NCBI GenBank assembly: GCA_947034885.2
Contig: OX344756.2
Location: forward strand, 21,187,489 to 21,251,488
Direction of reading: 5' to 3'
Source of the DNA: Thuidium tamariscinum
Taxonomy: Eukaryota; Streptophyta; Bryopsida; Hypnales; Thuidiaceae
Length of the DNA: 64,000 nt
Positions 1 to 64,000 of the stretch are shown in pieces. Position 1 is the stretch's first letter, and every line of letters begins with the position of its first letter. The notes below the pieces were generated by a model that was not told the DNA's origin, did no database searches, and saw nothing but the letters and a program-made list of their open reading frames with translations. A program made the translations under genes and the position numbers.

Positions 1-3000
1 ATGTCTATTGTCCACATGGGATCAAAGTGACCTTCCTTTGTACAAATGCTACGAAGAAGGGGAAAAAATTTAGAAGAATTTTTTGTTGCAATATGAGCAT
101 GATTTTGTTTAGAAATATGGATTCTTCTTTAAATTTTTTTTTGATTTTTTTTTAAATTATTAAAAATAAAAAAGTCCATAGACCCTTTTTTTGTTATTTT
201 TTGCTCCATGTGACCTATGAAGTACTTATAGTAGTCTATGGTACTGCATAGTACTACATTGACGGCCTAGATCGGTAGGCATCTGAAATCAACAGTTGAG
301 ATTTGTAGGCGCACATTAGAGGCGTTGTATTGTCAGGATCACGTAGTACAGCTAGTACTATGTCCAAAAACAACGTTTTGAGCCAAAAACATGAAGTGTT
401 TCTTGCAATCACCCTATAGAGAAGAACAAAGTAACCCCATTACAAATAAAGGAATAAATTCAATTATTTTAGATTTTCATCTAATTTAAATCTCACATCA
501 TAATAGGAATATATTATCCCTCTTAAGATTAAGATGTTATCCCTTCATGCTACAATACCTCAACATCTCAATCCTGAGAATACTACTAAGGTAACATGAT
601 GTCATGCAATTTTGTATTTCTTTCAATTTTTGTGGAGTACATAGATTACACTAGTTGTAAAACTTATAAAGTAGAAAAAGATAGGTATCAAAATAAAAAT
701 GAGTAATACAATTCATAATAGAAATTTCAATTCCACTTGAAAGAAATATTTCAATGTAGAGAACGAATTCTAAGGGCTTTGATGATACTAATAGTTGATG
801 TTTCAATCACTAACATTGTCTTTGTCATCACCATTGAGTGATTATGCAATTATTGTATTTTTAGCAAAAACTTCAAATTTCATTTGAGAAAAAAAACAAA
901 TCATGTTTTCTCAAACTTGTTCAATGAAAGATTTGTAAGAAATCAAGTTGTGTTTAAAATCCAATGCTCTATAATTTGTGATTTAAATCTTCCATCAAGA
1001 AGTAATGGACAACGCTCAAAAATTAGCTAACTATAAAATTGTTCCTCTTACCAATTTGTGACTTTTGTCCATGACTTTTCATTAGATACTTCATATTATA
1101 AATAAGATTTAGAAACTAAATGGCAATTTGCACATACACACAAACATACTATTACATTCAAGCAAGGTTTGAAGTTTTGTTATAATAAACTCAAATTCAT
1201 ATATTTTGACTTGATTTGCCAGTTTTTACATGATATTCTAATTTACATATTTCATAAGGATTTTCTTACCATTCTCTTTGTGTAAGGTAGATGTACCTAT
1301 AATCAATAAAATAAGTACATTTGGACATGATTGAATGTAGTGCAAGGCAAAGCAAATATTTTTTAAGGTGCATTGATACAAATGTTAGGGATTGCAAAAA
1401 ATTTGGTAATTTTATCTCTTGAATTGAAATTACTATAAATTTTGAAAGGCAAAAGTTGAACTTGACCTATGATCAACATCTATAGTCATCCAATTTTGAT
1501 CACTCAATAATTGCTTTTTTGCTATTTACTTCCTTTATTTGAGCTCACTTATGTGTCATTAATTTATTGATCAAAACCTTGAAAAAATACAAAGACACAC
1601 ATTCCAAGGAAAAGACGGAAATCCTTTCCAATCTTAGTTGGAATAGGGTACCCTATTTATTCTAGATGGGGCATCTCTAGTCATCAGTGCATCTGGGAAA
1701 AAAAGGTTAGGAAAAAATTTGTTCTTTAAAAAATTGTATATAGAAATAGATATAAGAACAATAGAAAATCTAAATTATTTATATATCTAAGATGTAGTTA
1801 AAACATAATAATTCCAATGGTAATATTGTTCTAGCAAGCAAACCAAACCATGCATGATTCTTTTCTATTGCAAAAAGTTCATTTGAAAATGAATCCTATA
1901 AACTATTCTTTCAAGAAGATGCTTAGATTACCTAAAAAACATGATTGTCCATAATTTTCTTTAGATATGAAATAAATAAATGAAATTCATATATACAAAA
2001 ATTATTTCATAGACAAAAATAATTAATAATTAAAAAATTTGAAAATTTTGTTTACTACCCAGTCTCCCTAATGTTGAACAAAACATTTGTTTCTAGGCAT
2101 AACTTTTGTTCCCAGGCATCTATTAGAAATAAATATATATATTTGTACAAAGATTATTATTTTTCTATCTTCAAAAAGAGTCTTCAAAAACCATGACAAA
2201 AATTGAGACCATAGGTACTTGTCGAAATTCCAAATTGTCCTCCAAAAGAATAAATGGTCCTTTAGGGGGTAAATCAACCTAGGTCAAATTTTTTTCAATA
2301 AAAGAGATTTAGGCTAAATATGCTTGAGTTCGTGGATACAACCATATTGAGATATCCAAATCAAATGGGTTGTTAGTAGTTTTGAGTCTCTTTAGGTCCA
2401 ATTAGGTAGCATGCTTCAAAAATTCATAATAAAAGGTCTAAAATTACTCCAAACTATTGGTGATGGTGTAATTAGAGATACCCAAACCAAATGACATGGT
2501 TATAGGTTCAATAGTTGGAAGTGGCAAGTTCCTTTATCTTCTGTAAAATTATCCTATCTTCTTGATGAAAATCCCTTGGAGTGTATTTCCTAAACATCCT
2601 CGTTTATAAATAAATAAAAATCAGAATTCATTAAAAATTATCACTTTGTCAAAAAAAAATTGATTGCTCTCCCTATTTCTCAAATTTGCCTTTCATATGG
2701 ATTTAAAAGAATTTTTTGACAATGCCAATAGGACCAACCAATCATTTGGTCTACTTGTCATAGGCTTGTTTACTTTATGATAGAACCACCCCTTTCCAAG
2801 GAGGGATCCATATTCAACCTATAGGTGCAACTCTTTTCAACCAAGGCTAAAACAAATTTTCAATCAAAGCTTGAAATGTAATTTTTAGCCCTTTTCAAGT
2901 TTAAGACTAATAAATTCATGACACATGTCATGAACTAGTGAGCAGGAAAGTAATCCTTGAATGATTAGATTTGGAAGAATGTATACATTGGAAATGGGCT

Positions 3001-3370
3001 CATGCCAACTTTTCTCTTCCAAAATTTGTAGTAAGGTTGAGACACCTATTCATGTATTATAGACTACACCTAATTGTGTCCCTAGACTTTGCAAAAACCT
3101 ACAGTCAAAAGAAATCATAAAAAAATTGACATTGTCCACCATTTCTGTCTTCCTACTCAGCCAAAAATTCACAATGCCTTCTAAGGTAGGAGGTCCTATA
3201 ATGAACCATCTCAGGCTAATACCAAATTCCAGGGAGGTAAAACTTTTAGAAATCATTTTCATTTAATTTTCCTTAAAAGACAAGTAGAATTGACACCTAA
3301 CCCAAGGCGTCTCATATTTTTTTGAGCTTTGTGGAATTATTTATAAAATTCTGAAGTTGAAGTAAACAGG
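1..3370. other. Gene-free AT-rich region with decayed dispersed repeats
   Basis: No reading frame resembles a known protein and base composition is strongly AT-biased throughout. Two pieces are recognisably repeated elsewhere. About 1285-1660 starts with TA+AGGTAGATGTACC and matches the element at 27459-27868. About 2783-3200 matches the element at 55389-55816 in the same orientation. About 1725-2290 belongs to a longer repeat also found near 9.8-10.4, 10.9-11.5 and 36.5-37.0 kb. The remainder shows nothing I can name. Confidence 0.6.
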
Positions 3371-3375
3371 GCTCT

Positions 3376-3476
3376 AAAATGGAGCACCTCCTAAAACATA
3401 CAGAATTTGTACATTACTGAAGGCTATGAAAAGCAACATGTACAACGCGTGTACATTTGAGGAGGTGCTCCATTTT
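3376..3476. repeat. Foldback with 16-bp perfect inverted repeat
   Basis: AAAATGGAGCACCTCC at 3376-3391 is exactly repeated in inverse at 3461-3476, with a loop of about 69 nt that itself contains TGTAC/GTACA. The arm resembles the inner end of the TA-flanked element at 7820-8230 (GGCTCTAAAATGGA), so this is probably a remnant of that family. Confidence 0.6.
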
Positions 3477-3716
3477 TATGCCTGCTCCATTTAAAAACCT
3501 CCTCCCTTAGTGCTCTAGCACGTGCACCAAATCGCTGAAGGGGTCAACTATGGGTGGTTCTACCACATATCCACTTTTGGTGACAAGCTGCAGAAGGCAA
3601 AGATACTGAATCTGCAAAGAAACCATATTTTATTCCCAGTCTCCATTGCAGCTCATCTACCATCTTCCACAACCAAGTTATTTGGGTTCAGTTTTGAGCT
3701 GTGTTTTTTTCCTTAA

Positions 3717-4099
3717 CCCTTAAACGACGCGGGGGGCATCCACAAAATCATCTTGTGTGAAACCATGGGAATCATTGGAATAAAAAAATCCAAAAGTGCG
3801 CATTTGAAGTCAAAGAACTATAGAAGATCTTCCTTTTCCACCCCTAATTCCAAGGATGAATGCTTGCATTTCTGTCCTGTACAATAAAAGGCTCGCCTGT
3901 TCATCAACCAAGAAACGACATAACATTCAGTAGCATGCCATGCCTTTACAGTGATGGTGTGGTATATTCCACTCCCAAACAATTAGTTACTTATGAATAC
4001 TGTTGGATGTGGCATATTCCACACCATCACTGTAGAGCCAAAGGCAATGCCAGCCTTGCTACTGTACTGAATGTTATGGACTCCAGCATCATTTAGGGG
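3717..4099. mobile_element. TAA-flanked inverted-repeat element, PIF/Harbinger-like (copy 1)
   Basis: The left end reads TAA then CCCTTAAACGACG and the right end reads CATTTAGGGG then TAA-like sequence, so the ends are inverted and flanked by TAA. Part of the inside (about 3750-3890) is the reverse complement of the inside of the element at 49512-49734. TAA/TTA target duplications are known for PIF/Harbinger elements, but no transposase is present, so the class is inferred from the ends. The copy carries extra sequence around 3900-4080 that includes a near-repeat of a GTGGTATATTCCAC motif. Confidence 0.55.
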
Positions 4100-4617
4100 T
4101 TAAAAAAAATTGGGGAAACCAATTGGGTTTAAGTTAGTTTAAGCACTGGTTGGCTCCCAAGCAGCAATTCTCTTATCAACCTGCACACCAAGCGTGCTGT
4201 GGCCCTCTCGCCCATCATCACTGCCACGCCAGGCTCCTCTGATGCGTGGCAATATGGAGGTGCGCGTCATCACCCCGGGTGCCCGCGCGGGGTTAATTAA
4301 GTGGGGAGCAAGAAGTAATAAGAAGTTCATTACTGAGGCGACCGACGACGGAGACTCTCACGTGGGACATGGAAAAGGGGAACTCGGGGAGTCACTCCCA
4401 TGTGCAGCTTCCGCATATATTGAATGGCAATTAGCTCCCTTCCCATCTTGCAGCAGAGTGGACAGAAGAGAGACCCCCCAATTTCCATCCATGGGCCGTG
4501 GCCATACTAATATCTTGGACACACTAATAACTTTCCACCGGTGCCATATAGATACTGTCACCATTGCCATACTAATATTTTCTACCTAACCACACTGATA
4601 TCTTCTACTTTGTCATA
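4100..4617. other. GC-richer stretch without recognisable gene
   Basis: Composition is less AT-rich than the surroundings, and overlapping frames of 60-131 codons are open on both strands (for example 4194-4589 on +). None shows a domain I recognise, and open frames on both strands are expected in GC-richer sequence. There is a short repetition of CATACTAATAT-type sequence near 4500-4620. Confidence 0.4.
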
Positions 4618-4626
4618 CTAAAATAG

Positions 4627-4865
4627 GGGCAGGGAGAACTGACCCCCTCACTCAGCCACTCGGGTGAAATGCTGTAATTTTTTTATTTTTCACACAAATT
4701 GTTTTTTGCAAATTTTGAATTCATATTTGCAATCAATGACCCCAAATTAGTTGGAAGGTGAAAAAAGTAGGGGTGATCATGGCCCAAACTAGGGGGCTTT
4801 TTGTTTTGATTTCACCTCTACTAAAACATGCTAAGGCCAAGCGAGGGGGCCAGTCCACCCGGATC
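4627..4865. mobile_element. Mutator-type non-autonomous element with 9-bp target duplication
   Basis: The 9-mer CTAAAATAG occurs at 4618-4626 and again at 4866-4874. Between them are imperfect terminal inverted repeats of about 31 bp (about 21 of 31 match); both begin with G and share a CTGRCCCCCTCRCT core. A 9-bp duplication with long inverted ends is typical of Mutator-like elements. The 239-bp length leaves no room for a transposase. The inside resembles the elements at 13677 and 50138 (GAAATGCTG followed by a T-run). Confidence 0.7.
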
Positions 4866-4874
4866 CTAAAATAG

Positions 4875-5790
4875 ACCACCCTCTTCCATCATTACCAAGG
4901 CTTTTTTTGAAGAAGTGCCATAGTAATAGTATAAAATGTTATAGTGGTGCTCCAAATCATCCACTTATTGGATGTATAGTAAGGTTGTCATCCACAATCA
5001 AGCAACTGCATGTAATATTTGTTTTCATTTCAAAGTTGTCTGGCAATTTCGTCCAAATTTTTTGGCATTTTTTGTGATATTTTTTAGCGAGATCATTTTT
5101 TCTGGTACAATCTAGTACTAGAAAGCAAAAAAAAGCCCTAGTCATTACGTACCAATGAAATACATTCTAGAAATACATTCTAGTAGTAATGAAAATGATG
5201 TTGTTCACATATCATCCAACAAATTTATATTCAAATTTTCTCATAATAAGAAAGAAACACCCATTTCCATCCATATACTTATTCTTAGACCCTAGAGTAT
5301 CACTAAATTTGTCCATGAGCATCCATTAAAGTGTACGACAAATGTTTAATTCTAATTTGCTGACGCAGTTGTAAGACACATGTATAGTTTTCATTCACTG
5401 ACAACTAATTTCAGCAAGTGCTCAGTTAAAGGTACACCTATAGGACGGTTCCAATGGTTTAGGGAGCCAATACTTTGGAAATTTATAGAAATTACATACT
5501 GATTCCGAAAAATTTGATTTTTTTTAATATTCATGATTTTCACTCGCTAATATAGAAAAAATATTAGTTTTAGAAAACATTGCCTCCAACTATGCTAAAT
5601 TCCTTATTTGGACGTTTTTGGGTGTTTCCGCTGTACATCTTGCAAGTATACCATTTCTAATACATCATTGAAATTTGTCATTACCCTAGAATATCTCTCA
5701 ATCACGGTATCTACATATGTATTGTTAAATCTTGAGCACATTTAAGAGTCTTGAAATACTTTTTTTGGTCTTTTAGAGGCAATCTTACTA
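4875..5790. other. Repeat-derived intergenic DNA
   Basis: No gene is seen. The segment 5430-5632 is found again, inverted, at about 54778-54980; it shares motifs such as ATATTCATGATTTTCACTCG and AATTCCTTATTTGGACG. The rest is AT-rich and unrecognised. Confidence 0.5.
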
Positions 5791-6085
5791 AGGTGGGTAC
5801 ATCCAAATTGCACGTTCCCTAAACCATCCCTTTGTCTACATCTCTAAAATCAATATAAACATATATTGACTTCAGAAACAATTGTACAACTTCTACCAAC
5901 AAAAACTTCAACCCTTCTTAACTTTTGCATAACTTTTGCATACGGTATCCAAATGCTATGATCTTTGGTGCATCAAAACTTCCTTTCACTTGCCCACCAA
6001 CAAATATGAAATTTGAATAGTCCAAAAATGGTTACTAGAGGGAACTGGTACCCCAAAAGTGGCAGGTTTGGGGATACCCATTCCT
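5791..6085 (+). mobile_element. TA-flanked MITE, AGGTAGGTACACC family (copy C)
   Basis: The element is bounded by TA at 5789-5790 and 6086-6087. The left end is AGGTGGGTACATCC. The right end is more decayed (GGATACCCATTCCT). Internally it shares AACTTTTGCATACGG and TTTGGTGCATC with the 273-bp copies at 13949 and 15422. It is the oldest-looking of the three complete copies. Confidence 0.65.
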
Positions 6086-6087
6086 TA

Positions 6088-7254
6088 GCCAGGTTCGGCC
6101 AAACCAATACTACAACACAAGATTTCCATGCGCTCAATTTTCAGAAGGCATGAGTGCCACGAACCCCTCAATTTTCAGAAATGACCGACATCCATGTGCA
6201 ACTACTCCATCCATTCAACATTGAATGGGCCGGCAATTAAGTTCGGTCGCCATCCGCCATCCCCCATCTCGCGCTTACACACACAAGACCCGCCCATCCT
6301 CTCGCTCCCGACGTGCCACCATCGCCACACCGATAAGTTAAAAAGGTATGTGCGCTCACAAAGGCCGGCGACCAACTGCGCTTCCTCCGTCCGTCTTGTC
6401 TCCGTCTGCACAAACCAACCATTATTTCCTGGGGCTTTGCAGAATGAGAGATTCGCTTGCGAGCGTCCATTTTCTCAGCACCCGATTGGCCCGTTCTTCG
6501 TCGGTCTGCAGTTGACTCTGTTATTATTAAGTGATGGAGAAGAGGTTTTTCATTATTGGAGGGCCATCTTTTTATCTCTTTCCTGACAAAATTGCAGGGA
6601 AACGGAAGAAGCAGGAGTGTCAGCCGGAAACAAACGGACGGATGGACGGGCGCAGCCAGGCCAGGGGGCAGGCAGGGGGGCCATTGCTGCTCACACGGAA
6701 CTTAGGGCCCCGGCTTTGGTGGTCATAACTTAAGATTGGTAGAGGATGATCACGGAGTTTCATTTATGTTGCCAATCAAGAATCAAAGAATTCATCAAGA
6801 CTAATTAAAACCAGCTTCACTACAAGCTTCCGTCATGAAAAGGATAGTCAACTCTTCCAATTTATGACCCCGTTTTGATGATTTTCATCTTACAATTAGT
6901 ACTCCGTTCATTGTTCCATTGGATTAGCAAATTTTTTGAGAATGTAGCTAAAGTCACTACACTTGGAAATTGCACAATTATGCAATTCACCATGGTTTCT
7001 ACTATTATATTGAAAACCTTTTCCTATGGGTCTTGTTGGTAGTTCAAATGGAAGATCTCAGGTTCTCTTAGAATGCATTTTTTTTTAAAAGGGCAGTGAC
7101 CATTAAAATCCAAACTTGGAATGCATTTTGGGGACACCGTGTGAATAAACTATGAATTTTCAAAGTGCTGAAGATAGATGTTTCTAAAATCAACTGTGGA
7201 CTCTCTGTATAAGTAGTAGGAGTACAATTTAGACAATAAAATCTAGCCACTGGT
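6088..7254. other. GC-richer patch then AT-rich spacer, no gene identified
   Basis: From about 6190 to 6720 the composition is GC-rich, and overlapping frames are open on both strands (for example 6194-6586 on +, 6237-6470 on -). None matches a family I know. It could be an old retroelement piece or a lost promoter. Nothing specific is visible from 6740 to 7250. Confidence 0.35.
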
Positions 7255-7620
7255 TGGTTTTTTGGGGTTCTTTTTGGCACAAATGAAACGAAATTTCATT
7301 GCAAAGGACACTGGTTGGGTTTAGAAAGCAGTCAAATTTAGGTGTAGTTCCCTTCCATGGGTGTGCTTTGAAGGGGGACTTTTTTGAGGTCACCCATTGG
7401 CCAAATTCAAAGACCATATTGTGAGTTATAGTTACACATGAGTGAGGTTTGAATCCTGCTCCTGATGGGATGAAGCGAGATGACCCCCAGTTCCGCTGGT
7501 GCCCCTGCTGGTTCATCGCCCGTGCCTGTGAGTCGTATCAGTCGAATTGGCTCTTAAATTGAATTGAATTACATCATGAGACCCTGGCAATGAAATTCCG
7601 TTTCATTTGTTTTAAAAAAA
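7255..7620 (-). mobile_element. LINE-like 3' ends (truncated)
   Basis: At 7273-7305 the sequence CACAAATGAAACGAAATTTC, followed by ATTGCAAAGG, is the reverse complement of a tail signature that recurs in this window: GCAATGAAATTCCATTTCAT followed by TTGT and an A-run. A second tail in the + direction ends near 7610 with an A-run. Such tails are usual at the 3' ends of plant LINEs. No reverse transcriptase reading frame remains. Confidence 0.45.
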
Positions 7621-7819
7621 AATTACATCATGAGAAATCATCAAGAGTGCAAGCTTTAATACATGCCGTGCTGTTAGTAAAGGGCCGGCTCTTCTCCCAC
7701 AGTACTTAGAAGTGGTACCAAGCACTTGTTCTTTATAAAAAAATTGATAAAAATTAAAAATATAATAAAAAAATTCTTCTAATTCTAATTCTTTTGTGGT
7801 TTATGTAAATCATAACATA

Positions 7820-8230
7820 AGGTAGTCGGCTCTAAAATGGAACGGGCATTAAGAATGGACCCTATAAAAGGTTGTAAAATGAACAATTGGTGGTTCTTAA
7901 GTGGACCTCCACATTCATTGAATGAATCAAGAAAAGATGCATTGGGAATAGTGAGAGCCAATCATGCTCTTTGCTTTTCCATTTTTTCTTAGAAATTGCA
8001 AGTGAACCATTCATGGAAGACCTAGAGACATAAAATAGGGACCTATGGCACATCTCCTTTGAAAATTCATAACTAATTAAAAAATGCGTCAAAAATTATG
8101 AAACCACTTGTGTTAGATTCCTCTTCAATTTATCTTTCTCTGAAAAATGGACTAAAAATATTTCCATTCAAGTAAATACATGAAAAAAGGGGACCAGCCC
8201 TTAGATGCTCCATTACAGAGCCGACTACCT
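7820..8230. mobile_element. TA-flanked inverted-repeat element with AGGTAGTCGGCTCT ends
   Basis: TA at 7818-7819 and 8231-8232 bound a 411-bp element. Its ends are a perfect 14-bp inverted repeat (AGGTAGTCGGCTCT), and similarity continues through ATGGA. The first six bases are shared with the other TA-flanked families here, which suggests one transposase source. The right half (about 8060-8210) recurs near 13130-13300. Confidence 0.75.
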
Positions 8231-8232
8231 TA

Positions 8233-11200
8233 CTGGAAGCAACTGAACACACCAAACTGGGCTTTAAGTTTCATTTGTGCCAAGAAAAACAAAAACAAAA
8301 CGGGCTTTAAGATTGAGCAGGGAAGGTCATCATTAATGTCCTCCCATTGAAAACCCGGTCCGGGAGCACCTTAAGTTATAAATGAATGACTAAGTTAACA
8401 ACAAGATCAGGCAGTGTTCTTTTCTGGTTTTCGGACAAATGGTTATGTGGCCTTCCTTTGAAGAAGTTTTAAGTTGTCTGGCTGCTTCATTTGGGGGCCT
8501 TGAATGAAGGAGGCAATATGCAATTTTGGATATGTAATTTTTGTTTGCAATTTTTGTATACAAGTTATTGGCTTTGTATGACAAATGAAATGAGGTTTTG
8601 GAAGCATTGTGGCAACAGTGTGGAGGGTCATGATTACAATCCAACATTCTTTTAACACATTTACCCTCATTTTTTTACATGCTTGAAACTAGTGATTTTT
8701 TTTTGGAAATTGGGCATTTAATTGCTTAAAAAACCATGAGATCAGATGTGAGCCTCTCAAAAGCCCCAATAGAAAATACCAAATTCAACTAGATACAAGA
8801 TTATAATTCAATTAGTATAGGAGGTTGAATAGTGTTAGGATCTTTTTTAGGAATAGGATGAGGTTTGAATGGAATTAGTTTTGTTAGGCTAGAACATGAG
8901 GTAGACCCTTGACCAGATTTTTGACCATAAATATTCAAATGTCTAAATTATATATTGCAAAAAAAATTGAGTTAAGAAGGTTCAAAGTCAAATAATCCAA
9001 TCTTGCAATGTGCAAACAGATTTGTTTTCTAACTTTTCAACGCACATATCTTGCAATTTGTGCAATCAAAATATTTGAAATTTATTCTATACATTCTCAT
9101 AATAGTTAGGTGGACGATCATACAATAAAGTGCACAAAAAGAAACAAATTTTAATTTTCTTTTTACTTTAAGCAATAGAAATGGTCATTTTGAGTGCTTT
9201 TATAGCAAAATAAAAGGCCTTGGTGCTTAGGGATTAATACCTACAACCGTGAATCATGATTTGAGTCCATTTTTCAACATAAAGATAGCTCTTTGCCGAT
9301 GCAATATGGTTTGGATTTTTATAAATTTTCATTAGAAGTGCACTTCATGACTAATAGTTCCATTAGCCCTATATAGTGTAAAATGTAATTTTAGATAGGT
9401 TCATACAATTTCAATATTTTTGGATCTTTTTGCAAAGCTAGAAAAATACACAAGCTTTTGGGGAATGCATTTTTTTTAAATTTTAACTCAAAACTACCAT
9501 TTCTATTGTAAAAAGTTTTAAAAAAATGAAATTCATTATTTTTGGACATCTAATCATATGTAGGATTTTACAACTAACTAAATAAGAATGTGTGGAATAA
9601 ATTTTGATTTGCACAATTTGCAAAATATTTACATTTAAAGTAAAGAAATCAACTTTTGTTGCACATTACAAGACTAAATTATTTGACTTTGAACCTTCTT
9701 AACTTAAATTTTTTGCACTACAAAATTTCAAGGTTTTAAATCTTTACAATGAAAAATTGGGTTGAAAGTCTAGGAAAAAAACTGGAGTCAAAAAAACTTA
9801 ATTTTCACTCTTAGAGAAATTGTTAAGTAGAAGGAAGTGCAAGATAGAAGGAATATCTAAATTAATAATATCTCTAAGATGGGATTAAAATGCATTAATT
9901 CCAATGGTGAGATTGCTTTAGAAAGAAAACTAAACCATGTGGAGCTTTTTTTTTGAAAAGTTGTGAAGGTTGCATTTAAAATTGAATCCTTCAAGATTTT
10001 TTTTTCAAAAAGATGCTTAGATTTCTTCAAAATAAGATTGTTCATAACTTTCTGATATCATTTATTCAATTGAAATGAATCAAAACTTTCCATCTAGACG
10101 AAAATGTAATCTATAAGAAAATAAGTTCAAATTCAAACTTTGAGAACCAATTTTGTTGCTTAGTATCCCTTGATTTGAGCTTGTTTGGGTATAACTTTTG
10201 CTCCTGGGCACCAATTGGGAAGAAAAATTATATTCTCACAAAGCTAATCATTTTTTCTTATCTTTAGTTAGAAAAAATTTCAAAAACTCATGAAAAAAAA
10301 CTACAATCATTGGTACCAATTTGAAATCCAATTTGTTCTCTAGAGGGACATTGGTCCTTTAGGAGATAAGGATTAAAATAAATCTCTTATCTTTGACATA
10401 CAAAGGAAAATCTTATTTTTGTGAAGAATAATCCATTTCTATAGGAAATATAGATGAAGACACCAGTTCTAAATTAAAGTTGTTAATCACTACACACTAC
10501 ACAAACAAAATTCAAATCTTTTTCCATGTGAATATAAAGACTTGTATATTTTGAAATTTGGCATGATTATTATATTTCATCTTAATCCCTACACAACAAA
10601 GGCCATTTTTCTTTCAAAAACCACTTAAAAGTGCCATCTTTTGTTATGTTCATCCCCCCCTTCATCCACACCCACACCCACCAAAAAAAAACTTTTTTAA
10701 TCTAACAATAGAATCTTATATTTTATTTACCTGAGATCATAAGGTAAAAGTTTGAGGGTATGGATTGGAAGATATTTGTAGTCAAAATTCAAAAAACTAG
10801 TTTTTCAAAACACTAGCCTACAATTTTAGATGACTTTGACCACCATTTTGTAGAAGTTTTTTGGACTGTGGAATTCAAATTTTTTCTTAAAAATTGTGTT
10901 GAAAAATTGAATTGAGAGTCTAGTGAAAAGATTCAACAAAAAAGCTTGATTTTCATTTTTTTTAAGATTGTTGAATAGAAGTAGGTCCAAGATTGAAAGG
11001 AAAACTAAATCATTGAGAGCTCTAAGATGGGATTGAAACACAAAAATCCCAATAGTGAGATTGTTCTAACAAACAATTTTACTCTTATTCAACATTTTTT
11101 TTTTAAATATTATAAAAATTTCATTCAAAAATTAATCTTAGAAGTTATTTTTTCACGATGATGCTCAAACTATCCAAAAAATAGGATTCATAACTTTCAC

Positions 11201-12230
11201 ACCACTAATACAATGGAATGAATCAAAGCTTCAAATGTAGACAAAAATAAAATCTTTAAAGAATTAAAAATAATAATAATTTAAAGTTTTTAAATGGATT
11301 TTTTTCCCTACCCAATGACTTGTAAATTATATTAAAGATGGCATAACTTTTAGTCCTAAGCATCAATTGAAATGAAAATTATTTTCCTACAAAGCTAATA
11401 AGTTTTTCAATCTTCTGAGAAATTTCCACAAAGTTTCAATAAAAATTGAAGTCAAAGGAACCTATTCAAAATCCATTTTGTCCCCCTAGGGCACCATGGT
11501 CTTTTGGAGTTAAGATTAACCTTCAAAAAACAAAATGCAAAAAAATTCTTCATCCACTTTTATTGCAATTTAAAGGTGATGAAGCTCAAATCTAGTTAAA
11601 AATTCCTTGCACCCCTCACTCCATTGGAATAGTATCCAATCATTGAATGGCATTACAAAATTTGGTTCTAGTCACAATTGAATTGGTAGTTGAATTATGT
11701 GGTTAAAGTTCAACAATTGGAAGGGTTTCCTATGTGTTTTTTGGATTTGTATAGAAAAATGTCTAGTTTATACTAGATTGAAAAATGCATAAAAAAGCAT
11801 ATGTGATTTCAAACAAAGTATGAGTTCAAAAATTTTCAAAATTTTTCATACTATTTCCAAAAAATCACCAAATTACAACTAACCCCTCATCTTTCATTGG
11901 CACTTGAATTCCCCAAAGTGAGAAGAAAACCAAAACTAAAAAATGTCCTTTTAAAATTTGATATTCATTCTTATTAATTAATATTATCCAATCTTTCCAA
12001 GACAAGGTCAAGAAATAAGAACATTGTGATCATGGAGCTTTGTTCTAAGATCAATATTGTAGGACCAATCACCCCCTAACATCCCCACTCTAACCAAATC
12101 CTAATCGCATCAACCTTCATGATTCACTCTAATGCACATGACATTGTTGGGCTCGGGCCTTCACTTAGCAAGTCGAGAAATGCCTTCAACCTCTATATGA
12201 ATTATAACTGTTAGGTACTACCTTTTATGT
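8233..12230. other. AT-rich repeat-derived region
   Basis: No gene is seen. About 9830-10385 and 10900-11520 are two copies of a longer repeat also present at 1725-2290 and, inverted, at about 36490-36960. Shared motifs include CTAAGATGGGATT, CATAACTTTTG, and a terminal part ending in a CTTTAGG-type motif near TAA. At 9178-9242 there is an isolated end of the TAA-flanked family (GGCCTTGGTGCTTAGGGATT then AA). Short ORFs here lie inside these repeats. Confidence 0.5.
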
Positions 12231-12405
12231 GTATTATAGAAGAGGGCTCTAAAATTGCCCAGGCTTTTGCAATTATGCAATAGGAGGCTGTGAAATGGAA
12301 TTTGATTGTGAGTCAATGAACTTCCAATTACATTAGAGCATGATAAGAGTTTGTTTTTTCCTTCTTCAATGGATGGTTTCAGAGCTATAGTGACTTCATT
12401 CTTAA

Positions 12406-13090
12406 CTAAGTGAATAAAATAAGACTTGGTTGTCTTACAAGTGTTACAAAATCCAAAATAATGATTAATTCAAGTGTGCACTTTATCTTTTTTTTTGTGA
12501 AACAAATGAAATTCATTGCAAAGAAAAAACACCAGAACAACAGCCAAGCCCCATGGGCTGGACAAACAACCAACCACAAACCAGTAATACTAAAAGAACC
12601 AACAAAGGCGAGGGCCTTGTTGATTCCAAATGATTTGATCTCCCTCTCTATATGCAATAACTCGAGAATACATCCAAATAGAGTCAAAATGATGCCATGT
12701 CCTACAAGTCAGATGAGGCTCGCTCCTAGCAAACCTAAGTGCTCTAAGATGAGTAGCTCTCCCAACATCAAGAAGAGAATCCCATAACACACTATGAATT
12801 CGGTCTATATGCCAACAATCTTGAGAAAAAAATGCATTGTTGCGAGAGATGCAAATCAGTCATAGTGTTATGCCCTTGAGTTGATTCCATATGGTTTGTT
12901 GAAGGTGGAATCAACGAGGAACATGAGAACTGAAGATGTATTGTTTCATCTCCAACCTACATTGCGGCCCTAAAACATGCACTTTAGCTTTAGGAAGGAA
13001 CGCATTTAGAAACCACCTCGATTACTTTTTACATGTTGCAATGCTACTTCTTGAACACAACCAAATTTATTTCCAAATTGTGCACGTATG
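12406..13090 (-). pseudogene. Decayed LINE/retroelement 3' coding end (possible)
   Basis: On the minus strand, frames in series read LICISRNNAFFSQD, then a stretch ending ALRFARSE, then further open sequence. The pattern of aromatic residues followed by RNN and F resembles the region after the reverse transcriptase in plant LINEs. A TGA interrupts the frame just before LICIS. The low-coordinate end, which is 3' on this strand, carries the reverse complement of the ATGAAATTCATTGC plus A-run tail signature. It lies inside a broken copy of the element family seen at 7820-8230, because matching sequence occurs on both sides (near 12240-12310 and 13130-13300). The protein match is weak, so the LINE call rests mainly on the tail. 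Confidence 0.4.
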
Positions 13091-13319
13091 AGTTTTCAGG
13101 GCCTACTGATGACAAATAGGGCCCTACGCCTGATTATATTTGAAAATTCACAACTAATTTAGTATTGCTTCAAAAAATATGAAACCACTTGTGTTAGATT
13201 CCTAAAATATTTTTCTTTGACTAAAAAATAAGTTCAAAATAATTGCATCGAAAGAATAATACATGAAAAAGGGAGATCAGCTCTTAAATGAGCGAATTTT
13301 GAGCTTCCTCCCTTAGTTG

Positions 13320-13440
13320 GGTCTATCTTTGTATTAGTCTTGTTTGTGGTCCTTGTTGTTTGTCGGCAAGGCACTCATAGCTGCCAATCTTATATTTTGT
13401 CCCTTGCAAAGAAATTCCATTTCATTTGCTTAAAAAATAA
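13320..13440 (+). mobile_element. LINE-like 3' tail
   Basis: The text around 13400-13437 reads CCTTGCAAAGAAATTCCATT, then TCATTTGC, then an A-rich run. This is the same tail as near 7590 and 18985. No coding region is attached, so it is a short 5'-truncated insertion or remnant. Confidence 0.45.
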
Positions 13441-13676
13441 TTAAATAAATTTATAAACATAACATTTAGTAGCAGCCTATCACACTGCCTCCCAGTGGAT
13501 GCAATGGTGTGGAATATTCCACACCATTCAATAACTAAAGCTGCAAACTTCAAGAAATGTTAGATGAAATTAGATGATGGGGACTTCACAATGGGAAAGG
13601 CAATCCTTCTATGGGCTACTGAATGTTATGAAAGAACAAAAAACAATACCCTCATTATACAATGTGAATGCAGTTG

Positions 13677-13937
13677 GGGCAGCATTAAATCATACCATCA
13701 AAGGTGGGCCCCGCAGGCTAGATTTACCCCAGGGAAAATGCTGAATTTTTTTTTTTTTGCATTTTTTTTTCAACTTCAGAATCCAGATTCAAAATCAGAG
13801 ACCCAAAATCAGCTGGGGTAATTTAAAACATACCAAAAAACCCAACACAAATATAAACCCAAAACCCTTATCAACCCCTAGTAAAATGAGATTTATCCTA
13901 CTGGGCCCACCTTCGATGGTATGATTTAATGTTCTGC
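13677..13937. mobile_element. Mutator-type MITE with 9-bp target duplication (copy 1)
   Basis: The 9-mer ATGCAGTTG occurs exactly at 13668-13676 and 13938-13946. The terminal inverted repeats are about 35 bp and nearly identical after the first six bases (CATTAAATCATACCATC, then RAAGGTGGGCCC). The element is 261 bp and has no coding capacity. A second element of a different family begins one base pair of spacing later (TA at 13947-13948), so two insertions abut. Confidence 0.85.
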
Positions 13938-13948
13938 ATGCAGTTGTA

Positions 13949-14221
13949 AGGTAGGTACACCCAAAATGGCACCTGACCTTAAAGTGCCATCTACAATGTG
14001 CATACATTTTCAAAATCAGTCATGTACCCAGACTGTAGATGGTGTTTTCAGAAACTGACTTTGACCATTAATAACTTTTGCATACGGGATCCAAATCCTC
14101 TGTTCTTTGGTGCGTTGGAACATACTTTCACTTGCCAACAAGACTGCATGAAAATCTGAACAACATGATAACAGGAACTAGGCACAGTAAGAATAAGTGG
14201 CGCTTTTAGGTGCACCCACCT
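13949..14221 (+). mobile_element. TA-flanked MITE, AGGTAGGTACACC family (copy A)
   Basis: TA at 13947-13948 and 14222-14223 flank a 273-bp element with ends AGGTAGGTACACCC and AGGTGGGTGCACC (inverse). The inside contains TTTGCATACGGGATCC and GTTCTTTGGTGCG, shared with copy B (same length, opposite orientation, 15422-15694), copy C (5791-6085) and a partial copy at 16196-16345. TA duplication suggests a Tc1/mariner-type source, but the ends do not match a family I can name. Confidence 0.8.
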
Positions 14222-14223
14222 TA

Positions 14224-15419
14224 GATAGAAATTGGAAATTTGGATTCACAAACCATAGTCAATGCAAGTGTTGCCGATGCCAGAGTCTTTGTCCAAAAGG
14301 ACATAGTTCATAAAAACCAAAGCTAACTTAAGTTATCCCTCGCATACAGTACCCCAAGGGGAGGCCGCGTCTCCACCCCTGTTTTGAAGTCCATATTTAG
14401 CCAAATGCAAGCTTCCTCTCACTCTCCCTTTTGGAATCTAGCTTGGACTCTCAGCCCGGGGAGGGGAAGGCTAGGGTAGGCTAGGGCCAGGGTCGGCCCC
14501 GTATCATGTCCACTGCTTTGGTCCTCACATGCCCCTGATGGCGATCCTGGGTATCACACCAAATCTGTGTTGAGGAAGAACCACATGAGTACGATCTTCT
14601 GCTCCCACCTACAGTTGAAGCCTTTTTGACAAATCCGGCTCTAAGCACGAGCAAGCAAGCGCAAAACAAAACACCCAACCCAATCCAACCCAACCCACCT
14701 GCTGCAAGAGGAAAAGGAGGAAAAGGAGAAAAAGAGAAAAGAAAAAGAAACTTGGTGGCCTACTGCAGCAGTGGCATAGATAGCATCCCAAACTTCAAGG
14801 CATGTGAAGAAGGTGCATTGAAATGCTATCAAGACAAGTTAATTTGGTGCCAACCTTGGTGCCAACTCAGTATCAAAGAAGGTTGCCAACTCAGTATCAA
14901 AGTGATTGGAAAAAAATGACACTAAAATGGCCTCTAAGATACTACACTAAATTACTGTCAAAACTGAGGCATCAAAATAGTTTGGCCCAAAACTAAAATG
15001 ATGCTTCGCCGAGGCTCTTCACCGAGGTTGCTGTGTACTGTTTCCTTTTGCAATGGAGATTGTCCATGTGTTTTTAAAAAAAAAATAGTTTGGCCCAACT
15101 TTTGTGATGAGGTTCATGGCTGAGCTAGATACCCCATAAGGAAGTTAGTGACCTACCTAGTCTTTGACTGGAGACTGAGACCAGGAGTCCAGGAGGGAGT
15201 GGGGTGGGGATGGACGGACGGGACGGACACTTCACCACGACAGGTGCTGCTGCCAATCAGTTCGTTTTATTATTACTAGTGTGCCCTGTGCTGCCACATT
15301 CTAGAACTAAAGTAAAAGTAATTTTCTAATTTTTGAGAACCATAAAAACTTTGAAATTCAATAACTTTCACATCGTAGGTTGGAACACCACAAAATCAAG
15401 TCTGTGCACCCCTCCTCAC
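14224..15419. other. Mixed intergenic DNA, LINE-like tail, no gene
   Basis: Reading frames at 14481-14919 are open on both strands because of biased purine/pyrimidine runs (for example CCCAACCCAATCCAACCCAA). None has a recognisable domain. Near 14850-14900 a 19-bp phrase (GCCAACTCAGTATCAAAG) is repeated. At about 15045-15090 GCAATGGAGATTGTCCATGT followed by a T-run and A-run resembles the LINE tails. Confidence 0.4.
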
Positions 15420-15421
15420 TA

Positions 15422-15694
15422 AGGTAGGTACACCCAAAAGCGCCAGTTTGTCATATTGTGCCTAGTTCCTGTTATTATGTTGTTCAAATTTTTTTACAGT
15501 CTTGTTGGTGAGTGAAAGCATGTTCCAATGCACCAAAGAACAGTGGATTTGGATACCGTGTGCAAAAGTTATTAACAGTCAAAGTGTGTTTCTGAAAGCA
15601 CCATCTACAGTCTAGATACATGACTGATTTTGAAAATGTATGCACATTGTACAGAGCGCTTTAAGGTTAGGTGCCATTTTGGGTGTACCTACCT
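15422..15694 (-). mobile_element. TA-flanked MITE, AGGTAGGTACACC family (copy B)
   Basis: The element is flanked by TA at 15420-15421 and 15695-15696. At 273 bp it is exactly the length of copy A, in the opposite orientation. Both 14-bp ends match AGGTAGGTACACCC. With copy A 1.2 kb away, the pair forms a long imperfect inverted repeat that could fold if transcribed. Confidence 0.8.
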
Positions 15695-15696
15695 TA

Positions 15697-17265
15697 AGAG
15701 CTTTCCAACGGTACGAAGAATGCATCCACACACACAGTCCGGGAGATCTCAATGTGACAAACAAAACAAAAGAAAACAAACTACCTGTCTTAAGGTATAG
15801 ATTATAATAGTTTGATTTGATCACCATCATCTATGTACAAGCTAAGTTTTTCAAATGAATTCTGTGCGAGCTTGAAATAAACAATTTTCATTTCACATTT
15901 TCTTTTCTTTTTTTCTTGGAGGAGTGGAGGTAATTGTATTTTAAAAAACAAAGGAAAGAGAAGGATTCACTTAACATCTTGGAACATGGGAATTGGACCC
16001 CCTTGAAAATGAACAATTTTCACTTCATTACAGATTCTAGAACATTGGAATTAGAACCCCTTTAAATGAACAATTTCATGACATATATTGGAGCATGGGA
16101 ATTGGACCCCCTTATTCATTTCCTTTTAAAACATGCCATAAAAAATGTTGTATTTACTAATGCAAATGTCATCAACAAGGAATCAAAGGGACAAGGCAAT
16201 GGGCATCCCTAGAATGTCACTTTTTGCTATTGTGCCTAGTTACTACTATTGTATTGGCCAAATTTTCATAAATTTTTGTTGGCAAGTGAAAGGAAGGTTT
16301 AATACACCAAAGGACGTGGCATTTGAATATTGTATCCAAAAGTTATGAAGACTTTTCTTTCTCCATCATTTATCACTTCCTTTTGTATTTCGTTTGACTG
16401 AGACATATCTTTCAAATTCTAATAAGCTAACTTGCAAGTTAGAAAACAATATATCTCTAATCACAAGAAGCCCATCTAGAGCCTAGAGGCAATTTTGGTC
16501 ACATTTCTTTTGAGCTCTTTTAAAATTCACACTTAATTCCATTGAGCATTGAAAAAACACATAGTCTACAAAAATCTAGAATCAACTTTCAACTACCATT
16601 AAAATTGAATTAAAGAACCTACATAATTTAATCATAGAAACAATGCTCACATGCTAATTTTGTCAATTTTAGATGTAGTCACAATATCCTAACTCTTGAG
16701 ACAAATTACAAAAGACTTCATGAGTTCAAAGTTGATGACAACATAATTACATGAGATAACCACCCCATACATTCATCTCTACACACCCACTCCAAACAAT
16801 TGTAAGAATTCTACCACCTCCTCTGTACAAGAAAATGCTTGAAGATTATACTCATTTTTTACTTCTTTCTACTTACTTATTTTTTTCCTATATGTTATAC
16901 AATTCCAAATGGTTTGAAATTTTTTGAGAATGTAGCCAACTTGCATTGAAGTATGAATTCAAAGAGTAACCACCATTTTGAATTTTTTTTTCACACAAAT
17001 GTGACCTTGTGAAGTGCAGCTGCCCAAATTTTCGCAGGGATAAAAAAACAATTTTTGTCAATTCAAATGCTTATATCTTGCAATCTACACGGTGGAAATT
17101 TCTGAAATTTTTTCCACATGCTTACAAACCACCTTACTACAAGATCCTACGGTTACATTAGTCGAAAATGTGTTTTAAAAAAAAATTGCACTTGTATTAG
17201 AAATGGCAGTTTTGGAGCATTTTTTGGTGAAAACATAGTCAGGGCTTTAGGGGTTAAAGTGATCT
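15697..17265. other. AT-rich spacer with one partial MITE
   Basis: At about 16196-16345 a fragment of the AGGTAGGTACACC family is recognisable (GTGCCTAGTTACT, then TTGGCAAGTGAAAGGAAGG). At 15960-16110 the phrase GGGAATTGGACCCCCTTnnA recurs about three times at roughly 60-bp intervals. At about 17200-17256 there is an isolated end of the TAA-flanked family (CAGGGCTTTAGGGGTTAAAG). No gene is seen. Confidence 0.45.
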
Positions 17266-17345
17266 CCATCTTGGCACTTTCTCAAAAAGTTTTTAAAAAA
17301 AAGGTTTGATAACCAACCCTTTTTTTTTAGAAAGTGCCAAGATGG
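17266..17345. repeat. Foldback with 17-bp perfect inverted repeat
   Basis: CCATCTTGGCACTTTCT at 17266-17282 is exactly inverted at 17329-17345. The 46-nt loop is mostly A and T runs. It lies just after an isolated transposon end, so it may be the tip of a decayed element rather than a terminator or small-RNA gene. Confidence 0.7.
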
Positions 17346-18210
17346 CAATTAACTGAAGCATTGTACTTCTACATTCATCCATCTTCTGGACTTAAAAACA
17401 CTTTTCAGTCATATTCATACACTTTTTCATCCAAATTTGGCAATTTCATCCATATTTTAAAGAGAACTAGAAAATTTCTGACGAAAAAAGACATTTGTTT
17501 GTAATGCTGCAATCTGGCCACATGGTGCTGGAAAATAAAGGGCTGGTGATAACCAACACTACCCGGGCCCGGGCGGGCCAAATCGTTTGCCCCACCCCAC
17601 GGACCCACGGCATCCGTGCCCACGGCATGGGCTGGACCGACGGTTCTCCCCGCCTGGCCCTGGCAGCAGCACGGGTACTGTCCTGTCCTGTCCTGTACAG
17701 TCTTGGCATACCCACCCACCCCGGCACTCACGCTTTTGTCGGAGCCTCGGGTAGCGCCCCGGCCCATTAAAGAACAAGGAAGCTAGTGAAGTGAAATCCC
17801 ACTCTCGCTTATTTTAATACCGGTATCAAAGCTAACCAGGGTCCTGCCATCAATTAATTAGTGCCCCAATACCCTGGCTGCAGCCTCATGCAAACTGCAG
17901 CCAAGGCATCCCTGCAGGCCGGATGCAGTGCCATGCGGTGCAGGGGCGGTTCGGTCACCGGCGCCGGTACTTTCCTCCTTCCATCATTGTGGGTTCAGTG
18001 GGTTGCGTTGGAACTCCCTCCCCAGTCCCCAGTCCCCAGCGCAGCGGCCCCAGACTCCTCTCGTCTGACTCTGACTCTGACGGACGCGCAGCAGAGTGGC
18101 TCGTGTGCTTGGGTCACCGTGCCCATGTGCATGAACACTCAGGTGCAGGGGGCAGGGCCTCGGAAGTAATTAGGTTCTTAATTCGTGGAAAAAAAAAAGT
18201 CTCACCAATG
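17346..18210. other. GC-rich island without recognisable gene
   Basis: From about 17550 to 18170 the sequence is strongly GC-rich compared with its surroundings. Frames of 60-141 codons are open on both strands and in several phases, the usual sign of composition rather than coding. A short TGTCC tandem repeat (3-4 units) is at about 17680-17697. I see no domain, start context or splice pattern that would support a gene. It may be an old retroelement fragment. Confidence 0.35.
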
Positions 18211-18321
18211 GGGGGTGTCACGGCACTTCCGAGGGCCTCCATTTTCTCTGAGAATGGACACGTGTCGTGCGGGGGCCGAATGAGTGCGGAAGGCAACTTT
18301 GGAATTCACGGAGAAATTCAA

Positions 18322-18358
18322 GTGCCGTTTCTTCTCCTCCGGAAGTGAAGAAACGGCA
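18322..18358. repeat. Short hairpin, GTGCCGTTTCTTC / GAAGAAACGGCAC
   Basis: A perfect 13-14-bp inverted repeat sits around an 11-nt centre. It sits between two occurrences of GGGGTGTCACGGC (18206-18221 and 18527-18539), so it is probably the inner or far end of a related inverted-repeat element. Confidence 0.6.
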
Positions 18359-18526
18359 CTCGCGCCCAATTTTCTTCAAGAAATTCTTATCTGTCGCCCC
18401 TGAATTTCACTCCACAACGGTTTTCATGTCTGTTGCAAAGCTCATTAGGTGAAAGTAACAAGTACTGTGCAGATCCAAGTAACTCATTCTCTGGGAAACG
18501 GTTCTCATGTTGGACTCATCCAAAAA

Positions 18527-18635
18527 GGGGTGTCACGGCTCCTCCACTGTACGGCAATTTTCATTGGCTCCCGGAAAATCTCACCTACTTCGTTTCCCTG
18601 AGAAATTCAGTTTCTCTGAGGAGCCGTGACACCCC
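18527..18635. mobile_element. Small foldback element, GGGGTGTCACGGCTCCTC ends
   Basis: An 18-bp perfect inverted repeat bounds 109 bp (18527-18544 and 18618-18635). The same first 13 bases occur at about 18206-18221 (GGGGTGTCACGGCAC), so at least one more end of the family is nearby. No target duplication is obvious. No coding capacity. Confidence 0.6.
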
Positions 18636-18639
18636 CTAA

Positions 18640-21254
18640 TTTTAAACTATTATTATTAATTTTTTTTACATATTTCCATTTTCTGGAGAGGAAAACAACC
18701 GGCATATTCAAAAATTCTCCACAATTTTTTGGTGTGTTTATTGAGATAAAAAGAATATTAAAAAATTCTCAATATTTTATTTATGTTTTGAAAGGCCCCA
18801 CATTTATTGTAAGGAAGGAGAGGTAATTGTAAAGGTCATCTCTAGTTGTAATAGTTGTGCCAAAAGAAAGTTCACCTAAAAATGGTATAAGAGAAATATA
18901 GTGTCAAACTCTATGAAGTCCCAATTTTGCCTTCATCCACTAGGCCACTTATGGTTGGCGGTGTTGTACTTTATTTTCATTTTTGCACGGAAATTCCATT
19001 TCATTTGTGCAAAAAAACATTAGGGGAGAATTGAACCTCCAAAGAGGTTGCTTTATAATGCAAGAGGCTGGGTGGGAAGAGCCTTTTCAACTTACTAATT
19101 GGGCCAAGAATTGCATGTTGAGTTCAAAAATTGATCATCATTACCCAATCCATCTTTGTAGTCTCATAACTATTTGGCAAGAAAGAGCCTTTTTTATCTC
19201 ACTAATTATGCCAAGAATTGCATGATAAACTCAAAAATTGCCATCGTTATTTAATCCATCTCTCGAATCTCTCGAATCTCATGATGATTCAATCGTGAGA
19301 GATGGAACACACACTTCCCGCAAATATCTACAAGCCAAGTGGATACATGCAATCCTATATGGAAGTAGTAATGATGATGTGGGCACTCTCATACTCATTT
19401 AATTTGTATTAAAATTAGGAAGAAAATTCAAAGCCTCTTTAAGGGTTCAATTTTCCCCTAATGTGGTGCTCTAGAAAGTTTCATCTTGTATTTTATTCAA
19501 AATCGAGTTCCTAATTGGACATTGTATACATTTTATGATTAGCTCATGTAACCAAGAACAACAAAATTCTCAATCGTCACCAAAACTAGTTAAGTGTGAT
19601 CATTGAACCAACATGAGTCATTAGGAAAAAATTTAGCCCCTAAAGATGCCACGAGTTTTGCATCTCTACGGTGCAATTACAAAAGAAGAAAAAAATTTAT
19701 TTCTTGAAAATTGTTAATCTAATGTGGCACAATTGGTGCCACGTCAGTGCCACATCATATTGACAATTTTTAATTTTTAATTTTTTATAAATACTTGTTT
19801 TTAAAAAAAAAATTATATATATATATATATATATAATTTTTTAATAATTTTTTGTATTTGCACTTGGGGGGGCCAAAATTCATATCTTAACAACCCCTTG
19901 CCGGATTGAAATTTTTCCTAATGATTATTTGTTTTCAGAATAAACAATGAAGTCATATATTAACCACTTTTTTTAGGCTCAATATTTTTCATAAATTACC
20001 CTTAGAAGAAGATGATCTCTTGTAATCAAGGTAGTTACCAAAATACTCAAATTATTAGACCAATAGGTACACTCCTTTCCATAATTAATAGAAAGGTCAA
20101 CTATTAGACCTTTTAGGTATGCAACATCTTTATAGGATTAACTTTGCATTGTTCTTGCTTGTAGAGGCTCCATTGACTTTATTTGTATACAATGCACTTT
20201 CATTTAAATGGCCTTCTCTATTTACTAGGCATATTAAAAGCACAATAATGATCCAAATTGAAAATGCTATATATCATTGGATTTGGCTTAGCATGTAGAT
20301 AGATTCTTATTACTATAATTTAACTTCAACACCACTGAATACATTAAAAAGCACTGTATTATCACAGTTGGCGTTTCCATACTTTAAAGTTTAATTTTTT
20401 AAATACAAGGCAAAGGCATCAAAATGCTATGGATTTAGATTTCAAACTCAACTAAGTTGTTTGCACGATTGTAGGTGGAAGTAGGGGTGTGGGACAAATC
20501 TTCACCCTAATCCAATGTAGCACATTACATAGAAAGTGGGTAATATTTTAAACTCTCAAGGATTATAATTTACATCTGCAGATTTTGAGCTTCAAAATAA
20601 TTAGATGTTGAAAAAGAAATGGTAATAGTATTTACCTCCCTTAGAAAAGTTGGATTCATCTTGTTTTTTGCTCATTCCTTAAGAGTAATATTTTTCATTA
20701 TGCAAAATAGCTCTCAGTTTAAAGATGTGTATTTATTTTCACATGAATTATATTTTAAATTGTCACTAACCACGTAAGGAAAAGTCTATAATCCACCTTT
20801 TCTTCACCTTTGATATATGTGTACACTAAACAATTCAAAGTCTTTATTTTAGATGACAAATTAAATCTTATAGGGCAATGTTTTATCCAAATAGTCTAAA
20901 AATAATACTTAAATCTTTATAAAAAAGAATTGTCGGTTCATTATGAACCAATATAATAAAATCAAGGCAATGAATATTCCACAAAGATATTGGCAAAAAA
21001 AGGGCAAATTTTAGGAGTAAAAAGGTTCATTGAAAAAATCAAGCTATTCTTTCAAAATTCTTACTATAACATGATGGTTCACTATTTAGATTTAGGGTTT
21101 AGTGCATGTTACATCAATGGATTGTTTACACTAGGTATTTGCAAAGAAAAGTACAATTAGATATATTTAGACACATGGTAACTTATTCTGAGTTTGGAGG
21201 TATAATAGATTTTTGAGCCTTTAACCTCTTAAGGCTTGTCAACTTTGACAATCG
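18640..21254. other. Intergenic region with LINE-like tail and 106-bp direct repeat
   Basis: At 18985-19017 GGAAATTCCATTTCATTTGT followed by an A-run is a LINE-like tail. From 19073 to about 19280 a 106-bp unit occurs twice in tandem (AAGAGCCTTTT ... GCCAAGAATTGCATG ... AATCCATCT). An AT dinucleotide run is at about 19813-19835, preceded by GTGCCACGTCAGTGCCACAT. The rest (19850-21250) shows nothing recognisable. Confidence 0.45.
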
Positions 21255-21257
21255 GGG

Positions 21258-21446
21258 CACTACAAGAGAAAGGGGTGTTTTAAGTAGCGTCCTAGACATC
21301 ATGTCTTTTAAGTAATGTCTTTTAAGTAAGGTTTTAAGTAAAATTTTACTAAAAAGACTGTCTTTTTAGTAAAATTTTACTTAAAACCTTACTTAAAAGA
21401 CGTGATGTCTAGGACACTACTTAAAACACTCCTTTCGCTTGTAGTG
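21258..21446. mobile_element. CACTA-type foldback MITE with GGG target duplication
   Basis: The element begins CACTACAAG and ends CTTGTAGTG, the hallmark of CACTA (En/Spm) transposons. It is flanked by GGG on both sides (21255-21257 and 21447-21449), matching the 3-bp duplication of that class. The whole 189 bp is one near-perfect hairpin: arms of about 93 bp meet at AAAAAGAC/GTCTTTTT. A related copy is at 63007-63144. If transcribed it would make a long double-stranded stem that could feed small-RNA production. Confidence 0.9.
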
Positions 21447-21449
21447 GGG

Positions 21450-24385
21450 ATGCTATTTTGTGAGCTTGCAAGCGTGAACCTATGAGCCTGTGAGCTTGTG
21501 AGCCTAGAATTTTTGGTGAAATTTTTAGTGACTTTTAGGGCATGGACCTATTACTGTGCTTTAAAAATTTTGGATTTTTATATCTGGTATCCCCCTTGTG
21601 AGATTTGAAATTTGTGACTTTCAAAACTTTTTTTTTCAAAAACAAATTTTCATTTTTTTTCAATTTTTTTTCAGTCCTATTTTTATTTTTGAAATTTTTT
21701 TGGCAACTCCATCACCCTCCAAAATCCCTCTTGATATTGAAAGGGGTTTGGAGGTAGAGGGCTTTGGAGCTCTCAAAACTCTTTTTTTCATTTTTTTTCA
21801 ACTTTTTTTTTTTCTCCAACAATGTTACTAGTTCATTTTTGTTGCGACTTTTCACCCTTGAAAACCTTCTCTCCGTACCAAGAGATCAATTTCAGGGTGA
21901 TAAAGTCGGAAAAAAAAAAAAAACTTTTTTTTTGCACAACTCCATCACCCGCAAAAAACCCTTGTTAGATTCTGGATTTTGAACCTCAAAAAAAAATTCA
22001 AAAATTCAAATTTTTTTTTGGAAGGTATTGAGAGGCCCTTTAGAGATAGTAGGGTTTGAAATTTTAAAATACATTAACCGCATTTCCACGGTCATAGGTC
22101 CATGGTCATAAAGCCAAAATTTTACTATAAATAGATTTTTTTTTAATGACTTCACTTTTTTTTTTCTCTTGGCTTAAAAAATTCACAGTTTTTTTTGGAT
22201 AATTCTCTGGGCTCACAAAACCTACACTCACTGCTCGCAAGCTCATGCTTTTAGGCTTGCAAACTAGCGTCGTTGCTTTGACAATGGATGTTTTCAACAA
22301 GTCACCTTTCTTTGAAGTTTTTTTTGCACATGGATGTGTTTAAATTTTTTAATTTTAGTGTGAAAAAGTAAATGTATTGTATCTAGTATGCATGAATTTA
22401 ATTGTCAAAAATATTAACCATTGGATTTTTAGATTATAAAATTTTTGGACGATCATCTTATAAGCAAAAAAAAATACAAATTTGGTGGAAGAAAGATTAC
22501 AAGAAAAAGAATATTGTTTTTTTACCCCAGGCCACAAAAAATTTGATTAGAATTTAAGGCAAATTCAGATTTTTTAATTAAAAAATATATAAATAAAAGA
22601 CTTTCTCAAATCATGTAAATTTTCAAATACAAGGGATAGAAAGCCAAAATTGACCAAATTTGATCCTACAAAATTTTCAAAACAATTCGCTTATTCATCA
22701 ATTAATGTTACTATCATATTGTTTGAAACTTCTTCAAAAATTTTGGAATCATTCTAATTATTTTGTACACTTAATCACCCCAATTTGAATTTTGTAAATT
22801 CAAATTGCTAAAATACAACTTTAAACTTATTTTCCACTAGACCTAGTTTCTTTGTGTAGACTAACTCTCCATTATTAAATAAGACTACATTTCTTAAACA
22901 AATTTTCAAATACTTCTCCCATTGAAATTTTGAGAATCATAAAATACAATAGATATGCCAACTTGTTACTCTATAATTACTTAGTTTATAAAATATTAAC
23001 ATTTGTTTCACTATAGCAAAAATCTGCCATTGAAGACCTTAAGAAGCTAGGCACATTGTATCTTTTTAGTTCTTGAATGGTTGAGGGCAAAGAGTTAGTC
23101 TAAATTTCTAAAAATGCAAAATAGAATTCAAAATAGTAATAATTTAATGATGATTTTCAATCAAAAGGTGCAAGATATGATCCATACATCATTTCTATAT
23201 GATAAGATCAATTACTAAACTAGTGATCTCTATCAATAAAATTTAAAACTAATTTTTTTTTCCTTCTAAAATTGACTATAGATCTAATACTTATAATTTT
23301 AAGAAAATAAAAAATTTAGAATTCAAATATTTAGGATTCAAATACAAAAATGTTGAGATTTTATTTTAAATCATTTTTTAAAGGTATTTTTGAATGAAAA
23401 GGTAATATATTTTGTAAAACTCAAATACGTTTGTAGGAAATATATTTATTCCGTTGCACATGGAAAAAAATTAATATTAAGTAGTTTAGACTTAAATGAC
23501 AGCTAAATCTTAATCCCTAAATGCCCAAGCTTTACTAAGAGTATTTTTCCTTTGAAAAAAGAACATGGGCTTATAGTTATTTTCGATTGGAGGTAAAAAA
23601 AAATTCTTTCAAAATTTAATTGTATAGATGCTTAAAGAGTTTACTAATTAGTAAACCTACTTGTTTTGAGTGTGGAATTGCATAAGAATTGTGAGATTAT
23701 AACAAAAAAATGTACCTACACTACTTTTAGTATGTTGTCCATCTCCATAATGCTTGAGAAATTTCCATGTAAAAAGTTTTTGGTATTAGAAGGGATATAA
23801 ATAACTAGAATTTGTATTAATATAGTAAAATGTACTTCCCACCCCCTCAGGTGCAAATGAAGAGCTATCAAACTCATTATACAATCCACCTTGTAGTTGT
23901 TGGAAAGCAATTTTTTTGTAAGTATAAATCACAAATAACTCCTAAATCAAAACTTTAAACTTTAAAATGTCTAAATTTTAAACAATTAAAATTATGAAAA
24001 TACTTTATTCTTTGTGTTGGAACCACTTTTGAATTAAATAAACAAGTACAATTTTTTAGAATTCAAATCAAGTGAAATTGGCAACCTTTACTTCAAAGTT
24101 GGGAAATGAAGTAAAATTGGCTTTTGGCAAGCTTCGCATTTTTAATGTTACTTTTATGCCTTTGAGGGCTTTTCAAAAATTAAACATATACCTTTTTCAC
24201 TAAAAAATAAAGGTTTCTACTAGTTAGCCTTCAATGATGCCCATTAAGAAATTTTTAATTAGTTAAAAGAATTTTACTACCTACATAGAAATTGAGCTTG
24301 AAACTTTAGATCAACCATATATGATTTGTTGGGAAATTAAAGGTGATTAACTTTGATCCCACAATTCTATTACAAGTTTTTAGAA
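21450..24385. other. AT-rich intergenic region, no gene
   Basis: Long T and A runs dominate 21600-22160, where repeated phrases such as CTCCATCACCC and AGGTTTTGAAATTTT occur. The short ORFs there are phenylalanine runs from poly-T. Near 23500 an isolated end resembling the TAA-flanked family is seen (TAATCCCTAAATGCCCAAGC). The remainder is unrecognised. Confidence 0.45.
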
Positions 24386-24389
24386 AACC

Positions 24390-25790
24390 AAAAAATTATA
24401 GGAATGGATGAGATATTAAATTAGTTTGAATGTTCACTTAAATTTTTGATTTCTATCAACTTTGTTAATAGTGGGTGTAACCAACTTATAATTTATCAAT
24501 GAAGCACTATTCCTAATATGATTAAATATAGAAAATGATAAAATATTATCTACAATGGGGGATAAATCATGATAAATAAATGGTAAATTGTCAATTGTAG
24601 AGTATGGAAAAGTAGTCACAAACTTTTCAAATGTAGTTTTCAAGAAAACACTCATGGCTCAATATAATATTTATTTTGTAAAAAGATCACATTTGCATGT
24701 GATATTTACTTTGAAGATTAACCAAATTCAACCACACAAACAGTGAATTTGGTCACCTCATTATTATTATCTTTGGACAATTGCATTACTTGCATGCTTT
24801 TTTCTAAATTTTTCACAACTTGTACTTCAATCTTATTCAATTGGCAAGATGTCACAATTGATGTTTCTACATACCACATGATAATTTCACCACTATAATG
24901 TGTGACATTTCAGAAGTGTAGTTCACATTTTCAAAAAGTGATGTCACGATTGTGATGATTACTGTCTTCTCACACTTTAAATGTTTAAAAACATGACTGT
25001 TGTGACGGCAGTTGACATCATCTTGACTGCCTCCACTTCTAACTATCAATCAAAATCACGTAATTGTCTTCGAGCACTTCAAGTGTCAAAAACGACGATG
25101 GTTGTAACGGCATCTGCTATGATCTTGATTGCCTCCACTTTTGACTATCAATCAAAGTCGCGTAATTGTTTTCTAGCACTTCAAGCGTCGAAAAAGATAA
25201 CGGTTGTCGTGTTAGCTGCCATGATCTTGATTGCGTCCACTTCTGACTATCAATCAAAGTCGCGTAATTGTTTCTAGCACTTCAAGCGTTGAAAAAAATA
25301 ACGGTTGTAACAGGAGCTACCATGATCTTGATTGCCTCCACTTCTCACTATCAACCAAAGTCACGTAATTGTTTTCTATCACTTCAAGCATTGAAAAAGA
25401 TGACGTTTGTCACGGCAGTTGCCATGATCTTGATTGCATCCACTTCTGACTGTCGATCAAAGTCGCGTAATTGTCTTGTAGCACTTCAAGCGTCAAAAAA
25501 GTTGACGGCTGTGATGGCAGCTACCATGATCTTGATTGCTTCCACTTCTGACTATCGATCAAAGTCGCATTATTGTCTTCTAGCACTTCAAGTGTCAAAA
25601 AAGATGATGGTTGTGATGGCACTTGCAATAATCTTGACCACCTTGAGTATAGATCAAAGTCATGTAATTATCATGATTGCCATCATTGTACTTGCAACTA
25701 GTTGTAAGTGATTGTTGATGTTCAATTCAAAAGTAATCTATAATATTTACAAATGCTTACAAATAGGGGGTTGGAATTTAAATGATTAAT
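24390..25790. repeat. Dispersed repeat, copy 1 (contains 102-bp minisatellite)
   Basis: Many blocks match 37540-38780 in the same order and orientation. They include GAGATATT(A/G)AATTAGTTTGAAT, ATTTGCATGTGATAT versus ATTTACATGTGACAT, and ACTATAATnTnTGACA followed by CAGAAGTGTAGT. A shorter match to the left part is at about 56160-56260. The right part carries the expanded tandem array described separately. No transposon ends were identified. Confidence 0.65.
24930..25710 (+). repeat. 102-bp minisatellite, about 7 units
   Basis: The phrase GATCTTGATTGCnTCCACTT recurs at 25019, 25121, 25223, 25324, 25426, 25528 and about 25630, giving spacings of 102, 102, 101, 102, 102 and 102. Because 102 is a multiple of three, the + strand stays open across the array as a 34-residue repeat (core ILIASTSDYQSKSRNC, then LALQ.SKK). 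One missing T near 25270 shifts the frame and splits it in two. The open frame is probably a by-product of the period: there is no promoter, no neighbouring exon, and the sister copy at 38.4-38.7 kb is not open. Confidence 0.8.
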
Positions 25791-27458
25791 ATTTTAATTG
25801 GCTATTAGTTATTTACACATTTGAAGAAGCTTCATTCATATCACCCATTTTTATAGAAGATATTGTGCATAAGAAGGTTTAATAACCTTTAGTAGAATCA
25901 TCCATTTTATAAGGTAACAATGAATCAAATTGCTTGAATAATTATGAGTTTCAACATCTATGGTTCTATAATTGAAGCATAAAAACTTGCATCAGGTCTT
26001 GTTGTGAGTCAAAAGGGGATTTCAAATCTCTTGGAATGAGGTTTTAGGACATCATATGAATAAATTGCAAATCTTCACAGTGTTAGAAATAGGTGTTCTA
26101 AAAATTGACCCTAGAGTCTCACGAACAAAGACCTAATATTGTAGGCAAATTCTTAGAGGAGTTGATTTCTTAAATAGGTTAAAATTGGGTCCAATCAAGT
26201 TACAATTGAATCACAATTAAGATAGAATTGGATTGCAATTAAGTTAGAATTTGTTTACAACTGCATAAATGTAAATGAGTTGTTTTTTTGTATTTTTTTT
26301 ACCCACATGGGCAATTTCCATTGCAAGAAGGAAACAAATAAATTAGGTTTCAATTAGGTTACAATTGAATGTAGAGTTCCCTTGTAAGTTGTACGTTTGG
26401 GGAGTTGATTTAATTGACGGTAAGCTCATTTAGGTTTTACCAGAAGCTTCCATCCCACTCACTCAGTCAGTCAAGCCAACGAGCGCCCATTTCATTGAAT
26501 ATGAATACATAAGTTACCTTAACTCTTTCTTCTGCAATGGAAGCTGTTTCATTCGTGTTAAAAAAAGGGGAAAAAAATGGCCTTTCTACCAGGCCACCTG
26601 CTGCTGGCAGATTTGTATAGTATATATTGTGCTCTCCCTTGGCAATGAATCCTCGATTCATTTGATTCAAATTTTTTAAAATTTAAAAAAAAAATTTAAA
26701 TTTTTTAAAATTATATATATGTGGTTTGACATTTGGTACAATTCAGTTCGTTTGAAACTTAAGTTACCTTTTATGTTTTGCCACCCAGTAAACCTTCTTC
26801 AGTTGGGGTGATCTCTGGCAGTAAAGATCAGATTGCCGCATCCCAGTGAATCCAGCCAGCCCAATCTGGGCCCCACCACATGGCCTCCTCCTGCCTACCC
26901 TTATACTAATTTAAAATTAGTGTAGAGCCTCCAAGTGAAGGTTGAAGCCCGTGTGCCAAAGATTGCGAATATCAACGGAAGGAATAAATGTGACCCCAAG
27001 GGGAATTATTCCCCCTCCCCAAGAACCTCCATTTTAAAATTCTTTTAAAATTCTTTTTTTTTGAAACACATAGGTGGACCTCCACTTCCATTCAGTTTTC
27101 CAAGGGCACAAAATATACAGCCAGATGTATCTCCCAAGGAATAAAATCAAAATCACAACCCAAGGCACCCCCAAAACGCCCTGCCTGCTTGGGACTTTGG
27201 GAGGAATCAAAGGAGAATCAAATCCATCCAAATGCCACACAAGCAAGCTCCTCCCCAGCGCACGTCCAAAATCCCCCTCGAATTCTGAAAAATCTGATTC
27301 CCCGGCAAAGACCTTGCTACGGCATCAAAAAGAGACGACAAAGTTTTGAGGAAAACAACACAAACCCAGAATTTTTTTGGACCAGTAGAATTCATCCACC
27401 TCAGAATTTTTGGGACCAGTAGAGGACAATGAGGGACCAAGTTTGAGAAAAAAATGTA
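25791..27458. other. Intergenic region with LINE-like fragments
   Basis: At 26320-26340 and 26530-26570 sequences of the GCAATGGAA...TTTCATTC plus A-run type resemble LINE tails. At 27052-27420 the minus strand has overlapping frames up to 87 codons that start after the reverse complement of a similar tail (GAAACACATAGGTGGACCTC), so a short LINE-like insertion is possible. Phrases with AATTAGGTTACAATTGA repeat around 26200-26370. No supported gene. Confidence 0.35.
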
Positions 27459-27868
27459 AGGTAGAATCACCCGTAACTAATCATTTAAGGTATTCTAAAC
27501 ATGATCTGGTGGAGTGCAAGGCAAAAAGACATGTTTTTAGAGGTGTAGAGATAAAAATAATAATGGGGATCGGGAAAACTTTGGTAGTTTTATTGCATGA
27601 ATTGAAATTACTATGAATTTTCGAAGGCATATTGAAGAATGCTAAACCCAATGCCAATCTGTAGAGTCTTCTAATTTCAATCACACAAAAAATACTTTTT
27701 TAGTCACTCTTTTCTACTTTCTTGCACACTATTACTTTGGGACATGTGCCGTGAACTTTTAGTCCCAACTTTAAAAATGAGAAAAAACAAACATTCTAGC
27801 CTTTGTTGGAAATAGGTCCATAAACCAGTTGGCTATGGGGTGTTGATTGGGTATAGGTGGTTCTACCT
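27459..27868. mobile_element. TA-flanked element, AGGTAGAACCACC family (copy)
   Basis: TA at 27457-27458 and 27869-27870 flank 410 bp with inverted ends AGGTAGAATCACCC and AGGTAGAACCACC. Other copies are 50433-50793 and 55389-55816, and fragments lie at 1285-1660 and 2783-3200. The first five bases match the other TA-flanked families of the window. No open frame of useful length. Confidence 0.7.
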
Positions 27869-27870
27869 TA

Positions 27871-30440
27871 GTACAAAACTCCTTGAAGCACTCAAATTGG
27901 AATGGGATATGGAGTTTGGTGTTGTGTTTTTCTGGTGTCAATTATTCTTAGTTTAGCCTTCTTATGACACTGTCCCTTGTACTAATTAGGGTTTACTTTA
28001 CAATTTACTTTGATAGGTGCATCTTTTGTTTCTTTAGTACTATGAACAAGGTAATTATATATAAAATTGATTGAACAAACAATTTTGTGTGTGTCCTTTA
28101 TTACATGAATAACTTTTTGTAGCTAGGATCTTAGCGATAGTCAAAAGGGGATTCTAGATTATTTTAGAGTGCATTTCTTGGGAAAGTGAATAAATTTTAA
28201 GAGTGTTGATTGAAGTAACTATTTCTAAAATCAACTATCAATTCTTGTGAAGAGTTGGTGTGTATTGTAGGCAAGAATTTATGGGGGGCGGTTTTTAGAA
28301 AGGGATTGAAATTAGGTGTAGTTACCTTGATGAAGTCACCCATAACCCCTATTGTGACCATGATTGATTTTGGGGGTGGGCGCAATTTCTATATATGATT
28401 CTTAAAAAGCCCCATTTTATAACTACTCTATGAATGTAATTTTAAATTGAATTGTATGAATTGGTTTTATAGGACAAATCCTTGAATCAAACAAAAAATG
28501 AAAGTGATCCAATGGTTCACATCCTAGTTATCAATCTTCAAAGATTGATGTGTTGCATACAACCTCTAACAACAGTGCTAGATATGTTTTGCCATAGTTA
28601 GGCATAAATTTCACTGAATGCTCTAGAAATTGATTCTAAACCTTCCAACTAGTTCTTTTACACATATATGTAGTAATCTTTTACATTTTATATATATTTT
28701 TTTGCAATATTTCACATGTAAAGGGTCACCCAATTCAAGTTTGGACAAGTGTAGCTAATGCATTTTTGCACACATTTCCTTGAAATCGGCTTTGTTAGGA
28801 GCGTACAAAGACACTCTAATTACATTGTTCTTTTCATTTTTTGAAATGAGATGTTCTATAAACAACAATAGATAAAAAGTCCAAAAATTGACCAAAAATT
28901 GGTCAACTGGTCACTAAAGGGTTAATCACCTTTGATCTTGGGTATTGTTTTAGGGTTCATTTTTTTTTAAACTACAAGAAGATGTTGGTTTTATTGAAGA
29001 GAGAGTTTGCAAGGGTGACTAAACTTTATAAAGGTGTGTCCTCCCTTCCACTTGTTCTTATTAGACAATTTCAACAATTTGAAAGAAAATTTGGAATGTA
29101 AGTAGGTTTTGGTCAGACCATTAAGAAATAGATGTTGAAAGAAAACCATGACAAATTTCTATGAATGTGCTAATTACAACATTTACTAAGTGACAAACTT
29201 TGAAGACCTATAGTGAAAGTTACTAAACCAATGGCACTTAAGCAATGTAGCATTTGAATTAGATATTCAATATGTTGTTGTTGAATTTGAGAAATATAAA
29301 ATTCATTTAATATAAAACAATTTAATATCTAAATTTAAATTATAATATATTTAGGCATTTTGGCAATATTAAAAATCATATTTGAATGCTTTATACTTAC
29401 ACTGCCTACCAACTAGTGCTCTTACAAGCTTGTAAAATACATTGAGAACTTTTAAAATTAAAGCAACCAATATAGTCTTATTCTATAGTCGATCCAACTA
29501 TGGTCAGGATTAAGAGACAATATTGTATTAAAACACAAATGTTTAGAAAGGTTGGACACGTTGGTTTTTTATAAGCACTTAATGATACAAAATGATCTAA
29601 TGTAAGAGACCTCAAATGTGCTACTAACTATGTATCAACACTATATAATTCAAATTTTCAAATGATACATAGTGGCTACAAAATGGCATAAATTACTGAT
29701 GTGGTATAGATAGGATGTTTCACTTTACATGTGACATGGAGTCTCAATAATAGCTAAGCTCAACCAAATATGTAGCTTAATCATTCTAGTTCCTAGGGCA
29801 ATTTCGAGTATGAAGCCTTGAAAGGACAAATGTCCAACTTAATGACATTAAATGAGTTTTCATTTGATACATTTAAGGCAAGTTACAAATATTAAAATAT
29901 ATTGGACAAGTCATTCAAAGCCAGATGAATCCAACACTACAAAAATATACTCTTGATTCATGCAAACCCTAAAAAACTCAAACATTGTTGGCTTAGTTTT
30001 TTTGTTAAACTTGTTGCTCATTTTCATAGAATAGACATAAAGGACTCAACCCACATTGGTGTTTGTGTAAAGAATCTCTTTACTTGTAATCCCACAATTG
30101 ACTCTTGACTCTAAAAACTCATGTTGTTAGGAGTTTTCTCTTGCACTCAATTTGGTTGTATATACTTTTTCTTGCAATAGATATTATTTCATTTCCACAA
30201 AAGGAAATGTAAAAATATATTTCTCTTCTTCTTAATTTTTCAAGAACAAGGAATGTCTCGATGACAATGAACAAAGGTATAAAATTCATGGTACACTTTG
30301 ACGGTAGGAGACCCTAATGGTAACATGTGATTAATTACCCTATTTTTTGTAGGCAATATGTATCAGTAAAGTACATTTAAAAATTTGAAATATGCACTAT
30401 TGACCCACTATATTGTGGCTAAATTGTGGTACAAATAGGG
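27871..30440. other. AT-rich intergenic region upstream of the BES1/BZR1 locus
   Basis: No gene or clear repeat boundary is seen. An isolated TAA-type end occurs near 28915 (CACTAAAGGGTTAATCACC). Base composition changes abruptly to GC-rich at about 30480, which marks the start of the transcribed-looking block of the next locus. Confidence 0.4.
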
Positions 30441-32139
30441 TTTCTCCCTTAAAATTTTCTCCATCTCCTTGACACCTCCCCTTTCCCATTGAACGCCTTC
30501 ATCATGGAATCCCTCTCAACCCACAAAATCCAAGCCCCACGCACAACCAGATTTCCCCCCGCACCCTGGCGCAGGCGAATAATGAATAGCGCACACTATT
30601 TCCGCACCCGCACTAATTCTCTGGACCGACACGCCCTCCCAGTCCCACCTACAGCGGCAGTCATGAGTCCCGCATGTGCCAGCCCGCCCGCCCGCCCGCA
30701 ACCGAATTCCCCTGCCGCGCCTGCCGCGCGCCTTCACAAGGGAGATCACGATTTTGCATCATTCGTGAATTCCCCCTCGCCATCGCCACTTGTTGCCGAG
30801 GAAATTCCGAGCAAGGGCTACGATCCAAGCTAGCCCGCGCTCGTAACCGGCAAGGATTCCCGTGGTTCCCACCCTCCGGCCCCGGAGACTTCTTCTTCTT
30901 CGTCTTCCTCGCTTTCTGACATTCTCGCAACAGTTGTGCACAGCAGTTGTGTCAGAATCCCGGGTTGCGAAGGACTCTTTGTCTCTCTCTCTCTCACTCA
31001 CTCACTCCAACTCACTCTCACTCGATTAAGCTTATGAGTATTTGACCGCGCGCAGCCCCGAAGCCTTGGTCATCAATCCGGTCAAGATTCGGGTGCCGCA
31101 GCATTGTGATCATCATCATGCAGCAGGAAACGCTGCAAGTGCTCTGCAGTCATGGTTGCTCCCACTCCCGAATACTCTAGACTTGTACAATAGATTTGGT
31201 ATCCGATTTGGAACCCGATTTAGAACCCGATTTGGAACCGGATTTGGCACCCGGCGATTGTGGTTTTGGTGGAATTAGAGGTTTGTGCGTTACGCGAGGA
31301 GCGCAGTGGGTGTCAGAGTGTGTCGGTTTGTTGGCAGGGGTTACTTCGTTTGCTCGTTGTCGTTGTGGCGGAGAGGGCAGATTGTGTGTGTGGGTTTGTT
31401 TGCTTTGATTGTGTATGTGTATTTGTGTGGAGGTTTGTGGGTTTGAGGGGTGGGTGGGGTCCCTGGTGCGGTATTTTGACTTGGGGTGTCAGAGAGTTCC
31501 GACTTCCGAGTCCGTCGCGAAGTTTAGCCCGCACGCGTGAGAGTTACGAGGGGGATCTTTTTGCGGTGGTGGTGAAGACGGGGTGGGGGAGCTACAGTAC
31601 TTTTGGGACTCCAAAGCTGCGTCACGACGCACTTATTATGCTGTTGCTTGCTGCTGCCGCGTTTCTTCATCTCCCACACCATCACTAAGTATCAGCTGGT
31701 GGTGGCTATCACCTTCTGTTGTGTCGTGCCTCTCTTCCTCTGTTGTCAACGAACGCGAAATTGGTGCTCTCATTGCCTCGGTGCTCTCTCTCGGTGTCAG
31801 TTCTCGTCTTGCTTCTCGTCAGCTGCTCTTCCTGAATTGGGGCAATTTCGGGTTTCGAGTTTAGCTTCTGAGGTTTTGTCCATTCACTCCTCTCGTTTGT
31901 GGGGCTTTGAAACAACACTGTGGCCCGTGAGTGCATTGTGCGTTAAGGCGGACGCCCATTGTAGTGCGCATTGCAGGATAGTAGTACGTGAGATTGATTG
32001 TGTCCGGGTTGCGGCGATGGTGAGCGCGTGGGAAGGGTAGTTGGAGGCAGGAAGGCAGTAGCTCGTGGTGAAGATTTGATTGATGGTGGCAATAGAACAG
32101 TGAAGGAGAGTCAAACACAACCGAGGGAGGAGCCCAACC
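30440..32139 (+). promoter_or_regulatory. Promoter and long 5' leader of the BES1/BZR1 gene (with upstream ORFs)
   Basis: The block from about 30480 to the ATG at 32140 is GC-rich, unlike the flanking DNA. A CT-rich run at about 30978-31023 (TCTCTCTCTCTC then CACTCACTCACT) is typical of plant transcription-start regions, so the leader may be about 1.1 kb. If unspliced it holds small upstream ORFs that begin with ATG: 31034 (3 codons), 31118-31180 (20 codons), 31638-31688 (16 codons), 32017-32040 (7 codons) and 32083-32103 (6 codons). Larger open frames on both strands here come from high GC and show no domain. A leader intron is possible but not placed. Confidence 0.5.
31193..31252 (+). repeat. 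12-bp minisatellite, 5 units, in the leader
   Basis: GATTTGGAACCC-type units lie end to end at 31193, 31205, 31217, 31229 and 31241, differing by one to three bases each. In one frame they read as a DLEP repeat, but that frame lacks a convincing gene context. The array lies in the presumed leader of the BES1/BZR1 gene. Confidence 0.85.
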
Positions 32140-33336
32140 ATGACGTCCGGGACGCGCCTGCCCACATGGAAAGAACGGGAGAACAACAAGCGCCGCGAGC
32201 GTCGCCGACGTGCCATCGCCGCCAAGATCTTCGCCGGGCTCCGTCTATATGGCAACTACAAGCTCCCCAAGCATTGCGACAACAATGAGGTCCTCAAGGC
32301 ACTCTGCGCGGAAGCGGGCTGGACCGTCGACGAAGATGGCTCCACCTACCGCAAGGTGTGCTTGCAATCCTCACGCCTTCACGTTTTTCTCAAGATTAGG
32401 GCTCACCCCATTGCCAATGTGTTCCCCATTTGTAACACCATTTGCGTTTGCATTGCATTGCAGGGCTCTAAGCCGCCGTCCGAGCAACGCATGGACAACA
32501 TGTGCACGTCCCCATCAGAGGTGAGCCCAGCGAGCTCCTACCCGGGCGCGACCGATGGCACTTCGCTCATTCCATGGCTGAAAGGCTTGGGCTCCAGCGG
32601 CACCAACAGCACGACCAGCAGCGCGGGCGGGGGTCTCCCGCCCTTACATGCGGGGTCCTCCAGTGCACCTGTCACGCCGCCCTTGAGCTCTCCCACGGGG
32701 CGCCATCCGCCCGTGAAGCCCGACTGGGATGGGATGATGATGATGCATCCCGACTCCTCCACCACGAACGCGTCCCCGTGGAACCACCACCCGTTCTTAG
32801 CTGCAGCCGCGGCCGCTGCTCACGCCGCGGCCTCCACGCAGTCGCACCTCCGTCCGGGCTACTGCGACACACCCGACGGCGCGCGCACACCCGTGGACGA
32901 CCATCCCGCCGAGCACGGCTCCCACGCTTCCCCGACCGCGCTCGAGTTCGCTAGTGTCGTCTGCTCCGCGAATTCCAGCAAGTGGGCGAACGGCGTGCGC
33001 GTCCGCACGGCGCCCACGCGACCTGCACTGGGTCCATTCCCGGCGGATCATCCCGAGACGACCACATTCTCCCATCCATGGCGACACCCCATGCAGAAGT
33101 CCATCAGCATGCCCGTGTCGCCAGTTTCTTCAAGGATGAAAGGTTCATTTGGGGAACGGCTCGGACGGTGCCCATCGGAACTCGAGCTTTCTGGTGGATT
33201 GGGATCGTTGTGGGAGCTTGAGGCTGCGCCCTCGCGAACAGAGCGAGTTGTTGGGGCCAAGCGCAAGCTCAGCGCGGATGATCTCGAATTAACGCTCGGA
33301 AGCTCATCGCTCAGAGCGTCACCAGAGCGTCCTTGA
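32140..33336 (+). CDS. BES1/BZR1-family brassinosteroid-type transcription factor (exons 32140-32355 and 32464-33336)
   Basis: The spliced product is 362 residues. The N-terminal basic DNA-binding region (about residues 10-70) has KERENNKRRERRRRAIAAKI, then the invariant-looking YKLPKHCDNNEV and AGWTVDEDGSTYRK. Exon 2 begins GSKPP, as in Arabidopsis BZR1 (GCKPP). Next come SLIPWLK (about 106-112), APVTPPLSSPT (about 140-150, the region that binds 14-3-3 proteins after BIN2 phosphorylation in Arabidopsis), many SP/TP pairs fitting GSK3 targets, an alanine run (about 185-195), SMPVSPVSS, and a C-terminal LELTL (346-350), the EAR-type motif that recruits TOPLESS corepressors. Family members bind E-box/BRRE promoter sites in the nucleus and control growth genes. 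The start at 32140 is chosen because the conserved domain follows within ten residues. In bryophytes the upstream hormone pathway is incomplete, so the hormone link is uncertain. Confidence 0.95.
   Translation: MTSGTRLPTWKERENNKRRERRRRAIAAKIFAGLRLYGNYKLPKHCDNNEVLKALCAEAGWTVDEDGSTYRKVCLQSSRLHVFLKIRAHPIANVFPICNTICVCIALQGSKPPSEQRMDNMCTSPSEVSPASSYPGATDGTSLIPWLKGLGSSGTNSTTSSAGGGLPPLHAGSSSAPVTPPLSSPTGRHPPVKPDWDGMMMMHPDSSTTNASPWNHHPFLAAAAAAAHAAASTQSHLRPGYCDTPDGARTPVDDHPAEHGSHASPTALEFASVVCSANSSKWANGVRVRTAPTRPALGPFPADHPETTTFSHPWRHPMQKSISMPVSPVSSRMKGSFGERLGRCPSELELSGGLGSLWELEAAPSRTERVVGAKRKLSADDLELTLGSSSLRASPERP
32356..32463 (+). other. In-frame, stop-free 108-nt intron of the BES1/BZR1 gene
   Basis: The intron starts GTGTGCTTGC after AAG and ends TTGCATTGCAG before GGC, exactly at the position of the conserved intron of this family (after TYRK). 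Its length is divisible by three and it contains no in-frame stop, so an unspliced transcript stays open and would add 36 residues between the DNA-binding domain and the regulatory region. The inserted stretch is hydrophobic and has four cysteines, unlike the rest of the protein, so it is an intron and not a lineage-specific coding block. Confidence 0.9.
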
Positions 33337-33860
33337 TGGTTGCGATGTGGCCTTGCAATGTGGCCTGGAATTCTCCGTTTTTTTGCATCTTCTCTCTTTC
33401 CATTTGTGGCATAATTCTTCGTGACTATCTAGGAAATCATCCACGGCGGTGAAGATGATCATTCCACCGTCTTCGTGTCTAGTTAGGAAACCATCACCGA
33501 CTGTGCAGTTGATCACTCCACCGTCTTCGTGACTGATTAGGAATCCATCACCGACTGTGCAGTTATCACTCCACCGTCTTCGTGACTAGTTAGGAAATCA
33601 CTAACGGCGGTGAAGATGATCACTTCATTGTCTTCGTGACTAGTTAGGAAATCACACCGACTGTGACGATGATCGTCTTCTGGAATTTGAGACTGGGTCG
33701 ACATTCTATCTCGGCGCTGCTGGAGTTGTTGTAGGTGTGTCTTCCTTCACTCATCTCTGAAATTTATGAACTGCTCGTTTGAATTGGAACTCTTGCTATG
33801 TGTTATGATATGAAAATTGGTTGGTAAAATGAATAAAGGAGGGCTGTTGCCATTTTATGT
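33337..33860 (+). other. 3' untranslated region of the BES1/BZR1 gene (probable)
   Basis: The composition stays similar to the gene after the TGA at 33334-33336. An AATAAA occurs at 33832-33837 and would be a reasonable poly(A) signal. The segment includes the 54-bp tandem repeat listed separately. Frames on both strands are broken by stops. Confidence 0.5.
33418..33677 (+). repeat. 54-bp tandem repeat, 4.8 units, in the 3' region
   Basis: Units start at 33418, 33472, 33526, 33579 and 33633 (54, 54, 53, 54 and 45 bp). Two subtypes are present: A with CGGCGGTGAAGATGATCA and B with CCGACTGTGCAGTTGATCA, in the order A-B-B-A-B. Each unit ends CCACCGTCTTCGTGACT. The A-B order suggests that an earlier two-unit block was rearranged. 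The frame is interrupted by TAG/TAA, so it is not coding. Confidence 0.85.
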
Positions 33861-35224
33861 TAGGCAATCAATCGTAACATTCTGGAGGTTTCTTGACTAT
33901 TCACACTTTTAGCTGCACTGTGGTTGTGAGTAACTGAATTCTAGACGCAAAGGGTTCCTGAGAAAGAGGAAGGATTGTAGCGTCTTTGACACCGTGATTC
34001 TTCCTCGAATAAGCAGTCTTAACTCCGTTCAAGAATGATAATAAGAAGTACTTCTCGTCTTTTTCATCAAACTTTAGCAAGGTTGATGATTTGGTGTGGT
34101 AATCAATCAAAATATTCTGGAGAAGAGTTGACTGCGGACCTCTTTTTACAGAAGCTACGATGTGGTTGACAGTGGCTTCACTGGTCTACAACAGTCGCTT
34201 GGGTATAACCGCTTCATTCTTGAGCTCAACATGTGATAGGGATTGGTGTCAGTAATTTGATTGTAGAGTTCTTGAGGAACCTTGGATTCTCCCTTGAATT
34301 AGGAGACGGGGGCCTGTGGTCTTACGAGTTCCTTTGAAGAATGCTATGATATCAAGGTAGCCAATTGGTTCGTCTTTCTCATTTTTCTCGGCTCAACGTT
34401 GATGTGCAGGTTCAGCTTTGGTTTGTGGACGCACTTGAAGTTGGAGGGGCACATTTTTATTGCAGCCTCTGGTAGTGAAAGACTAATAGTTGTGTTTGAA
34501 ACAGTCAATTTGTGCTACTCTGCCTGTAGAAACGCTGTTTATAGTCACTCGATATGATATTAAGCTTAAACTTGAATGAGTTGACTGAGGTCAAATAGGA
34601 TTGATCAAACATGGATTCTTGGATCATTTGGTTGTGTATTATTCATTCTTGTCTCTGCTTGCTCTGGTTTAGATCGTCTTGTGCCTTCCAAAACCCGCAG
34701 ATCATGTCTATTTCTCTTGAAATTTTGGATGCTTTCTGATCATTAAAAGTCCTCGATTGCCGTTGAACTGGTTCGTCAGTGCGACTCATCTTTCTTGCCG
34801 GCCTGTAATCGTTTCTTCCAGTTCATTTGGTGGTGGCAACTTGTTTCTTCTAGAATGTTTGAGTCATGCAGAGTATGTTATCTATCAAGGTCTGCTCGAG
34901 TCAGGTATCCACTGTTTTTTTTTGTTGGCTCAGGGACATAGCCTCTCATTCTGGAGCTGCTAGTTTCTTTTTCATTTTTTCACTGCGTGAGCTCCTCTCC
35001 AATCCATGCTTCTGATTACTTCTGCTCCTTCTGCTAATGTTGCAAAGACACCATGCAGAACGCTCTTATCTGGAGATTCCCATTTGGTACTCAAAACTGA
35101 CTGGTGCTTTGATCTATTGCGCTTGTCCCTGTCTGTTGCTCATACTGAAACCATTATGTTGTCATGTTTCTGCAAGAGCACTTGATTGCAGAGTGCCGGC
35201 AGCTTTGATGCAAAGACAACGGTC
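33861..35224. other. Moderately GC-balanced stretch, possibly transcribed, no gene identified
   Basis: Composition is closer to the two gene loci than to the AT-rich spacers, and phrases such as GACTAGTTAGGAAATCA echo the 3' repeat upstream. Frames are short (60-70 codons) and show no known domain. It could be an extended 3' region or a non-coding transcript; sequence alone does not decide. Confidence 0.3.
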
Positions 35225-35443
35225 TTGAGGACTGCTGCATTTTGCCCACAGCTTAAGAGGTGAACTTTTCAAAGTGCGTTATTATAAATGAGTTTGTTTT
35301 TGAGGACTGCCGCATTTTGCCCACAGCATGAGAGTTGAACTTTTCAAAGCGCGGTATTATAAGTGAGTTTGTTTTTGAGGACTGCCGCATTTTGCCCACA
35401 GCATGAGAGGTGAACTTTTCAAAGTGTGTTAAATGTAGATGAG
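35225..35443 (+). repeat. 75-bp tandem repeat, 2.9 units
   Basis: Units begin TTGAGGACTGCYGCATTTTG at 35225, 35300 and 35375, with exact 75-bp spacing and only a few differences between copies (for example CATGAGAGG versus CTTAAGAGG). High identity suggests a fairly recent expansion. Confidence 0.85.
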
Positions 35444-35912
35444 TGTCTGCTGCTCACATACAGTAACTGCCAATTATACAACTGATGAATATTTGGACAT
35501 ATTTTTTCTCGATCATGAGAAGAATGTAGGTACGTCGCCTCCACGTTCAAATAATAGACTGCACGGTGGATTTCAGCAATCACAGATCTCCTCACTGACT
35601 CGGTGTGTGTTCACAAGGTTTCAAAAGCTGTCTGGTGGACGGCTCCAGTGTCGTCTTGAGAAACATGGCAAGCACATGTGCAGATCTTGTGGAAAATCAT
35701 TGACAACCAAATCGAAAGAAAATCTTACTTTGCCAACACGGTGCCAGACTGTGGAAATTTGTGACTCTGAAACAGGAATGCACAGTCATCATACAATATC
35801 TGAATGTATCCTCTTGTTCTCTCCTGATTTAGAAACTTTAAAATTTGGAAACACCATTTATCTCTCCAGGTCAGCGAGTGAGATGCTGATCTTCAGTGCA
35901 CGGGGGCCTTGA
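35439..35912 (+). CDS. Open frame of 157 codons, unrecognised
   Basis: An open frame begins with ATG at 35439 inside the last tandem unit and ends TGA at 35910-35912. The product would be rich in serine, threonine and cysteine, with a CRSCGK segment near residue 83 that looks like half of a zinc-binding pair, but no partner CxxC is clearly placed. No signal peptide, membrane segment or known domain is visible. It lies in the GC-balanced block downstream of the BES1/BZR1 gene, so it could be a real exon, a non-coding transcript or chance. I give it low weight. Confidence 0.2.
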   Translation: MSVCCSHTVTANYTTDEYLDIFFLDHEKNVGTSPPRSNNRLHGGFQQSQISSLTRCVFTRFQKLSGGRLQCRLEKHGKHMCRSCGKSLTTKSKENLTLPTRCQTVEICDSETGMHSHHTISECILLFSPDLETLKFGNTIYLSRSASEMLIFSARGP

Positions 35913-37890
35913 GGGGAACTCATTAACTTAATTGCATAATTTCTGCATCAAGTATTCCTTCACATTTTACACCTATATATAGAGAGAGAATTGCAATGTT
36001 AAAAAAAAAATTGAAGAATTTCTCAAAATTAAAATATGATGTCTATATCTACAAGAAGTTACTTAAATTGTTAGGGGTGTGGGTAATATCCTCTATCTTA
36101 GTGAGTGTTAAGAGAAAACTAGTTGACTGGAAGAATTCTATACTTGAATCTAATAAGGTTCCAATGTAAATGAAACAAGAAACTCAAATGGTAGAGTTCA
36201 AGTCACATGACTAGTTTTCAAACAAATAGCACTTTTGATGAAACAAACACTTTTTCTATGCTAAACACTAGACTAGTACTTAGGATTTGAAAAGGAAATA
36301 TTTCTTTAGCCAACCTTATAATATACTTTGCATTCTAGTAAAGAAGGCACAATTAAAACCATCTTTAGGAAGTCTTCATGGCATCTATTAAATTTTATAT
36401 ACATGCTATTTAAAAACCTACATACAATTTTCTTGCAACAATTACCTCCTAATGATATTAGCTTGTTCAAGTGAGCAAGCTCTTACAATCTCAATATTTG
36501 TCATGATTTTTTGAAAGTTTTTGTGAAGATAGAAAAATACATTAGCTTTCTAGGTGTATAATTTTTTATTTTGATCAATCCTATAGAGCAAAAGTTATAG
36601 TACAATAAGACCAAACTTAAGTTCAATGGGTTAAAAAAAACCCACAAAAACTTAAAATTAATTATTTTATTAATTATTTTATTATAGATTGTATTTCTAT
36701 GTATATATAAAACTTTGATTCATCCCATTAGGATTAGTGATGTGAAGTCATAGACAATCTTGTTTTTTGGAAGATTAAAGCATCTCCGTGAAAAAACCCT
36801 TGTAGGATTCATTTCCAAAGTCAACTTTCACAATTTTCTAATTTTTTGGAAGGTCAAGATCTCTAGCTAGAACAATCTCATCATTGAGATTAGTGTGTTT
36901 TAATTCTACTTTGGAGCTATTTTTAGTTTATTTTCTTCAATCTAGAACCTACTTTTTATCTAATAGTTTTTAAATAAGTGGAAATGAAGTGTGTTAAAAA
37001 CTTTCTTCTTCTAAATTCTTAACTCCATTCCTCAAACTAAGAATTGAGAAATTTGAAATTCATTGTGCAAAAATTCTAAACCAAGAATATTCAAATTAAT
37101 AAAATCTAGCCATGTAAGGCACGAAACAACTTGTTTCAATTACTTTTGAATGCAAACTTCTTGCAATTCACTTGGTCAAATTTCCTAAAAATAAATTAAT
37201 ATATTTTTACATTAGTCTAGTACAAGTTCATATGGTTAGATATGAATAAAATAATTTTAAAAGTTTGTTGCTCTTGAAATAGTAATGGCAATTCTCAATG
37301 TTTTTTGATGAAAAAAGGCCTTAAAACTTTAGGGGTTAAAGCAATGTTATGATTCCATGAAAAAACTAGTTATTGTATGATGGAATTAGCCTAGAAGCCC
37401 AAAAGTCAATTGACATAACAAATTAGGCTAATTGTAGGTCAATAGGAGGTTACTTACCTTCTTGGTTTTCTATTGTATGTTTGAAAATTGATTGTTCTAA
37501 AATTTTATCCCTCCACCTAGTCTTATAAGGTTGTAAAATACAAATTGGGGAGATATTGAATTAGTTTGAATACTCATCCAAGTTTTGTATCCTATACCAT
37601 CTTTGTTAGTAATAGATGTAAACAAATTATAATTTTTATCAAAAAGATATTATTTTACATATTGGAAATGATGAAATATGAGCCATGGTGGAGTAGTAAC
37701 ATATGCTGTAAACTTATGGTTCATTTATTAATTGTGGATAATTAAAAATGCAATTACAAATTTTTCAATCATGGTTATCAAAAAAAATATCCATGACAAA
37801 ATATAGTATTCACTTTGTGAAAATGCCACATTTACATGTGACATATATTTGAAGGCCAAACAAATTCAACCTTACAAACTAAATGAATTT
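35913..37890. other. AT-rich repeat-derived region
   Basis: About 36490-36960 is an inverted copy of the longer repeat at 1725-2290, 9830-10385 and 10900-11520 (reverse of CATAACTTTTGnTCC and of GAGATTGTTCTA). At about 37285-37344 there is an isolated TAA-family end (AAACTTTAGGGGTTAAAG). From about 37540 the dispersed repeat shared with 24390-25790 begins. No gene is seen. Confidence 0.45.
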
Positions 37891-38780
37891 CATTAGATGA
37901 GATTGCAGGCCTCTGAAAGACTTCGGGTTTCCAAATTGCGAGAACACTGAAATTGATGCGGGAACACGTTTCATTATCATAGGAATTCAGAAATTACATA
38001 GTCTAACGTCGTTGAGACCATGCCACATCATCAATTTTTTTTTGAATTTTTTTTTGAATTCAAGATCCCCCTAATTTGGGGGGGGGGATGGAACTGCTAG
38101 TCGTTGTTACGGGAATTGACCCAAACAACCTTCCTGAAGCCTTGAATCTCATCTAATGAGTTGATTATTTGTCAAAAATCTCATCCTTGATATCTATAGA
38201 CAATTGTCATATCTACATGTTTCTTTGTAAATTATAATGTACTTCACATCTATTAAACTTGTTCTTGGATCTTATTCAATTGGCAAAATGTTACCACTGA
38301 CATTTTTACATGACACTTGACAATTTCATAACTATAATATTTGACACTACAGAAGTGTAGTACTTGTTTTTAAAACTTCAAGTGTATCTTCATCATTGTT
38401 ATGATTACTCTCTTCTTGCACTTCAAGTGTAAGAAAAGATAGTGATTGTGATGATAATCTTGATTACTTTTGTTGTCCCCAATGCAAGTCAAAATTTCAT
38501 AATCATCGTTCCTTTTTTGAACTTGTAGGTAGCTATAAGTGACTGTTATTATTCAATTCAAAAATAATCTATTGCATTTATTTTTTTATTTTTTGAATGC
38601 AAGAAAAGATGACTGTTGTGATGATAGTTGCAATGATGTTGATTATTTCTACTCCCCTAAGTACCAATCAAAGTTAAATAGTCATCATACCTTCGTTGCT
38701 CTCACAAGTAGTTGAAAGCGACTACTATTGTTTAGTTCAAAGATGATCCATGACATTTACAAATAAAGGACTTCAAATTA
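37540..38780. repeat. Dispersed repeat, copy 2, interrupted by a later insertion
   Basis: It is collinear with 24390-25790, but only about two decayed units of the 102-bp array are recognisable here (TGCACTTCAAGTGTnAGAAAAGAT near 38418 and GCAAGAAAAGATGACTGTTGT near 38600). It is split by the inverted-repeat element at 37891-38158, which is absent from copy 1. The insertion therefore came after the duplication. Confidence 0.65.
37891..38158. mobile_element. Inverted-repeat element with CATTAGATGAGATT ends
   Basis: CATTAGATGAGATT at the left is matched by AATCTCATCTAATG at the right, and similarity extends over AAGGCnTC for about 25 bp in all. The inside has a GAATTTTTTTTTGAATTT run and a 10-bp G-run near 38080. 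Inserted into the dispersed repeat shared with 24.4-25.8 kb. No coding capacity. Confidence 0.65.
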
Positions 38781-39705
38781 TATAAGACAAATTGTAATTA
38801 TTTATTTTACTTGTCTATTATAATTATTTATCTTATTTACAAAAAAATGTGTTTGAATTTTAAAATTTTAAAATAATAATTACATTAAATTAGGATGTAA
38901 ATATATACATATACATAAATATACATATTGATTTAATGTGATTATAATTTTTAAATTAAAAAAATTTATGGAGAAAAAAATAAAAATTGTAAAATTTTGA
39001 GGTCAAATTTCAATCACTAAGATTTCAATGAGTAAAAAAAATCAAAACTCTTATAAATTGTAACATGTAATTCTAGTTAAGATATACATTCTTTCCATAA
39101 AAAGAAATTAAACATTTTGATTTTTCACAAAATTTTATTATTACATAAAAATTTCATTCAAATAATAATAGGTCTAAATATAATTTGTTCTAGGTGAAAT
39201 TAAAGTTGAGGGGAGATTCCCTTTTGTACAATAGCATGCCTAAATTTCACCTCATAATTTTAAAATCTCATATTGTATGGTATATATGGTAGTTATGGTA
39301 GTTGATTATTTTTTTGAGTCACTATATAACTAATACCTTAAACTTCCATATTTGATCATACAATAAATGCTATTATTGCATAAGAATTCTCTTTCACTTG
39401 CTAAGAAGATCTATCAAAAATCATTTCTTTCTTAATAAGAATGAAAATACTTAATTGCTTTTATGGGTGCTCTTTCCTTGGTTTTTCCTTAGTTGAAGTA
39501 TTAGCTTGTAATTTTATTTTAGCTTGGAGGTAAGAAAGGGGAGTGATTATTTTTTCATTTTGAAAAAGTTATAAACTATTTCTCTAGTACTTATGTGATA
39601 CTTTGGTAATACTAGGCAATATCTATAAGAAACTTAGGTGATATCCAAGTAACATTTGGCTATTGAAATTTAAAATACCAGTATTTTGTTAAAAAAGACT
39701 CTTAA

Positions 39706-40350
39706 CCCCTAATTGCCCAGGGCGCTAGAATCTAGTGTTTGCAAAACTTTGAAGTTAAATAAAACCTTACTAAGCTGCTATTTTTAGTAGTTTGTATTTT
39801 TGGAAAGTTCTTCTAAAAGTTTAGTTTTAGTATCAAAAATCCAATCTGAAAAATGAATGATAGTGATTTTTCTACACAAGATTTGTGCAAGGATACCCCT
39901 TGCAATCTTGACTTTCCATAGTGTTGAGAGGTCTTGAAAATGAGCCTCAAATACACTAGATCTTGGAGGAAAAATCACATTCAAAATTCATTTACAAAAA
40001 TTGTAAAGTAGATTTTGAGAAGCTATAAATTGATTGGAGTTATGCATGTTAGGCCCTTTCACCTCATATTTTTTTGGTCACCAACTTTTCAGATTTAACT
40101 TGCCAAAACAAGATAGAAACACTTTACATCACTTTTGTAGTTTTAACACCCTCGTGGTCAAACATTATAATCTTTCACTCCATAAATGGTATTGTTGTGT
40201 TTTCTTTTCCTATGTAATCTCTAACATGTCTAGTTTGAATTTGTATGGTTATAATTCAGAGAAAATTGATACAACTTATCAAAGTGTTGGCATTTTGTTC
40301 AACTTAGAGCAAATTCCAAGAAGCTCAAAACAGGCCTTGGGCATTTAGGG
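39706..40350. mobile_element. TAA-flanked inverted-repeat element (long copy)
   Basis: The left end is TTAA then CCCCTAATTGCCCAGGGC. The right end is GGCCTTGGGCATTTAGGG then TTAA, giving an inverted repeat of about 18 bp with four mismatches or fewer. At 645 bp it is longer than the sister-type elements at 3717 and 49512. The 104-codon frame at 40034-40348 lies wholly inside and does not resemble a transposase, so I do not call it a gene. Confidence 0.6.
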
Positions 40351-40492
40351 TTAAATTTCCTTCACAGAAAATGGCTTGTCGTGATTTCAAGTGGCGAAAT
40401 CTGGTGCTCGGAGGACTGGCCGACGAATTTCATCTCTTTGTGATTTCTGGTTCGGAATTTGTTTCGTTGTCTTGATGGCTGAAATCTTTCGT

Positions 40493-42323
40493 AGAGCCTC
40501 TGTCGCCTGATTTTCAGATTCTTCACCAATTTTCTGGGAGGAATTCGGGTTCCTGCAGTTTGAAGAACTCCAGTTTCAGAGCGCTGGCAGATTTGAAGAA
40601 ATGTTAGCAATGGCCAAGACCTTGAATTCGTTCTCCAGTTGCTTGGCTTCGCCGAAGAGGAAATGGACTTGTATCGCCTGGTCGATCACACCATGTCCTG
40701 AGCTTGTTTGAATTTGGCCTGAGGTGCTCTGGGTTTTAGGGTTCTTAGGGTTTAGGGTTTTAGGGTTTGCAATTGCGCCTCGTGGGGAAGGATGTGGAAA
40801 TGACAGGATGTGGACGGATGTGAGGATTTTCAGAAATGGTTGTAGGCAGGGATCCATGGTGTTGCAGCGAGCCAGACAACATTTTGAATGGGGAACAACA
40901 TTTCTCAGACCGTGGAGTTTAGGAGTTCTACTTGTGTTGCCGCTCACGTGATCTTTAGATTCGAAGGATCGAGTAATCAGTCTTCGTCAAGGACAAGATG
41001 ATCGAAGCCCTGAAACTCCGTTGCGAAGTCCAAGTGAAGGTTTTGACCTCGGAGTGTAGGAATGTGGTCCTGGGTGGGATCGCCAGGCTGACGCATGTGG
41101 TGTCTCGCCATCTCCTCTTGCAGCACCAGATTTACATGTCCGCTCGTTGGATCTTCACTCGCAGGTGTACTTTTAGCGTTGCTAGGGAGCATGAAACGTT
41201 GAGAGCTCAAATTCTCACATCTAATCCTTTCTTAGCAAAATATGGAGCTTTTTGCAAAGTTGAGCGCTGTGGGCTTTGTGATTGCTCTCCCTGCTTGGAG
41301 GTTTGCTCGATTGGGGTTTAGCAATTTCGGAGGGAAGCACGGACAGAGTTGGAAGTTGCTGAGTGTGAGAACGGGTGATGCTTTGTGTCTAAATTGAAGT
41401 CAAGAATGCGTTGTGTATTGTTCCTATGGATCTGTTTTGTGGGAACTTCTCTTTCTGAAGTTAGGCTGTAGCAATTTGGAACTGAGAAGAGGCACAGCTG
41501 AGAGGTAGCTCAGAACTGGCTGAGATCGATTCATGTATGATAGACTGAGGTTAGACTGACGTTAGGTTATGGAATTTGTTGCATGTATCCGCGTTGTTCA
41601 TGTCATTCCTTTGAGCTCTCTGTATTTGGGGTTTAGCAATTAGGTGGGCACTGGGCAGAGCAGACGCAGTTGCAAGGCAGCAGCAAATTTGCAGAGATTG
41701 ATCATATACGTCGCTTGGTGAATTCGAGGTTTAGTCTAGGCTTTTGTATCTGCAGATATTGGATTTGTTCGTGTGGAGTGTTGTGGTTCAGGGGTTTCTT
41801 GGTCTTCATTAGTTTCAACTTCCTGTAGAACTTTGTTGCTCTTCGCTAGAAGTATGAGCAGAAGTCCCAAAGAGATTGCTTCGTATGTGCTATAGGATAT
41901 TTTGTTTGACTCGAAGGGATTGTTTCGTATTAAGGCTGCCTACATCTGTGGTGGTTGATGTAGGGAACTGCTGAGGGTGTTTTCCCAGGCATTGGACTTT
42001 GGTGATGTTGAGATGGGGTTGATAAACAGTCCAAGGAAGGTTTGTCTTCCTGCCTGAAGGTTTAGCGTTTGGAGAAGAGAACAAACTTAGTTGAAAGGAG
42101 CTCATCGATACTTGTATACTGCGTTCTCAACATTTACTGAAGGTTTCAGAGACTGCATTCATTCTGAGAAAGAGGTCATCTTAACAGACAGAGAGCACTC
42201 ATTTGAAAGGGACCCGAAGACTTGAGGAGATTCGTTCATATGGTTTCTCTCGATAAGAAGTTAGATTTTGGTGAAACTTGTTGCAGAGGAATCTTGGGAG
42301 GTTTGTAGACACCGAGCTACAGA
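40493..42323 (+). promoter_or_regulatory. Promoter/leader region of the PDF-PPR locus
   Basis: The composition shifts to balanced GC at about 40380 and stays so up to the ATG at 42324. The whole block, apart from about 430 bp, is found again in inverse at 46910-48304, which shows it travelled as one unit with exon 1. Short frames inside (for example from ATG at 40855) are not conserved in phase between the two copies, so I read the block as leader rather than coding. A telomere-like cluster is at 40731-40768. Confidence 0.5.
40731..40768. promoter_or_regulatory. Interstitial telomere motif cluster (telo-box)
   Basis: Four GGGTTT(T)AGGG-type units occur in 38 bp (GGGTTTTAGGG, TTCTTAGGG, TTTAGGG, TTTTAGGGTTT). 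Telo-boxes (AAACCCTAA) are common near transcription starts of plant genes for translation and organelle functions. The inverted copy of the leader near 48000 keeps only one AATTAGGGTTT unit, so the cluster has grown or shrunk since the duplication. Confidence 0.7.
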
Positions 42324-42401
42324 ATGTCTGTAGTCATGCGCCTTTTATTGCGCCATAGGCAACAAACGAGGAGCTATATGGTGCGTGGAGCTGATGCACA
42401 G
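42324..42401 (+). CDS. Exon 1: organelle-targeting-like N-terminus
   Basis: ATG at 42324 opens a 26-codon exon (MSVVMRLLLRHRQQTRSYM...) followed by a strong donor, GTGAGT, at 42402. The peptide has five arginines, leucines and serines and no acidic residue until near its end, which fits a mitochondrial targeting sequence. The exon is supported independently by the inverted copy at 46853-46905, which aligns codon by codon but has a TAA in place of a CAA. The phase at the donor is 0. It can join in frame to the acceptor at 42712-42713 (CCAG/GGT) or to another in-frame acceptor a little further on; the exact junction is not certain. Confidence 0.6.
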
Positions 42402-42713
42402 GTGAGTGAGTGAGTGCTGATCTTTGGCCATACATCTGTTCTACAGAACTGTTATAGAGTAGCGCTTGGATGACTTGGAATTTGTGTACACAGAACCACT
42501 GTGTGCATGGTAAGAAAATATGTGTTTAATCTATTCAATCAGGTTCCTCCGCAACAATATTTGATTAATAGGATGCTACTGTCTTCCAAATCGACAGGAC
42601 ATGAATTTGGTAAAACATTAAATCCAAACATTTCATCAGAACTGATGAAAATCCAAAATTCAAGCTGCTATCAATGTTTTTTTTGACGCGTTGATGGGGA
42701 TGCTTGTGACCAG

Positions 42714-43448
42714 GGTCCCTGTGTGATCACACTCTTAAAGTCTCTATGGCGTGTACACCCTTATTTTTTATTGGTGTCGGGTTCCCATGGAGGTAGCAGC
42801 AGCGGAGAATTGAGGTGTTCATCGTCATCAGTTTGGAGAAGAGCATCAATGAGCACCAGTGCTTCAGGTATGTATCAGATGCCCATCTTCATGAGAAAAA
42901 GTGGGTGCTGTCTGTCTCTCACTGAAAGAATGTGACTGACATATGTGGTGTATGTTCCAGTTAAATCTGGCGAACTAGAGACAATCGAACAAGTTTGGGA
43001 GGAGTATTTCGCAGATCCTTTGCAGTGGTGGGATAACAGAGTTTGCAAGGTATCACTACGACTACCAATTAATTGATACATGAGAACTGCAGAAATCGGT
43101 CGGGATGGTATTTGTTGCTGGTTGAAGGTCTTGAGCGCTTTGAGAAACAACAAGCATATCGCATTCTTTGTGTGTTTTGGAGTGATGTGAGGGCTAATAT
43201 AATCACTACAATGTTTATCGAGATATCCCTTGATTAATTTTCGTATTTGATAGTTACTCGTGGTGCATACAGAGGGATCCCCAATTACCTGACTTCAAGC
43301 ACAAGGTGACGAAGAAAGCGCTTTGGACAGGTGCTGGGTCAACTCCACCATGGGTGAAGGCGATGCTCAAATTGGTAACTCATTGCAAATCACCATCTCG
43401 TGTTGGGAATCACACGAGTGGTTCTCAAGAGGTTGTACAACCAAACAG
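42714..43448 (+). CDS. OSB-type PDF-motif exons (42714-42867, 42961-43049, 43273-43448)
   Basis: Splicing three exons gives a serine-rich linker, then VWEEYFADPLQWWDNR, VCKRDPQLPDFKHK and ALW...PPWVKAML. This is the PDF motif of plant organellar single-stranded DNA-binding (OSB) proteins, which bind ssDNA in mitochondria or plastids and restrain recombination. WWDNR, PDFKHK, ALW and PPWV are the key blocks. Introns are 42868-42960 (GTATGT...CCAG, phase 1) and 43050-43272 (GTATCA...ACAG, phase 0), and both junctions fall within conserved sequence. The left boundary of the first exon is uncertain. I did not find the OB-fold domain that OSB proteins carry before the PDF motif. After 43448 the frame can run on to a TAG at 43519-43521 or splice (AACAG/GTATTG) into the PPR frame downstream, which keeps phase. 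Confidence 0.7.
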
Positions 43449-43781
43449 GTATTGGCTTGAGCATGATACCTCACGCCGTGCCACGAATGAATGCCACGAA
43501 ATAGCTCTGCTATCGATGTAGCTTACGTATTCAAATATGAAAGGTTGTGATTGGTCGGTTCGAGGATTGGCTTGTGCAACATTCTTTTCTTTGTCTGCTT
43601 TATGACATTCACTATGGGAGTGTTTATTAGGTTCATGTAAGAGCGATGACTATCTGCGAATGATTGTGCTCGTAAGAGATATTGTGCAATGCATAGATGC
43701 TTCCAAGTATTTGGAAAGTGGTTGGGTAAAGTTTTCCACGTTGCGAGGGTTGTTCTCATAACGAATGGATTGATGAGTCAG

Positions 43782-46284
43782 GTTACCCAAGGGCAATTTT
43801 GGAAGAAAAAACACGGTGCCCACTAGTGCAAGGGAATCAACGCAAACTGTTCGGGTTGGCGGAGGCAGTGTGCACCTGCGAAATGCGAAGACCACGAGTG
43901 AAGCAGTTGATGTTTTGAAGAACCGACTACAACAAGGCATAGGCATAGGATCACACATGTTTGTTGAAGTTCTGAAGCGGTGCTTGGATCAGGAAGACCT
44001 TACAGCAGTCAAGCAAGTTCATGAGTGCATCATTGAGAGTGGATTGCAGCAGAATGTATATGTGGCAAATCACCTACTGAGTGCCTACATCAAATGCGGG
44101 AGATTGGAAGATGCATACAGTGTGTTTGATGAACTTGCGGGGAAGGATGTATTTAGTTGGACCAAAATGATTGGAGGTTATGCTCAGCACAGCCGTGCAC
44201 AAGATGCGATGAAAGTTTTCAATCAAATGCGTCAAAAAGGTGTGCAGCCAGACGCAGTGACATACTTGAGCATCCTGAAGGCATGTAGCAGCCCATCAGC
44301 TTTAGACTGGGGCAAAGAAGTTCATGCGTATGTCAGACATGACGGCTTTGAATCCGATGTGCGTGTAGGGACTGCGCTTCTTAAAATGTATGCAGAGTGT
44401 GGGAGCATAAAGGAGGCAAGGGAAACCTTTGATAACTTGGCCACTCGTAATGTCGTCTCTTGGAATGGGATGATCAGAGCCTATGCAGAAAGTGGTTGTG
44501 GTGAGGAAGCTTATCAGTTGTTTCTCCGAATGAGACGGGAAGGCTTTAAACCAGATGCAATCACTTTCAGGAGCATCCTGAATGCACATGCTAGTGCAGG
44601 GACATTGGAGTGGGTGAAGGAGGTTCACAGGCATGCCCGTGAAGGAGGACTTGAGTTAGATGTGCGTGTGATCAATGCGCTTCTTCACATGTATGCAAAG
44701 TGTGGCAGCATCAGTGATGCACGACTAGTTTTTGACAAAATGGGTGAACGCAGTGTAGTTACTTGGACTGCTATGATTGGTGCATATGCTGAAACTGGGT
44801 GTGGTGAGGAAGCATATCGATTGTTCCTCCAAATGATAGAGGAAGGCCTCTCACCAAACGCTGTCACTTATATGAGCATCCTGAATGCGTCTGCAAGTGC
44901 AGGGGGTCTGAAGTGGGTGAAAGAGGTTCACAACCATGCTCGTGAAGGAGGATTTGAGTCAGATGTGCTTGTGGGAAATGCGTTGGTCCACATGTATGCA
45001 AAGTGTGGCAGTATCGACGATGCCAGACTGGTTTTTGGGAGAATGGAGCAGCGCGATGTGAGGACATGGACGGTGATGATTGGAGGACTTGCACAACATG
45101 GATGTGAGCGTGAAGCATATGAACTTCTTCTCCAAATGAAACGGGAAGGCTTCAAACCTGATGCATTTACATATGCGAATATCCTGAATGCATGTGCAAG
45201 TGCAGGGGCATTGGAGTGGGTGAAGGAGGTTCACAGCCATGCTCGTGAAGGAGGCTTCGAGTCGGATGTGCGTGTGGGCAATGCGCTGGTCAACATGTAT
45301 GCGAGGTGTGGCAGTGTCGAGGACGCGGGACTAGTTTTTGACAAATTGGAGGGACGAGACTTGTATACATGGACTCTAATGATTGGCGCATATGCTGAAA
45401 GTGGGTTTGGTGAGGGGGCATATGAAATGTTTCGCCAAATGATTAAGGAAGGCTTTAAGCCAGACGCAGTGACTTACGTGAGCATCTTGAATGCATGTGC
45501 AAGCGCCGGGGCTTTGGAGTGGGTGAAGGAGGTACACAGGCATGCGCAGGAAGCGGGATTTGAGTCAGATGTGCGTGTGGGAAATGCGCTTGTTCACATG
45601 TACGCAAAGTGTGGGAGCATCGATGATGCTCGACTAATGTTTGACAGAATGGAGATCCGGGACTTGTTTACCTGGACGGTGATGATTGTTGGACTTGCGC
45701 AACATGGATGTGGTTCTGAAGCTGTAGAATTGTTTCGGAAAATGAATGCTTCCGGTGTGAAGCCCGATGGGCACTCATTTGTGGCTGTTTTATCGGCCTG
45801 TAGTCATGCAGGCCTTGTAGATGAAGGTCGGCGACTGTTCCAAGCCATGTCGCAAGATTACGGCATCGTTCCCAGTGTGCTGCATTGGAACTGCTTAGTA
45901 GACATTCTTGGACGTGCAGGGCGCCTGGAGGAAGCCAAGCTCGTGATTGATAACATGCCAGTGGGACCAGATGGAGCAACTTGGGGAGCGTTGCTCGGTG
46001 CTTGTAGATCTTATGGTAATTTGGAGTTGGGTGAAATTGCAGCCAAAGAGCGAGTGAAGTTGGAACCTAAGGATGCTTCTACTTATATGCTCCTGTCCAA
46101 CATCTATGCTGCAGCTGGGAAGTGGGAGGACGTGTCGTCTGTGCGCGCTATGGTGCAGGAGAGAGACTTATGCAAGGAACCCGGGCGCAGCTGGATCGAA
46201 GTGGATGACACGATTCATTCCTTTGTTGTAGGGGACACTTCTCACACGGCATCAAAGGAGATATATACGGAGCTGAACAGATGA
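43782..46284 (+). CDS. PLS-class PPR protein (main body, ends at premature TGA)
   Basis: Numbering from 43816, the frame has six L-type PPR motifs with starts at residues 81, 182, 283, 384, 485 and 586, exactly 101 apart, each followed by S and P motifs (for example VRVGNALVHMYAKCGS, TWTVMIGGLAQHG, VTYVSILNACASAG). An E region (about 720-785) and a PG box (KEPGRSWIEVD, 787-797) follow. Such proteins bind organelle RNA, and with a DYW domain they deaminate C to U. The frame stays open upstream to a TGA at 43774 but has no ATG before residue 48 (43957), and a GTG at 43816 is not a plausible start. An acceptor at 43780-43781 in the correct phase therefore suggests it is a downstream exon. The TGA at 46282-46284 replaces a codon in a conserved LNR-x-TEEIK segment, with recognisable DYW sequence continuing after it. 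Confidence 0.9.
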
Positions 46285-46588
46285 ACTGAGGAAATCAAGG
46301 CTGCAGGCTACCTTCCCGACACGCAGCTTGTGTTGCATGATATTGAAGAGAAGGATAAGGAGTCTTCTCTTTGCTCTCGATAGTGAGAAGTTGGCTATCG
46401 CATATGGACTTATCTGCACTCCGAGGAGTGAACCAATTCAGGTTTACAAGAACCTTCGAGTGTGTCCAGATTGTCATACTGCAACCAAATTGATTTCTAA
46501 AGTGACTAGGAAAGTGATTGTGGTCCAGGATGCTAATCGTTTTCATCACTTCAAAGATGGCGTGTGTTCTTGTAATAACTATTGGTGA
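46285..46588 (+). pseudogene. Broken DYW cytidine-deaminase domain of the PPR gene
   Basis: After the TGA the same frame reads TEEIKAAGYLPDTQLVLHD and on to LCS, then hits TAG. The rest continues one base out of phase (about 46380-46588) with EKLAIAYGL, LRVCPDCHTATKLIS (CxxCH), ANRFHHFKDGVCSC and the end NNYW. One extra base at about 46379 explains the shift. It falls in the codon for the histidine of the HSE motif, which holds the catalytic zinc in DYW deaminases. With one nonsense change and one frameshift, no full-length active enzyme can be made from this sequence as read. Sequencing error cannot be excluded, but two lesions close together in otherwise clean sequence suggest real decay. 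Confidence 0.85.
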
Positions 46589-46852
46589 TCAATCTGGCGA
46601 ATCCGGATTAGTGGTGACAGCTCAGGTCAAGTTTCTTGGAACCTTCTCGTTGATTCTTGATTTCGAAGACGTGCACACAACATAAACGGTTTTGTCGTGG
46701 AAGAGTTTGTCAAATTTTGGTATTACCATCTAACTTAGATCTGAGGAGCGCAAGAGATGAACCTGTTTACTAAAATAATTTGCCACCGAAATAAGCTGCC
46801 CAATTTGCCTAATCCCGGAACTAGCAGTTTCAATTTGATTTTCAGCAGGAAA
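46589..46852. other. 3' region of PPR gene up to duplication breakpoint
   Basis: No frame of note is present. It includes the end of the PPR transcript presumably; no AATAAA is obvious, though AT-rich candidates exist. The inverted duplication begins at about 46853, inside its copy of exon 1. Confidence 0.4.
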
Positions 46853-48304
46853 TAGCTTCTCGTTTATTGTCTATGGCGCAATGGAAGACACATGACTGCA
46901 GACATTCTGGCTCTGTGTATACGAACCTCCAAGGATTCCTCTGGAACAAGGTATCACCGCATTTCAACTTCTGATCTATAGAATGCATATGAATGTATCT
47001 TATCAAGTCTTCGCCTCCCTTTGGAGTGTATGTTCTCCGTTTGTTAATACTAAACAAACTCTTCGAGTTGAAACGAAATACGAAGTATCGTGTAGCACAT
47101 GAGAAACAATCTCTTCTGCTTCCTTCCGACTCCACCGGTTCGATTCTCCACACCACTAGACCCTAAGACCTCCAAGCGCGGAAGAACAAACAATAGCAAC
47201 AGCTCAACATTGAAATAAATAACTTCCAATGTACCCCGCTTCCGGAAAAAAATTAACTAGAACCTGATTTTGAGATAGAGGAAGTTTCAAATATGAATTT
47301 CTCGATCTCCAAGGTTCTTCTACTCCCATAGAGGCGTAGCTTCTTCCATAGCCAGCAAGAAACACTGCACCGGATATTCCTACTTGTGCAGGTACAAACT
47401 TCTACCGAAAACTGAAAGCAAGGAAGAGCCAGAATCCTTAAACGACAACCCCTCTTCGCGAACACGTCTTCGAAAACCCTGACTAAACTTCGACTTCAAC
47501 CGAGACACCCAACATCACGCGAAGTCTGCAAAGTCTGATCAATCTCTGCGCTCCCTTGCAACTGTATATGCCGTCTGCCCACGAATTGCGCTACGCAAAA
47601 CAGACTCGGACATGTAAATCTGGTGCTGCAAGAAGGAATGGCGAGACACCACATGCGTCAGCTTCACGATCCCACCTCAGGAACCCTATTCTTACACTCG
47701 GAGTTTGATTCCTCCATTCGCACTTCGCAACGGTGTTTTTGGATTTCGATTTTGTCCTTGATGAGGTCTGAGAATTCCGTTCTTCGAATCCAAAGATCTC
47801 GTGAGTGGCAAACCGAAGCGGAACTCCCAAGGGCTGAGGAATCCTGGTCCCCATAAATTCAAAATGGTGTGTCTGGCTCGCTGCAACACGTACCATGGAC
47901 CCGTGCCCACAAACAATTCTGAGAATCCTCTCACTCCTCACTCATTAAGCTCTTGTTTCATACTCCTTTCTCCCCAGGACGAGCAATTTGAAACCCTAAT
48001 TCAGAGCATCTTGGGCCCAAATTCATGCAATCTGAAAACATGGGAATCAATAAAGTTAAGCGATGCAAGACCATTTCCTCTTCGACGGACTAAGCAAAGA
48101 AATTGGGGAAAGAATTCAATTCCACAGAAGATTGATGTTCGCCATGATTGACACAATAGTTCTTCAAATGGGTCAAACACTCTGAAATAGAAATTCTTCA
48201 AATGGGCCAAACACTTAGAAACAGAGGTTCTTCAAACTGCAGAAACACTTCGACTCCTCCCAGAAAATCGGCGAAGAATCTGAAATTCTGGACTACAGAG
48301 GCTC
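46853..48304 (-). pseudogene. Inverted degenerate copy of the PDF-PPR leader and exon 1
   Basis: Read on the minus strand, this is the leader of the PDF-PPR locus followed by exon 1: ATG at 46905-46903 then codons matching MSVVMRLLLRHRQQ with substitutions. TAA at 46866-46864 replaces the second CAA. Homology stops within exon 1, so no PDF or PPR exons follow. The various frames on both strands here (for example 47591-47941 on -) are not shared in phase with the left arm and are not called as genes. It is a truncated duplicate lying head-on to the 3' end of the intact copy. Confidence 0.8.
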
Positions 48305-48839
48305 GGAGGACGAATTGCTCGACTAAACCGAAGAAAAATTTGGTTGAAAAGGGTCCAAACAAGAAATCGGGTACAATATGAGGACCCCGCCTTTTTATCA
48401 TTATCATTTGAAATTGAAATGCATCCACATTTGTTGGGTGTATGATGTTTTTAAAATCTACAAACCATATAAATGCATCAAAACAAAGCTGCACTATATT
48501 TGGTTATAAAAAGAAGAGGTGATTGGATTGCATTTTTCTTTGACCCCAAACCTACCATATCAAAAGATGTCCACATTGATATTTTTTTTTGGCATTGTAT
48601 TTAAGATTAATAAATTTACTATTGAAAGTAAACTTCCATATTGCACTAGAAATTGAAACAAATTTTTGAATTTTCTAGAATTGACTTGCCTTTGCCAAAT
48701 TTCACAAAGTTTTGACTTCTATTAACTCGTATCAAGAGTAGGTTTGCCTTGCTTTCAAACTAAAGGTTATAGCCTAATGTGAAAGGTAGTTTTCTGGAAG
48801 TCGGTATATTCCCTATCCAGTTTTGCAGCTAACATCCAG
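48305..48839. other. AT-rich spacer, nothing recognised
   Basis: Composition returns to AT-rich after about 48370. No repeat or gene is recognised. Confidence 0.4.
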
Positions 48840-49440
48840 CCATCACTTTCATATTTCTTTCAAGATACCTATTGAATTGACTCTAGGTGGATGTATCGAT
48901 AGAATAACTTCAAATTGCCAATCATTGTAGTGGTAGAATTTGATAGTTAGTTTTAGGTGAGTGATTGGTAGCATAGGGAAAACAGGCTGGTAGTGACAAG
49001 GCCACAGAGTTTGATAGTTAGTTTTAGATAAGTGATTGGTAGCACAGGGAAAATGGACATGGTGGTGATAGGGCCACAAAGCTTGACAGTTAGTTTTAGA
49101 TGAACCAATGGTAGTATAGGGAAAATGGATTGTAGTGACTAGGTTGGCAGAGCTTGATAGTTAGGTTCAGATAAGCCATTGGTAGTGTAGGGAGAATGGA
49201 TTGTTAGTGACAAGGCTGACTTTGCATCATAGTGAGTTTCAAATGAACCATTTATAAAATAGGGAGAGTGGATGGTTAATAATGAGACTTGCAGTGCATG
49301 ATAGATAGTTTTAGATGATTCATTCCTAATGCACAAAAAACAAACGGTTTACTAATAAGACTAGCAGTGCTTTATATTCAGTTTTAATTAAAGCATTCAT
49401 AGTACAAGGAGAATAGAGCGATAAAAATTAGCCAGTTTTA
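48840..49440. repeat. 72-bp tandem array, about 7 units (copy 1 of a dispersed repeat)
   Basis: The phrase TGATAGTTAGTTTTAGATGA recurs at 48941, 49012, 49084, 49155, 49227, 49299 and 49371, giving a period of 71-72. Units decay from left to right. The sequence before the array (CCATCACTTTCATATTTCTT and on) also precedes a second array at 57735-58190, so the array is part of a larger repeated unit. Open frames on the minus strand follow from the period being a multiple of three. Confidence 0.8.
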
Positions 49441-49511
49441 ATTAGTGTAGGAGGATATTGATGCTCTAATCCTTAATAAACAAGTCATATTTAAAAACTA
49501 ACAAATTTTAA

Positions 49512-49734
49512 CCCTTAAACGACGCCCAAGCCAATTTTTGGTCGATGATCATTCAGGGAATCTTTCTATGTAGGACAGAATTGCAATCATTCATCCTCGA
49601 AATTAGGGGTGGAAAAGGAAGATCTTCTACAGTGCTTTGACTTCCAACTTGTGTTTTTAGATTTTTTTGAACCAATGATTCCCACGGTATCAAAATTCCT
49701 CAATTCCACGGCCACCGACTCATCGTTTAGGGGG
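49512..49734. mobile_element. TAA-flanked inverted-repeat element, PIF/Harbinger-like (copy 2)
   Basis: TAA at 49509-49511 and 49735-49737 flank 223 bp with ends CCCTTAAACGACG and CGTTTAGGGGG. About 130 bp inside matches the reverse complement of 3750-3890. Confidence 0.7.
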
Positions 49735-49737
49735 TAA

Positions 49738-50137
49738 TTAGTGCACAACAATGCCAATGCTCTAATATTTGAGAAGCAAATCTTATTATCAAAGATTGGA
49801 GGGCACCCCAAAGGAGCCATCCGAATTCCCAAGAGTAGTGATGTCGGTGATGGAATGATTTTTTTTTCCCCCAAAGTAAGTAAAGTTTTCATCCAATGGG
49901 CCGGTCCCCAAGAGAGGGAAACTGGTAAGTTACTACCTTACTACCGGAGACTCTGGTTTCATATCCATGAGGGAGCTTTGTTGCAAGTACTGCCCACCAG
50001 TGCCCACCAGTTCTCAGCCGCATCTTTTCCTTCCCACGGAGGACAACTGTTTGGCTTGCCAGCTGTCGGTGGCAGACTAGTCGGCATTCAATCTGGGTCG
50101 GTCAGTCAGTCAGACGGAACTCAAGGCCGCTTTACAC
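49738..50137. other. Short GC-mixed stretch, no gene recognised
   Basis: A frame from 49741 to 50277 on the + strand is open for 178 codons, but it runs into the Mutator-type element at 50138 and shows no domain or codon pattern of a gene. A frame of 101 codons on the other strand overlaps it. I do not support either. Confidence 0.35.
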
Positions 50138-50404
50138 GCAGGACGTCAAATCCTACCATCGAAGGTGGGCCCAGCAGGTGGATTTACATAGGGGGAAAAT
50201 GCAAGAATTTTTTCACTATTCTTCAATTTTTTGTTTTTTACAAATTCTTAATTGTTATTTACAATCGAAGACTTTAAATTTGTTAGAAGGCTCTGGAATA
50301 TACCTTAGACATGGCTCAAAATAGGGTTTTTTTTCACTTTTATCCGGAGAATCCAAAATTTACCTTGATGGGCCTACCTTTGATGGTAGGATTTAACGTC
50401 TAGC
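50138..50404. mobile_element. Mutator-type MITE (copy 2)
   Basis: Inverted ends GCAGGACGTCAAAT and GCTAGACGTTAAAT continue into CCTACCATCRAAGGTGGGCC, as in the element at 13677-13937. Flanking 9-mers GCTTTACAC and ACTGTACAC agree at 7 of 9 positions, a decayed target duplication. 267 bp, non-coding. Confidence 0.75.
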
Positions 50405-50432
50405 ACTGTACACTTTAGTTGGAACCTAGCTA

Positions 50433-50793
50433 AGGTAGGTACCTATGGATAACTTAAGCATTTTAGCATGGAAGATGTAAGAAATTCATTGTGAAATTGA
50501 CTTCACTGTATGCAAACATAAGGATGAAGAACAATGAGGGAAAAAAATTTAGAAATGAATATTTCATTCAATATAATGCAGATTTTTCATTACGATCCAT
50601 TCCAGTTTCATAAACTCATCTATTATAGTTAGCTTTGACACTTCTCTTGAAGCAATAAAGGAAAAGAGATGATTGGACAGAAAGGTACAAACAAATAATC
50701 TTTTTCAATAAACAATGCATTCACGTGTTGTCGATAATAGGTGAGCTTGTCAAACCATTGAAGGAAGGTTGTCTAAAATAGGTAATTCTACCT
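50433..50793. mobile_element. TA-flanked element, AGGTAGAACCACC family (copy)
   Basis: TA at 50431-50432 and 50794-50795. Ends are AGGTAGGTACCTAT and AGGTAGAATTACC (inverse). It lies about 20 bp beyond the target duplication of the Mutator-type MITE, repeating the pairing seen at 13677-14221. Confidence 0.65.
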
Positions 50794-50795
50794 TA

Positions 50796-53620
50796 GTCTT
50801 TTGGATAAATCTTATAAATGTGGGACCTCTCATTGATATTGGTCATGACTAGTGTTTCTTTCTTGAGTGAAATTTTGCTCAACTTGATAGATTCTAGCCT
50901 CTCTAGCAATCTCCTTTGAAATTTCAGCCTATACCTTAAAGCCAACAAACTAACAAACTAACCAAAAAAAAACTAGTCATGACATGGTATTCCTAAAATT
51001 TGGAACATTGAAAGAGCAAAAAAACTTGGATTTTTTTGGCATTGGTTCCAAGTATAAAGTGGCCCTCATTGAATTTATAGCACTTCACATTAAATAAACC
51101 TAGGGGTCTAAAGTTTTCATAATATTTTTAACCCCAAAATGATTACAAGGTCACCAAGTGGCTTTTGTGACTATTTTTTTTATAGAGAATTTAAAAGGTC
51201 AACCTCACTAACAATCTATGAACAACTAAGAGCCCTTAGGTGATTTCTTGAGTTGAATTTGTTGGTGTAGTGTAATCAAGAATTAATCAAATGTGTGATT
51301 TTTGGTGAATTTTTTGAAGAATGGAGAAAGTACTATGGGTCATCGCTTTACATCGTCATATTGTTTTTCTCCACACCTCAAAATGATTTGAAGGAAAAAT
51401 TTAATCAATATCATGATGATATGTACCTATAGGGGAAGAAATCAAAGTTTTTAGAACACTTTTGAGTATTTTGATTTGAACATTTTGACTTTAGCATATG
51501 TACAAAATGTTTTTTAACTAAATATCTTTCATCAATCTTGTCAAAGATAGCATTTTCTCAAAAATTGTGTAATTTTGTTGGTCTTTTTTCACCAAAAAGG
51601 TGCATAAGTCTTCATTGATTTCAATAATGACAATCATCAAAATTATTCTACACAATGTAAAATTATGCTTGTTACAAGAGCTAGTCAAGAAAACAAGAGC
51701 TATGCTCAAACTTCTTTGGTCCTTTAGGAAGTACCCTATAAAAGTCTATAATTCCATAAACTAAATGCACCTTGATCATATTATATTGTTGCTTTTCAAT
51801 ACTTGGAGACATACAACTCTAAAATCTCAAATTTTTTTGTTAGTGTTTTTTTCAAACTTTGTATTTTTCAAACACTAAATGATTCAAAAGTACACATATG
51901 ATACCTTGGCCATATGTGAAATATTCAGTGAAATAATTTGAACAACTTTTGAATCTCCTTTAGTTAGGCAATGTGTTTGGTTCCCTTTATAATATTGAAA
52001 GACAAATATGGAGTTTCAGCTCTTCTCTAAAATCCATTTTAGATTCCTTGAGTATAAGTATTGAAAAATTAAATTTTCATCAATCTAGGTAATTTATTCA
52101 CCTACTTTATATTTGCTACATTGTTTTTTTTCTAGCGATTTTCTTGTCACAATCTTATTTGATTTAAATATTGGCTATTATTATGCTAGAAAAAAAAGAT
52201 GAAATTGCCAAAAGAATTAAGAAGTAAACTAATTTTAAATAATAATATGGAAGAAAGTATAAAACAATAGACTGATGATTTGTCTTGCATACACAAATAA
52301 TGAAACTAGATAGCCTTGATATATTGGTTTGTCTTACTCTAAGAAAGCTTACTTACAAATCATCAAATTCAACAAATATTTCCTTAGATATTTCAAATGT
52401 GTCAAATTTTGAAGAATCAATAAGGAATAACATAATTTCACTATGTAGAATACTTTATAAAATTGTTCACTAAGAAAACAAGGGTCCTCTAAGCATTTTT
52501 GAAATTCAGGCACCTATAGTAGCTTGAATTGTATTATATGCATGTTTAGGCAACCATGATTTTTTTAATTTAATTTATAAGTATTCCTCTCATGTACCTA
52601 GGAAACACTAGTAGAAAAGAAGGATTGTTTAAGCATTTGAGCACCAAGGAATATCATAAGATAATGATGCCAAATGCCCATATAGGCATCAAAGTAGTAC
52701 TCATATTTGTCTTTGGCACCACTCTCTTACACTATTTTGTGTTCAAATTGTACCTCCTTTCTACCCTTCAAAAGATAATACCTTCCTATGGAGGAAAGTT
52801 ACATTGCTATGTAAACCAATGAATGATAAAAACAAGCACGTAGATTGTTGTAAGTTGGTTCGTTGTTTGAATTGCAAGTTGAAAATAAAAATTTAAGGCA
52901 ATAACTAGTTACTATTTTTTTAATATTTATTTGAAGCAAAACTATGAGAAATAACCAAAATTTATCAATGAAAACTTGTTTTCCAATAGAAAACTACAAT
53001 CACACTACTAACCTAATTTAGCTTATAATGGACTTGCTCCTAAGTAATTTGGAAAGTGGGATAGTTTACCTTGTACAATACATCCTATGTTCCTCTAAAA
53101 ACCTTTGTTTCTTGATTTTTGACCATTTAGTAAGAATTTTTTGTAGCAAACAACCTCATAGGGGCAAGTGAAACAATGTAGGAGCATACCTTCAAATTTG
53201 CAAGCTTGGCCTTGTCTATTTAAAGCTCATTGTATGAATTGCTCCTTCAAACACTATTATTGACAATGCATTTAGTGACCACTTCATTGCTATGAAAATT
53301 TGATTATAAAGTCAACTAGGTTTGTTTATTATAGATATTTAGATTAGGGAACATGTTTTTAGAATCCTAGTATTTCCACCACCCTTTAAATAATCTAAAA
53401 TGATAGAGCCGGCAATATTTACAAACTATGCTCAGATATCATACTTTGTACATGGATTTTCGATGTCTATACAATAGTGCCCAGGTTAGAGATTTTGCAT
53501 AGATATAAGGGATGGGTTCATTATTCTTGAATGCATGTATTGCTAGCACTATGATTAAAAATACAATTAATTTCTGAAAGGGGAAGATTTTTGGAGGTTT
53601 TTAGTGGAACAAAAGGAGTT
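50796..53620. other. AT-rich intergenic region, no gene
   Basis: Only short frames are present and none shows a domain. I see no clear repeat boundary. ORFs such as 52592-52822 have no supporting context. Confidence 0.4.
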
Positions 53621-54360
53621 TTCAGATTACCCCTAAAAACCACTAAGAAAACCAAAGTAAAAATTTACTGACTTGGGGCCCATCAATCTGCAGTGGGTTG
53701 ATACCAAATTACCGTACCCGCCCAACCCACACTCAAGTAATTCCAATTCGTCAATTATTCCTGCATCATTTGCTTTGGCTTTTTCATTTTTATTTTCACA
53801 CCTCCATCCGTCCGTCCATCCACCCACCCAATGGTACAAGTGAAATTGATCCATTTACTACTGAACCGTACTTAGGGTTCCCTGGTCTGGCTCCCTGGGC
53901 TTGCAGGTGCTCGTGCCACTACTGTACTGAGTTATTGCCATTCCTGGCTGGCTGCTGCCATTTCGTACAAATGTGGCCCCGTAACTGACTTTCTTTTTCT
54001 TTTTCTTCTCTTTTCTTTAAAAAGTTTAATTTTGACTTTTATGTTCCGCAGAGATGGTCCGTCCCAGCCCTTCTGAGCATCAAGGAAAACGAGAATGGAT
54101 CCCCACGGACCCGGTTCACATGAGTTTGAGTGTGAATTTCTTACAGAAGCTGAGCAGTGAGTGCACATGATCTCTGCCAGTCCACGGAAGGGTTTACTGC
54201 ACCCAATTGTGACATGTTTGTTGTTATGCCATCCCATCCGATCGTGAGATGAGTTCCTTAACCCTGAAGTGCTTCGACGTCCATATTCTGGACGATGAAC
54301 AGAGGCCTTCAAGGCACTGTTTCATCCAATTAACTTCTCATTCATCAATTGTAACACTTG
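53621..54360. other. GC-mixed patch, no gene recognised
   Basis: Frames are open on both strands (53698-53988 on +, 53932-54312 on -) but lack domains. A CCATCCGTCCGTCCATCCACC tract near 53805 matches, in inverse sense, tracts near 6640 and 15215, so these patches may share an origin as old repeats. Confidence 0.3.
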
Positions 54361-54553
54361 AATCTAGAGAAGACAACCTTCCTTAATGACCAAATTCATT
54401 AACTTCTGGAAAACGAAATATTTGTATAAAGCTATAATTCAAAAAAGGATTGAGACGTTTCAAGGTTAAAAAGAAATTCAACAAGTGAATCTTGAAATAC
54501 ATCTATCTTCAGCACTTTGAGAATTCAATAATTCAATGTTGAAATACACCTAT

Positions 54554-54768
54554 GGGAGAGGCACCCAATGGCACACCTGCACCCAATGCTGTCTATTTCT
54601 AAGTCAGTCATTCATTCTAGAACAAAAATGTAGCGGGATTGTAGACTAATTGTTTTAGCTCAAAAGAAATAAGCCATGTACTTCCTACCTACATTTATAG
54701 CCTAAAATGATTGTGTGTTGTAGAAATGGACGGCATTGGGTACATGTGTGCCATTGGATGCCTCTCCC
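54554..54768. mobile_element. MITE with about 40-bp inverted ends (GGGAGAGGCACCCAATGGCA)
   Basis: The 215-bp element has left end GGGAGAGGCACCCAATGGCA and right end (inverse) GGGAGAGGCATCCAATGGCA; matching continues through CACnTGnACCCAATGCYGTC. It splits or abuts a 47-bp tandem unit (CTTGAAATACACCTATCTTC type) also present at 55150-55275. No clear target duplication. Confidence 0.7.
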
Positions 54769-54777
54769 TTATAATGG

Positions 54778-54980
54778 AAACACCTAAAACCGTCCAAACA
54801 AGGAATTCAGCATAGGTGGAGACATCTTTTTCTAAAAATAATATTTTTCTAGTCTTAGCGAGTGAAAATCATGAATATTAAAAAAAGAATTAAAATTTTT
54901 CAGATGCCGTATGTAATTTCTTTGATTTTCCAAAATGTTGGCTCTCTAGACCACGGAAACTATTCAATAGATGCCCCCAA
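54778..54980. repeat. Inverted copy of 5430-5632
   Basis: CACCTAAAACCGTCCAAACA, AAGGAATTCAGCATAG and GCGAGTGAAAATCATGAATA are the reverse complement of blocks in 5430-5632. About 200 bp, no coding content. Confidence 0.65.
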
Positions 54981-55149
54981 CTCTGAACATTGCTAAAATC
55001 AACAATGAGCCAATCAAATTTTGGTATGTGTTGTTAATATCCGTCAATGAATCAAAGTCAAGCATTTGGCAAACACATTAACTGCAATCTAGGGACGACT
55101 TTGGATGAGTCTAGGGTCTAATGCAAGATATAGGTGCGGTATTAGATAT

Positions 55150-55275
55150 TTCTCCCTTATCTTTAGCACTTTGAGAATTCAATAGGTCAATCTTGAAATA
55201 CACCTATCTTGAGCACTTTGAAAATTCAATAAGTCAATCTTGAAATACACCTATCTTCAATACTTTGAAAATTCG
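55150..55275 (+). repeat. 47-bp tandem repeat, about 2.5 units
   Basis: AGCACTTTGAGAATTCAATA units start at 55165, 55212 and 55259 (exactly 47 bp apart). A single related unit lies at about 54505-54553. Confidence 0.75.
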
Positions 55276-55388
55276 TAGCTTATTCATGCATTATTCTAAA
55301 AATTCATCCCAGATGAATCTTCTATCCCCTTTTGACTCTTAATGAGCTTCAAGAATTCTTTAGTGATGGGAGCCACAATTACGTTGTA

Positions 55389-55816
55389 AGGTAGAGGTAC
55401 GCATACTCAACAACGGATCCATACTCAACTTGTAGAGTGCAACTATTTCTAACTAAGGCTAGAACATATTTCCAACCAAAGCTTGGAATATATTTTTTCC
55501 CCGATTTCAAGGTTGGGCCTAGTAAGATCATGATACATGTCCCAAAGAAGTGAGCAAGAAAGTATAAAGTAGTGAGTGGGGAAGTACTTAATTAGTTTAC
55601 GATTGGAATTGGAAGAGTTTAGACATTGGCTATTAGTTTGGACAACTTTTTGGCTTCCAAAAATCTCAATAATTTCAATTTTTGGAATAAAACTTTAAAA
55701 AATTTATAATCCCCATATTTCCTATCTTCTTACTTGACAAAAATCTTCACTTGCCTCATATTGCTTATAAGCTGCCTGAAAATGGTTTAAGTAATCGACT
55801 ATGGGTACTTCTACCT
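55389..55816. mobile_element. TA-flanked element, AGGTAGAACCACC family (copy)
   Basis: TA at 55387-55388 and 55817-55818. Ends are AGGTAGAGGTACGC and AGGTAGAAGTACCC (inverse). The inside is collinear with 2783-3200 (GGATCCATACTCAAC, CCAACCAAAGCTTGGAA). 428 bp, no coding frame. Confidence 0.7.
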
Positions 55817-55818
55817 TA

Positions 55819-57734
55819 GCTAGAGTCTTTGAAATAACAAATTTATTTGGGAAAAATTGAAGTGATTCTATTGTGTTTAAGTTTCTAGGTGAAGCCTAAC
55901 TTGTTATACATCTGTATTATTACATCTTTGCAATGAAAAAATAATTATATATATATATATATGAGATTGTTTTGGATTTTTAGTGAGTTCAATTTTTGAA
56001 TAGTAGTTAGATTCGGTAGGATGATACTCCTAGTAGGAAATTCTTTGTTAAAAGTATATAGAAGAAGTCACCCAACTCAATGATGAATGCAATGTGAAAG
56101 TAAATTGTTGTAAGACCAATCCTATCACTTTGTTTTATAGAATTTGAGAATATTATAAACAAATGAGATATTGAGTTGGATTGAATCTTCAATTAAATGT
56201 AAGGCTTAAACTTACTTACCAACTTTATTAGCATTAGAAGTGAACATGCATGGTTAAATAGAATAGGTGTGTATTGTACAGAAATTTTTCAAGGAATATT
56301 GGTAAGGCAATAATTAATGTGCTATTTCATATTGTAGAGGGAAACACACTTTGCATTCCACTAGCCATCTCATTTCAATTTTTGAAACGCTATATGGTCT
56401 TTTATCCATATAAAACTTATTTGAATCACAAAATTTGTTTTACATATTGTATTTGCTAGTTTTACTAGTTTATTCATCTTATATACATAAAAAGAGACAT
56501 AAGAGAAGCATTGGAAGTGATGAGGTTGTAAAGGTAATCATTTTTTTACTTGTCAAATTTGTTGTTCTAACAATTTTCACCCATGATTCATTCTACTATG
56601 TTTTTACATTATATATGTTGTATGGTATAGTAGAATATAAACATGAACAAGTATACAAAGTGAATTTAAAATTCAATACATGCATTGATAGCATTTGGCT
56701 AAAAAATCAAATGGAGTAATAAAATAAAAGGTGATGTTGATTCCTATGAATGTCTATTCCCCGTACAACATGGAACTTAGGAAGTGTATTGCAAAGTCAA
56801 TTTTGAATGAAATACACTCTCTTCATGACGTAGAAGTGTACTCTCTTCATAAAAAAAATTTCAATGGAATGTCCAAATAAAATTTATATTGCCTACATTG
56901 AGGCAAGTAAGGTAGATAGTTCTAAACAACAAATTTTTTTACTTTCTTTTGTTTTTAAAATTAAGCATGTACTTAATCAATATGATAAATGACATTTTGG
57001 TAAAAAAATCCAATTGCATGTAGTCTGAATCTCACTCAAGAGAGTGTACAAGTTTATAGCCCTTATGAAGAATGATTAAAAAGAATTAAAAAATAAAATA
57101 AAGTATTATAGTCCTACAATCTTTGATGCCAATGTTAACTTTTTGACATTTTCCATAGTTGAAAACTGAAAAATTCCCCCAACCACAACCAAATAAGTAC
57201 ATGTGTATCATTTTAAGCATTGTTGCGTAATATTACGTTTTGGTGGTTCCTTCAATCTAAAGGACATTAGTAGTTGCATATCCAAGTTGTGTCACCAAAA
57301 GAGAAACCTCACTCATATATATGATCTTACAACATGAAGTCATAATTTCTCAACAAAGATGTTGCTAACATTAAGTCATCACCATAAGAGGATTTTTGGC
57401 CCCCAAGAAGATTGTTTTAGGGGTGTTCCTAGAAACTGTTCCCACTCTTGTTGACTACCCCCATACTGGTCTGAATTTTTGAATTTTGAAAAAAAAGTTT
57501 CAAAAAAATTCAAAATTTTTCAGAATGTTTAAAAAAGAAAGAAAATGATTTTAAGAAAAATTCAAGAATTTTAAAAAATAAATAATAATAATTCATTAAT
57601 ATTTTCTGATGTGGCAGTCGCTCAACCACATCAACAATGCATTCCCAGCATTCCCAATGCGTTCCCAATGTTTGGAAACTCGCTATCTTGTAAACCAGTT
57701 GAAAATCCTCTTATGTTTTTGACAAAGATGCTTC
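55819..57734. other. AT-rich intergenic region, no gene
   Basis: An AT dinucleotide run is at about 55944-55962. About 56160-56260 resembles the start of the dispersed repeats at 24390 and 37540. Near 57600-57690 the words GCATTCCCA and GCGTTCCCAATG repeat. Short frames only. Confidence 0.4.
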
Positions 57735-58640
57735 TAACATTTAGCCACCACTTTCATATTTTTTTGATGATACAAATTGAATTGACCTAGGTATATCGAA
57801 AGTTGTACATCAAAATATCAATCCATTGATTGAATCTAAATCACATCTTGTTCATTTCATTGTTATCAATTGAATAGAGAGAATGATGGATGTATTTATA
57901 GTGTAAGTTCAAATTATCTTACATTGCAATGGCAATGCTTGACAATTTGTTTTGGATGAGCCTATCATAGCATAGGGAGAGTAGACAGTTAGTAATGGGA
58001 CTAGCAGTGCTTTATATTCAATTTTAGATGAGCCACTTATAGTTTAGGAAGTTAATGAAGAGATTGGCAATACTTGATAGTCAATTTCACATGAGCCACT
58101 TTATAGTTTAGGAAGTTAGTGAAGAGAATGGTTGTACCTAAGAGTCAATTTTAAATGAACCATTTTTTAGAAGAGATTTGACATTATAAAGAGGCCACGA
58201 GTTATTTTGACTTCCCAAGGTGTGGGAACTTACCACATCAGCAATATAATGTGGCACAAATACCACAATGTCAGAAAATAATATTATTTGTAATTTTTTT
58301 TTAATTTTTTAAATTTTATTTCATTCAATTTTAGGTTTATTATATTTTTTTTACGAATATTTAGAAATTCAACCTATTATAGGCTAATTCCCAATTTTTG
58401 GTAGCCCAAGGAACAATGTAGGGGTAGCACTGAAACGGGCTCTTGTAGCCCTCAATTCCCATCTAATTCATAGTACAAAGTAAGCAGACAAATAGTGATA
58501 GGATTGGCAATGCGTGATTATATAGTCAATTTTTGATGAGATAATCAAAAAATTTAAGAGCCATTTATAATGGGAGGAATACAATTAGTTAGTGATGGAA
58601 ATATCTAATTAGTGCCTATTTGTGAGTCTTATAGTTGTCA
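57735..58640. repeat. 72-bp array repeat, copy 2 (decayed)
   Basis: Leading sequence and 3-4 recognisable units (GATGAGCCnnTTATAGTTTAGG) match 48840-49440. The array is interrupted around 58195-58450 by unrelated sequence containing CCACATCAGCAATATAATGT followed by GGCAC, after which a further unit-like stretch follows (58490-58640). Confidence 0.6.
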
Positions 58641-60960
58641 TCCAGGCCTCATATTTTTCTTTTTTTTACTTATTCCTCACTTTTAGGGTTATTATGGTTA
58701 AAAAACAACTAAAAAAAATATTTGTAGAATGTTTGGAGGAATTCCCTATAACCATGGGGAATTGGTTAGAATGATCCAAAAGATCTCTAAGAACTCCTTC
58801 AAACTGGTTTTTAAGGTTTACTTAGGAATTAGAACATGGCTTAGTAGTTTAAAAGGGGTTCAAAGCAAATTGCATTCTAGAAACAATTTTAGAGTGAAAA
58901 CACTAAAAATTGGTCCTTATCAAAATTCTTACAAATGGACTTGACATTATTAGTTCCGATAGCGTAAGTGAAAGTCCAATAGATTCCTAAGAACATTTGC
59001 AAGGAATTTCCCTAGACATATTCCGACTACACAATTTGGAAGACGTGGACATTCATATACATTTATAAGAAAAATCTTGCAAACATAGATAAACTGCCAC
59101 CAAGGAGAAAAGATAGGTGTTTCCAGTATGAAAGCATGTAACAGTGTAGTCAGTTTGGGAAGATTTCCTAGTATGAGAATGATTCCTCTCTATAAGAATT
59201 AATTTCACAAATGTCCATTGTATATTTTATTTAGAAAGTGTGGTTTTTCAACAAAAAAATTTACTTGACTTCAGAAAGCTTCCTAAAAGTTTCCCAAAAA
59301 GTTTCGTAATTTTTTGAACTACAAAAATGACTCCACAGGAAATCAATTTCCTTTACTGACAATTGAAAATTTGTATAAAATTCCCTAATAGTAGTGAAAT
59401 CCCACTAAAAGTTAGGATAGTATGTTTTAGCATGAATAAACACCTCAACAAGTATATTCCAACATCAACAAGTACTAGGATCAACAACAACAATGACTTT
59501 TAATGGTTTTACCAAAATCTTCGTAAGTTGACCAGCGTATGTGGAGCATACATACAGTGTCCGATTTGAGTTGAATTAGACTCTTTCTAAACATTCTTGG
59601 ACCTCCCTAAAAACCCAGGCTAGTCAAAAATTTTGGAAAAAAATCATTTCCAAAAGTTAGATTTTCTATCATTTTCACTGGATCTTAGAGGTTAGCTTTC
59701 AAGCGCAATTTAGCCCTAGGAATAAGGGTCAAGGGTCATTCCAAGTTCATTTTGGTCTTTCAAAGTCAATGGCATTATCCATTTGGCAATTTAAGCATTT
59801 CTCCAAAAGTTAGAATAGTCATAACAATAGTGTAGAATTTTGAATGTTAATTTTGATTTTTCTTAGGTAGATTATCAAGTAATTTGAGGAGGGAGGAGGC
59901 CTTGGAAATGTATAGAAGGCCTCCCCTTCCCCTCACTTCACATCCCTTTTGTTTTATCAAAAAACTTTTATGCATTATTGCACTCATGCCAAATGTATCT
60001 AAATTTCAAGACTCTGTTGGTATTTTCAAAACCAATCCTTTTCCATTATAATTTGACTTCAATTGTATTTTCAAGCATTTTTTTATGTCTTAGAGAGCTC
60101 ATTCAAGGGATTTTGGGATTCCATTGAAGTGCTTTGCAAGTGTTGTTGTGCCTTCAAGTGTATTAATCATTGTGTGTATTGTGGTTCCTTGGAGTAGTGA
60201 TATCAACAAATTTTCACTTAGGCTTTTAAAATGGGATTCAAAACCTACATTTGTTTAATCAAAAATCCTCCAAAAGCCTAGACGTTGAATTTGTGGTCCA
60301 AATAGTATTTTTTTAAGAATTTTGGGTTGGATCCAAGCTCTTAGTGTCCTATGTGTATCAGAACTCTTGCAAAATTGTTCCAAAATTTGAGGTTAATCCC
60401 TCTAATACGGTGAAGTTATTGTCTTTTTTGTTCTTTTGTAATAGAATTCTTCCAAATAGTATTCAAAATTTGAGCTTAAAACACCCAAATGGCAAAACTT
60501 TGCTCTTGAATAGAATTTTCCATCTTTGTTTTGTGTTAAGGGGTCCCCCAAACAAGACCTAAAGTATTGGATTAAATTCCAAAAGTTGGACTAAAAACCA
60601 AAAAATTGGCAACAATTGCTAAGGTCCAAAGATTGGTCATAGCATTGTTTGTGGTCACTATCTCGCAACTATAATAAGGCCAGCAATCACGGTAAAGGGC
60701 CAACAGCCATGACAAGGGCCAACAGTTTACAGCAGGGATCAGAGTCATGGCACCTTGATTAGGCCAATTTGATATACATATATTGGTTTGAAAAAAAATC
60801 AAAATTCAGGGATGATGCTATAAGGCCCCTATTTTGCTTCTTAAATTGATTTTTTGTCAATCTAGTAAAATTGGGAGTTCAGATTAAACTAGTGAAGGAA
60901 TGAGATTTTTTCAAAGTTCAAATAAACTGAGAGGAGGTTGGAATTTTCAGACCAAATTGA
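58641..60960. other. AT-rich intergenic region, no gene
   Basis: The longest frames are about 70-76 codons and show no domains. No repeats with clear boundaries were recognised. Confidence 0.4.
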
Positions 60961-60989
60961 AGTGATTCAGACCAATACCAAATTGAATT

Positions 60990-61935
60990 TGCAAATACTA
61001 GATTGAATTGAGTTTGCAATGTCAACGAATTGAGTGATTTGACAATTTGGACAAATTGAGTTGAGTTGGAATTCAACAGACTGAAGTGATTTGGCAATTT
61101 GGACTAGATGGAGTTGATTGGAGTTGATTGGAATTCAAACAGACTAAAGTGATTTGACGATTTGGACAAACTGAGTTGAGTTGGAATTCAATAGACTGAA
61201 GTGATTTGGCAATTTGGACTAGACGGAGTTGATTGGAGTTGATTGAAATTCAAACAAACTGAAGTGATTTGACAATTTGGACAAACTGAGTTGAGTTGGA
61301 ATTCAACAGACTGAAGTGATTTGGCAATTTGGACAAGACAGAGTTGATTGGAGTTGATTGGAATTCAAACAGACTAAAGTGATTTGGCATTTAGATAGAT
61401 TGAAATGACTTGGCAATTTGGACTAAACGGAGTTGATTGGAGTTGATTGGAATTCAAACAAAGTGAAGTGATTTGACAATTTGGACAAACTGAGTTGAGT
61501 TGGAATTCAACAGACTGAAGTGATTTGGCAATTTGGACAAGACGGAGTTGATTGGAGTTGATTGGAATTCAAACAGACTAAAGTGATTTGGCATCTAGAT
61601 AGATTGAAGTGACTTGGCAATTTGGACTAAACGGAGTTGATTGGAATTCAAATAGACTAAAGTGATTTAGCAATTTGGATTAGACTAAGTTGATTGGAGT
61701 TGAGTTGGAATTCAAAACAGCTTCAAGTGATTTGGCAATTTGGACTAGACTGAGTTGATTGGAGTTGATTAGAATTCAAACAGACTAAAGTGATTTGTCA
61801 ATTTGGACTAGACGAAGTTGATTAAAGTTGATTGGAATTCAAATAGATTGAAGTGATTTGGCAATTTGGATTAGATTGAGTTGATTGGAATCCAAATAGA
61901 TTGAAGTGATTTGGCATATAGACAGAATGAAGTTG
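60990..61935 (+). repeat. Satellite-like array with 115-bp higher-order unit (52 + 63 bp)
   Basis: GTGATTTGRCAATTTGGAC marks unit starts at 61034, 61086, 61149, 61201, 61264, 61316 and 61379, alternating 52 and 63 bp. The pattern resumes at 61468, 61520 and 61583. After 61379 and 61583 an extra 25-26-bp piece (GGCATTTAGATAGATTGAAR) is inserted, making a 141-bp variant. Every unit contains GGAATTCAAA or GGAATTCAAC. The array fades by about 61935. Confidence 0.85.
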
Positions 61936-63003
61936 GATTGGAAAATTCAGCATATTGGTTGTAGGGTGATTGCACAAAAGACCTATACTATTTGTTGCAT
62001 TTTGCAATAGTACTCCTGATTTTTTTTGAAGTACTATTAAATTATAAAATTAATTTTAAATTAAAAAAATATGACCTATGTATACACCTTTAAGATGAAG
62101 GTATCCATAGAAGGAATTGTATAGGAAAATTTTCTAAGTAGGAGAACTTGAAAAGTACCAAACCTCAAGAAAATGCATATCTTCATGTTTTAATTAGGGA
62201 AAAATAGTAAAAAATAAGTAAATACAAAAAATAAAAAGTTTCCATTTGCAACAACTTTATAGAGATGGTCATTCACCAAAAAACTCACCAAAATAATATT
62301 TTATATGTTTCAAAATTCAAGTAGAAGGAAGCTCACTTTGTAGACTTCTACACGATATAAAATCAATTATTTTCAAAAATCCTTCCTTAGAGAGCTAGAA
62401 GTCTACTAGAAGACCATTCCATCCAAATTTCATCTTAAAATCATTAAAAGAAAAGGTACTCCTTAGTACTAAAAAACTCCAAATTGTCATATGTGACATT
62501 CAATCACTAGTACTATTTTTATATTAAAATATTTTTGAAAATTATGAAAAAATTATGTAAGGTGTATGATAGTCATGAGTACCTTTTCTAAAAATCTTGA
62601 GTCATTTGGAGCAAAAATGCAAAAGTTATGGTCAAAACACAGATCAGTATAATACGTGTGATGGAAAATAATACAAGTCTTTCATGCAATTGCCATGTAG
62701 TATTTGGAAAACAACTCATTCAAATCATACGCTAGACCCCCAAAATCTCCACTTGTAGACTCCCAAGCTTTGCTTTCAACATCTTGAGCATCAAATCAAG
62801 TGTAGAACAAATACAATTGAAGAACCTAACTGGAGAAATTAGCAATTAGTAGTAAGAGAGAGAAGTTTTAGTTGCACATGCTTTAGTCTTTAGAGAATAT
62901 ATCCCATCAAACAAGGTTGGGATTTTTCATTAGAAAATATAGCCCCATCAAACAAAGTTGGAACTTTCTTATAAGACAAGTAGATACAACAAATTTAAGG
63001 AAT
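61936..63003. other. AT-rich intergenic region, no gene
   Basis: No gene or bounded repeat recognised. A short repeated phrase (ATATAGCCCCATCAAACAAnG) occurs at 62900-62960. Confidence 0.4.
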
Positions 63004-63006
63004 AAT

Positions 63007-63144
63007 CACTACAAGAGAATGGGGTCTTTTAAGTAAAAAGACAGTCTTTATAGTAAAATTTTACTTAAAAGACGCACTAAAAGACATTACTTAAAAGACA
63101 TGATGTTTAGGACACTACTTAAAAGACCCCATTCTCGTGTCGTG
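63007..63144. mobile_element. CACTA-type foldback MITE (copy 2)
   Basis: It begins CACTACAAGAGAATGGGGTC and ends in the inverse with two changes (CGTGTCGTG in place of CTTGTAGTG). The inside shares TTTTAGTAAAATTTTACTTA and AAGACATGATGTYTAGGACA with the copy at 21258-21446. At 138 bp it is shorter and its 3-bp flanks (AAT and AGT) no longer match, so it is an older or rearranged copy. Confidence 0.8.
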
Positions 63145-63147
63145 AGT

Positions 63148-64000
63148 TGATTTTGGATAGATTTTAGGATTAGTTATTAGTTGTTAAAGGTCAAACAAGC
63201 TTTGTCTTAGAGCACCCTTATAGCATCCATGCCAAACAGGGGTGCCAAACTCACCTTTGTCATGCTCAGTTGGTAAGCCAAGGGTGTACATTCTTCTCAT
63301 ACTCCATCGTACAACCAGAATTTCAACACGCCAAGAGGTGATCTAGTAATTCAAAACTTAATTTATCCACAAAACAAATACAATCTTTGAATAAAATTGA
63401 TGTAAAAATGAAAAAAGCATTGCTGATTCTCTATATTTACACTTGTACATTAATTAGCATCAACTTCAAGCATTCCAAATTTTGCCACGTAGAAAGCCAA
63501 TCAAGGTTCTTTACCTTGAAGATTATACTACATCATGTAATGTGCCTTTCCAAGACTCACAATTTGGCCATGGCATCCTCAAATTTTGAAGAGCCCGTCC
63601 ACTTTTGCACGTTTAATGAGCCTGGTAGGGGACACTTTCTCCACCCTAATCCGCCCAACTAATGTTTTTCTACCTTTATTGAGCTTGGTGTGAGAATGCT
63701 TTTAGGATTTTGTTTGATTCCAAGACAATTAGTCAAGCATTTAGCATTAGATTTGGTAGGATTTTATTCTTGCACTAAATATTCAAAAACCAAGAAAATC
63801 AAATGAAAAAATAAATAACAACATCCTTGAAGAAAAAGAGAAGCAATGTGAAAAGAAGAAAAACAAAAGAAATGCAAAAAGAAGAAAGGAGCGGGCATTT
63901 GACAATTTTTAAATCAAACTTGAGTGGGAGCATGGAGGTTATGTAACATCACGAGGCTAAATTATTGAACATGGAAGTAGCGATGAATAAGATTAGTTCC
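63148..64000. other. Intergenic DNA to window end, no gene
   Basis: A 91-codon frame at 63387-63662 has no recognisable domain or start context. Nothing else is recognised. Confidence 0.35.

Follow-up and report, generated by a model that had tools for sequence, protein, structure and literature searches.

The window, i.e. the whole stretch of 64,000 nucleotides of Thuidium tamariscinum DNA that was analysed, carries a candidate gene of five exons on its plus strand, followed by the remains of a deaminase domain. Exon 1 (42324..42401) provides an ATG and 26 arginine-rich residues with a possible function in organelle targeting. Exon 2 (42714..42867) is rich in serine and offers an alternative start, MSTSAS, at residue 72. 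Exon 3 (42961..43049) encodes the first part of a putative PDF motif (VWEEYFADPLQWWDNRVCK), and exon 4 (43273..43448) encodes the remainder (RDPQLPDFKHKVTKKALW...PPWVKAML) and then a linker. The proposed intron 4 (43449..43781) forms the join between the PDF and the PPR parts; a TAG at 43519-43521 would end any read-through. Exon 5 (43782..46284) starts right behind the AG at 43780-43781 and encodes 20 PPR motifs, the motifs E1 and E2, a cut E+ motif and a TGA. The adjoining DYW deaminase remnant (46285..46588, plus strand) continues past the TGA in the PPR frame for its first third and is frame-shifted thereafter.

The sequence of the five joined exons was rebuilt and amounted to 3000 nt, corresponding to 999 residues plus the TGA at 46282-46284, without interruption. 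An earlier note on this DNA had described a single open frame of 1000 codons up to the TGA at 46282, and this frame was recovered in full. The sequence thus does contain the splice sites, the phases and the open frame. Among random stretches taken from the initial 40 kb of the window, 0.55% were open over 165 codons and 6.1% over 60 codons; these figures overstate the support for the exon model, because the splice sites had been picked to avoid stops. Scoring of splice sites was done with general plant splice weights. Equal or higher scores were reached by only 0.06% of the GTs in the window for the exon 1 donor (CAG/GTGAGT) and by only 0.03% for the exon 2 donor (CAG/GTATGT). The exon 3 donor is the weakest of the four, and 4.9% of the window's GTs score as well. 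Codon usage was tried as proof of coding and rejected. A first signal, in which the value of exons 1-4 joined was reached by 2.6% of random stretches, came only from penalised stop codons. When stop codons were omitted, the claimed frame ranked 1, 3, 2, 3 and 1 of six for exons 1, 2, 3, 4 and the beginning of exon 5, respectively, and 11.5% of random open joins equalled exons 1-4 joined. Since the signal disappeared in this way, codon usage gives no support to the exon model.

The motifs of exon 5, which are contiguous and whose borders were set by eye, follow the order L1-S1, five times P1-L1-S1, P2-L2-S2, E1, E2 and a cut E+. By the PPR code for residues at positions 5 and last, U or G would be read by the six S and P motifs among motifs 11-18. 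Profile matches were obtained for PPR_2 (PF13041; E = 1.3e-110), for the E_motif (E = 2.9e-20) and for Eplus (3.9e-06; 26.9 bits at a cut-off of 24). The Eplus profile was covered only at positions 1-21 of 28, so the E+ motif is severed by the TGA. By its tandem P, L and S motifs, the predicted protein can be assigned to the PLS subfamily, and the succession of E1, E2 and E+ ahead of a DYW domain corresponds to the layout expected of a DYW-type protein. The best-scoring solved chain was that of 9kfx, a synthetic PPR-DYW protein, which matches residues 326-835 of stretch P0001. Comparison of five PPR units with each other showed mainly silent differences, with dN/dS values of 0.16-0.37 for eight of ten pairs, dS being not computable for the other two; such values would speak of past rather than present constraint. 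No relatives of the PPR part were found in a viral-contig collection, a result of little weight as this collection holds no plant genomes.

The leader encoded by exon 1 contains five Arg and one Asp among its 26 residues. It had been called targeting-like, which applies to its Arg-rich composition; its amphipathicity does not exceed that of shuffled sequences, 39% of which reach its hydrophobic moment, and the hydrophobic moment was therefore discarded as a means to identify a targeting peptide. In exon 2, 14 of 51 residues are Ser. OSB proteins, which bind single-stranded DNA in organelles, are defined by an SSB-like domain plus a PDF motif, the latter being a plant organelle DNA-binding motif. 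Residues 89-139, derived from exons 3 and 4, form a single stretch of 51 residues with a Pro-Asp-Phe signature, in which WWDNR, PDFKHK and PPW presumably resemble the PDF consensus. For OSB proteins, a PDF motif of 50 residues with this signature is described in the text of PMC6963530. On length, signature and consensus, exons 3 and 4 are read as encoding one putative PDF motif.

No Pfam family was detected in the N-terminal part of 166 residues up to an E-value of 1; for the PDF part, Pfam has no fitting model. An SSB-like/OB domain was detected by Pfam neither in the N-terminal part nor in the three forward frames of 39000-43340, a search which an OB domain split by introns could escape. The sole match of the PDF part in the PDB was at chance level (E 0.59). 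Relatives of the PDF part were absent from plasmid, phage and viral-contig collections and, for exon 4 alone, from genome contigs; these are non-plant collections and carry little weight.

The join itself would use the donor at 43448 and the acceptor at 43782. Within 43370-43781 this donor has the top score (4.01; runner-up 2.65), and the acceptor has the top score within 43500-43959 (2.23; runner-up 1.30). The two sites had been claimed to be compatible in phase; they are in frame, and the pair ranks first among 170 donor-acceptor pairs by splice score. As the frame is preserved by 52 of the 170 pairs, the phase match alone contributes a factor of about three. Upstream, the PPR frame is limited by a stop just in front of 43777, and its first ATG is located at 43957. 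The stretch from the acceptor to this ATG comprises 58 residues; a count of 47 residues without ATG, given previously, has to be corrected. A gene model that links the PDF exons with the PPR frame scores highest, and the join would have a slightly better than even chance of being made in the mRNA. The proposed fusion of an OSB-type PDF motif with a PPR protein is retained in part: the join is the best-scoring model and the PPR frame would otherwise be leaderless, but no SSB-like domain was found, so that the layout combines PDF with PPR and falls short of a complete OSB fusion.

The same interval could instead separate two adjacent genes, an arrangement that we consider unlikely but serious. 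A short PDF protein would then end at the TAG, up to which exon 4 does stay open, and the PPR gene would either have a first exon of its own in the interval or start at 43957. A start at 43957 would keep almost all of the first PPR motif, costing only two of its residues, yet would leave no leader; the small loss weakens one argument for the join. For a first exon belonging to the PPR frame alone, an ATG exon within 43440-43956 can be paired with an in-frame acceptor in 148 ways. The best of these (ATG at 43602 or 43614, donor at 43636, acceptor at 43782) scored 4.89, compared to 6.24 for the fusion, and the 12 best-scoring first exons listed encode only 5-17 residues. The acceptor at 43782 is common to both models, and it is the donor that favours the fusion (4.01 vs 2.65). 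Moreover, a border between two genes is not indicated by signal motifs: AATAAA, ATTAAA, AATAAT and TATA[A/T]A do not occur in 43449-43957, where a single AATGAA was found at 43486.

The gene is flanked by an inverted duplication that was recognized by self-comparison of the window. In the left arm (40494..42384, plus strand), matching blocks fall in the upstream region, in the 5' leader and in exon 1, most of which is included. The right arm (46845..48304, minus strand) lies across the gene from the left one and is a decayed inverted copy, in which the copy of exon 1 contains an in-frame TAA. Identity is 67% over 40494-41142 and 78% over 42181-42384, with two weaker blocks between; the block at 42181-42384 is the best kept and spans the leader together with the greater part of exon 1. 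The duplication is old. A Pfam search of both arms in their sense orientation (plus strand, 39000-43340; minus strand, 46590-48589) found no domain up to an E-value of 1, which is relevant to a reading of these blocks as a mobile element. The minus-strand copy is oriented toward the PPR frame's 3' end; should promoter activity persist in the right arm, antisense RNA might be made from there, which is a guess.

Elsewhere in the window, which has a GC content of 36.4% and contains no Rfam families at gathering scores, several further features were recorded. An open frame with the N-terminal domain of BES1/BZR1 transcription factors (5.6e-45) is located at 32104-33336. Two overlapping direct-repeat arrays, 69-80% alike, occupy 60853-61957 and 24963-25675. 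A near-palindrome (82%) at 21258-21446 has a second copy, 77-88% alike, at 63028-63144 close to the window end. Dispersed repeats at 1692-2280, 9464-11522 and 36476-37364 are 64-67% alike, some of them inverted, and possibly represent a mobile element.

The DYW remnant was recovered in two pieces. Profile positions 1-24 continue the PPR frame beyond the TGA and scored 15.6 bits, short of the 24 bits set as cut-off; positions 21-93 were matched in the shifted frame with E = 6.3e-32. The first piece also matches residues 514-542 of PDB 9kfx chain A (3.8e-07), the second residues 535-612 of the same chain (1.2e-30, 108.7 bits). From this remnant past the TGA it follows that the gene derives from a DYW editing factor. 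The earlier note, whose coordinates take in the remnant, had mentioned neither it nor the inverted duplication. Its lesions comprise the TGA, one frameshift and a His-to-Asp exchange in the active-site HSE; the CPDCH stretch is retained. An intact DYW deaminase has both HxE and CxxCH; the HxE is lost here, and the deaminase is very probably dead.

These lesions also bear on whether a protein is still made. A decaying pseudogene, formerly a PDF-PPR-DYW or PPR-DYW gene and no longer expressed as protein, would be in line with the stop, the frameshift and the lost His of HSE, as well as with the nearby inverted copy of the 5' region, itself decayed. Against it stand about 834 codons of exon 5 plus four upstream exons without stops in the joined frame. 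The two frame-breaking changes (TGA and frameshift) are at the border of or inside the DYW stretch of 304 nt, and none occurs in the approximately 3.0 kb upstream. Two lesions thrown evenly over the gene would cluster in this way with a chance of about 0.01, a figure that is based on only these two lesions. The clustering is a weak hint that the remainder of the gene is still kept, and decay of the whole gene is judged improbable. An error of sequencing or assembly in the DYW part, the true gene being a full PDF-PPR-DYW editing factor, would agree with the remnant's nearness to an intact DYW domain (108.7 bits to PDB 9kfx), but is very improbable, as stop, frameshift and His-to-Asp exchange all lie in one short stretch and the far longer PPR tract is free of stops and frame breaks.

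The preferred reading, to which a probability of about 0.52 was assigned, is that exons of an OSB-like gene were joined to an intronless PPR-DYW gene and that editing has since been lost. The 5' exons of an OSB-like nuclear gene, comprising a leader and one PDF motif but no SSB-like domain, would be spliced to an intronless PPR-DYW frame. The PPR part may have come in as a copy lacking introns, placed next to the OSB-like gene or inside one of its introns, and may have taken over that gene's leader. The resulting protein would be targeted to mitochondria or plastids. Autonomous editing would be gone with the loss of the deaminase, because of which the protein could no longer edit alone. Its present role may be that of a site-specific RNA-binding factor, e.g. 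in group II intron splicing, as for the PLS-type proteins PpPPR_9 and PpPPR_31 in Physcomitrium. The PDF motif would either add nucleic-acid affinity or persist as a linker. Points against the fusion reading are that a phase match is expected by chance in about one of three cases, that the clustering argument has a basis of two lesions, and that exon 1 is not significantly amphipathic. The gene could also be silent. A PPR tract reading RNA and a PDF motif holding single-stranded DNA might together bind R-loops at chosen sites of the organelle genome. This role is conceivable because OSB1 of Arabidopsis is reported in PMC8330923 to limit mitochondrial R-loops; its likelihood is rated low.

If the join is true, the gene has a PPR domain layout of which no description was found in print, and would be a concrete example of an editing factor in which catalysis was lost and a second nucleic-acid-binding part acquired. 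Its product would be an unusual putative binder of both RNA and DNA. Pfam-based annotation would overlook the PDF-PPR layout, since the PDF part has no fitting model there. In addition, this moss would have a PPR protein that retained E1-E2 after loss of DYW, whereas only P, PLS and DYW types occur in Physcomitrium patens (P. patens) as classified in a 2022 review (PMC9459714).

No PDF-PPR fusion was found among open-licence PubMed Central papers, judged mostly by listing. Table 1 of PMC9459714 covers at least 107 PPR proteins of P. patens, none of which is given a PDF or OSB domain there. Fusion of a PPR tract to another domain is shared with PPR proteins carrying RRM, LAGLIDADG, SMR, NYN, CBS or SAP domains; the PDF or OSB domain of the gene presented here is absent from the list of extra-domain PPR proteins of P. 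patens in the same source. In length and in its Pro-Asp-Phe signature, the putative PDF stretch of 51 residues is like the 50-residue motif reported for OSB proteins (PMC6963530). In contrast to these proteins, the gene has no detected SSB-like/OB domain and a long PPR tract downstream; the one OSB recorded for P. patens in PMC4166229 has an SSB-like domain and one PDF motif.

Among the PPR proteins of P. patens, six are listed as PLS-type in PMC9459714, and two without DYW are reported there to act in splicing. The moss splicing factors PpPPR_9 and PpPPR_31 resemble the gene in having a PLS tract without a working DYW domain; unlike the gene, both are entered in that review's table with neither E1/E2 nor an extra domain. 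The nearest moss PLS-DYW editing factor is PpPPR_78, likened here by published motif order rather than by sequence. It has 20 motifs (PMC7190159), and the order L1-S1, five times P1-L1-S1, P2-L2-S2, E1, E2 given in PMC9459714 Table 1 is identical to that of exon 5. Two comparable L motifs have VD and VP in the gene and ID and VT in PpPPR_78. The differences in layout are that the DYW domain is functional in PpPPR_78 and broken in T. tamariscinum, where a putative PDF motif is located upstream of the PPR tract.
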